Positions 1 through 33,310 of a stretch of 33,310 nucleotides of DNA are shown here, in pieces; positions within the stretch are counted from its first letter, which is position 1, and each line of letters opens with the position of its first letter. The position numbers and the translations under genes were made by a program. The stretch lies in NCBI GenBank assembly GCA_030537565.1, contig JAUNVS010000015.1, positions 1-33,310 of the forward strand, read 5' to 3'. The notes below the pieces were generated by a model, which had not been told where the DNA came from, ran no database searches, and saw only the letters and a list, made by a program, of their open reading frames with translations. This stretch comes from Eubacteriales bacterium. GTDB lineage: Bacteria > Bacillota > Clostridia > Saccharofermentanales > Fastidiosipilaceae.

Positions 1-48
1 TCTCATCTGCGGACCATACTTTGCCAGAACGCACGCCTAGCGACCAAG

Positions 49-1446
49 CTACTGTTGCCTCTCAGCTCGAGCCTGATAACGCTTAAGCCAACGAAACTCC
101 TGGGCAGGCAGGGCCTCTTCAACCTCTGCGAGCACGTAATCCTCGAAGTCTTCAATCTCAGACTTATTACTAACACAGGCTGCGTGTTCGATGCTCTCGA
201 GCCCTTCGATCAGGGCCCGCATAACCATGAAATCCGCCTGACCATAGTGGAGGATCGGCTGAAACATATCAATGAGATCCTCACCGATCCGATAAGCATC
301 GATATCGATGTGAAAATTCTCACGACTGGCAATCGAGTGCTTGGGATGGTCACTCTTCGCCAATTTACATAGGAGGAGACTGATTTTTCGAATGCAGTGA
401 ATCGCCGTCGAGGGATCATTAATCCCAGGGGAAATCGCTCTCAGTGCCACCTCGACGAGTTTATTAATAGCAAATCGATAATCGACAGCCGTGACCTGAT
501 TATCCTGCAGGAAGAAACAGTTACTGAGGTCAGACGCTAGCTTCTCTAGCTTCGACTTCTCCTCATCCTCCGTTTCGGATTCAAGGCCCTCTTCAAGCTG
601 AAGCTCCTCATCCGGTAAGCCCATCTTACCGATATATTCGTCCTCTGACTTCAGGGCCTCCACCTTCGAACAATCGAAGAATTTTGGATCAAGCTGGAGG
701 CGAGCGAGGCAACTGTGTTCTGGCACGTACTCTCCAATCCGCCGAGTCAGGGTAAGCCAGGCGCCACCATCCTCGAGGGCTGAGATCAGCCCCTCTTCGT
801 TCATGACATTTAAATATCCCGACTGGGATGCCCGAATTTCGATCGCAGGCCAATCTGGGGCCGCTTGAAACCGCTTCGCAGCCTCGGCTCGACGTTCAAG
901 CTCCTCCTCAATCGCAGCAACACCCTCTTCGTAGAGCTTGCTGACCAAATTGACGGGCTGGAGACTGTAGATCACTTTTTGGACAAAAATAATGAAGTAG
1001 ACGATCGAGATGATCGAATAAATCACCGCGACAAAGCCTGCGATCACGTGGTCGAACTCAAAATTATCTCGCATGAATGTCAGAGCGCTGATGCTGTAGA
1101 AAAAACCGCCGATGAAGATTCCAAGTACCTTCATCGTGATCCGCTCTTTTACAAAAGTCTCAATCGTCCGCGGACTGTATGCATTCGCATAATAGGTCAG
1201 TACCCCGAGGATCGTCGAAAAGGTAAAGGTCGTAATCGTCAGTAAGGCCGCAGCGAGGGTACTGAGAATGCTCTTCGCCAAACCCACCGATGTTTGCATG
1301 AAACTAGGAATATAGTCCTGAATCGGCAGAATCCTCAAATCGACGAGGGTCACCAAGGTAATGAGGACGATCGAATATCCCACATACTGGAGGCTATCGA
1401 TCCAAGTCTTATGGTTGTAGCAAAAAAGCTTATAGCGTTCGAGCAT
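49..1446 (-). CDS. DUF2254 family membrane protein
   Basis: Predicted integral membrane protein of 465 residues. Roughly four hydrophobic segments fill the first 160 residues, followed by a large soluble part. The segment around residue 340 reading AISPGINDPSTA matches the hallmark of the DUF2254 family (predicted membrane proteins of unknown function). A longer open frame reaches 1572, but it would run through the terminator hairpin of the upstream MATE gene. I chose the ATG at 1446 because GCGGAGG lies five bases before it. The soluble region contains an acidic stretch of many E and D residues (around residues 250-290). It is transcribed in the same direction as the MATE gene but separated from it by a terminator. 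Its short upstream region has a TACAAT-like -10 and no good -35. The molecular role is unknown. Confidence 0.85.
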   Translation of the reverse strand: MLERYKLFCYNHKTWIDSLQYVGYSIVLITLVTLVDLRILPIQDYIPSFMQTSVGLAKSILSTLAAALLTITTFTFSTILGVLTYYANAYSPRTIETFVKERITMKVLGIFIGGFFYSISALTFMRDNFEFDHVIAGFVAVIYSIISIVYFIIFVQKVIYSLQPVNLVSKLYEEGVAAIEEELERRAEAAKRFQAAPDWPAIEIRASQSGYLNVMNEEGLISALEDGGAWLTLTRRIGEYVPEHSCLARLQLDPKFFDCSKVEALKSEDEYIGKMGLPDEELQLEEGLESETEDEEKSKLEKLASDLSNCFFLQDNQVTAVDYRFAINKLVEVALRAISPGINDPSTAIHCIRKISLLLCKLAKSDHPKHSIASRENFHIDIDAYRIGEDLIDMFQPILHYGQADFMVMRALIEGLESIEHAACVSNKSEIEDFEDYVLAEVEEALPAQEFRWLKRYQARAERQQ

Positions 1447-1507
1447 GAAATCCTCCGCAGAAAATTTCCCCCATTGTAGCAGCTTCAGCTCGAAACGTTG
1501 CTTCAAA

Positions 1508-1544
1508 GGAAAAGAGCCCGTTGCTACTCGAAGAAGCAGTAACG
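1508..1544 (-). terminator. Intrinsic terminator of the tetR-MATE operon
   Basis: Read on the minus strand, arms beginning GAGCCCGTTACTGC and ending in GCAACGGGCTC form a hairpin of about 14 bp (two G-U pairs), directly followed by TTTTCCTTT. It lies about 35 bases after the MATE stop codon. Confidence 0.85.
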
Positions 1545-1579
1545 GGCTCTCAGTTAGTAAGTAAGCTTCCACTTCAACG

Positions 1580-2917
1580 CTAGACCTTTAACTCTTTCAT
1601 CAACTTGGAAAGGTAAACAAAGGACAATAGGATCACGAAAGCATCAGCAACGGGTACAGAAATCCAAACACCTAGAATGCCAACGAGTCGAACGAAGATC
1701 AAAATGACGGGCACAAAGAAAATAATCTGACGCCCCATGACCATAAGCCCAGCAGCCTTTGCCCGCCCAATCGATTGGAAAAAGGTGAGAACGAGTATCA
1801 TGTAACCGTAGCAAATAAAAGGTATGTAGAAATAGCGGAAAAAGGGTACACCGAGAGAGATCAGCTCGGGACTAACGTTAAAGAGGCGCATCATAAATTG
1901 GGGTGCAATCTGAATTGGAATCCAAAAAATCGCAGCGATTACAGTGCCGACTATGCAGAAGAGCTTAAAACTCTCACGAACGCGCTCGTATTTTTGTGCA
2001 CCAAAATTCGTACCAACAATCGGCTGAAGCCCCTGTGCAAGACCCCAAAGTGGCAAAAACGAAAATGAATAGATCCTTAAACTAGCCGCCATTAAAATGC
2101 CGTGTTTTTCGCCACCGTACTGAAAAGCCATGCCGTAGAGTAATGATTGTTGAACGAGTGAGAGCACCTGCATGAGCATCCCCGAAAAGCCAATTGAGAA
2201 CATCTCCGGCGAGATGAGTTTTGAAATTCCAATACGACCAATGCGAACAACTTGACTCTTTTTTCTAAAGTAGAGATAGGTGATGAGAGCCTGAAGGATC
2301 TGGGCAATAACCGTCGCAATCGCGGCTCCCTCGATGGCACGATCACCCATTTGGATCATAAAAATGGGATCGAGAATAATATTGACGAAAGCTCCGAAGA
2401 CCATGAAGAGCATTGCCTTTTTCATTTCCCCTTCACCGCGCATCAACATGTTCGCACTATACGCAAAATTGACGAAAAAAGATCCCAAGAAGAGAATCCG
2501 CAGGTAGCGTCCCCCAAGTACCATCAATTCTTCCGGTGCCCCAAGGAGTCCGAAGAAGCGATCGGCGAAGAAGAAGCCTACGAGCGTCGTTACCAGTGAG
2601 AAGACAAAGATCCAGCAAATGAGATTCCCCATGATCTGCTCAATTTTCTTTGATTCCCCGCGGCCAATCGCCCGCGAAAGGATCGACGAGGAGCCCACCC
2701 CGATGAGAGTTGCAATGCCATTATTCAGTAATGTGATCGGCAACGCGGCACTCATCGCCGCCATGGCTTTTTCACCAATTAGGTGACCCGCATAGATACC
2801 GTCAATCAACGGGTAGAGCCCTATCACCATCATGCCAATGATCGCTGGTAGAGCAATCAGCCCCAGGAGGCGTGCCGGGCTCTCGTTGAGCATCCGATCT
2901 TTCATCGTCATTTCCAT
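1580..2917 (-). CDS. MATE family efflux transporter (MepA-like)
   Basis: Multidrug and toxin extrusion transporter of 445 residues, the usual family length, with about twelve hydrophobic segments. The N-terminal part (LIALPAIIGMMVIGLYPLIDGIYAGHLIG) is typical of bacterial MATE pumps of the MepA/NorM group, which export cationic compounds in exchange for Na+ or H+. AAGGAG lies six bases before the ATG. The gene starts 17 bases after the TetR stop codon, so the two form one operon. This layout resembles regulator-pump pairs such as mepRA, although here the regulator is TetR rather than MarR. Substrate cannot be read from the sequence. Confidence 0.9.
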   Translation of the reverse strand: MEMTMKDRMLNESPARLLGLIALPAIIGMMVIGLYPLIDGIYAGHLIGEKAMAAMSAALPITLLNNGIATLIGVGSSSILSRAIGRGESKKIEQIMGNLICWIFVFSLVTTLVGFFFADRFFGLLGAPEELMVLGGRYLRILFLGSFFVNFAYSANMLMRGEGEMKKAMLFMVFGAFVNIILDPIFMIQMGDRAIEGAAIATVIAQILQALITYLYFRKKSQVVRIGRIGISKLISPEMFSIGFSGMLMQVLSLVQQSLLYGMAFQYGGEKHGILMAASLRIYSFSFLPLWGLAQGLQPIVGTNFGAQKYERVRESFKLFCIVGTVIAAIFWIPIQIAPQFMMRLFNVSPELISLGVPFFRYFYIPFICYGYMILVLTFFQSIGRAKAAGLMVMGRQIIFFVPVILIFVRLVGILGVWISVPVADAFVILLSFVYLSKLMKELKV

Positions 2918-2934
2918 AGAAAACTCCTTTTCAA

Positions 2935-3534
2935 TTAGGATCGATCTGCCGCCTGAAGCTCCACTTCGATATAGCGCCGGAGCATATCGCGGTATAGATT
3001 GCTGTCATTTAGAAAAAACTCACCATTGTGTAGAAGATAGGCTGAAACAATCGTTGAATTAACAAACTCGACGAAGCCCGGACTAAACATGAAGCTCAAA
3101 TTCGGATACCCCCGTTCTTCGAGCAGTGTTCGCGTGTGGCGAGTCCCCTCTGCCATAACTCGATCACGCAACACCCGCAGCTCTTCGCAGTGCTCCGCCT
3201 CAATGAGGAACATCGCATAGAGTTGTTTATACGGATTTTCATCGAAAAGTTTCCTCATTAAAGTTTCAACAATCATATCGACGAAGGACAATCCCTGACA
3301 CTCCTCTAGAAAACGATTCACGACATCACTTCGATAATCCGTCCCCTCTTCCATGAGGTCATGGAGAATCTCTACCTTTGATGCGTAGTGACGATACAGC
3401 CCCCCCTTACTCAGGCCCGCGCGCTCGGCGATATCTTCCATCGTCGTACGCACGTAACTTTTCTCAAGAAAGACCTGCCGCGCCGCTTCCCGAATCTCCC
3501 GTTTTCGATCTTCTGCAGATAAGCGCCGAACCAT
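2935..3534 (-). CDS. TetR family transcriptional regulator
   Basis: TetR-type repressor of 199 residues from the chosen start. The N-terminal helix-turn-helix is clear: AARQVFLEKSYVRTTMEDIAERAGLSKGGLYRHYASK at about residues 15-55, with the standard GLSKGGLYRHY recognition helix. The rest would be the ligand-binding helical domain. An ATG two codons earlier (3540) is possible, but the AGAGGGG motif is best spaced, six bases, from the ATG at 3534. An 18-bp palindrome overlaps its transcription start, which suggests self-regulation of the regulator and the MATE pump. The inducer is unknown. Confidence 0.9.
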   Translation of the reverse strand: MVRRLSAEDRKREIREAARQVFLEKSYVRTTMEDIAERAGLSKGGLYRHYASKVEILHDLMEEGTDYRSDVVNRFLEECQGLSFVDMIVETLMRKLFDENPYKQLYAMFLIEAEHCEELRVLRDRVMAEGTRHTRTLLEERGYPNLSFMFSPGFVEFVNSTIVSAYLLHNGEFFLNDSNLYRDMLRRYIEVELQAADRS

Positions 3535-3557
3535 CTCCATCCCCTCTCATGCCCCTT

Positions 3558-3575
3558 AGCGACGCTATCGTCGCT
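3558..3575. promoter_or_regulatory. Probable TetR operator palindrome
   Basis: AGCGACG and CGTCGCT are perfect inverted arms separated by four bases. The site begins immediately after the -10 box of the tetR promoter and covers the predicted transcription start, the expected place for a TetR-type repressor to block its own operon. Confidence 0.65.
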
Positions 3576-3582
3576 TTTGCTG

Positions 3583-3611
3583 AATATAGGGCTCACCGAG
3601 AACTCTGTCAA
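3583..3611 (-). promoter_or_regulatory. Sigma-A-type promoter of tetR-MATE
   Basis: On the minus strand, TTGACA (a perfect -35) is separated by 17 bases from TATATT (-10). This is one of the best promoter matches in the window. The start point would fall next to the palindrome at 3558-3575. Confidence 0.75.
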
Positions 3612-3645
3612 GACTTTATTAATTTTTTTCGATCCTCCCCCCCCC

Positions 3646-3677
3646 AAAAAAAGCGGGGGATTCGATCCCCCCGCTTT
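3646..3677 (-). terminator. Intrinsic terminator of the cupin gene
   Basis: On the minus strand, AAAGCGGGGG pairs with CCCCCGCTTT across a short ATCGAAT-like loop and runs into TTTTTTT. It lies 23 bases after the cupin stop codon and upstream of the tetR promoter. Confidence 0.9.
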
Positions 3678-3699
3678 GAAAAGCGATAGCGGCTTAGGC

Positions 3700-3981
3700 T
3701 CATGCTTTACGCAAGCAGACGACCGCTTCCGAAACCTCCTCGGCACGAGCCGAGATCTCATGTTGACCATCGAAGCTCAGGGCCTGTGGCCCCACGAGAA
3801 TATGGTGCTCCTCACCGTCGAGACAGACATCCACGCGTCCTGAAAGGAGGAAGAAACAAACCTCCATGCCTGGATGGCTGTGCGGCGCAATCTCAGCCCC
3901 AGCAGTGAGCGGACGGTGAACCAGCTTAAGCGAATCTGTATTGATAACCATACCTGTGACATCTGAAACTTTTCCGTGCAT
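3700..3981 (-). CDS. Small single-domain cupin protein
   Basis: A 93-residue protein that is essentially one cupin domain. Cupin motif 1 is visible around residues 28-48 as G-AEIAP-H-S-H-PGM-E-VCFFLLSG, giving the His, His and Glu metal ligands. Motif 2 is weaker: the usual P-x-G-x-x-H is replaced by a QHEI segment near residue 74. Such small cupins bind metals or small ligands, and the exact reaction cannot be told. GAAGGAG lies seven bases before the ATG. The gene stands alone between two terminators, so it is probably monocistronic. The sequence upstream contains TATACT as a possible -10 but no convincing -35 at normal spacing. Confidence 0.8.
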   Translation of the reverse strand: MHGKVSDVTGMVINTDSLKLVHRPLTAGAEIAPHSHPGMEVCFFLLSGRVDVCLDGEEHHILVGPQALSFDGQHEISARAEEVSEAVVCLRKA

Positions 3982-4109
3982 AACACATCTCCTTCATTAG
4001 GTCGCAAAGGACCTCTGCTTCTCGTCCCAGACGGGCTCCGCCTAGAACTTCTTCTATGCCTAAGTATAGAGCAGCCCAGAAAATCAAGGGGTGACGGCTT
4101 CGACATTTC

Positions 4110-4140
4110 GTAAATAAAAACATGCGCCGAAGCGGATGTT
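4110..4140 (-). terminator. Intrinsic terminator of the MFS-SDR operon
   Basis: On the minus strand AACATCCGC and GCGCATGTT form a 9-bp stem with one C-C mismatch, closed by a stable TTCG loop and followed by TTTTTATTT. It lies about 28 bases after the SDR stop. Confidence 0.75.
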
Positions 4141-4167
4141 TTACATGGTGAATTGACAAGAAGTCAC

Positions 4168-4968
4168 CTAAGGCCGCAAACCAGTCCCTCCCTGGAGGGT
4201 GATCGTCTGGCCCGTCATATAGCGAAAGGCCTCGTGGGTAATCTCAACACAGGCATTACCGATATCGAGCTCAACATCGCCGAAGTGCCCCATCGGTGGC
4301 ACGGTCACGTTCTTCTCGTAGGCCTCGGGGTAAGCATCCTTCCAACTCTCGAGAGCCCGAGTCCATGCGAGTGGGCAAATAACGTTGACATTAATGTGAT
4401 CTGGTGCCCACTCGGTCGCCGCACAACGAGACATGCCTCGGATGCCCTCTTTTGCTGCTGCATAGGAGCTCTGACCGAAGTTCCCTGAGATTCCCGCCCC
4501 GGAGGCGAAATTAATCACGTGGCCCTGGCTCTCTTTGAGATAGGGATATGCAGCCTTCATGTAATAGAAACAGGCATAGAGGCCTGAGTAAATGGCGAGG
4601 TCGAATTGTTCGGTACTGTGCTTAGCGAGCGGCAGACCAGAGACGGAGGCCTGGGCGTTGTTAATCAAGACATCGAGGCGGCCAAACTTGGCGATTGCAG
4701 CGTCGATGACCTGCTTTGCGAGGGCTTCACCGTCGATTGCCTTTTCCATTTTGGCGAGAAGGGGTAAGACCTCGATTCCGTGCTCGGCCTCGAGCTTCTC
4801 TTTTGCCTGATTGAGACGGGCCTCATCGAGGTCTGTGAGGACGAGCTTTGCCCCTTTTTTCGCAAAGGCGGTCGCAATTCCGAAGCCGATCGAGCCTGGC
4901 GCGCCATCTTTTAATGCAGCATAGGCAGCACCGGTGATTAAGACTGTTTTTCCTTTAAGCCAAGACAT
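4168..4968 (-). CDS. SDR family oxidoreductase
   Basis: Short-chain dehydrogenase/reductase of 266 residues, normal for a classical SDR. The Rossmann fold starts with KTVLITGAA near residue 7. The active-site tetrad region shows N103-N-A-Q, S156 and the Y169-x-x-x-K173 pair, and the C-terminus has the usual TGQTITLQGG-like strand. Two oddities: the glycine-rich cofactor loop is lengthened (TGAAYAALKDGAPGSIGFG), and the NNAG motif reads NNAQ. It probably uses NAD(H) or NADP(H); the substrate is unknown. It follows the MFS gene with a 5-base gap, so the two are co-transcribed. Its RBS is a weak AAAGGA. Confidence 0.88.
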   Translation of the reverse strand: MSWLKGKTVLITGAAYAALKDGAPGSIGFGIATAFAKKGAKLVLTDLDEARLNQAKEKLEAEHGIEVLPLLAKMEKAIDGEALAKQVIDAAIAKFGRLDVLINNAQASVSGLPLAKHSTEQFDLAIYSGLYACFYYMKAAYPYLKESQGHVINFASGAGISGNFGQSSYAAAKEGIRGMSRCAATEWAPDHINVNVICPLAWTRALESWKDAYPEAYEKNVTVPPMGHFGDVELDIGNACVEITHEAFRYMTGQTITLQGGTGLRP

Positions 4969-4973
4969 ATTAA

Positions 4974-6404
4974 TTATCCTTTCGCTTGAGTTTTTGGGAG
5001 GACTGGTCGAAGGACGAGGACGACGATCAAAAATCCGACAAATGAAACGATGGCAGCGATGCGGAAAACAGAGTTTACACCGCTCTGAATCGCAAAGAGA
5101 TTCCTCGGATCAGCAATCGTATGTGCATTATAGGCGACCGTGAAGACCGTTGCAGAAATGGTACTAGCCATCGAGTTGAAGAAGTTGGTCAGCGATGTAC
5201 CGACCCCCATATCCTGAGGCTGCAGCGTGGCTTGAGCCGCAGGCGTAACCGATACTGCTCGGAAGCTTTCGGCGATTCCCGTCACCGCGAGGGCAATCGT
5301 AAAGAGGAGGACGGGTGTGGACTGCTGTGTGAAGCCGAGGGCGAGCATCGGGATGGCTGCCAATAGGGTGGCAATCGCCATCGCCTTCCAGGAGTTACTT
5401 GCCTTACGACTCACCCAAATTCCAGCGGAGAGTGGCAGGATGATCGTGATTAGGGCACGGGCCATCTGCAGAGAACCAGCGACTTCGGGATCCTTTTGGA
5501 GGACAGAGATCACGGCTAGTGGTGCGAAGACGTGCATCGCAGTCTGATAGAAATAGCAGATGAAACCCGTGAGGAGGAGGAGTGAGTAGGACTTATTCGA
5601 GAAGAGTCGAAGCGGAATTAGAGGGTCAGAGGCGCGACGCTCAATGGCCAGGAAGAGGAAGAAGAGGACGACACTGAGGACGAGACCAGCGATGATACGC
5701 GGATTGCCCCAGCCCATCGAGGCACCGAAGTTCAACGCGAGCGAGAGGCTCGTTAACATCGCAACAAAGGCGAGGACGCCAGGGACGTCAATTCGGATCT
5801 TTCCACTGCGCTTATCGTTCGGGAAACTAAAGACGATGAGGAGAATCCCGATGACGAGGGGGATCGTCGGCAGGATGATGCCGAGCTGCATGTGGCCGAT
5901 CTTCGTCAACCAACCGGCGAGGATGCTGCCGCCGACGCCGCCGACAGCGACGGCCGTGGCAAGCATGCCCATCGCTTTGGGGCGACCCTTAGAATCATTG
6001 ATGAGGCCCACGATGATATAGGGTGCGGCGATAAATGCGCCCTGGGCGAGGCTAACAATGAGACGGAGGATGAGGAGGAGTGTGAGGGAATCAACAAAGG
6101 GAAAAATCAATCCAGCGATCGCACACATGCTACCGGCGATAAAGACGATGTTGCGACGGCCGAGTAGGTCACCGAGTTTACCCCCAATCGGCGTCATGAT
6201 CGAGATCCCGAGGGCAGCGAAGATCGAGAAGAGCCCAACGTAGTCCATGGCATTAACCGCCTGGAGAATCGGAGCGGTTAGAGTCGCATAGACGAGGCCA
6301 TACATGGCGATCGAGAGCATCAGGCATACCGAACCCGCCTGAGCCATCCACTTCGCCCGCTTCGGCAGCGGGACCGACACCTGAGAAATGCTAGTTTGCA
6401 TCAT
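4974..6404 (-). CDS. MFS transporter, DHA2 (EmrB/QacA-like) type
   Basis: Major facilitator protein of 476 residues with about 14 hydrophobic segments, as in the DHA2 proton antiporter branch. The loop after the second segment reads GGKLGDLLGRRN, the MFS signature motif A. A cytoplasmic basic loop (FPNDKRSGKIR) precedes a second set of helices starting with VPGVLAFVAML. Members export drugs, dyes or metabolites. AAGGAG precedes two consecutive ATG codons. It is the first gene of a two-gene unit with the SDR oxidoreductase, which suggests a paired modify-and-export or detoxification role. That link is inference. Confidence 0.88.
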   Translation of the reverse strand: MMQTSISQVSVPLPKRAKWMAQAGSVCLMLSIAMYGLVYATLTAPILQAVNAMDYVGLFSIFAALGISIMTPIGGKLGDLLGRRNIVFIAGSMCAIAGLIFPFVDSLTLLLILRLIVSLAQGAFIAAPYIIVGLINDSKGRPKAMGMLATAVAVGGVGGSILAGWLTKIGHMQLGIILPTIPLVIGILLIVFSFPNDKRSGKIRIDVPGVLAFVAMLTSLSLALNFGASMGWGNPRIIAGLVLSVVLFFLFLAIERRASDPLIPLRLFSNKSYSLLLLTGFICYFYQTAMHVFAPLAVISVLQKDPEVAGSLQMARALITIILPLSAGIWVSRKASNSWKAMAIATLLAAIPMLALGFTQQSTPVLLFTIALAVTGIAESFRAVSVTPAAQATLQPQDMGVGTSLTNFFNSMASTISATVFTVAYNAHTIADPRNLFAIQSGVNSVFRIAAIVSFVGFLIVVLVLRPVLPKTQAKG

Positions 6405-6422
6405 TAAAACTCCTTTTCACAG

Positions 6423-6445
6423 TTACTCGCGCTTAGCGCGAGTAA
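6423..6445. promoter_or_regulatory. 23-bp palindrome upstream of the MFS-SDR operon
   Basis: Perfect 10-base arms TTACTCGCGC and GCGCGAGTAA flank a 3-base centre. It lies 18 bases before the MFS start codon, inside the predicted transcribed leader. It could be a repressor operator or a leader hairpin. No regulator gene adjoins the operon. Confidence 0.55.
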
Positions 6446-6500
6446 TCCCGATGCGATTTCGGTCGCTAAAATCAGCTTCCCAGCCGCAATTCGTGCCCCT

Positions 6501-6529
6501 AGTGTAAATTACTCGATCGCTATAGACAA
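6501..6529 (-). promoter_or_regulatory. Candidate promoter of the MFS-SDR operon
   Basis: On the minus strand, TTGTCT (-35) is separated by 17 bases from TACACT (-10); each matches the consensus at four of six positions. It would give a leader of about 90 bases containing the palindrome at 6423-6445. Confidence 0.4.
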
Positions 6530-6640
6530 TCTGTTGTTGATTTTGTTAGTCTCGCGTAATTTATATGTTAATTGTACTTGTTTTATCGATTCAATCAATC
6601 CCATCCCCCAGTCACAGCCGAGCTCGTATCTGACGGACAC

Positions 6641-6672
6641 AAAAAAAGCCCCGACCCTTCGATCGGAGCTTT
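6641..6672 (-). terminator. Intrinsic terminator of the VOC-membrane protein unit
   Basis: On the minus strand AAAGCTCCGAT pairs with GTCGGGGCTTT (two G-U pairs) across a CGAAGG loop and continues as TTTTTTT. It lies about 50 bases after the stop of the membrane protein gene. Confidence 0.85.
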
Positions 6673-6724
6673 TGCATCGGCCTGAGGCCTGAAGCGCAAG
6701 ACCTGAGCTGTCTTTTTCGTCCAA

Positions 6725-7357
6725 CTAATGAGTGAGGCTAAAAACTAGAAGGAAAATATAATATGGAACCTGCATGAGATTGGTCCAGGAACCACAGAAG
6801 AGGGCTTGGAAACGGCCTCTCGGAATGCGACTTAAGAGTGGCGTGAAGAACAAGATGACTAGCGGTGTGAAGAGAAGGCCCCAAGGTGGAAGCTGCGTCC
6901 GCACGAGGAGGATACAAAGGCCCCAAAGGCTGAATCCCAGCGCGATAAAGGGATAGAAGAATTTGCGGAAAAAATCCATAAATTTTCTAAGTGCGTCGAG
7001 GCTCTCGCTCTGCTGCTCTCGCCCGATGAAGCCGATGAGGCCAAACATCGCGTGGAAACAACCCCCGACTGAGATCCCGATCGAAAGCAGGATCCAGATG
7101 AGATATCCGAGCCAAAGTCGATCGTGGCGGATCAACAGGACCGTATGATACTGGGCGATCACAAAAAGTAGGGCCGTGAGCGGACCTAGGATCGAACCAA
7201 TACGGAGGCGCCGATCACTGACAGTGGGCATGATCCGGTAGATATCATCGACGGACTTCGACATATCGAAGCCGGCGGGATGGTAGTAGAGAAGCTGGTC
7301 GCCGAGACCCATGAGAAGGCTGGCGGCAAGTCCAAGTATCGCCAAAATCGTAAGCAT
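6725..7357 (-). CDS. Small multi-pass membrane protein, possibly DUF6796-like
   Basis: A 210-residue protein with about six hydrophobic segments: one at the N-terminus (LTILAILGLAASLLMGLGD), then LGPLTALLFVIAQ, a central pair, two after residue 130 and a last one at the C-terminus. The beginning with GLGDQLLYYHP and the later RRLRIGSILGP recall a family I believe is DUF6796, whose function is unknown. I hold the family name loosely. GGAGG lies seven bases before the ATG. It follows the VOC gene by 51 bases on the same strand and probably shares its transcript. No catalytic motif is evident. Confidence 0.7.
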   Translation of the reverse strand: MLTILAILGLAASLLMGLGDQLLYYHPAGFDMSKSVDDIYRIMPTVSDRRLRIGSILGPLTALLFVIAQYHTVLLIRHDRLWLGYLIWILLSIGISVGGCFHAMFGLIGFIGREQQSESLDALRKFMDFFRKFFYPFIALGFSLWGLCILLVRTQLPPWGLLFTPLVILFFTPLLSRIPRGRFQALFCGSWTNLMQVPYYIFLLVFSLTH

Positions 7358-7408
7358 ATGTACACCTCCATAATCGTCTCGAAGTAGAGCCCCTCACGCA
7401 GGCTAAAC

Positions 7409-7864
7409 TCAGTCGAGATACTCCATTAACTCGAGGATGATCCCATCGGGATCACGGAAATAAATGGCCTTACTCCGGCCTAAGCCATCGTCCGTGAAAT
7501 CAAAAGACTGGGGGGCCGAGATACAATCGACCCCAGATGCGACGAGGTGCTGATAAACCGCATCAATATCGTCGACGACGAAGCAGACCTCAGAAATCGA
7601 TGTCATCCGTAAGTCGGAAGGGATAGCTCGGACTGGCGCATCGAGGAAGTGGATCAATTCGATCGAAGGGCTGTGAATCTCTTCAGAGCCTTTAAAATAA
7701 GCGACCTTCGCACGACAATTCTCGCCTCCGAAGAGGGCATCGGTCTCCGGTCCCTCCATCAGCATTTCTCCGAGAAATTTTAACCCTAGCAGTTCACCAT
7801 AAAACTGCTTCGAACGTTCCATATCACTGACGGTAAGGCCAATGTGAACCACAGCACCTAGCAT
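7409..7864 (-). CDS. VOC family protein (glyoxalase/dioxygenase fold)
   Basis: A 151-residue vicinal oxygen chelate protein with two repeated beta-alpha-beta-beta-beta units. The first begins VVHIGLTVSDMERSKQFYGELLGLKFL, the second EVCFVVDDIDAVYQHLVASGV and ends in YFRDPDGIILELMEYL. The last segment supplies the usual metal-binding Glu, and His7 in the first strand is a likely partner. The family includes lyases, isomerases and resistance proteins; the substrate is unknown here. I chose the ATG at 7864, which has AAAGAGG seven bases upstream, over a start 15 codons earlier that lacks an RBS. It is the first gene of a two-gene unit with the membrane protein. TTGACA occurs upstream without a clear -10. 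Confidence 0.85.
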   Translation of the reverse strand: MLGAVVHIGLTVSDMERSKQFYGELLGLKFLGEMLMEGPETDALFGGENCRAKVAYFKGSEEIHSPSIELIHFLDAPVRAIPSDLRMTSISEVCFVVDDIDAVYQHLVASGVDCISAPQSFDFTDDGLGRSKAIYFRDPDGIILELMEYLD

Positions 7865-8169
7865 TGTAAATACCTCTTTTCTCTGCGTAAGTCTATTCTT
7901 ACAGGTCAAGCGCCCATGTCAAGAAAAATTGAGAATATTATCTCGGAGCACAGCAAGTGCCAAGCCTAGATCCCCAGCTGAAATTGGATTTTTGAAAAAA
8001 ACACTACTAAGCAACCGCAGCTGCGCTACTATTGGTACAATAATTGCTAATTAACAATTGAAAAGGCATCGCCTATATTGTTGCCAAGCATGTTTGTTCA
8101 TTTTCTCACCCAGGCCTCTCATTGGATCTCGAGTCGCCACCCGCAGTTTCACTGCAAAAGGAGGAAGCA
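7865..8169. other. Divergent intergenic region before the P-family array
   Basis: This 305-base gap lies between the minus-strand VOC gene and P1. It contains TTGACA for the VOC direction (around 7914-7919), the predicted P1 promoter at 8051-8079 and an 85-base P1 leader. No further gene is visible. Confidence 0.6.
8051..8079 (+). promoter_or_regulatory. Promoter of P1
   Basis: TTAACA (five of six consensus bases) and TATATT (five of six) are separated by exactly 17 bases, in an AT-rich stretch about 90 bases before the P1 start codon. Confidence 0.65.
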
Positions 8170-9207
8170 ATGTTTCGACAAGTTAAGCTTTACAGTCTCA
8201 ACCCCCTACTCGCAGGACTTCTACTCATCGGATTGCTCGGTTTTGACCCCAATATCACCGGACCTTACAGCTACGATCAGTCGGCCGCTGCTGACCTCGT
8301 CTTCACTCAGGAAGATCTGTACAGTGGCTCACAGCAAGCGCATGAACGATCCGCGTCTGATTCCCCAGAGAGCGAAGATGAAGATAGAGGGCTTCCCAGC
8401 TTTAGTTTCGAGGTCGCCGAAGAACTCGTTACTCTGGTCTATGACGAGGACTTCTACGGAACCTACCTACTCCTCGAGCACGACGGATCCCTCTACTTTG
8501 CAGAGAATGATACAGCCGTAAACCGTGATGACTGCCTCGCCGAAATCAACATTAATACCGAGTGGAAATCCGACACCGCTGTTCTCCATACAACGTTCAC
8601 CCCATTACCTCATGAGTCCATTGTCTTAAGGCGCCTCGTCAAATCGAAGTCGACCTATTTTCAAGTCTACGAAGATGGAGAATTCTATCGATTGGAAATG
8701 CTCCCCGAGGAAGGGATTTCCATCGACTCCTTACGCGGTGAGGACCGTTTTTTACTCTTTGATTTTGACGAAGGGGAACTTCGTCTAAGGGCCGTAAGCG
8801 CTGAGATGCTGGGTGGCCCCGCCGACGAAACACCACCCACCAAACCGACACGCAAGCCACTACAGAGTCAAACTAGTGAGCTTCAGGAAAGTACAAAAAC
8901 ACTTAAGCCCGTGAGTCCTAAGAGTAGCGCTGCGGTTGAAAAAAATTACATCGACTATGCCCACGAAGCAGGTTACCACGAAAATGAGTACTTCTTCATC
9001 TTCGCCCAACGGATCGATGCCGAAGCATTTTACCGACAAACCCTCCTCGAATTCACGATCGAATATAACTCGGTCATGAGTCTCCCAGATGCAGACTCCA
9101 CAGACTATGAGTGGCAGAGCTACATGGGCAAGCATAATTTTAGCTATGCTAAGATCCATGAGTTCCCCAAATTCTCAGTCGTCGAGTTTTTCCGCTATGA
9201 TCAATAG
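8170..9207 (+). CDS. P1: KLYSLNP-family exported protein with C-terminal domain
   Basis: First of twelve paralogues; family not recognised. The 345-residue protein starts with the family motif KLYSLNPLLAG and a hydrophobic run (residues 6-24), probably an export signal or N-terminal anchor. An acidic variable part follows to about residue 75. The core domain ends in the conserved block TYFQVYEDGEFYRLEMLP at about residues 162-180 and FLLFDFDEGELRLR at 194-207. A P/K/S/T-rich linker spans about 215-255. The C-terminal domain (about 258-345) starts YIDYAHEAGYHENE and ends FSVVEFFRYDQ; it is shared with P2, P3, P7 and P8. I chose the ATG after AAAGGAGG, not the one 16 codons earlier. No LPXTG motif, lipobox or catalytic signature is visible. 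Confidence 0.85.
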   Translation: MFRQVKLYSLNPLLAGLLLIGLLGFDPNITGPYSYDQSAAADLVFTQEDLYSGSQQAHERSASDSPESEDEDRGLPSFSFEVAEELVTLVYDEDFYGTYLLLEHDGSLYFAENDTAVNRDDCLAEININTEWKSDTAVLHTTFTPLPHESIVLRRLVKSKSTYFQVYEDGEFYRLEMLPEEGISIDSLRGEDRFLLFDFDEGELRLRAVSAEMLGGPADETPPTKPTRKPLQSQTSELQESTKTLKPVSPKSSAAVEKNYIDYAHEAGYHENEYFFIFAQRIDAEAFYRQTLLEFTIEYNSVMSLPDADSTDYEWQSYMGKHNFSYAKIHEFPKFSVVEFFRYDQ

Positions 9208-9287
9208 TCTTTGATCGACGCGAGGGCTAGCCCCACTCCTGGCTTCGATTCCTATGTAAAAAATAGACGTTAGACAAAATTGAGCAT

Positions 9288-9359
9288 CTTTTACCAAGAA
9301 AGACCTGCTTTATCACTTTCCGCGAAGAAAGTGCCTTGTTTTTATCGTCTTGGTGAAAG
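9288..9359 (+). ncRNA. Nested stem structure in the P1-P2 gap
   Basis: A 12-base outer stem (CTTTTACCAAGA with TCTTGGTGAAAG, one G-U pair) encloses an inner hairpin (CACTTTC with GAAAGTG, six-base loop). The element lies in the 287-base space between P1 and P2 and has no T-tract of a normal terminator. It could be a leader structure for P2, a processing site or a DNA palindrome. Only its fold potential is seen. Confidence 0.4.
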
Positions 9360-9494
9360 AATATAGAGTGGAAACTAGTTTTGTGGCGTGCTCTAAGAGG
9401 GCCTCTGGCAGTTCTCGTATATTGAGTCCTCGATTTTCTAAATCAGATCAGTAATTATTAGGTGCATGTCCATTAAATACGAAAGGACGGATTC

Positions 9495-10622
9495 ATGTTT
9501 AAGCGATCGAAACTCTACAGTCTCAGCCCCCTCCTCGCAGCCATCCTCTTGATGGGTGCGATTGGAGTTGCCCCAACCGCCGACTATGAGAAGCTCACAA
9601 ACTCCGATGAGGAGATTTTCGCCCTCTTGCCAATGTCGGGCGAAGATATATCCCCCGCCGCCCATGGTGCAATCAGTGATGACGGCGAGCTTCTCGACTG
9701 GAATCTCGTCCTCGCAGACGAACTCTATCTCCAGCTCTTCGAAGACTCGGATGAAGTTCACTACGATCTCATCGCCGATGGAGGCGAACTGATCCTCCTT
9801 AGCAGCAATGAATCCAGTCCTAAGAAGCAGATTCTGAGCACCAAGCCCTCGAAGTCTTCTAAGGAGTCGAAATCCGACAAACTTCTGGCAAGCTTCACCC
9901 TTATCGGTCACGGCTACTATCCGCTCGAGGAATCCGACTCGGATGAACGGGATTTCTACCGCGCTGAAATCCACATCGACGTGGTCTCAACGCGCAGTCG
10001 CCTCTTTAATCGATTAAGGAATCAGGAACCGACGTATTTCCGTCTAAACGTGTCGGAAGATGCCGACGAAGTCCGTTTTGAAGTCCTACCTAAGGATGGA
10101 ATCGCAATCGATGAGGTCGAAGATGATGATCTCTTCTGCCTCGTTAATTTCCATCGCAAACTGATCCGTGTGCGGGTAAAGGATGGCGCCTCACTCAAAC
10201 CTGGTTCTGACAAGAGCCATAAAACAAAACGTATGCCTACAAAAGCCCCTCAGAAGAAACCGCGCAAACCGAAGCCCCGCAAGTCGAAGCCATCAACGGC
10301 AGCTCCGACGCCAATGCCAACTCCAGCGCCGACCCTCCCGCCGCCACCGCCCCCAAGCGTCAACAAAACCGCCATGGATTACGCGCGAGAGGAAGGCTAC
10401 ATCAGCGGTCCAGACACGTGGATCTTCGACAATTACGCGGAGGCTGAAACATTTTTAGATGGCTGTCTCACCGAATATAGTCAAGAATTGAATGTCTATC
10501 GAAGCCTCTCCCCCGAGGAGCAAGCCAACTTTAACTGGAACTCTTTAATGGGAGACTATGGATTCACGCGCTACGATTTCTTCGACCGGCAGAATTTTGC
10601 AGTGATTATTTTCTATCACTAA
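9495..10622 (+). CDS. P2: KLYSLNP-family exported protein with Pro-rich linker and C-terminal domain
   Basis: Longest member at 375 residues. It has the family N-terminus (KLYSLSPLLAAILLMGAIG) and an acidic N-terminal part. The core includes Y90-DLIADGGELILL, an ILST motif near 113, and the conserved YFRLNVSEDADEVRFEVLP at about 181-199 followed by DDDLFCLVNF. The linker (about 233-290) is first strongly basic, Lys/Arg/Pro-rich, then pure Pro/Thr/Ala with six consecutive prolines, unlike the acidic rest of the protein. That composition suits a cell-wall-spanning or wall-binding segment. The C-terminal domain (about 291-375) reads TAMDYAREEGY and ends FAVIIFYH. GAAAGGA precedes the ATG. Function unknown. 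Confidence 0.85.
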   Translation: MFKRSKLYSLSPLLAAILLMGAIGVAPTADYEKLTNSDEEIFALLPMSGEDISPAAHGAISDDGELLDWNLVLADELYLQLFEDSDEVHYDLIADGGELILLSSNESSPKKQILSTKPSKSSKESKSDKLLASFTLIGHGYYPLEESDSDERDFYRAEIHIDVVSTRSRLFNRLRNQEPTYFRLNVSEDADEVRFEVLPKDGIAIDEVEDDDLFCLVNFHRKLIRVRVKDGASLKPGSDKSHKTKRMPTKAPQKKPRKPKPRKSKPSTAAPTPMPTPAPTLPPPPPPSVNKTAMDYAREEGYISGPDTWIFDNYAEAETFLDGCLTEYSQELNVYRSLSPEEQANFNWNSLMGDYGFTRYDFFDRQNFAVIIFYH

Positions 10623-10680
10623 GAAGAGCGAGTCCTGAGGAGCCTTCGCTGGATTTATCGCCCATAGATGGAGTGCTTTT

Positions 10681-11754
10681 ATGTTTAGAAAATTCAAACT
10701 CTATAGTCTAAATCCATTCCTCGCTGGATTCTTGCTCCTCTCCGCCATAGCTGGTGCCTCGTATCCAAGCGGTGGCTATCACAGTTATAGTGACGAGGAT
10801 ATCCTGATTAACCTAAAAACGGTCGATTCGGAAAATGATCAGAGTGCATTTATCTCACTGCTTCTCGATCGAGAACTCCATGACCTCGTCCTCGATGACA
10901 GCGATCATAGTGAGTATGAGCTGCTTGCGTTTCCAGATGAATTTCTGATTCAGCGCCGATCGGAAGACTCCAGTGAGCAGGTCTCAACGAAGCAACGAAA
11001 AAAAGCCTATAAGCGTGTTGCGAGTTATGAACTCAGCCATACCGACTTCGACGCCCCAGCAAATGAAGAGGCCGAGTGGCAGGGGGTCAATATCAGCATC
11101 AACCGACGTGCCAATGGAACAAAGCACTGGTCGCGCCTACTCGCTCAGGAGGATTCCTATTTCCGTTTTAGTGAATCGAAGAAAGGGAATCAAATTCATC
11201 TCGAACCGATCCCCGACTCGGGTTTATCGGCCTCAGAGATAGACGACGAAGATATTTTCATCCTCTTTCACTTCGAGGATGACATCGCCCATATGGAGAT
11301 CGTCTACGGTAAAGATTTAAAAGCCGAGGCGAAAGCAAAACCAAGTCAATCGCGGCGTCAGTATCCAAAGCCGTCTTTGATTAAGCCAACAACGGCTCCG
11401 CGCACCACAAACGCAGCCGCTCATCCAGCGACCGCAGCGTCTCGGCCTACACCAACAGCCCCTCTACCGACGGAAACAGAAGTAGACCTGAGCTACCTCG
11501 ATCGTGCCTATGCGCAGGGCTTCTTCGATGATCCGATAAATGTCATCGTCCCCTCCTACGATGCGGGACTCAGTTACGGCTTCGAAGCAGTTCGTGAACG
11601 CGATGCAGAACTCACATACATGAACGGCTTAAGCTTGGCAGAGCTAGCCGAATATCAACCAACCTCACATATGTTAATGTTTTACGTTGATGGTTTCTGG
11701 GTGGAAGATTTCGGGGATTTTGCTATCTGTCACTTCACCAATTCTGGCAACTGA
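10681..11754 (+). CDS. P3: KLYSLNP-family exported protein with divergent C-terminal domain
   Basis: Family member of 357 residues, 58 bases after P2 and probably on the same transcript. The N-terminus is KLYSLNPFLAGFLLLSAIAG; an AIA-G sequence near residue 24 could be a signal peptidase site. The core contains a VSTK motif near 101, then SYFRFSESKKGNQIHLEPIP at about 159-178 and EDIFILFHFEDD. An Ala/Pro/Thr-rich linker spans about 215-265. The last 90 residues (SYLDRAYAQGFF ... FGDFAICHFTNSGN) align with the C-terminal domain of P1 but are more divergent: the W-x-S-x-M segment is replaced by PTSHMLMFYVDG. An RBS-like GATGGAG precedes the ATG. A terminator follows. Confidence 0.83.
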   Translation: MFRKFKLYSLNPFLAGFLLLSAIAGASYPSGGYHSYSDEDILINLKTVDSENDQSAFISLLLDRELHDLVLDDSDHSEYELLAFPDEFLIQRRSEDSSEQVSTKQRKKAYKRVASYELSHTDFDAPANEEAEWQGVNISINRRANGTKHWSRLLAQEDSYFRFSESKKGNQIHLEPIPDSGLSASEIDDEDIFILFHFEDDIAHMEIVYGKDLKAEAKAKPSQSRRQYPKPSLIKPTTAPRTTNAAAHPATAASRPTPTAPLPTETEVDLSYLDRAYAQGFFDDPINVIVPSYDAGLSYGFEAVRERDAELTYMNGLSLAELAEYQPTSHMLMFYVDGFWVEDFGDFAICHFTNSGN

Positions 11755-11773
11755 TTTCCAACACGTCGAACAA

Positions 11774-11804
11774 AAAAGAGGCTCGCTGATGAGAGCCTCT
11801 TTTT
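11774..11804 (+). terminator. Intrinsic terminator after P3
   Basis: AAAAGAGGCTC and GAGCCTCTTTT form an 11-bp stem with an eight-base loop, followed by more T residues. The A-run on the left arm lets it also work on the minus strand, downstream of the VOC gene that ends at 11916. Confidence 0.88.
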
Positions 11805-11915
11805 ATGGCATGATACCGATCTGGATTACAACTTCCTCGCCCGACTAGCGACCTCACCAGAGGCCAGTGCTCAGAGCATTCAAGTTTGCAAATTTGACAT
11901 CAGATCGTACGCAAA

Positions 11916-12560
11916 TCACTTCGCTACATATCCAAAATCGACTGAATGAATCTTCAAGCCATTGTTGGCGACCGAGACCTCTAAGCAAGGATCATCACTG
12001 AGGGCAGCAATTGCATCGGCACAACGTTGGCTCGTCGACAGACGGATCTTCTGGATGTGACTGACACCATTCGGGTGCACATAATTTTGGGGCTTCGGGT
12101 CAATACTGTAGTAACTCATAAGGAAAGGCATGTCGGGATCATCCGGAAAGTAATTCTGAAATTTAAGATTATTTCCGTGAGTATCTCGTCGATTACTATG
12201 CTTCAAATGATTCCCCGAGAAACCAAGTCGATTGACGCGCTCAATCGATGGCCGCAGGTCGCCAGCATCCTGTTCGATGCAGAAGTCGATCCAGCCTTCG
12301 TGCTCGCTGTTAAGAATCTTTTTAAAGCGCGCATGAACATGTTTTAAACCGATGAACTTCGAAAGAGAGATGAAAAAACGCACCATCCTGGTCGTTTTCT
12401 GGACCTGGATAAGTTCAATAAAAGGTCCCGTACTGAAATAGATCAGGGCATTAAATGGATGCTTCGGCTTACCATATTCGACACAGAATCCACGCTCACG
12501 CCAATCCCGGACCGCCGCATCTAAGTCCATCACCGCATAGATCACATGACTTGCTCGCAT
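11916..12560 (-). CDS. VOC/glyoxalase-like protein
   Basis: A 214-residue protein beginning MRASHVIYAVMDLDAAVRDW, followed by a Gly-Phe-x-Val-Glu-Tyr-Gly strand and NALIYFSTGPFIELIQV. This is the pattern of the longer glyoxalase-like VOC proteins (Pfam Glyoxalase_3 type) with a His near residue 5 and a Glu near residue 49 as probable metal ligands. Activity is unknown. AAGGAG lies nine bases before the ATG. It is the only minus-strand gene inside the array of P-family genes and separates P1-P3 from P4-P12. Its composition and RBS resemble the neighbouring housekeeping-type genes rather than the array. Confidence 0.82.
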   Translation of the reverse strand: MRASHVIYAVMDLDAAVRDWRERGFCVEYGKPKHPFNALIYFSTGPFIELIQVQKTTRMVRFFISLSKFIGLKHVHARFKKILNSEHEGWIDFCIEQDAGDLRPSIERVNRLGFSGNHLKHSNRRDTHGNNLKFQNYFPDDPDMPFLMSYYSIDPKPQNYVHPNGVSHIQKIRLSTSQRCADAIAALSDDPCLEVSVANNGLKIHSVDFGYVAK

Positions 12561-12872
12561 AGCACTTGTCTCCTTAAATGTATTATTAAAGAGATACTAT
12601 TCCCATCACGCCTGAGCTGCAAGCGAAGATGGCTTTGATCCCCCCAAATTTAAAAGCGGCCCAAGCGAGCGAAGCCGCACAATCCCTATGGCGAATACTC
12701 AAGCTAAAACAGGCGTCTATCCCACGAGTATGCCGATCAAAAAGAAATCAAATCTTACTTGCTCGCTTGATAACAAAGACTTTCTTTTATATTATTCTTA
12801 TATAGTTATATCTACGACACAGGCCCTGCCGCATCTCGTCGACGCTACGGCGGCATGAGAAAGGAAGGCTCG
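12561..12872. other. Divergent intergenic region before P4
   Basis: About 310 bases between the VOC gene and P4. It contains the leader and weak promoter candidates for the VOC gene, a strong promoter toward P4 at 12767-12795 and a leader of about 70 bases. No additional gene is seen. Confidence 0.6.
12767..12795 (+). promoter_or_regulatory. Promoter of P4 and downstream paralogues
   Basis: TTGATA (five of six) and TATTAT (four of six or better) are separated by 17 bases within a very AT-rich stretch, about 78 bases before the P4 start. Confidence 0.65.
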
Positions 12873-13574
12873 ATGCATAAGACTTGGAAACTCTACAGTC
12901 TCGCCCCGCTTCTCGCAGGAATCTTACTCCTCACCGGCCTCGGCTATGGGAGGTACTCGAAGCAGTATTTTCTCTTCGATGATTCAAACGATATCAACTT
13001 CGACGAACGCTTTGCGGATCATGATCCCGACAGTTTGGATCCCCAAGATCTAGACGCTCCGCACTGGCATCTAAAAGTCGGCCCCAACATCGCCAAGGAA
13101 ATTTTTCATGGTGAGAAAACAGCCTACTATGATCTCTTGGTCGAAAGGGATCGCTTTTTAATCCAAAAATCGAATCGTAAGACTCGTATGTCGTCTCGAA
13201 AACTCGAGGCACTCCAGAGAGAGGCCGACGTTGATAATCGCCTACTCGCCTACATCGACTGTATCGAACTCAAGCACTGGCCAGAGTCAACTGGTGGCAC
13301 ATATCTAAGTAGTCTCTACGAAATCCGAATAGAAATGAATTTTATCAATCGCGAGGCTCCCCTCTGGCAGGATCTCGAATCCCGAAGTGATTGCTATTTT
13401 CGCTGCACCCAAAGCAGCGAGGGGCTCATCCTCGAAGCGATCCCAAGCGAGGGGCTTCGCAGCGAAATGCTAGCAGATGATGATGAATTCGTACTCCTCA
13501 ACAAACTCGGTAAGTTAGTCATACTTCGAAGCAAGAGTGGCTTGGAAGTGAAAACGAGACATCCTGTCGGATAG
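12873..13574 (+). CDS. P4: KLYSLNP-family exported protein, core only
   Basis: Short member of 233 residues: N-terminal motif WKLYSLAPLLAGILLL, an acidic region rich in D (about 35-60), and the core domain, with no linker or C-terminal domain. The core block reads DCYFRCTQSSEGLILEAIP at about 173-191, followed by DDDEFVLLNKLGKLVILRS. I chose the ATG with AAAGGA upstream rather than the one six codons earlier. That upstream ATG-AGAAAGGA leader and the MHK-x-WKLYS start are shared only with P8, and both genes head a run of paralogues after a long gap. P5 follows after 11 bases. Function unknown. Confidence 0.83.
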   Translation: MHKTWKLYSLAPLLAGILLLTGLGYGRYSKQYFLFDDSNDINFDERFADHDPDSLDPQDLDAPHWHLKVGPNIAKEIFHGEKTAYYDLLVERDRFLIQKSNRKTRMSSRKLEALQREADVDNRLLAYIDCIELKHWPESTGGTYLSSLYEIRIEMNFINREAPLWQDLESRSDCYFRCTQSSEGLILEAIPSEGLRSEMLADDDEFVLLNKLGKLVILRSKSGLEVKTRHPVG

Positions 13575-13585
13575 AGGAGGGACTC

Positions 13586-14251
13586 ATGATGAAGAAGTCT
13601 TTTAAACTCTACAGTCTCAATCCATTTCTAGCGATCATTCTCCTGCTCGCTAGCTTCGGGGTCCTCGTCCACAACGATGGCATCCAGTACGATGCCTCAA
13701 TGAATGAATGGCTGATTGACCCGAGCTACGCAGAGTATTACGAATGTGGAAGTGGCTACTATCTCCACCAGATCGATGTCGACCATGTGGTCTGCTACCA
13801 AATTCTCGGCGACGAGTACGAGGTCCACTACGAAGTCGTCGAAGACAGCGAAGACCTCATCCTGAACAAACTTGGTGGAGAAGGCGTCCTAAGCACTGAG
13901 CGCCCAGTAAACAATCGCCGCATTGCCCATATCATTGTCTACCGTATTCCAGACTCTCTCTACTCAGAAGAAAATCGCTGTTCACTCAAACTGCTTACCG
14001 AAATTGAGCACGAGGATTCGGAGATCTGGATGCGCCTCAGCTCCCATCAGGATAGCTATTTCCATATCCTTGACGATGGGGATCGACTGCATCTAAACTT
14101 GATTCCCGAAAGTGGCCTTTCTCTCGAAGAGGTCTCCGCGGATGATGCCTACCTGCTCTTCGACTACAACGAAGAGAATCAACTGAATGTCAAGTTTTTA
14201 ATGGGAGCTCAGATCCTCTCCAATGCACTGCAGCCTGAGCCTGCACGTTAA
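13586..14251 (+). CDS. P5: KLYSLNP-family exported protein, core only
   Basis: Family member of 221 residues, the shortest. N-terminus FKLYSLNPFLAIILLLASFG, then a Tyr/Asp-rich region with YYECGSGYYLHQIDVDHVVCYQI. The core shows EYEVHYEVVEDSEDLILNKLG near 77-97, VLSTE near 101, NNRRIAHI, then EIWMRL and SYFHILDDGDRLHLNLIPESG at about 157-177 and DDAYLLFDYNEENQ. It ends just after the core. Two possible cysteines, C53 and C70, are not conserved in the other members. GGAGG precedes two consecutive ATGs. It is 11 bases after P4, so the two are co-transcribed. Function unknown. Confidence 0.83.
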   Translation: MMKKSFKLYSLNPFLAIILLLASFGVLVHNDGIQYDASMNEWLIDPSYAEYYECGSGYYLHQIDVDHVVCYQILGDEYEVHYEVVEDSEDLILNKLGGEGVLSTERPVNNRRIAHIIVYRIPDSLYSEENRCSLKLLTEIEHEDSEIWMRLSSHQDSYFHILDDGDRLHLNLIPESGLSLEEVSADDAYLLFDYNEENQLNVKFLMGAQILSNALQPEPAR

Positions 14252-14317
14252 CTCTGAGGTCTAAGCGCGCTATGGGAATAGCCCATTGGATCACAGATGG
14301 AATTAGAAAGGCATCCC

Positions 14318-15004
14318 ATGTTTAAGAAAGCTAAGCTCTACAACTTTGCTCCCATCCTCGCCAGTATCCTGATCGCAATCAGCCTCGGCTACAACTCCGT
14401 CCTCGACTCATTCGGATTCTCAAACGAGCTCTTCGAATGGACCTTAGATACAACAGTTCTAAACGAGGAGAAACCAAACTCACCTAGACGTATTCGTCTC
14501 CACCTCGATGAAGCCCTCTATCAGGATATCTTCCAAAATAATGAATCGGTTTATTACGATCTGCTCTGCGAAGATAATCAGCTCATGATTTCCTACCTCG
14601 GCCCAGAGACTACGCCGATCTCGACTCCTAAGACAAAGGTCCTCAGTACAAAAAAAGCCACTGACGATAGCCCCCAAGTCGATGAGCGACTGGTGGCTCG
14701 TTTCAACTTCAATACAGAATACCCGCCGAGCGAGGAATCACCATTTTATTATGAGGTCAGTTTGGAGATCCAGCTTATCAATGAAGATCTACCTCTCTTA
14801 AAAGAGATATCGGAGGAAGAGTCTGCCTATTTCCGTATCGCCCTAGCTGATGCCTATTGGTTTCTCGAACGACTTCCAGAGGAGGGCATTCGTCCAGACA
14901 CGATCGAGCCCTATGAGGACTTCCTCCTCATAGACCGAGTCGGTAACGATCTGCGCTTCCGCTGCATTAGCGGCGCCGACCTGACCCGATGGCATAACTC
15001 GTAA
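14318..15004 (+). CDS. P6: KLYSLNP-family exported protein, core only
   Basis: Family member of 228 residues. The N-terminus is a diverged form of the motif, KLYNFAPILASILIAISLG. The core is recognisable: SVYYDLLCEDNQLMISYLG at about 77-95, VLSTKKATDD near 108, YYEVSLEIQLI, then SAYFRIALADAYWFLERLP at about 169-187 and EDFLLIDRVGNDLRFR. There is no linker or C-terminal domain. The start was chosen after GAAAGG; an ATG seven codons earlier lacks an RBS. Spacing to P5 is 66 bases and to P7 58 bases with no terminator, which suggests one P4-P7 transcript. Function unknown. Confidence 0.82.
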   Translation: MFKKAKLYNFAPILASILIAISLGYNSVLDSFGFSNELFEWTLDTTVLNEEKPNSPRRIRLHLDEALYQDIFQNNESVYYDLLCEDNQLMISYLGPETTPISTPKTKVLSTKKATDDSPQVDERLVARFNFNTEYPPSEESPFYYEVSLEIQLINEDLPLLKEISEEESAYFRIALADAYWFLERLPEEGIRPDTIEPYEDFLLIDRVGNDLRFRCISGADLTRWHNS

Positions 15005-15062
15005 TCATCCGTAGTGATCTGCGCATATGCAGGACCTCGACCCATAGAAGAAAGGCTGCCCT

Positions 15063-16100
15063 ATGTCCAAGTCATTTAAACTATTCAGCTTTAGTCCGCT
15101 CATCGCTGCCTACCTATTAGTTCAAGCTATTGGCGGCGGAGTTCCCGTCGATGAGTACCGCTATGAAAACTACGTCGATTCAGTCGAGATCTCGATGTTC
15201 CAACGCCTCGATATTGAAGATGATGTACCACAGCATAAATTGCTACAGCTCCCCCGCAAGTCGAAAAAAAAACAGTCTTCGTTGCGGTCATTCTTCGCGA
15301 ACACCCAGGTCACACCGGACTTCGACATGGATCTCTGCCGCGGGCGTCTCGAAGCACGCTATGAGGTGAATCTCGATGACGAGGCTCTCATCGTAAAACG
15401 CCTCGACAACCGCCGGATCTTCAACAGCGAACATCCAAAAAATGAGGAGAGGATCGCCTTTATCCGCATTGACCGCGACCCGAATTATACTGGCGATGGA
15501 TTTACCCTATTAAATGTCCGCATCGATATTGAGCGCGATGACTCCGAAATCTGGCAGCGACTCTGGGAAAAACATAGTAGCTACTTTCACGTCATCGAAT
15601 ACCACGACGAAATGCGTTTTGAACCGATCCCCGACTCAGGTCTAGATCCCGAAGATATCGAAGATGACGACTCCTATGTTCTCTTCGACTTCGACGGCGA
15701 CACACTCCAGTTACAGGTCAAGCTCGGTTGGGAATTGAAACCCCAAGTCGAGAGCAGCACCTCGCCAGCCCCCATCGTAACGGCCGCCCCCACGTACCCA
15801 GCAGCAAATGTTACAAAGACGTATTTGGATTATGCCCATGAGGCTGGCATCTACGAACAAGTAAACCTCCTGATTTTTCCAGACTACGCCTCTGCAGTAG
15901 ACTTCGTCTCAGGTTGCGAAACGGAGAAGTCGATGGAACTGTATTACTATGCCAACATGAGCGATGAGGAAAAAGCGAACTACACTTGGACGTCCTACCT
16001 CATCGTAAATGACTTCCAATCGTGGCAAATTATTGACCATGGTCCCTTCGTCATCCTCAACTTCTCAAGTGGTTTTATCCTGGACGGACTCTGCAACTGA
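15063..16100 (+). CDS. P7: KLYSLNP-family exported protein with C-terminal domain
   Basis: Family member of 345 residues. N-terminus FKLFSFSPLIAAYLLVQAIGG. An unusual basic patch (PRKSKKKQSSLRS, about 64-76) interrupts the acidic region. The core shows LEARYEVNLDDEALIVKRLD near 96-115, ERIAFIRI, EIWQRL, then SYFHVIEYHDEMRFEPIP at about 173-190 and DDSYVLFDFDGDTLQLQ. A short Pro/Thr/Ala linker (about 232-248) leads to the C-terminal domain, YLDYAHEAGIYEQ to the end. The domain resembles those of P1, P2 and P8 but has a longer end, FVILNFSSGFILDGLCN. RBS GAAAGG. Last gene of the P4-P7 group. Confidence 0.84.
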   Translation: MSKSFKLFSFSPLIAAYLLVQAIGGGVPVDEYRYENYVDSVEISMFQRLDIEDDVPQHKLLQLPRKSKKKQSSLRSFFANTQVTPDFDMDLCRGRLEARYEVNLDDEALIVKRLDNRRIFNSEHPKNEERIAFIRIDRDPNYTGDGFTLLNVRIDIERDDSEIWQRLWEKHSSYFHVIEYHDEMRFEPIPDSGLDPEDIEDDDSYVLFDFDGDTLQLQVKLGWELKPQVESSTSPAPIVTAAPTYPAANVTKTYLDYAHEAGIYEQVNLLIFPDYASAVDFVSGCETEKSMELYYYANMSDEEKANYTWTSYLIVNDFQSWQIIDHGPFVILNFSSGFILDGLCN

Positions 16101-16462
16101 CCCAGAGAAGCCTTTACAAAGAACATTCTCTAGACTTCATAGGAGGAGAAAGACTTTTGCGCCTCAAAACATAGTAAATGTCCGATGGTCGAGTAAATCA
16201 AAATTCTCTCTTTTTATCCGCCGATTTCCGCATCAAAAACAGACGGATACTAATTTTTGCACTTTTTCCATTCTGAACCGCTTCATTTTTTGCCATTTTA
16301 AAAATAAGCCTTGATTTTATATTGTAATTGGATAACTATGAGGACAGATAATAAGTATTGTCGCTCTAATTGCGTGATGTTTTACTCCCCTGCTGAGCCC
16401 GCTACAATCGTTCGATCTCCTCCGTCCCTTTACCGCTGCTTACAATGAGAAAGGAGCACTCG
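16101..16462. other. Intergenic region between P7 and P8
   Basis: A 362-base gap whose middle is AT-rich. The only promoter-like pair I see is TTGATT, 17 bases, AACTAT at 16311-16339, with a weak -10. No terminator with a good stem follows P7, so P8 may be reached partly by read-through. A 101-residue open frame across the end of P7 is not convincing as a gene. Confidence 0.5.
16311..16339 (+). promoter_or_regulatory. Weak candidate promoter before P8
   Basis: TTGATT (four of six) and AACTAT (three of six) are 17 bases apart in an AT-rich stretch about 120 bases before P8. The -10 match is poor, so this is tentative. Confidence 0.3.
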
Positions 16463-17512
16463 ATGCATAAGTCATGGAAACTCTACTCCCTGAGCCCACT
16501 GCTTGCCGGTCTATTGTTGCTCGGAGCACTGGGGGGAGAGTATCGGCCCATCGATGATTTCTTCACTGAAAACGACACCGAAGTCCACCTCAACCTCAGC
16601 GAAGAATATCAGCAGGATAAGTCAGATGATGAGACTCTCTTCCAAGTTCAATCTGCAAGCGATGTCTTCCCATCGATCTTTAGTCTCGAAGAGAAGCTTT
16701 GCGAGCAACTATTCGAAGGCAGCGATATCGCCTACTTCGAGATCATAGATGATGCTCACGGCCTCTGTGTTAAGAAGTATACGGAAAACTCGCAGCGTAG
16801 ACACCGCGGGGATACAAACGAACACATTCTCTTCATCCAAGCGGCTCCAAACCCTGCTCGAATCGCCCTAATCGAATTATCGCGCCTCAACGAAAATTTC
16901 GACATAAACCATGACCGCGCCTATCAACCCGTATTCCTCCACATCGAATTAGAAAAGTATGAGCCAGAGCTCTGGCAGCGTTTGCTCGACCATCAATCAA
17001 TTTATTTTCAGCTCGATGAGAGCTCTGATCAGATTTCCCTGTCAGCGATTGATTTAAGTGAACTGTCTACCTATTCTCTCCCCGATGACGAAAATCTTCT
17101 CTACGTCAATTATGGGGATGGAAGTATCCACCTCCAACTTCTGAAAGGAAGAGATATACAAGCACAAACACCTATCAAGCAAACTCAAGCCCCTCAGCCA
17201 ATCACCCAATCGCCTCCACCCAGCAGCCAAGTCCAGCAACCCAGTACCTTAATAACGAAAACAGCCATCGACCATGCAAAAGAAGCCGGTTTTTTCCCCG
17301 GCGATAACTGCTTCATTTTTGACAGTCGTCACGAGGCAGAAAGCGTAGCTTTTGATCTCGGAATGGATTACGATGCCGAAATCACTGCTTATATAAATTT
17401 ATCGGATGAAGAAAAACAAAACTTCACATGGCATAGCTACATGGGGAGTCGCGGGTTTTCAACTTACGAGATCAAGAGCTTCCCGCAATTCTCTGTAATA
17501 CTGTTTTACTAG
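16463..17512 (+). CDS. P8: KLYSLNP-family exported protein with C-terminal domain
   Basis: Family member of 349 residues and head of the P8-P12 group. The N-terminus MHKSWKLYSLSPLLAGLLLLGALGG closely matches P4. The core is diverged: a long D/E/S/Q-rich region to about 75, IAYFEIIDDAHGLCV near 89-103, then SIYFQLDESSDQISLSAIDL at about 179-198 and ENLLYVNYGDGSIHLQLL. A Gln/Pro-rich linker (about 233-264) precedes the C-terminal domain, TAIDHAKEAGFFPGDN ... FTWHSYMGSRGFSTYE ... FSVILFY, ending exactly at the conserved last strand. AAAGGAG precedes the chosen ATG. Spacing to P9 is 72 bases. Function unknown. Confidence 0.84.
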   Translation: MHKSWKLYSLSPLLAGLLLLGALGGEYRPIDDFFTENDTEVHLNLSEEYQQDKSDDETLFQVQSASDVFPSIFSLEEKLCEQLFEGSDIAYFEIIDDAHGLCVKKYTENSQRRHRGDTNEHILFIQAAPNPARIALIELSRLNENFDINHDRAYQPVFLHIELEKYEPELWQRLLDHQSIYFQLDESSDQISLSAIDLSELSTYSLPDDENLLYVNYGDGSIHLQLLKGRDIQAQTPIKQTQAPQPITQSPPPSSQVQQPSTLITKTAIDHAKEAGFFPGDNCFIFDSRHEAESVAFDLGMDYDAEITAYINLSDEEKQNFTWHSYMGSRGFSTYEIKSFPQFSVILFY

Positions 17513-17584
17513 TAGCTTTTTCCCACAATTTTCCCACAAATAATGGAACATCAAATGGCTTATACGTTAGGAGGAGATAATCCC

Positions 17585-18580
17585 ATGAAGAAGATTTTTA
17601 AAGTCTACAGCTTAAATCCACTTCTCGCTGGACTTCTGCTAATTGGCGCGCTCGGTGGAGTCTACGTCGAGCACAAAGAGCCCTTCCGCTCCAACGAGAC
17701 GAAGGTTGTTCTTCCGATGGACCCCGAAGAATCGTCCAATCTAGACGAGGAGATTCACGCCCCCTTCACCCAGGCTCTAGTCGGCAACACTGCCGTCCGG
17801 GAGAAGCTCCTCGAAGATGAAAGTTCGAAGCCCTATGAACTCCTCTACCAAGATCGGCAATTCGTCTTCCAGCCGGCTCCCCTTATCGACGAGGACTCTG
17901 AGGACGATTACCTCTTGAGTACCGAAGTCGACCTGCTCGTTAAACCCAATGAAGATCGTCTCGCCCTCTTCACTGTCAACGAAGGCTTCGATGACGTATA
18001 CCGCAACCCAGAGACCGGCAATGAAGAAGCCGTCCACCAGTTCCAAGTCAACCACGATTTCCAATACGTTAAATCGTCCGTATGGGATCGTCTGAGATCC
18101 CATCGCGACACTTTCTTTAAAGTCCTCGTCGATGGTGAGCGAATTATCTTCGATCCACTACCAAACTATGGCATAAAGCGCTCAGCAATTAGAGACGATG
18201 ACCTCTACGCCCTCGTTAAGTACGAGAAAATCGAAGGAACAGAAAACGAACATGAGGATTCCGAGAGTGTTTATCGCGAAAACATCATCTTCATCTTAAT
18301 CCGTGGTGCTGAAGTTAAAGATCAAAATCCGAAGAGCCAGAAGCAAACGCCTGCGCCACCAAGCAAATATTATCCACCCGCCACAGCACCTTACATTCCC
18401 CCCACTACACAAGAATCGATAGACGAGTGGTATGAGACCTGGGTTCCCGAGCCAAGCGTTCCAGATGATGTCAGTGAGCCAATACCGACTGAACCACCAC
18501 TGACTGCGCCCCCTCAGACTGAGCCAAGCACAACTGCGCCAAGTACGACGGTTGAACACCTGCCAGGATGGATTGATTAA
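17585..18580 (+). CDS. P9: KLYSLNP-family exported protein with P/T-rich tail
   Basis: Family member of 331 residues. N-terminus FKVYSLNPLLAGLLLIGALGGVYVEH, then a subgroup-specific NETKVVLPM strand. Residues 44-290 are identical to those of P10. The core includes KPYELLYQDRQFVFQP near 82-97, LLST near 110, VWDRL, TFFKVLVDGERIIFDPLP at about 176-193, DDDLYALVKY and IIFILIRGAEVK. From about 253 it becomes low complexity, with YY and PP repeats. The last 41 residues are unique: acidic Pro/Thr-rich with repeats of the type T-x-P-x-T. There is no C-terminal globular domain. GGAGGAG precedes the chosen ATG. No sortase motif. Function unknown. Confidence 0.85.
   Translation: MKKIFKVYSLNPLLAGLLLIGALGGVYVEHKEPFRSNETKVVLPMDPEESSNLDEEIHAPFTQALVGNTAVREKLLEDESSKPYELLYQDRQFVFQPAPLIDEDSEDDYLLSTEVDLLVKPNEDRLALFTVNEGFDDVYRNPETGNEEAVHQFQVNHDFQYVKSSVWDRLRSHRDTFFKVLVDGERIIFDPLPNYGIKRSAIRDDDLYALVKYEKIEGTENEHEDSESVYRENIIFILIRGAEVKDQNPKSQKQTPAPPSKYYPPATAPYIPPTTQESIDEWYETWVPEPSVPDDVSEPIPTEPPLTAPPQTEPSTTAPSTTVEHLPGWID
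17714..18455 (+). repeat. 742-bp direct repeat, copy A (in P9)
   Basis: By eye this block matches 18817-19558 at every position but one (18409 A against 19512 T). Sequence on both sides differs at many bases upstream and wholly downstream, so the copy is internal to the gene. This looks like recent gene conversion or partial duplication. Confidence 0.92.
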
Positions 18581-18687
18581 TCCATCCTGACGTCACACGT
18601 TCTCTCACCTGTGCCCCAATATATCATCCTAGCGGAACCTCAACTCGAAGCGTCCCTGGTAATGGAGTGATCATGAAAGGATTCACG

Positions 18688-19779
18688 ATGTTAAAAAAAT
18701 TTAAACTCTACAACTTAACTCCCCTCCTCGCTGGACTTTTGCTAATCGGCTCGCTCGGTGGGGTCTACGTCGAACACGAAGAACCCTTTCGCTCCAACGA
18801 GACGAAGGTCGTTCTCCCGATGGACCCCGAAGAATCGTCCAATCTAGACGAGGAGATTCACGCCCCCTTCACCCAGGCTCTAGTCGGCAACACTGCCGTC
18901 CGGGAGAAGCTCCTCGAAGATGAAAGTTCGAAGCCCTATGAACTCCTCTACCAAGATCGGCAATTCGTCTTCCAGCCGGCTCCCCTTATCGACGAGGACT
19001 CTGAGGACGATTACCTCTTGAGTACCGAAGTCGACCTGCTCGTTAAACCCAATGAAGATCGTCTCGCCCTCTTCACTGTCAACGAAGGCTTCGATGACGT
19101 ATACCGCAACCCAGAGACCGGCAATGAAGAAGCCGTCCACCAGTTCCAAGTCAACCACGATTTCCAATACGTTAAATCGTCCGTATGGGATCGTCTGAGA
19201 TCCCATCGCGACACTTTCTTTAAAGTCCTCGTCGATGGTGAGCGAATTATCTTCGATCCACTACCAAACTATGGCATAAAGCGCTCAGCAATTAGAGACG
19301 ATGACCTCTACGCCCTCGTTAAGTACGAGAAAATCGAAGGAACAGAAAACGAACATGAGGATTCCGAGAGTGTTTATCGCGAAAACATCATCTTCATCTT
19401 AATCCGTGGTGCTGAAGTTAAAGATCAAAATCCGAAGAGCCAGAAGCAAACGCCTGCGCCACCAAGCAAATATTATCCACCCGCCACAGCACCTTACATT
19501 CCCCCCACTACTCAAGAATCGATAGACGAGTGGTATGAGACCTGGGTTCCCGAGCCAACAACTCCGACTCCGACTCGAACCATCCCAATAATCGATCCAA
19601 CGTCGACTGGATTCGGACCAGATCCCTCACAGTATCCAGACCCTTCAGGTGGAAATTCTGATTTTGCGCCGCCTGGTTATACCCCTCCAAATGACACCAC
19701 AAATGGAAATAATGATTTGGTACCACCTGGCTATACCCCTGCAGATGATGAAACTATGCCGACTGTTTATTGTCCCTAA
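18688..19779 (+). CDS. P10: KLYSLNP-family exported protein with repeat-bearing tail
   Basis: Family member of 363 residues. N-terminus FKLYNLTPLLAGLLLIGSLGGVYVEH. Residues 44-290 are identical to P9. The tail after residue 290 is unrelated to that of P9: Pro/Thr/Asp-rich, with two tandem 18-residue units (about 322-339 and 340-357), each containing the PPGYTP hexamer. It ends in TVYCP, with a single cysteine near the end. The start was chosen after AAAGGA; the preceding 20 bases are nearly the same as before P11. Its export and domain plan match P9, P11 and P12. Function unknown. Confidence 0.85.
   Translation: MLKKFKLYNLTPLLAGLLLIGSLGGVYVEHEEPFRSNETKVVLPMDPEESSNLDEEIHAPFTQALVGNTAVREKLLEDESSKPYELLYQDRQFVFQPAPLIDEDSEDDYLLSTEVDLLVKPNEDRLALFTVNEGFDDVYRNPETGNEEAVHQFQVNHDFQYVKSSVWDRLRSHRDTFFKVLVDGERIIFDPLPNYGIKRSAIRDDDLYALVKYEKIEGTENEHEDSESVYRENIIFILIRGAEVKDQNPKSQKQTPAPPSKYYPPATAPYIPPTTQESIDEWYETWVPEPTTPTPTRTIPIIDPTSTGFGPDPSQYPDPSGGNSDFAPPGYTPPNDTTNGNNDLVPPGYTPADDETMPTVYCP
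18817..19558 (+). repeat. 742-bp direct repeat, copy B (in P10)
   Basis: Partner of 17714-18455, offset 1103 bases, one mismatch seen. Borders are sharp at the downstream end, where the tails of P9 and P10 become unrelated, and graded at the upstream end, where the genes stay similar but not identical. Confidence 0.92.
19651..19758 (+). repeat. Two 54-bp tandem repeats in the P10 tail
   Basis: Units at 19651-19704 and 19705-19758, in frame, each coding 18 residues with a central PPGYTP. The two differ at several bases, so the duplication is not fresh. Confidence 0.75.
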
Positions 19780-19860
19780 CAGGAAGCAAGAGTTACTCGT
19801 CCTGTTTAGATCTCAGTCCGAAGAGCTCATGACAATCACATGATCATGAAAGGATTGACC

Positions 19861-20904
19861 ATGTTAAAGAAATTGAAACTCTATAGTCTAAATCCTCTCC
19901 TTGCAGGTCTACTTCTAATCGGTTCGCTTGGTGGAATCTACATCGAACACGAAGAGCCATTCACCTCCGACGAAACGAAGGTGGTGCTTCCAATGTATCT
20001 CGAAAATGAGTATTTAGATGACAACTATTACGACGATGATAACTATGAATATCGAGTCCCTGCCCCCTTCGCCTCAGTTCTTGTCGGTACTGAAGCCGTC
20101 AAGAAAAAACTCCTCGGAAATAAAAAAATTAAGCCCTATGAGCTCCTTTATCAGCACGAACGCTTCATTTTCCAAGCAGCCGAGGTGATCGAAGAGGCAA
20201 GCGTCCTCAACCTAATTGAAAACGAACTAAGTGTCGCAGAGAACGATAACCGTCTCGTCCTCTTCACCGTCCGAGAAGATTTCGACAATGATCATCAGCC
20301 TAGTCAACGCTCTGGACGCAGATCGCGTCTCCATTACTTCACCGTAAACTTCGACTTTGAAGATCTCGAATCGCCAATTTGGGATCGCCTGATGGACAAA
20401 AAGGACTGCTACTATCGTGTTCTTATAGATGGCGAGAGAATTGTTTTGATTCCCCTTCCTCTTACGGGAATCAAACGTTCGAAGGTTAAAGCAAACGACC
20501 TCTTCGCACTCGTAAAATTCGATAAAATTCGCGACAAAGACTGGTCGAAAAGAAGCCAGCATCACTTTGAAGAAGACGATGATGAATTCGAAAATCAAAT
20601 CACCTTCCTGCTGATTAGTGGTGCCGATATTCGGAAAGGGAAAAAAACTCGGAAGACGACGGGATCACAATACTTTCCGCCTGTCCCAGGCTGCCCACCG
20701 AATTGCACTAATCCCATTATCGATGGTCCGTTTGGCTGGGAAGAATGGGAAGAAGAGGAAACTACCGAGGCATACCCCAGCAGTGAGTCACAGACGTATA
20801 ACTATCACGAAGATCCGTCTTCTCAAACCACGCCACTGCCGTCATCAGCTCCGACGACTGCAGCTCCGACCACAACAGCTGAAACGTACCCTGTCATTAA
20901 CTAA
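19861..20904 (+). CDS. P11: KLYSLNP-family exported protein with P/T/S-rich tail
   Basis: Family member of 347 residues. N-terminus LKLYSLNPLLAGLLLIGSLGGIYIEH, then ETKVVLPM. A D/N/Y-rich stretch (about 51-64, DDNYYDDDNYEY) sits where P9 and P10 have DPEES. The core shows KPYELLYQHERFIFQA, IWDRL, CYYRVLIDGERIVLIPLP near 181-198, NDLFALVKFDKI and ITFLLISGADIRKGKK. The tail begins near 263 and carries a Cys pair in CPPNC, then acidic and P/T/S-rich sequence ending in TTAAPTTTAETYPVIN-type repeats. AAAGGA precedes the chosen ATG. Spacing to P12 is 120 bases. Function unknown. Confidence 0.84.
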   Translation: MLKKLKLYSLNPLLAGLLLIGSLGGIYIEHEEPFTSDETKVVLPMYLENEYLDDNYYDDDNYEYRVPAPFASVLVGTEAVKKKLLGNKKIKPYELLYQHERFIFQAAEVIEEASVLNLIENELSVAENDNRLVLFTVREDFDNDHQPSQRSGRRSRLHYFTVNFDFEDLESPIWDRLMDKKDCYYRVLIDGERIVLIPLPLTGIKRSKVKANDLFALVKFDKIRDKDWSKRSQHHFEEDDDEFENQITFLLISGADIRKGKKTRKTTGSQYFPPVPGCPPNCTNPIIDGPFGWEEWEEEETTEAYPSSESQTYNYHEDPSSQTTPLPSSAPTTAAPTTTAETYPVIN

Positions 20905-21024
20905 GTTTATAGGTTTAACTGGTCTGAGAAGCAAAGGCTGAAAGGCTGTTAGAATAGTTGTACATTAAGCACCACTGTTCTGCCTGAGGAAACATAACTT
21001 AGGGATGAAAGGAAAGGCTTTGCA

Positions 21025-22065
21025 ATGCAAAAGAAATTTATCCTTTACAGTTTAAACCCCCTACTTGCGGGACTCCTGTTGATCGGCTCGCTCGGTGGTA
21101 TTTACATCGAACATGACAAGCCATTTACGGCCAGTGAAACGAAGGTCGTCCTCCCGATGTACCCTGAAGACGATGGCGAGGACGCCTATGACAGCGAGGC
21201 TTACTTTCAGAGGATTCCAGATCCCTTTGCTTCGGGACTCATAGGGACGAAGACTGTCAAGAAAAAACTCCTCAAGCAAGAAGAGAAGAAGCCCTATGAG
21301 CTAGTCTACCAGGATGGTCAATTCATCTTTCAGCCAGCTGTCGTCGTCGAAAATAGAAATATCCTCAGTCTCGTTGAAAATGAAGATACAGTTGCTGAAA
21401 ATGATGATCGCCTAATCCTTTTCACACTTAACGAAAACGGACACGATCAGTTCTACTACTTCACAGTGAATTTTGATTTTCAAGATCTCGAATGTCCGAT
21501 ATGGGATCGGCTTAAAGAAAAAAAGGACAGCTACTACCGAGTCCTTATGGATGGTGAGCGGATCATTTTCGCGCCGCTCCCACCTAAGGGAATCCTGCGT
21601 TCTAAAATTAAGGCGGGCGACCTATTTGCACTCGTAAAATTCGACATCATTCCACTTCGAAAAGAAGCCAAGAAGGCTGACGCTATGTTTCGAGAAGATG
21701 AGAACAGCAAAGAACATAAGATTACATTCCTCTTGATTAGTGGTGATGAAGTTAAAAATAAAAAGAAACACAAGAAGAGAAAAAAGAGCTCCTCGCAACC
21801 ATCAGTCCAGTATTATGTACCTGGTTCCACCGTACCCAGTCGCGAAGATCCCTACGATGACGATAACTACTACGACGACTATGACCACAATGATGTTGAG
21901 GACGACCATAGCAGCAGCAATCTGGGGCAGACGAGCACGTACTCAAACCCAAACACGGCAGACGATGTGATACCTCCCTCCAGCGAATTCACTCCATTCT
22001 TCTATGAATCTTGGCTAAAGGAGCAACAAGCAACAAGCCCCCCAGCTGACGAAATTGAACCCTAG
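21025..22065 (+). CDS. P12: KLYSLNP-family exported protein, last of the array
   Basis: Family member of 346 residues. N-terminus FILYSLNPLLAGLLLIGSLGGIYIEH, with ETKVVLPMYPEDD. The core shows KPYELVYQDGQFIFQP near 89-104, the pair EDTVAENDDRLILFTL, IWDRL, SYYRVLMDGERIIFAPLP at about 169-186, GDLFALVKFD and ITFLLISGDEVK. A very basic stretch (NKKKHKKRKK, about 245-254) follows, then a D/Y/N-rich segment (about 275-295) that resembles the one near the N-terminus of P11, then a P/S/T tail. GAAAGG precedes the ATG. A strong hairpin lies 22 bases after the stop. Function unknown. Confidence 0.84.
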   Translation: MQKKFILYSLNPLLAGLLLIGSLGGIYIEHDKPFTASETKVVLPMYPEDDGEDAYDSEAYFQRIPDPFASGLIGTKTVKKKLLKQEEKKPYELVYQDGQFIFQPAVVVENRNILSLVENEDTVAENDDRLILFTLNENGHDQFYYFTVNFDFQDLECPIWDRLKEKKDSYYRVLMDGERIIFAPLPPKGILRSKIKAGDLFALVKFDIIPLRKEAKKADAMFREDENSKEHKITFLLISGDEVKNKKKHKKRKKSSSQPSVQYYVPGSTVPSREDPYDDDNYYDDYDHNDVEDDHSSSNLGQTSTYSNPNTADDVIPPSSEFTPFFYESWLKEQQATSPPADEIEP

Positions 22066-22087
22066 AATAAAATAGTGAAATAAAGCT

Positions 22088-22117
22088 GAAGAGGCCGCCC
22101 AAGAGGGCGGCCTCTTC
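22088..22117. terminator. Terminator hairpin between P12 and the MazG-like gene
   Basis: GAAGAGGCCGCCC and GGGCGGCCTCTTC form a perfect 13-bp stem with a four-base loop. It sits between two convergent genes and probably serves both. T-tracts are weak on either side. Confidence 0.78.
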
Positions 22118-22128
22118 GTCAATAGCAC

Positions 22129-22410
22129 TCACTTCACTGCAAATCTCTCCCAATTCTTCTTCAACTTATTTTTCACGATCTCGTCGACGTCCAATTCCAT
22201 CACATCTGCAAGGTTGTATGCATAGATGAGGACATCCGCCAGCTCCTCTTTTACCCCTTCAACATCAGCTTCATCACTCCACTGGAAATGTTCGAGAAGT
22301 TCAGCTGCCTCAATCGTAATCGATTTCGCACAATTCTCTGGTGTGTGATATGGAGTCCAGCCACACGCCTCGCGCATCTTACGCAACTCATCAATAATCT
22401 CTAAATTCAT
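22129..22410 (-). CDS. MazG-like nucleotide pyrophosphohydrolase
   Basis: A 93-residue all-alpha protein of the MazG-like NTP pyrophosphatase superfamily, about the size of the short single-domain members. The metal-binding pattern is visible: EAAELLEHFQW at about 34-44 followed by EELADVLIYA at about 55-64, the E-x-x-E and E-x-x-D motifs that hold Mg2+. Such enzymes hydrolyse NTPs or dNTPs to NMP and pyrophosphate, often cleaning damaged nucleotides. GGAGG lies seven bases before the ATG. A TGTTAAAAT extended -10 lies about 30 bases upstream of the start. It is convergent with P12 and divergent from the zinc locus; a functional link is not evident. Confidence 0.87.
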   Translation of the reverse strand: MNLEIIDELRKMREACGWTPYHTPENCAKSITIEAAELLEHFQWSDEADVEGVKEELADVLIYAYNLADVMELDVDEIVKNKLKKNWERFAVK

Positions 22411-22655
22411 AAGGCACCTCCAAAAAAAATCTTCTCATTTTAACACGCCTAAGTTCCTCGTAGAATCTTGTATATTCGCGATCCCTTCCAAGTTCAACTT
22501 ATAAAACCAGGGAATCCCCTAAGAAATTTTTATCGGCAATCACCTTATTAATCGAGATGAAAATACCATTATAGTAAGAAGTCCTATAAAGATCCTACGA
22601 AGAACCTAAGCAATCATCTATCGAGTTTTCTTTTCGGAAAGCCCAAAAATTATAC

Positions 22656-22683
22656 TTGACTTTTCTGGATGCTCATTTAAAGT
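22656..22683 (+). promoter_or_regulatory. Promoter of the zinc locus
   Basis: TTGACT (five of six) and TAAAGT (four of six) are 16 bases apart. Transcription would start near 22690, leaving a leader of about 50 bases that begins with the hairpin at 22697-22722. Confidence 0.5.
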
Positions 22684-22696
22684 ATTGGCTAATAGC

Positions 22697-22722
22697 ACCA
22701 AGGAGGCAACGTGTCTCCTGGT
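22697..22722 (+). promoter_or_regulatory. 5' leader hairpin before zinT1
   Basis: ACCA-A-GGAG and CTCCTGGT form an 8-bp stem with one bulged A and a nine-base loop, right at the predicted 5' end of the transcript and nine bases before the RBS GGAGG at 22731. It could stabilise the mRNA or be part of an operator. Confidence 0.45.
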
Positions 22723-22740
22723 AAATTCTAGGAGGATTCT

Positions 22741-23460
22741 ATGAAGAAATTCCGTAAGATCACATCGTTAATGCTGGCTTTTGGTCTAGCAATGGGCTTA
22801 ACGTCTCTCTCTCTTCGAGCCGAAGGCGAAAAAGAGCAATCGAAGGAAGAAGCACACGATTGCTGCCAAGATTCTGAGGAGGGTTCAGAAGCTTCTGAAC
22901 AGGCTCCTGAGCAGAAGGAAGAACACGAGCTTCCAGCGCCCGAAGTTCTCGAAGATGTCAACCTTAAGGAATGGGACGGCTTCTGGAACAACATGGGTGC
23001 CTACCTGAAATCTGACGAGCTGAAGTCCGCTTTTGAGACTCTTGCTCAGAACGAGGGTAAATCTGTTGAGGAAGCCCGTATTGCCTACAAACTGAAGAGA
23101 GCAGCCGCCTTTGATGGCATCGAATTCAACGGCGAAGAGGGCACGATTGCTTTCTACGACGGTTTTAAGGATGATGCCAACGTTGATCCACTGAGTAAAG
23201 CTCATTACAGCTATAAGGAATCATATAAGGTTAAGCACGGTAACTTCGATCTCGAGTGGCACGTCTTCACAACTGAAGATGAGGGTGCTCTTTATCCTGT
23301 CGTCGTCCTCATGGGCGTCCACGGTGAAGAAGTCCTCACCCACTTCCACATGCGTTACGGTGATGATGCAGTCGAGCTCCTTAAGAAAGATGGCTGGTTC
23401 CCCACCTTCGTCAAGCCAGAATCCACCTTCGATCAGCTTGCTGCTGAGATCACAGAATAA
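22741..23460 (+). CDS. zinT: ZinT-type periplasmic/extracellular zinc-binding protein
   Basis: A 239-residue secreted protein. Residues 1-27 form a signal peptide ending LSLRA-EG, with no lipobox. An acidic E/S/Q-rich stretch (about 28-65, including a Cys pair H-D-C-C) precedes one ZinT domain (about 70-239). The domain starts LKEWDGFWNNMGAYL and has the ZinT signature GNFDLEWHVFT and HFHMRYG, whose histidines bind zinc in E. coli ZinT. ZinT proteins capture zinc and hand it to the ZnuABC/AdcABC importer, encoded downstream here. GGAGG lies five bases before the ATG. The last 494 bases of the domain are identical to part of the next gene. A terminator follows. Confidence 0.92.
   Translation: MKKFRKITSLMLAFGLAMGLTSLSLRAEGEKEQSKEEAHDCCQDSEEGSEASEQAPEQKEEHELPAPEVLEDVNLKEWDGFWNNMGAYLKSDELKSAFETLAQNEGKSVEEARIAYKLKRAAAFDGIEFNGEEGTIAFYDGFKDDANVDPLSKAHYSYKESYKVKHGNFDLEWHVFTTEDEGALYPVVVLMGVHGEEVLTHFHMRYGDDAVELLKKDGWFPTFVKPESTFDQLAAEITE
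22939..23432 (+). repeat. 494-bp direct repeat, copy A (in zinT1)
   Basis: Matches 24231-24724 (offset 1292) at every position I compared. Differences begin immediately outside on both sides, including synonymous changes in the last few codons, so the identical tract ends inside both genes. Confidence 0.93.
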
Positions 23461-23470
23461 GTTAGTTTTT

Positions 23471-23509
23471 AATAAGTGAGGGACTTCCCGTCCCTTGCTT
23501 ATTTTTTTT
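23471..23509 (+). terminator. Intrinsic terminator between the two zinT genes
   Basis: AATAAGTGAGGGAC pairs with GTCCCTTGCTTATT (two G-U pairs, five-base loop) and ends in eight T residues. It lies 10 bases after the zinT1 stop. There is too little room for a new promoter before zinT2, so zinT2 probably depends on read-through. Confidence 0.9.
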
Positions 23510-23534
23510 GATTAAATTCTTCAAGGAGGATTGT

Positions 23535-24752
23535 ATGAAGAAATTGCGTAAATTTACATCACTGATGCTTGCGTTTGGTCTCGCCATGGGCCTGACGTCA
23601 ATGACACTCCGAGCTAATGGAGAACACGAAGAAGCTGCCAAACCCCATCGCGTCGAAGATGCGGAAGAAATCAGTCTCTCCGAATGGGAGGGTGAATTTA
23701 ACAGCCCAATTGCTTATTTTGAGGACGAAGCGGTTAAAGAATCGATGAAGCAGCTCGCCGAGAAGATGGGCAAGAGTGCTGACGAAGTCTCCCACGAGTG
23801 GGAAGAGATGATGAAGTCCGATTTTAAGGCCCTGAAGGTTGAGGGTGATAAGATCACTTTCTTTGATGGTAAGATCGGCGAAGGAAAAGAAATCACGAGC
23901 GCTGAGTACGCTTATGATTCGACCTATGCAACTAAACACGGTAACTTCGACCTCGAGTGGTTCGCATTTAGAGCGAAGAACGACGATGCTCAGTATCCTG
24001 TTCTCCTCCTCATGCCCCTTCATGGTGAAGAAGTTCTGATGCACTTCCATATGCGCTATGGCAGCGACATCGACTCTCTCTTCGAGAATGAAAACTGGTG
24101 GCCAACGTTCATGAAGAGTGATACGACGACTGAACAGGTCGTTGAAATGATCGAATCTCATGCCAACCATGACGAAGATGCGGAAGAAGCTGAAAAGTCG
24201 GAAGGAAAAGAAGAACACGAACTACCCGCCCCCGAAGTTCTCGAAGATGTCAACCTTAAGGAATGGGACGGCTTCTGGAACAACATGGGTGCCTACCTGA
24301 AATCTGACGAGCTGAAGTCCGCTTTTGAGACTCTTGCTCAGAACGAGGGTAAATCTGTTGAGGAAGCCCGTATTGCCTACAAACTGAAGAGAGCAGCCGC
24401 CTTTGATGGCATCGAATTCAACGGCGAAGAGGGCACGATTGCTTTCTACGACGGTTTTAAGGATGATGCCAACGTTGATCCACTGAGTAAAGCTCATTAC
24501 AGCTATAAGGAATCATATAAGGTTAAGCACGGTAACTTCGATCTCGAGTGGCACGTCTTCACAACTGAAGATGAGGGTGCTCTTTATCCTGTCGTCGTCC
24601 TCATGGGCGTCCACGGTGAAGAAGTCCTCACCCACTTCCACATGCGTTACGGTGATGATGCAGTCGAGCTCCTTAAGAAAGATGGCTGGTTCCCCACCTT
24701 CGTCAAGCCAGAATCCACCTTCGACCAGCTCGCCGCTGAGATCACGGAATAG
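23535..24752 (+). CDS. Two-domain ZinT protein
   Basis: A 405-residue secreted protein with a signal peptide like zinT1 (MKKLRKFTSLMLAFGLAMGL ... LRA-NG) and two ZinT domains. Domain 1 (about 45-210) has LSEWEGEFNSPIAYFED, HGNFDLEWFAF and HFHMRYGSD. An acidic His-bearing linker, SHANHDEDAEEAEKSEGKEEHE, joins it to domain 2 (about 235-405), whose DNA is identical to that of zinT1. Most ZinT proteins have one domain, or a ZinT domain fused to AdcA; a tandem ZinT is unusual. It should bind at least two zinc ions for the importer encoded downstream. The ATG was chosen for the adjacent AAGGAGG; an earlier ATG lies inside the terminator. Confidence 0.9.
   Translation: MKKLRKFTSLMLAFGLAMGLTSMTLRANGEHEEAAKPHRVEDAEEISLSEWEGEFNSPIAYFEDEAVKESMKQLAEKMGKSADEVSHEWEEMMKSDFKALKVEGDKITFFDGKIGEGKEITSAEYAYDSTYATKHGNFDLEWFAFRAKNDDAQYPVLLLMPLHGEEVLMHFHMRYGSDIDSLFENENWWPTFMKSDTTTEQVVEMIESHANHDEDAEEAEKSEGKEEHELPAPEVLEDVNLKEWDGFWNNMGAYLKSDELKSAFETLAQNEGKSVEEARIAYKLKRAAAFDGIEFNGEEGTIAFYDGFKDDANVDPLSKAHYSYKESYKVKHGNFDLEWHVFTTEDEGALYPVVVLMGVHGEEVLTHFHMRYGDDAVELLKKDGWFPTFVKPESTFDQLAAEITE
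24231..24724 (+). repeat. 494-bp direct repeat, copy B (in two-domain zinT)
   Basis: Partner of 22939-23432. It covers almost the whole second ZinT domain. Confidence 0.93.
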
Positions 24753-24785
24753 TACACCCTTCGTGCCTCCGGGCACGCTTAGAAG

Positions 24786-24815
24786 AGGGCCGAGCCATGT
24801 GGCTGGGCCCTTTTT
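24786..24815 (+). terminator. Intrinsic terminator between zinT2 and znuA
   Basis: AGGGCC-G-AGCCA and TGGCT-G-GGCCCT form an 11-bp stem with one G-G mismatch and a tight loop, followed by TTTTT. It sits 33 bases after the zinT2 stop and 25 bases before znuA. Confidence 0.75.
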
Positions 24816-24839
24816 ATTGAGACTAGAGGTATTTAAATT

Positions 24840-26183
24840 ATGAATCTATTTAAACAGCGCATTGCTCGTTTTACAACCCTCCTGCTCGGTCTCGCACTCA
24901 TCCTACCGACCTTGCTAACGGGCTGCAAACGGGATGATGCCCCTCAGCTGGATAAGAACGGTAAACCGAAGCCCGTTGTTTACACGAGCTTCTTTCCGAT
25001 CTACAGCCTCGTAAAAGAGCTCGCAGGCGACACCCTTGATGTGCGCGTCTTTGTTGGGATCGATAAGGATCCTCACCTTTGGGAGCCAACCCCCCGCGAT
25101 ATGCAGAAATTGCATGACGCAGACCTCCTCATCGTCAACGGTGCCAACATGGAACGCTGGCTGGATTCGGTCCGTAGTGCCCTCCCCAATCTCGAAGTCA
25201 TGACCCTCTCAGACTCGGTTGAACTCATCACGTACAAAGGAGCGGCTGCGCTCGGAGACTTCCAATATGCTGCCCAAAAAGACTTTAAGGCAAGCGAAAA
25301 CTACGGGATTGAATTTGGCCATACCCATGAGGACCTGATGCGTATCGCCTTCGTTCGAAACGATAGCGACCTATCTAAAGATGAACTGATCGCCCGTGGT
25401 AAAAAAGCAATGGAGAAAAAAGCACCCGTCATCCTCCAGCATGCGACGATCAATGTTGAGTCAGACCAAGTCTACGCAATTGAAATGGGCCATGAGTCGG
25501 GTGACGTCAAACTCAAGTTCCCTGAGGATGGCAAGTGGGTTTTTTACTCTGACCGCATCTCCGAACCCATTCTCGCCTATAACCTCGTCAACGATAAAAA
25601 CGAAATTCTCGAAGATCTCGAGATTGTTCTCGAGGGAAACACCTCATCACTCGATAAGATCACCTACGATCCCCATTCCTGGCTCTCAATCGTCAATACG
25701 AAAAAGTATGCCAATGCAATTCATGACGAGCTCGTACGTCGCTATCCAGATTTCAAACGAAGCTACCGCCGCAATAAGGTCAAGCTTGTCGACGAGATGA
25801 CAAGTTTGGAATACGAGTATCGCGAGAAATTTAAAGATGTTCGTTGCAAAGAATTCGTCGTCACCCACAATGCCTACTCCTATCTCGCCCGCGACTTTGG
25901 ACTCTGCCAATTCCCCCTCCAGGGCCTGATCTCCACCGAATCACCAAGTCTGAAGACAATCAGGAAGGCAATTGACTTCTGCAACTATTACAAGATCAGC
26001 ACCATCTTTTATGAATATGGCCGTGCCCAAAAAGGTGCGGACACCCTCGCCAATGAGCTGGGTGGCCAAGTCAAACCCCTCGCCTCCATGGAATACCTCA
26101 CTCCAGAGCAGCGCCAGCATGGTGACAACTACGTCGATCTAATGAAGATGAATCTTGAGAATCTGTATGAGGCGATGAAATAA
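24840..26183 (+). CDS. znuA: Zinc/manganese ABC transporter substrate-binding lipoprotein with inserted domain
   Basis: A 447-residue cluster A-I substrate-binding protein (ZnuA/AdcA family, usually about 300-330). A lipoprotein signal ends in LLTG-C29. Lobe 1 starts VVYTSFFPIYSLVKELAG; ligand candidates are H79 (DPHLWEPT), H279 (DPHSWLS), H343 (VVTHNAYSYLARDFGL) and E392 (IFYEYG). Between lobe 1 and the DPHSW strand, where ZnuA proteins carry a His-rich loop, sits an extra stretch of about 140 residues (136-275). It contains FGHTHED, LQHATINVESDQVYAIEMGHE and a beta-rich DGKWVFYSDRISEP segment. I do not recognise this insert. The zinT genes upstream make zinc the likely substrate. RBS AGAGG is modest, with long spacing. 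Confidence 0.9.
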   Translation: MNLFKQRIARFTTLLLGLALILPTLLTGCKRDDAPQLDKNGKPKPVVYTSFFPIYSLVKELAGDTLDVRVFVGIDKDPHLWEPTPRDMQKLHDADLLIVNGANMERWLDSVRSALPNLEVMTLSDSVELITYKGAAALGDFQYAAQKDFKASENYGIEFGHTHEDLMRIAFVRNDSDLSKDELIARGKKAMEKKAPVILQHATINVESDQVYAIEMGHESGDVKLKFPEDGKWVFYSDRISEPILAYNLVNDKNEILEDLEIVLEGNTSSLDKITYDPHSWLSIVNTKKYANAIHDELVRRYPDFKRSYRRNKVKLVDEMTSLEYEYREKFKDVRCKEFVVTHNAYSYLARDFGLCQFPLQGLISTESPSLKTIRKAIDFCNYYKISTIFYEYGRAQKGADTLANELGGQVKPLASMEYLTPEQRQHGDNYVDLMKMNLENLYEAMK

Positions 26184-26218
26184 TTCGCCTCCATTAAAAA
26201 TTGGAAAAAGGAACACGT

Positions 26219-26899
26219 ATGGCTAATTGTATTGAAGTCAAAAATCTATCCTTCTCCTACACCAAAGACCCTGTCCTCACGACCCTCGATTTTACGATGG
26301 AGCAGGGCGAGATGGTCGCAATTGTAGGTGAAAATGGCTCAGGTAAGAGCACCCTCCTAAAAGTACTCATCGGACAATTAAAGAATTACTCTGGATCTGC
26401 CAAGGTCCTCGGCCAGGAAGTCGCCCGCACCGCTGCACTCCGACAAGTCTCCTACATTCCTCAGAACATCTCCGTCCAGAGCATTGCCTTTCCGATCACC
26501 TGCCTCGAAATGGTCGTTCTCAACCTCCATCGCGACTTCGGCCCCTTTAAGATTCCGAGCAAAAAAGCGAAGAAAAAGGCAAGTGAGCTCCTTCATGACA
26601 TGGGGCTCGGTGAATACCTCAACACCCCATTTAAGGAACTATCGGGAGGTCTTCAGCAGCGCGTCATGATCTGCCGCGCCCTCGTCAACGAGCCCCAAGT
26701 CATCATCATGGATGAACCCACTGCAGGCATCGACGAAAAGAGCAAAGGGATCTTCCTCGAACTAATCGCTAAGCTCCAGGAGGACTACCAAGTCTCTATC
26801 GTCCTCGTCACACACGAACTCGATCTGCTGCATGACCACCTCAAGAAATGCCGCATCTTGAAAATGAAAAATGGAGGGCTCGAGAATGTTTGCCTTTGA
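26219..26899 (+). CDS. znuC: Zinc ABC transporter ATP-binding protein
   Basis: A 226-residue ATPase of the ZnuC/AdcC/MntB group. Walker A GENGSGKST at 37-45, Q-loop YIPQN at about 79-83, signature LSGGLQQR at 141-148, Walker B VIIMDEP at 161-167 and the switch His199 in LVTHE are all intact. It powers zinc import through the permease encoded next. I chose the ATG with AAAGGA seven bases upstream, not one six codons earlier. It lies 35 bases after znuA and overlaps the permease gene by 14 bases, so the three are co-transcribed. Confidence 0.93.
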   Translation: MANCIEVKNLSFSYTKDPVLTTLDFTMEQGEMVAIVGENGSGKSTLLKVLIGQLKNYSGSAKVLGQEVARTAALRQVSYIPQNISVQSIAFPITCLEMVVLNLHRDFGPFKIPSKKAKKKASELLHDMGLGEYLNTPFKELSGGLQQRVMICRALVNEPQVIIMDEPTAGIDEKSKGIFLELIAKLQEDYQVSIVLVTHELDLLHDHLKKCRILKMKNGGLENVCL

Positions 26900-27713
26900 A
26901 TTTATGCGTAATGCAATGGCCGTCGGCATCATGCTGGCGATTATGATTCCAATGATTGGAGTCGTCATGGTGAATCGCCGCACCTCGATGGTCGGTGATG
27001 CCCTCTCCCACACCTCACTAACGGGTGTCGCCCTCGGTCTAATACTCAGCTTTAACCCCGTTATCGGCGCAGTCATCATCTGCATCGTCTCGGCCTTTGC
27101 CATTGAATTCTTCCGTAAGAAATTCCCCCAATACGGTGACATGGCTACCGCCGTCATCATGAGCATGGGGCTCGGCATCGCCGCAATTCTCTCCGACTTC
27201 GCTCCCGGCGGAAACACCTTTGAGTCCTACCTCTTCGGTAGTATCTCAGCCGTCACTAAGCAAGACGTCCTCCACGTCGGCATTGTCTTCGTCCTCGTTG
27301 TCCTCGCAAGCCTCGCATTCTATGCCTCCCTCCTCGACCTCGCGATCGACAAACAACTCGCCCGCCTCGCCGGCGTAAAGATCGGTGTCGTTAACAGCAT
27401 CTTCACCCTCCTGACAGCCGTCACCGTTGCCCTCGCCTGCAAGATCGTCGGTGCCCTCCTCGTCTCTTCGCTCCTCGTCCTCCCCGTCGCCACCGCACTG
27501 ATCATCGCCCGGAGCTACCGCCAGACCTTCCTCGTGTCGGTAATCCTCGGCATTATCTACATGGTGATTGGTATCACCCTCTCCTACTATTTCACGGTCC
27601 GCCCAGGTGGCACGATCGTCATCTGCGCCATCGTCGGCATGCTCCTCATCGCCGCCTACTCAAAAATCCGCCCCGTTCACACCAAGCAGAAACTAGGCGA
27701 GACAATCGACTAG
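26886..27713 (+). CDS. znuB: Zinc ABC transporter permease (ABC-3 family)
   Basis: A 275-residue integral membrane permease of the ABC-3 family (ZnuB/AdcB/MntC type), normal length, with about eight hydrophobic segments. Family-typical stretches are RRTSMVGDALSHTSLTGVALG near residue 33, LFGSISAVTKQD in the middle and ACKIVGALLVSSLLVLPVATA, the conserved region facing the ATPase. The start after GGAGG overlaps the end of the ATPase gene, typical of translational coupling. It completes the znuACB importer; a strong terminator follows. Confidence 0.93.
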   Translation: MFAFEFMRNAMAVGIMLAIMIPMIGVVMVNRRTSMVGDALSHTSLTGVALGLILSFNPVIGAVIICIVSAFAIEFFRKKFPQYGDMATAVIMSMGLGIAAILSDFAPGGNTFESYLFGSISAVTKQDVLHVGIVFVLVVLASLAFYASLLDLAIDKQLARLAGVKIGVVNSIFTLLTAVTVALACKIVGALLVSSLLVLPVATALIIARSYRQTFLVSVILGIIYMVIGITLSYYFTVRPGGTIVICAIVGMLLIAAYSKIRPVHTKQKLGETID

Positions 27714-27739
27714 GGATTTGAGCGAAAACAGCTATGCAG

Positions 27740-27779
27740 AGGGCCAGTCCGCAAAATAGCGGACTGGCCCTTCTTTATT
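27740..27779 (+). terminator. Intrinsic terminator of the zinc locus
   Basis: AGGGCCAGTCCGC and GCGGACTGGCCCT form a perfect 13-bp stem with a six-base loop, followed by TCTTTATTT. Confidence 0.92.
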
Positions 27780-27799
27780 TCCACTGGAAAAATGCGCAT

Positions 27800-27831
27800 A
27801 AAAAAGGAGCCGAGCTCAAGAGCTCGGCCCC
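27800..27831 (-). terminator. Intrinsic terminator of the ABC exporter pair
   Basis: On the minus strand GGGGCCGAGCTC pairs with GAGCTCGGCTCC, with a very short loop, and runs into TTTTTT. It lies 15 bases after the stop of the downstream ABC gene. Confidence 0.88.
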
Positions 27832-27845
27832 TACACCCTGCTCGC

Positions 27846-29576
27846 TTACAAGCGCGAGTCTCGCTTCATCGACTGCATGTCGACCAATTTCTTAAAGGCC
27901 CCATTCTTAGCGAGGAGCTCCTCCGGACGCCCCTCCTCGACCACCCGGCCCTCGTCGAGGACGACGATGTGGTCACAGTTCATGACGGTGCGCAGGCGAT
28001 GCGCAATCAGAATCAGCGTCTTATCGGCGATCAAACCCGCAATCGCTTCCTGGATCTTCGTTTCACTGTCTGCATCAATCGACGCCGTCGACTCATCGAG
28101 GAAGATGATCGGAGCGTCTTTTAGGAGAGCACGTGCAATCGAAAGGCGTTGACGCTCACCGCCGGATAGGAGAGAACCAGCCTCACCGATCATCGTATTG
28201 TAGCCCTGAGGCAGTTTGCGGATAAACTCATCCGCCTGGGCCAGTTTGGCTGCCCGTTCGACCTCTTCATCGCTGGCGTCTTTTTTACCAATGCGAATGT
28301 TCTCCCGAACGCTGTTGTTAAAGAGGATGACATCCTGGAAAACAACTGAACTGTACTTTAAGAGATCCTCGGGATCCCAATCACTGATGCGCTCACCACC
28401 GAGGCGAATTTCACCAGAATCAAGATCGTAGAAGCGCAGCATTAACTTGGCGAGCGTGCTCTTACCACAGCCCGAGGGACCGACGAGGGCGGTGACCTCA
28501 CCCTGCTTCGCCGTGAAGCTGACGCCACGGATCGTCTCCTGCTCCGAAGAATACGCGAATCGAGCGTCGCGGACTTCATAGTCATAATTCCGTGGCTGCT
28601 TCTTCTCGCCAGTCATCGTCTCAATCGACATCAGTTCAGCGTTACGGCGTAGCGGCTCGCCAATGTAGAGGAATTCGAGAAGGAAGACCGTACAGCCGAT
28701 CAACGGCTCATAGACGACCACCGAGACAATAATGAAGTTTAAAAGCTGGACGAGGTTGAGACTGCCTGATGCAAACTCACTGAAACCGACGAGAAGAATA
28801 CTGACGATTCCCAGTCGGAAGAGGGAGAGAATCGGTGCGAGGATGATGGGGTTTAAGATCTCTGAGCGCAGTTGGCTGCACTCAGCGGCATCGAGGACGG
28901 ACTTGAATTCTGAGAGGCTCTTTTTCGTGCGCTGGTAGGCACGAATGGGTAGGACATTATCGAGAAGTTCCTGCATGCCATTGCTGACGCGGATCGTATC
29001 CTGGTGATGCTTGGTATCGAGGCGCGACTTCTTTGATTTAAACAAAGCGATGAGGAGGAGGGCGAGTGGCACCGGCCAGAAGATGGCGATCGCCATCTTG
29101 TAATTGAATGCGACGACCATGATGAAAATGATGACGCTGCTGATGATTGCCCCGACGAACTGAGGAACGGCGTGGGAGAAACAGTGTTCGAGGCGCTCCA
29201 TATCGACGAGAATCGTCCGAGAGAGGTCGGCAAGATCGCGACCACTGAAGAAGGAGAGTGGCAATTCCGCGAGGCGCTTCGAGAGGGCAATACGCTTCTT
29301 CGCAGTCTCAGTATATGTCGTCGTGTAAACACGGTCGTAGAGAATCCGCTCCGTCACATAGCGGAGGATGAGGATGATTGGAATCAGATAGAGATACTTC
29401 GCAATCGAAAAGGAATCCCCACGTAGATAGGCGAGTCCATCCTGCAGGAAGAGAGCAATCAGAAGCATCGGCAGGATGAAAATCATGTTTCGTGCCGCTG
29501 ACCAATAGATGGCGCGCGACATATTGACACTGCCTTCGTCCGAAAGGTGGAAATAACGTTGCAAGAGCTTTTTCAT
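27846..29576 (-). CDS. ABC exporter-fold half-transporter, subunit 2
   Basis: A 576-residue fusion of a six-helix membrane domain (about 1-320) and an ATPase domain. Walker A GPSGCGKST lies near 367, signature LSGGERQR near 470, Walker B PIIFLDEST near 490, and the switch His in LIAHR near 520. All catalytic residues look intact. It starts with GGAGG upstream and overlaps the stop of the upstream half-transporter gene by four bases, so the two are translationally coupled and most likely form a heterodimer. The pair, with a divergent AraC regulator, resembles YbtPQ/IrtAB-type transporters, which have the exporter fold but import metal-siderophore complexes. A drug exporter is the alternative. 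Confidence 0.88.
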   Translation of the reverse strand: MKKLLQRYFHLSDEGSVNMSRAIYWSAARNMIFILPMLLIALFLQDGLAYLRGDSFSIAKYLYLIPIILILRYVTERILYDRVYTTTYTETAKKRIALSKRLAELPLSFFSGRDLADLSRTILVDMERLEHCFSHAVPQFVGAIISSVIIFIMVVAFNYKMAIAIFWPVPLALLLIALFKSKKSRLDTKHHQDTIRVSNGMQELLDNVLPIRAYQRTKKSLSEFKSVLDAAECSQLRSEILNPIILAPILSLFRLGIVSILLVGFSEFASGSLNLVQLLNFIIVSVVVYEPLIGCTVFLLEFLYIGEPLRRNAELMSIETMTGEKKQPRNYDYEVRDARFAYSSEQETIRGVSFTAKQGEVTALVGPSGCGKSTLAKLMLRFYDLDSGEIRLGGERISDWDPEDLLKYSSVVFQDVILFNNSVRENIRIGKKDASDEEVERAAKLAQADEFIRKLPQGYNTMIGEAGSLLSGGERQRLSIARALLKDAPIIFLDESTASIDADSETKIQEAIAGLIADKTLILIAHRLRTVMNCDHIVVLDEGRVVEEGRPEELLAKNGAFKKLVDMQSMKRDSRL

Positions 29577-31357
29577 GCCTGTCCCTCCTGAATCGTCCAT
29601 TCGGCTGCACGCTCGTACTCTTCGACAATCGCGCGGTACTCGTTCGACTCGGCCATCAGTTGCTCATGTGGTCCATGGGCGACGAGATGCCCCTCACTGA
29701 GGAGAAGAATCTCATCAGCGTTGCGAATGCTCGACAGTCGATGCGCACTCGCAATCGTCATCGTATCCTGCTTCAGCCGTTCAATTGCAGCCGTAATTAA
29801 GACCTCATTTTCACTATCGGCAAAGGCACTCGCCTCGTCGAGCAGCAAAATCGGTCGATGCCGTAAGAATGCCCGTGCAATCGCGAGGCGCTGAGCCTCA
29901 CCACCCGAGACATAAGTCCCACCTGGGCCAAGCTTGGCATCTAAGGATCCAATGCGCTCGTAGATATCCATACACTGTGCCTCGCGCATCGCGTTGAAAA
30001 TCTCCTCGTCGGAGCAATCGAGCCCCATCGTGATGTTTTCGCGCAAACTCTTATGGAGGAGCGAGGAAGTCTGGAAGACGACTGCAATCTGGTTACAAAG
30101 CTCCGAAGTATGGAGGGAACGGACTTCGCGCCCATTGACCCGAATCGACCCGGAACTCGAATCGGACTCCAGATCATAGAGATGGAGGAGCAGCTTTAAG
30201 AGCGTACTCTTGCCACTGCCACTGGCACCGACGAGCGCATAGGATTTATTCGCCTCAAAATGAAAGGAGAAATGCTCGATGGCTGGACGCTTGCGACCGG
30301 CATAGGTAAACGAAACATCCTCAAACGTAATCCCCGTCTCCTCACGCTCAGGCAGAACCGTCACCGAAGCATCCGGTGTATCGAGGATCTTCGCGATCCC
30401 CATAAGCGCCTGATTACACTGCTCTTTTGACTCATTAATACTGAGGATCGCCATTAGGGTGCTGTAGATCAAAAATGAAAGGAGAATCATGAAGATCGCA
30501 TCGGCGAAGACGCGACTCGGATGGCCAGAAATGGACATCAGCCAGAGAGCCACAGGAATCAGCACCAGCGTCGCCGCTGAGATAATCACCGTCGAACTAA
30601 TCATCCCACCGCGGAAGCCAAAAACAATCCGTTTTGCAATCCCATCAAAGGCGAGGATATCCTCGTAGAAATTCTGAAAGCGCTCAACGGTCTGCTGGAA
30701 GACCTTTACCACCGGGATACCACGGATGTACTCACTGCCTGAGACACTGAGGCGCTCACCGAACTGGGTAAACTGAGCCATCTCACTCTTCATCGTCTTC
30801 GCCACCATCGTCATCATCACGACAACGCCGACAATGGCAAAGGCGAGGATAACCAGAGCGAGCCGATAATCGATGTAGAACATCAAGAGGATCAGCGAGA
30901 GCGGAATCATCATCCCGCGAGTCATATCTGGCATATTGTGAGCGATGTAAGCGTGGGTCTGCCCCGCCTGATCATCGATCCGCCGACGAATCGCCCCACT
31001 ATCCTCGGCCTCGAAGTAAGAGATCGGCAGACGCATGAGTTTGGCAATCCCCTGATAGCGGATCGACTTTTCAACACGAAAAGCCAAAACATGGCTGGCG
31101 ACACCGGACAATAATGTGCAGAGAATGGCCACCACCTGCGTAATCGCAATCAGGATCGCATAGTGGCGTACCGCCTCCATCGGGATATGAAACTCTGCCT
31201 CGACGAATTCACGCACCAAGAGATAGAGATAAAAGAGTGGCAGGATGCTTAAAACACCTGAAATCGCTGATAAAAGCAACGATATCGTAGCGTATATTTT
31301 CTTATCCTCGCCGAACTGTTGAATCGCCCATTTTAGGCTTACTTTTTGCTCGTTCAT
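29573..31357 (-). CDS. ABC exporter-fold half-transporter, subunit 1
   Basis: A 594-residue half-transporter: six-helix membrane domain, then ATPase. The segment EYIRGIPVVKVFQQTVERFQNF near 220 is characteristic of the YbtP/YbtQ-like group. Walker A GASGSGKST is near 375, signature VSGGEAQR near 482, Walker B PILLLDEAS near 500, and the H-loop reads ASAHRLSS. The conserved glutamate after Walker B is present, so both sites of the pair may be active. I chose the ATG with AAAGGAGG four bases upstream; an earlier ATG, 19 codons before, lacks an RBS. First gene of the two-gene unit, divergent from the AraC-type regulator. Confidence 0.88.
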   Translation of the reverse strand: MNEQKVSLKWAIQQFGEDKKIYATISLLLSAISGVLSILPLFYLYLLVREFVEAEFHIPMEAVRHYAILIAITQVVAILCTLLSGVASHVLAFRVEKSIRYQGIAKLMRLPISYFEAEDSGAIRRRIDDQAGQTHAYIAHNMPDMTRGMMIPLSLILLMFYIDYRLALVILAFAIVGVVVMMTMVAKTMKSEMAQFTQFGERLSVSGSEYIRGIPVVKVFQQTVERFQNFYEDILAFDGIAKRIVFGFRGGMISSTVIISAATLVLIPVALWLMSISGHPSRVFADAIFMILLSFLIYSTLMAILSINESKEQCNQALMGIAKILDTPDASVTVLPEREETGITFEDVSFTYAGRKRPAIEHFSFHFEANKSYALVGASGSGKSTLLKLLLHLYDLESDSSSGSIRVNGREVRSLHTSELCNQIAVVFQTSSLLHKSLRENITMGLDCSDEEIFNAMREAQCMDIYERIGSLDAKLGPGGTYVSGGEAQRLAIARAFLRHRPILLLDEASAFADSENEVLITAAIERLKQDTMTIASAHRLSSIRNADEILLLSEGHLVAHGPHEQLMAESNEYRAIVEEYERAAEWTIQEGQA

Positions 31358-31560
31358 ACGGCCTCCTTTACTTGTCTTTTTTCCAAGCCTAGCACAGCGA
31401 CTTAGAGGCAACAATTTCAGAGAGTAAGATTCGGCTAATATGATTATTCTGGCTGATCGTGTTAATCTATCTCTATTGAATAGTAAGCCATGGCGAGGGT
31501 GCGCACGTAGGCGCTAAATTCGCCAATGGACAACGATCGGTGGAAGCGGGGAATCATCAG

Positions 31561-32592
31561 ATGGCGATAGAATATCAGCACACCTACGAAGGTCTGAGGC
31601 AACTCGGCTTAGTCGAAACGGAGAGCTCTGGAAACTTTCCACCACGCGGGCGGGTCTTCACACTCAGCAGCGAACAGGCCCATCTGCGCTACTGGCTCTA
31701 CGAAGGGCAGGACTTCTTTATCAACATCCATGACTTTGACATCTTCGAAGACCTCTCATTTCACTTCGACTGCGATGCCTCAGCGGGGAGTCACACAACG
31801 ATCTCGATTATAAAAGAGGCCTGTGGCGACGTCCCGAGCCTCCAACGCAATCTCGAGAGTGGCATGGTTATGGCCTACCACCGACGCAACACCAGCTTCC
31901 ATGGAATCCTCCACGCGGGTTCGAAATTCAGCTCCGTCGGCCTAGAATATAAAGATGGCTTTTTCGATCAAAAGCTCTCCAAACAATACGACATCAAACT
32001 CGCTGACATCGAAGCTGCCCTCGCCAACCTCAACCACGGCCAACTATTCCCTCAGCTCCTGCGCATCGCGGACGAGATCCTCCTCTATCGCGAGGACTCT
32101 CCCATGTGCGACTTCTTCTACGAAACGAAATCAAAAGAGATCGTCTCGCTGATCCTTAAGGATTACTACGATAAACGCAACGCCCTAAAATCAAAGGATA
32201 TTGTCGCCATCGAAAACGTCGCGAACATGATCAATGAACACTACATGATGACCCTCTCCCTCGACTTCCTCGCGGGTATCGCCCTCATGAGCAAATCGAA
32301 GTTAAAAGACTGCTTCAAAGCCCATTACGGGATGACGATCAGCGAATACACCCAGCGCCGCCGCATCTACGTCGCCGAACACCTCCTGATGACCACCGAC
32401 CTCTCAATCGCCAATATAGCAAAGGCGGTCGGCTATAAATCCCACAGCCGCTTCTCAGCCCTCTTCCAGCGCTACCAAGGCCAGGTGCCGACTGAATACC
32501 TCGCCGAACTACGTCAGCGCCAACGCCATATCCAACAGGAAAAATCGAAGAAATCCAAAAACGGAGAATACTATGTCGAAGCGCCTTTATAA
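31561..32592 (+). CDS. AraC family transcriptional regulator
   Basis: A 343-residue regulator. The N-terminal two thirds form a ligand-binding part without a family motif I can name. The C-terminal region (about 215-330) has the two AraC helix-turn-helix units: LSLDFLAGIALMSKSKLKDCFKAHYGMTISEY, then RIYVAEHLLMTTDLSIANIAKAVGYKSHSRFSALFQRYQGQVPTEY. Size and layout match the PchR/YbtA-like activators that control metallophore genes. It is divergent from the ABC pair with 203 bases between, so it probably regulates that operon. A GTG seven codons earlier could be used; the ATG has GCGGGG about nine bases upstream. Confidence 0.9.
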   Translation: MAIEYQHTYEGLRQLGLVETESSGNFPPRGRVFTLSSEQAHLRYWLYEGQDFFINIHDFDIFEDLSFHFDCDASAGSHTTISIIKEACGDVPSLQRNLESGMVMAYHRRNTSFHGILHAGSKFSSVGLEYKDGFFDQKLSKQYDIKLADIEAALANLNHGQLFPQLLRIADEILLYREDSPMCDFFYETKSKEIVSLILKDYYDKRNALKSKDIVAIENVANMINEHYMMTLSLDFLAGIALMSKSKLKDCFKAHYGMTISEYTQRRRIYVAEHLLMTTDLSIANIAKAVGYKSHSRFSALFQRYQGQVPTEYLAELRQRQRHIQQEKSKKSKNGEYYVEAPL

Positions 32593-32986
32593 AGCCGTCG
32601 CACTCCGCCTCTACCCTAGGTTCAGCTACTTCGAAATCGCTGAACTCGCAACCCGATTGACCGTAACGGGAATCCCGTTCGTAAGCTTCGGATCCGAGCA
32701 CACGCCCATTCGCTCCGAAGAAGGCCTACTCTTCCAGACAGAGAAGTGCTATCAGAACTATGTCTCGAGCGAATTCAGGAGTTTCATCCTTCCCCACTGT
32801 AGTGATCTCCTCACGGCTCTGAGGTAGGAAGCCTTAATCTCTTTTTTAGAACGGTGGGCGGAAGAGGGAAAACTCTGGTTTGCCGCGATCAGCGAGCCCC
32901 AGCCGTTCAGCTTAGACGGGGACTTGCCGAAACTCGCAGAGGCCGCAGCGGCTAGATTTCAGGATAACTATGCCCTGTGTCTTTAG
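32573..32986 (+). pseudogene. Small unrecognised gene interrupted by an in-frame TAG
   Basis: An ATG preceded by GGAGA opens a frame overlapping the last 20 bases of the AraC gene. It codes 84 residues (MSKRLYKAVALRLYPRFSYF ... DLLTALR) and then meets TAG at 32825-32827. The same frame continues without interruption for 52 more residues with protein-like composition (EALISFLERWAEEGKLWFAA ... ARFQDNYALCL) to a second TAG at 32984. The simplest reading is a single gene of about 137 codons broken by a nonsense change; a truncated functional protein or amber read-through are alternatives. I do not recognise the family. Overlap with the regulator gene suggests coupled expression with it. Confidence 0.5.
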
Positions 32987-33310
32987 TTGGATGAGCGAAT
33001 TTCGAGACTGAATGAAACTTGGTCAGCGGGCAGACAAAATTTCGAAAAATGAACGACACGATTTGTTTGATCAGTAATCGATCGTTTTACAATGGCCAAG
33101 CCGTTATAAATTTGTGCCTTCAGTAATTTGATTTCTACAAAATCTGCTTTTGCGCTTGCATAGCTACCATAGCTAATTTCCTTATGTGCCGAACAAAACT
33201 GTATGTTGTAATGCTCCCGCAGCATCTTAAATGTAGATGAGTATGCTTTCAGTTGCTTTTGTAGGTCTGGATAATAATCTAGAGGGAAATATGCGTAGTC
33301 TATCGAAAAC
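32983..33310 (-). CDS. 3' part of an unrecognised gene (runs off the window)
   Basis: The frame is open from the window end to a TAA at 32983-32985, giving at least 108 residues. An internal Met at 33225 is probably not the start, because the frame continues upstream without a stop (FSIDYAYFPLDYYPDLQKQLKAY before it). Sequence such as YGSYASAKADFVEIKLLKAQ looks like real protein but matches no family I know. Its stop overlaps, in convergent orientation, the last codon of the interrupted gene. Composition is more AT-rich than the neighbouring genes. Confidence 0.5.
   Translation of the reverse strand, partial: FSIDYAYFPLDYYPDLQKQLKAYSSTFKMLREHYNIQFCSAHKEISYGSYASAKADFVEIKLLKAQIYNGLAIVKRSITDQTNRVVHFSKFCLPADQVSFSLEIRSSN

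What the first reader, a model, noticed from the sequence alone, without database searches (positions are those of the whole stretch)
8170..22065. Array of twelve paralogous, acidic, apparently exported proteins
Twelve consecutive plus-strand genes (P1-P12) share an N-terminal motif and a core domain of about 200 residues, with recurring blocks such as [SC]-Y-F/Y-x-V-x-x-D-G-E, P-L/I-P-x-x-G-I, D-D-x-F/Y-x-L-V/F-x-F, and an L-S-T-[EK] motif. They fill nearly 14 kb, broken only by one opposite-strand gene. I recognise no named family. Expansion, diversification of tails and recent conversion tracts suggest a surface system under selection for variety, such as adhesion, immune or phage evasion, or inter-strain competition. 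The function is inference.
Basis: partly seen in the sequence, partly recalled or inferred. Interest (0 to 1): 0.88.

Follow-up and report, generated by a model that had tools for sequence, protein, structure and literature searches.

The report
Orphan tandem family of exported proteins
One uncultured clostridial genome carries a run of twelve related, acidic, exported proteins (plus one or two elsewhere) belonging to a family we could find in no other sampled genome or database; they share a strongly conserved export leader but have very different bodies, which points to a lineage-specific surface protein system of unknown target.

Summary
Twelve intact plus-strand paralogues lie at 8170-22065, interrupted by one minus-strand glyoxalase-like gene. 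All are acidic (pI 4.3-5.1) and start with a signal-peptide-like leader. A profile of the twelve finds a thirteenth member on another contig (E 1e-60); a probable fourteenth is cut by a contig end. No relative was found in 187 other genomes of the order, about 770 more of the class and phylum, viral, phage, plasmid or species-genome collections, Pfam, NCBIfam, PHROGs, PADLOC or the PDB. The leader is 61% identical between paralogues although its synonymous sites are randomised, whereas the cores are 23% identical: the leader is held by selection on the protein. The core is two copies of one beta-rich unit; six members add a second domain behind a proline/threonine-rich linker. P9 and P10 share a 742-bp stretch with one mismatch between diverged ends, a gene-conversion signature. 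No fold match was found. Best reading: a lineage-restricted surface or secreted binding-protein family, using a sequence-specific leader and diversified by duplication, tail swapping and conversion.

The parts
8170..9207 (+). P1, 345 aa: leader, two-unit core, linker, C-terminal domain (CTD)
9495..10622 (+). P2, 375 aa: leader, core, P/K/T-rich linker, CTD
10681..11754 (+). P3, 357 aa: leader, core, linker, CTD
11916..12560 (-). Interrupting Glyoxalase_3 (VOC) gene, not a family member
   Evidence: PF13468 E 5e-19
12873..13574 (+). P4, 233 aa: leader and core only
13589..14251 (+). P5, 220 aa: leader and core only; core model m53abfc2becbf (pLDDT 78, pTM 0.72)
14318..15004 (+). P6, 228 aa: leader and core only
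15063..16100 (+). P7, 345 aa: leader, core, linker, CTD; full model mfbc6cb783aee (pLDDT 75)
16463..17512 (+). P8, 349 aa: leader, core, linker, CTD
17585..18580 (+). P9, 331 aa: leader, core, P/T-rich tail without CTD
18688..19779 (+). P10, 363 aa: leader, core, different P/T/G-rich tail
19861..20904 (+). P11, 347 aa: leader, core, P/T-rich tail
21025..22065 (+). P12, 346 aa: leader, core, acidic/P-rich tail
17714..18455 (+). Near-identical tract in P9 (nt 130-871 of the gene), the same as 18817-19558 in P10: one mismatch in 742 bp, between diverged ends
18817..19558 (+). The same tract in P10
15063..15134 (+). Example of the 24-residue leader (P7); family consensus [KR]xxKLYS[LF][NSA]P[LFI]LA[GA]xLLxG[AST][LI]G
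15819..16097 (+). Example of the C-terminal domain (P7)
   Evidence: structure

Best explanation
This is a lineage-restricted multigene family of exported envelope or secreted proteins. Shown: a conserved 24-residue N-terminal leader (positive n-region, hydrophobic stretch, small-x-G end) precedes a fast-diverging core built from two copies of one beta-alpha-beta-beta-beta unit; some members add a flexible P/T-rich linker and a second domain. Shown: the family is saturated at synonymous sites, so it is old, yet the leader stays 61% identical, so its exact sequence is under selection. Shown: a core-and-linker tract is nearly identical between P9 and P10 although their ends differ. Inferred: the leader takes all members by the general Sec route (one SecA) to one place in the envelope, through a recogniser that reads its sequence, where they are released or stay tethered by it. 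The differing cores and tails then bind different surface or environmental ligands, as in other arrays of exported paralogues. Which ligand is unknown.
For: Family reality. Export features: n-region charge and hydrophobic residues 9-25, with no other comparable hydrophobic segment except the C-terminal end of P7; [AST]-[LIF]-G at residues 22-24 in most members. Leader conservation is position-specific: K6, L7, Y8, P12, A15, L18 and G24 are invariant or nearly so; observed identity 0.62 over residues 9-24 against 0.20 (maximum 0.25) when residues are shuffled within each h-region. Fourfold-site identity in the leader is 0.32 against 0.28 expected by composition, while amino-acid identity is 0.61 there and 0.23 in the core. 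Single SecA. Internal duplication: hhalign probability 75, score 28.4 against a best of 13.9 in 60 column shuffles, matched by the repeated secondary structure in two models. CTD shared by six members. Conversion: pS 0.38 in the P9/P10 N-terminus, 0.00 in the core. Short gaps within P2-P3, P4-P7 and P8-P12.
Against: No ligand, anchor or partner gene was identified. Export itself was read from sequence features; no signal-peptide predictor or experiment was available, and leader cleavage is unknown. No positive selection is detected (pN<pS). The leader occurs only in this family and one truncated protein, so its conservation could reflect something other than a dedicated sorting route. The function step is analogy.
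Confidence: 0.5

Rival explanations
1. Co-expressed structural envelope proteins: the paralogues assemble together into a coat, layer or pilus-associated structure, and divergence reflects subunit specialisation rather than variety against an opponent.
For: Probable operons by spacing; no phase-variation elements; strong leader constraint; P13 sits divergently beside TadE/DUF5702-like envelope genes.
Against: Core identity of only ~23% and unrelated tails are unusual for co-assembling subunits; no cell-wall-binding or S-layer domain is hit in Pfam or NCBIfam; the Tad-like neighbours are beside one member only.
Confidence: 0.22
2. Secreted effectors or antagonists released from the cell that act on host or competitor molecules, as staphylococcal exotoxin-like arrays do.
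For: Tandem array, signal-peptide-like leader, ~200-residue cores, no anchor motif, recent conversion.
Against: No toxin or superantigen-like family in Pfam/NCBIfam; no fold match; P/T-rich linkers and CTD suggest display; no immunity-gene pattern.
Confidence: 0.18
3. The leader is an uncleaved membrane anchor whose exact sequence mediates helix-helix contact with a membrane partner, so the family are membrane-bound sensors or inhibitors rather than secreted or wall-associated proteins.
For: Invariant P12, A15 and frequent G16 inside the hydrophobic stretch; no lipobox or LPXTG.
Against: The h-region is short (about 13-15 residues) and ends in a plausible signal-peptidase site; no partner gene is linked.
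Confidence: 0.1

Closest known systems
Staphylococcus aureus csa1 and related tandem lipoprotein arrays (PMC7360770)
   Same: Tandem array of exported paralogues that changes by recombination between copies; physiological role unresolved
   Different: csa1 genes encode lipoproteins and are 61-80% identical to each other (PMC7360770); here there is no lipobox cysteine and cores are ~23% identical
YSIRK/GXXS signal peptides of staphylococcal and streptococcal surface proteins (PMC5962339)
   Same: A sequence-conserved signal peptide on otherwise different exported proteins; Y-S and a central G at comparable positions
   Different: Here Y-S-L-N-P-L-L-A-G; no R-K, no S at the GXXS position, no LPXTG; no NCBIfam YSIRK hit
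Staphylococcal superantigen-like (SSL/exotoxin-like) array (own knowledge)
   Same: About a dozen tandem exported paralogues with ~200-residue bodies
   Different: No sequence-family match; no fold match found; here extra linkers and a CTD
Clostridioides difficile slpA/cwp paralogue locus (own knowledge)
   Same: Array of exported paralogues in a clostridium, conserved part plus variable part
   Different: No CWB2 cell-wall-binding domain; here the most conserved part is the leader

Membership tests
Bacterial lipoproteins (csa1/lpl-type arrays) | Lipobox cysteine at the end of the signal peptide | tested here: not met
   No cysteine near residues 20-26 in any of the 13 leaders
Bacterial lipoproteins (csa1/lpl-type arrays) | Match to a curated lipoprotein family | tested here: not met
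   Pfam search of ten members and P13, and NCBIfam search of all twelve, gave no hit over cut-off
YSIRK/GXXS surface proteins | YSIRK-G/S signal motif | tested here: not met
   Leader reads KLYSLNPLLAG; NCBIfam gives no YSIRK model at E<=1
YSIRK/GXXS surface proteins | C-terminal LPXTG sorting signal | tested here: not met
   C-termini have no LPXTG motif followed by a hydrophobic anchor and charged tail; the genome does encode a sortase
KxYKxGKxW accessory-Sec substrates | KxYKxGKxW motif and SecA2 | tested here: not met
   Only K-x-Y shared, no NCBIfam hit; a single SecA found, in an 84% complete genome
Staphylococcal superantigen-like proteins | Sequence family match | tested here: not met
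   No Pfam or NCBIfam hit
Staphylococcal superantigen-like proteins | OB-fold plus beta-grasp architecture | tested here: inconclusive
   No such entry among the Foldseek or VIA-align rows shown, but weak or missing matches do not exclude a fold
C. difficile cwp/S-layer paralogues | CWB2 repeats (PF04122) | tested here: not met
   No Pfam hit in ten members and P13
Phase-variable antigen arrays | One expressed locus with silent copies, or invertible/slippable switch elements | tested here: inconclusive
   All twelve have start codon, upstream ribosome-like site and intact frame; only weak, imperfect inverted repeats and no slippage tracts; expression was not measurable
OspA | Sequence homology | tested here: not met
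   Best PDB sequence match E 0.03-0.045, limited to a ~40-55-residue stretch around a YEL/L-F hairpin

The most novel reading that the evidence does not exclude
The leader is a previously undescribed class of sequence-specific export or sorting signal (K-L-Y-S-L-x-P-L-L-A-G...), read by a dedicated recogniser in a single-SecA clostridium, and the core is a new fold made by internal duplication of a beta-alpha-beta-beta-beta unit.
Probability: 0.25. Interest if true: 0.75.

Novelty: new variant of a known kind. Interest (0 to 1): 0.52.

Why it matters
The protein family itself appears undescribed and so far confined to one genome, yet it is old (saturated synonymous sites) and large (at least 13 genes, close to 1% of a 1.6-Mb genome). 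It offers a clean case in which a signal-peptide-like leader is the most conserved part of a secreted family, which makes the idea of sequence-specific export signals outside YSIRK directly testable, and it is a natural set for studying how exported paralogues diverge by tail swapping and gene conversion.

Tried and rejected
Pfam, NCBIfam, PHROGs and PADLOC gave nothing credible. The OspA match in the PDB is a short hairpin resemblance. Class and phylum genome hits (E 0.001-0.005) are low-complexity sequence, a solute-binding protein and a histidine kinase: chance. CTD-only hits in the order: nine at E 0.005-0.04 over 188 genomes, about the number expected by chance. The one leader-pattern hit in another genome of the family lies in a locus of his genes, with no ORF like the family there. 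Across the order the leader pattern occurs at most once per other genome, near the level of the reversed-pattern control. Structure searches: best Foldseek E 0.049 against the PDB and 0.037 against viral models, VIA-align Z at most 3.8, i.e. nothing. Phage, plasmid, viral-contig and species-genome scans were negative. Hypothesis that the leader is conserved only through recent conversion: rejected by randomised fourfold sites. Hypothesis that it is conserved only by hydrophobic composition: rejected by shuffling. Promoter-like sites were no more frequent than in shuffles.

Full report
What is there. The window is a complete contig (C60) of an 81-contig, 1.59-Mb genome, 84% complete; its asparaginyl-tRNA synthetase places it among the Clostridia, at 62% identity or less to the nearest named records. 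Twelve intact plus-strand genes (P1-P12) fill 8170-22065. Gaps are 14-120 bp inside P2-P3, P4-P7 and P8-P12, and 287, 1118 and 362 bp between those groups; the largest holds a minus-strand Glyoxalase_3 gene at 11916-12560. All-against-all BLASTP joins all twelve. A profile of the twelve finds a thirteenth, P13, on contig C23 at E 1e-60, beside methylglyoxal synthase-like and RadC-like genes and divergent from TadE/DUF5702-like genes. A protein cut by the end of contig C64 has the leader but no detectable core similarity; I count it as a probable fourteenth.

Anatomy. (i) A 24-residue leader, [KR]xxKLYS[LF][NSA]P[LFI]LA[GA]xLLxG[AST][LI]G. (ii) A core of ~190 residues. Profile comparison of its two halves gives probability 75 and score 28.4 against at most 13.9 for 60 column shuffles, so it is very probably an internal duplication; two AlphaFold2 models, P7 full length and the P5 core, show the same repeated strand-helix-strand-strand-strand pattern. 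(iii) Three kinds of ending: none (P4-P6); P/T-rich or acidic tails (P9-P12, one clade, support 100/99); or a linker plus an ~85-residue alpha/beta C-terminal domain (P1, P2, P3, P7, P8, P13). Mature proteins have pI 4.3-5.1. There is no lipobox, LPXTG or C-terminal anchor.

How it evolves. Among the thirteen, leaders are 61% identical and cores 23-24%. Fourfold-degenerate sites in the leader agree in 32% of comparisons where composition alone predicts 28%, so the leaders have not been homogenised recently; protein-level selection keeps them. Shuffling residues within each hydrophobic region gives 20% identity, at most 25%, against 62% observed, so hydrophobicity does not explain it either. 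K6, L7, Y8, P12, A15, L18 and G24 are invariant or nearly so. In contrast, P9 and P10 share nt 130-871 of the gene with one mismatch, while the 5' ends differ (pS 0.38) and the tails are unrelated: gene conversion or chimeric duplication of core plus linker. Misassembly of this tract cannot be excluded without reads. In the remaining alignable pairs pS is 0.70-0.83 and pN 0.26-0.38 in the core: no sign of positive selection, but saturation makes the test weak.

Distribution. No member in the 11 other genomes of the family, 187 others of the order, or samples of ~390 each from class and phylum (the few weak hits are chance). The leader pattern occurs 12 times in this genome, at most once in any other genome of the order, and 0 times reversed in this one. 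Species-genome, viral, phage and plasmid collections are negative (the scans rest on one leader pattern and are therefore weak), as are Pfam, NCBIfam, PHROGs, PADLOC and PDB sequences. Structure searches return nothing above background; this does not show that the fold is new. No other genome of the same genus was available, so restriction to a species or a genus cannot be told apart. Metagenomes could not be searched.

Interpretation. The leader has the build of a Sec signal peptide, the genome has one SecA, and a sortase exists but the proteins lack its signal. The best-supported reading is an old, lineage-restricted family of exported proteins sharing one sequence-specific leader and diversifying cores and tails, most likely binding proteins at or outside the surface. 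Export is well supported by sequence features; sequence-specific targeting is inferred from constraint; binding function is analogy with other arrays of exported paralogues such as csa1, whose copies recombine and whose benefit is likewise unresolved (PMC7360770), and with signal peptides that carry sorting information (YSIRK/GXXS, PMC5962339 abstract).

Verdict. A real, new protein family in a familiar kind of genomic arrangement; the unusual feature is that its signal leader is the most conserved part.

Noticed in passing
window 22741-24752: Two ZinT-like genes, the second a two-domain fusion, upstream of ZnuA-like and ABC transporter genes; 545 bp (22915-23459 and 24207-24751) are 98.3% identical, a second recent duplication or conversion event next to the array.
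   Followed up: partly
L025:7218-7553 (contig C64 end): Probable fourteenth leader-bearing protein cut off by the contig end after a nucleoside-hydrolase-like gene; its core is not recognisably related, so the leader may be used more widely or a second array may start here.
   Followed up: partly
L022:11272-14253: TadE-like and DUF5702-like genes divergent from P13; possible link between the family and a Tad-type envelope system.
   Followed up: no
window 7409-7909 and 11916-12560: Two glyoxalase/VOC genes of different Pfam families, one beside and one inside the array, both on the minus strand.
   Followed up: no
window 19560-19779 (P10 tail): P10 tail contains two copies of a PPGYTP motif, possibly a young internal repeat (translation).
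   Followed up: no
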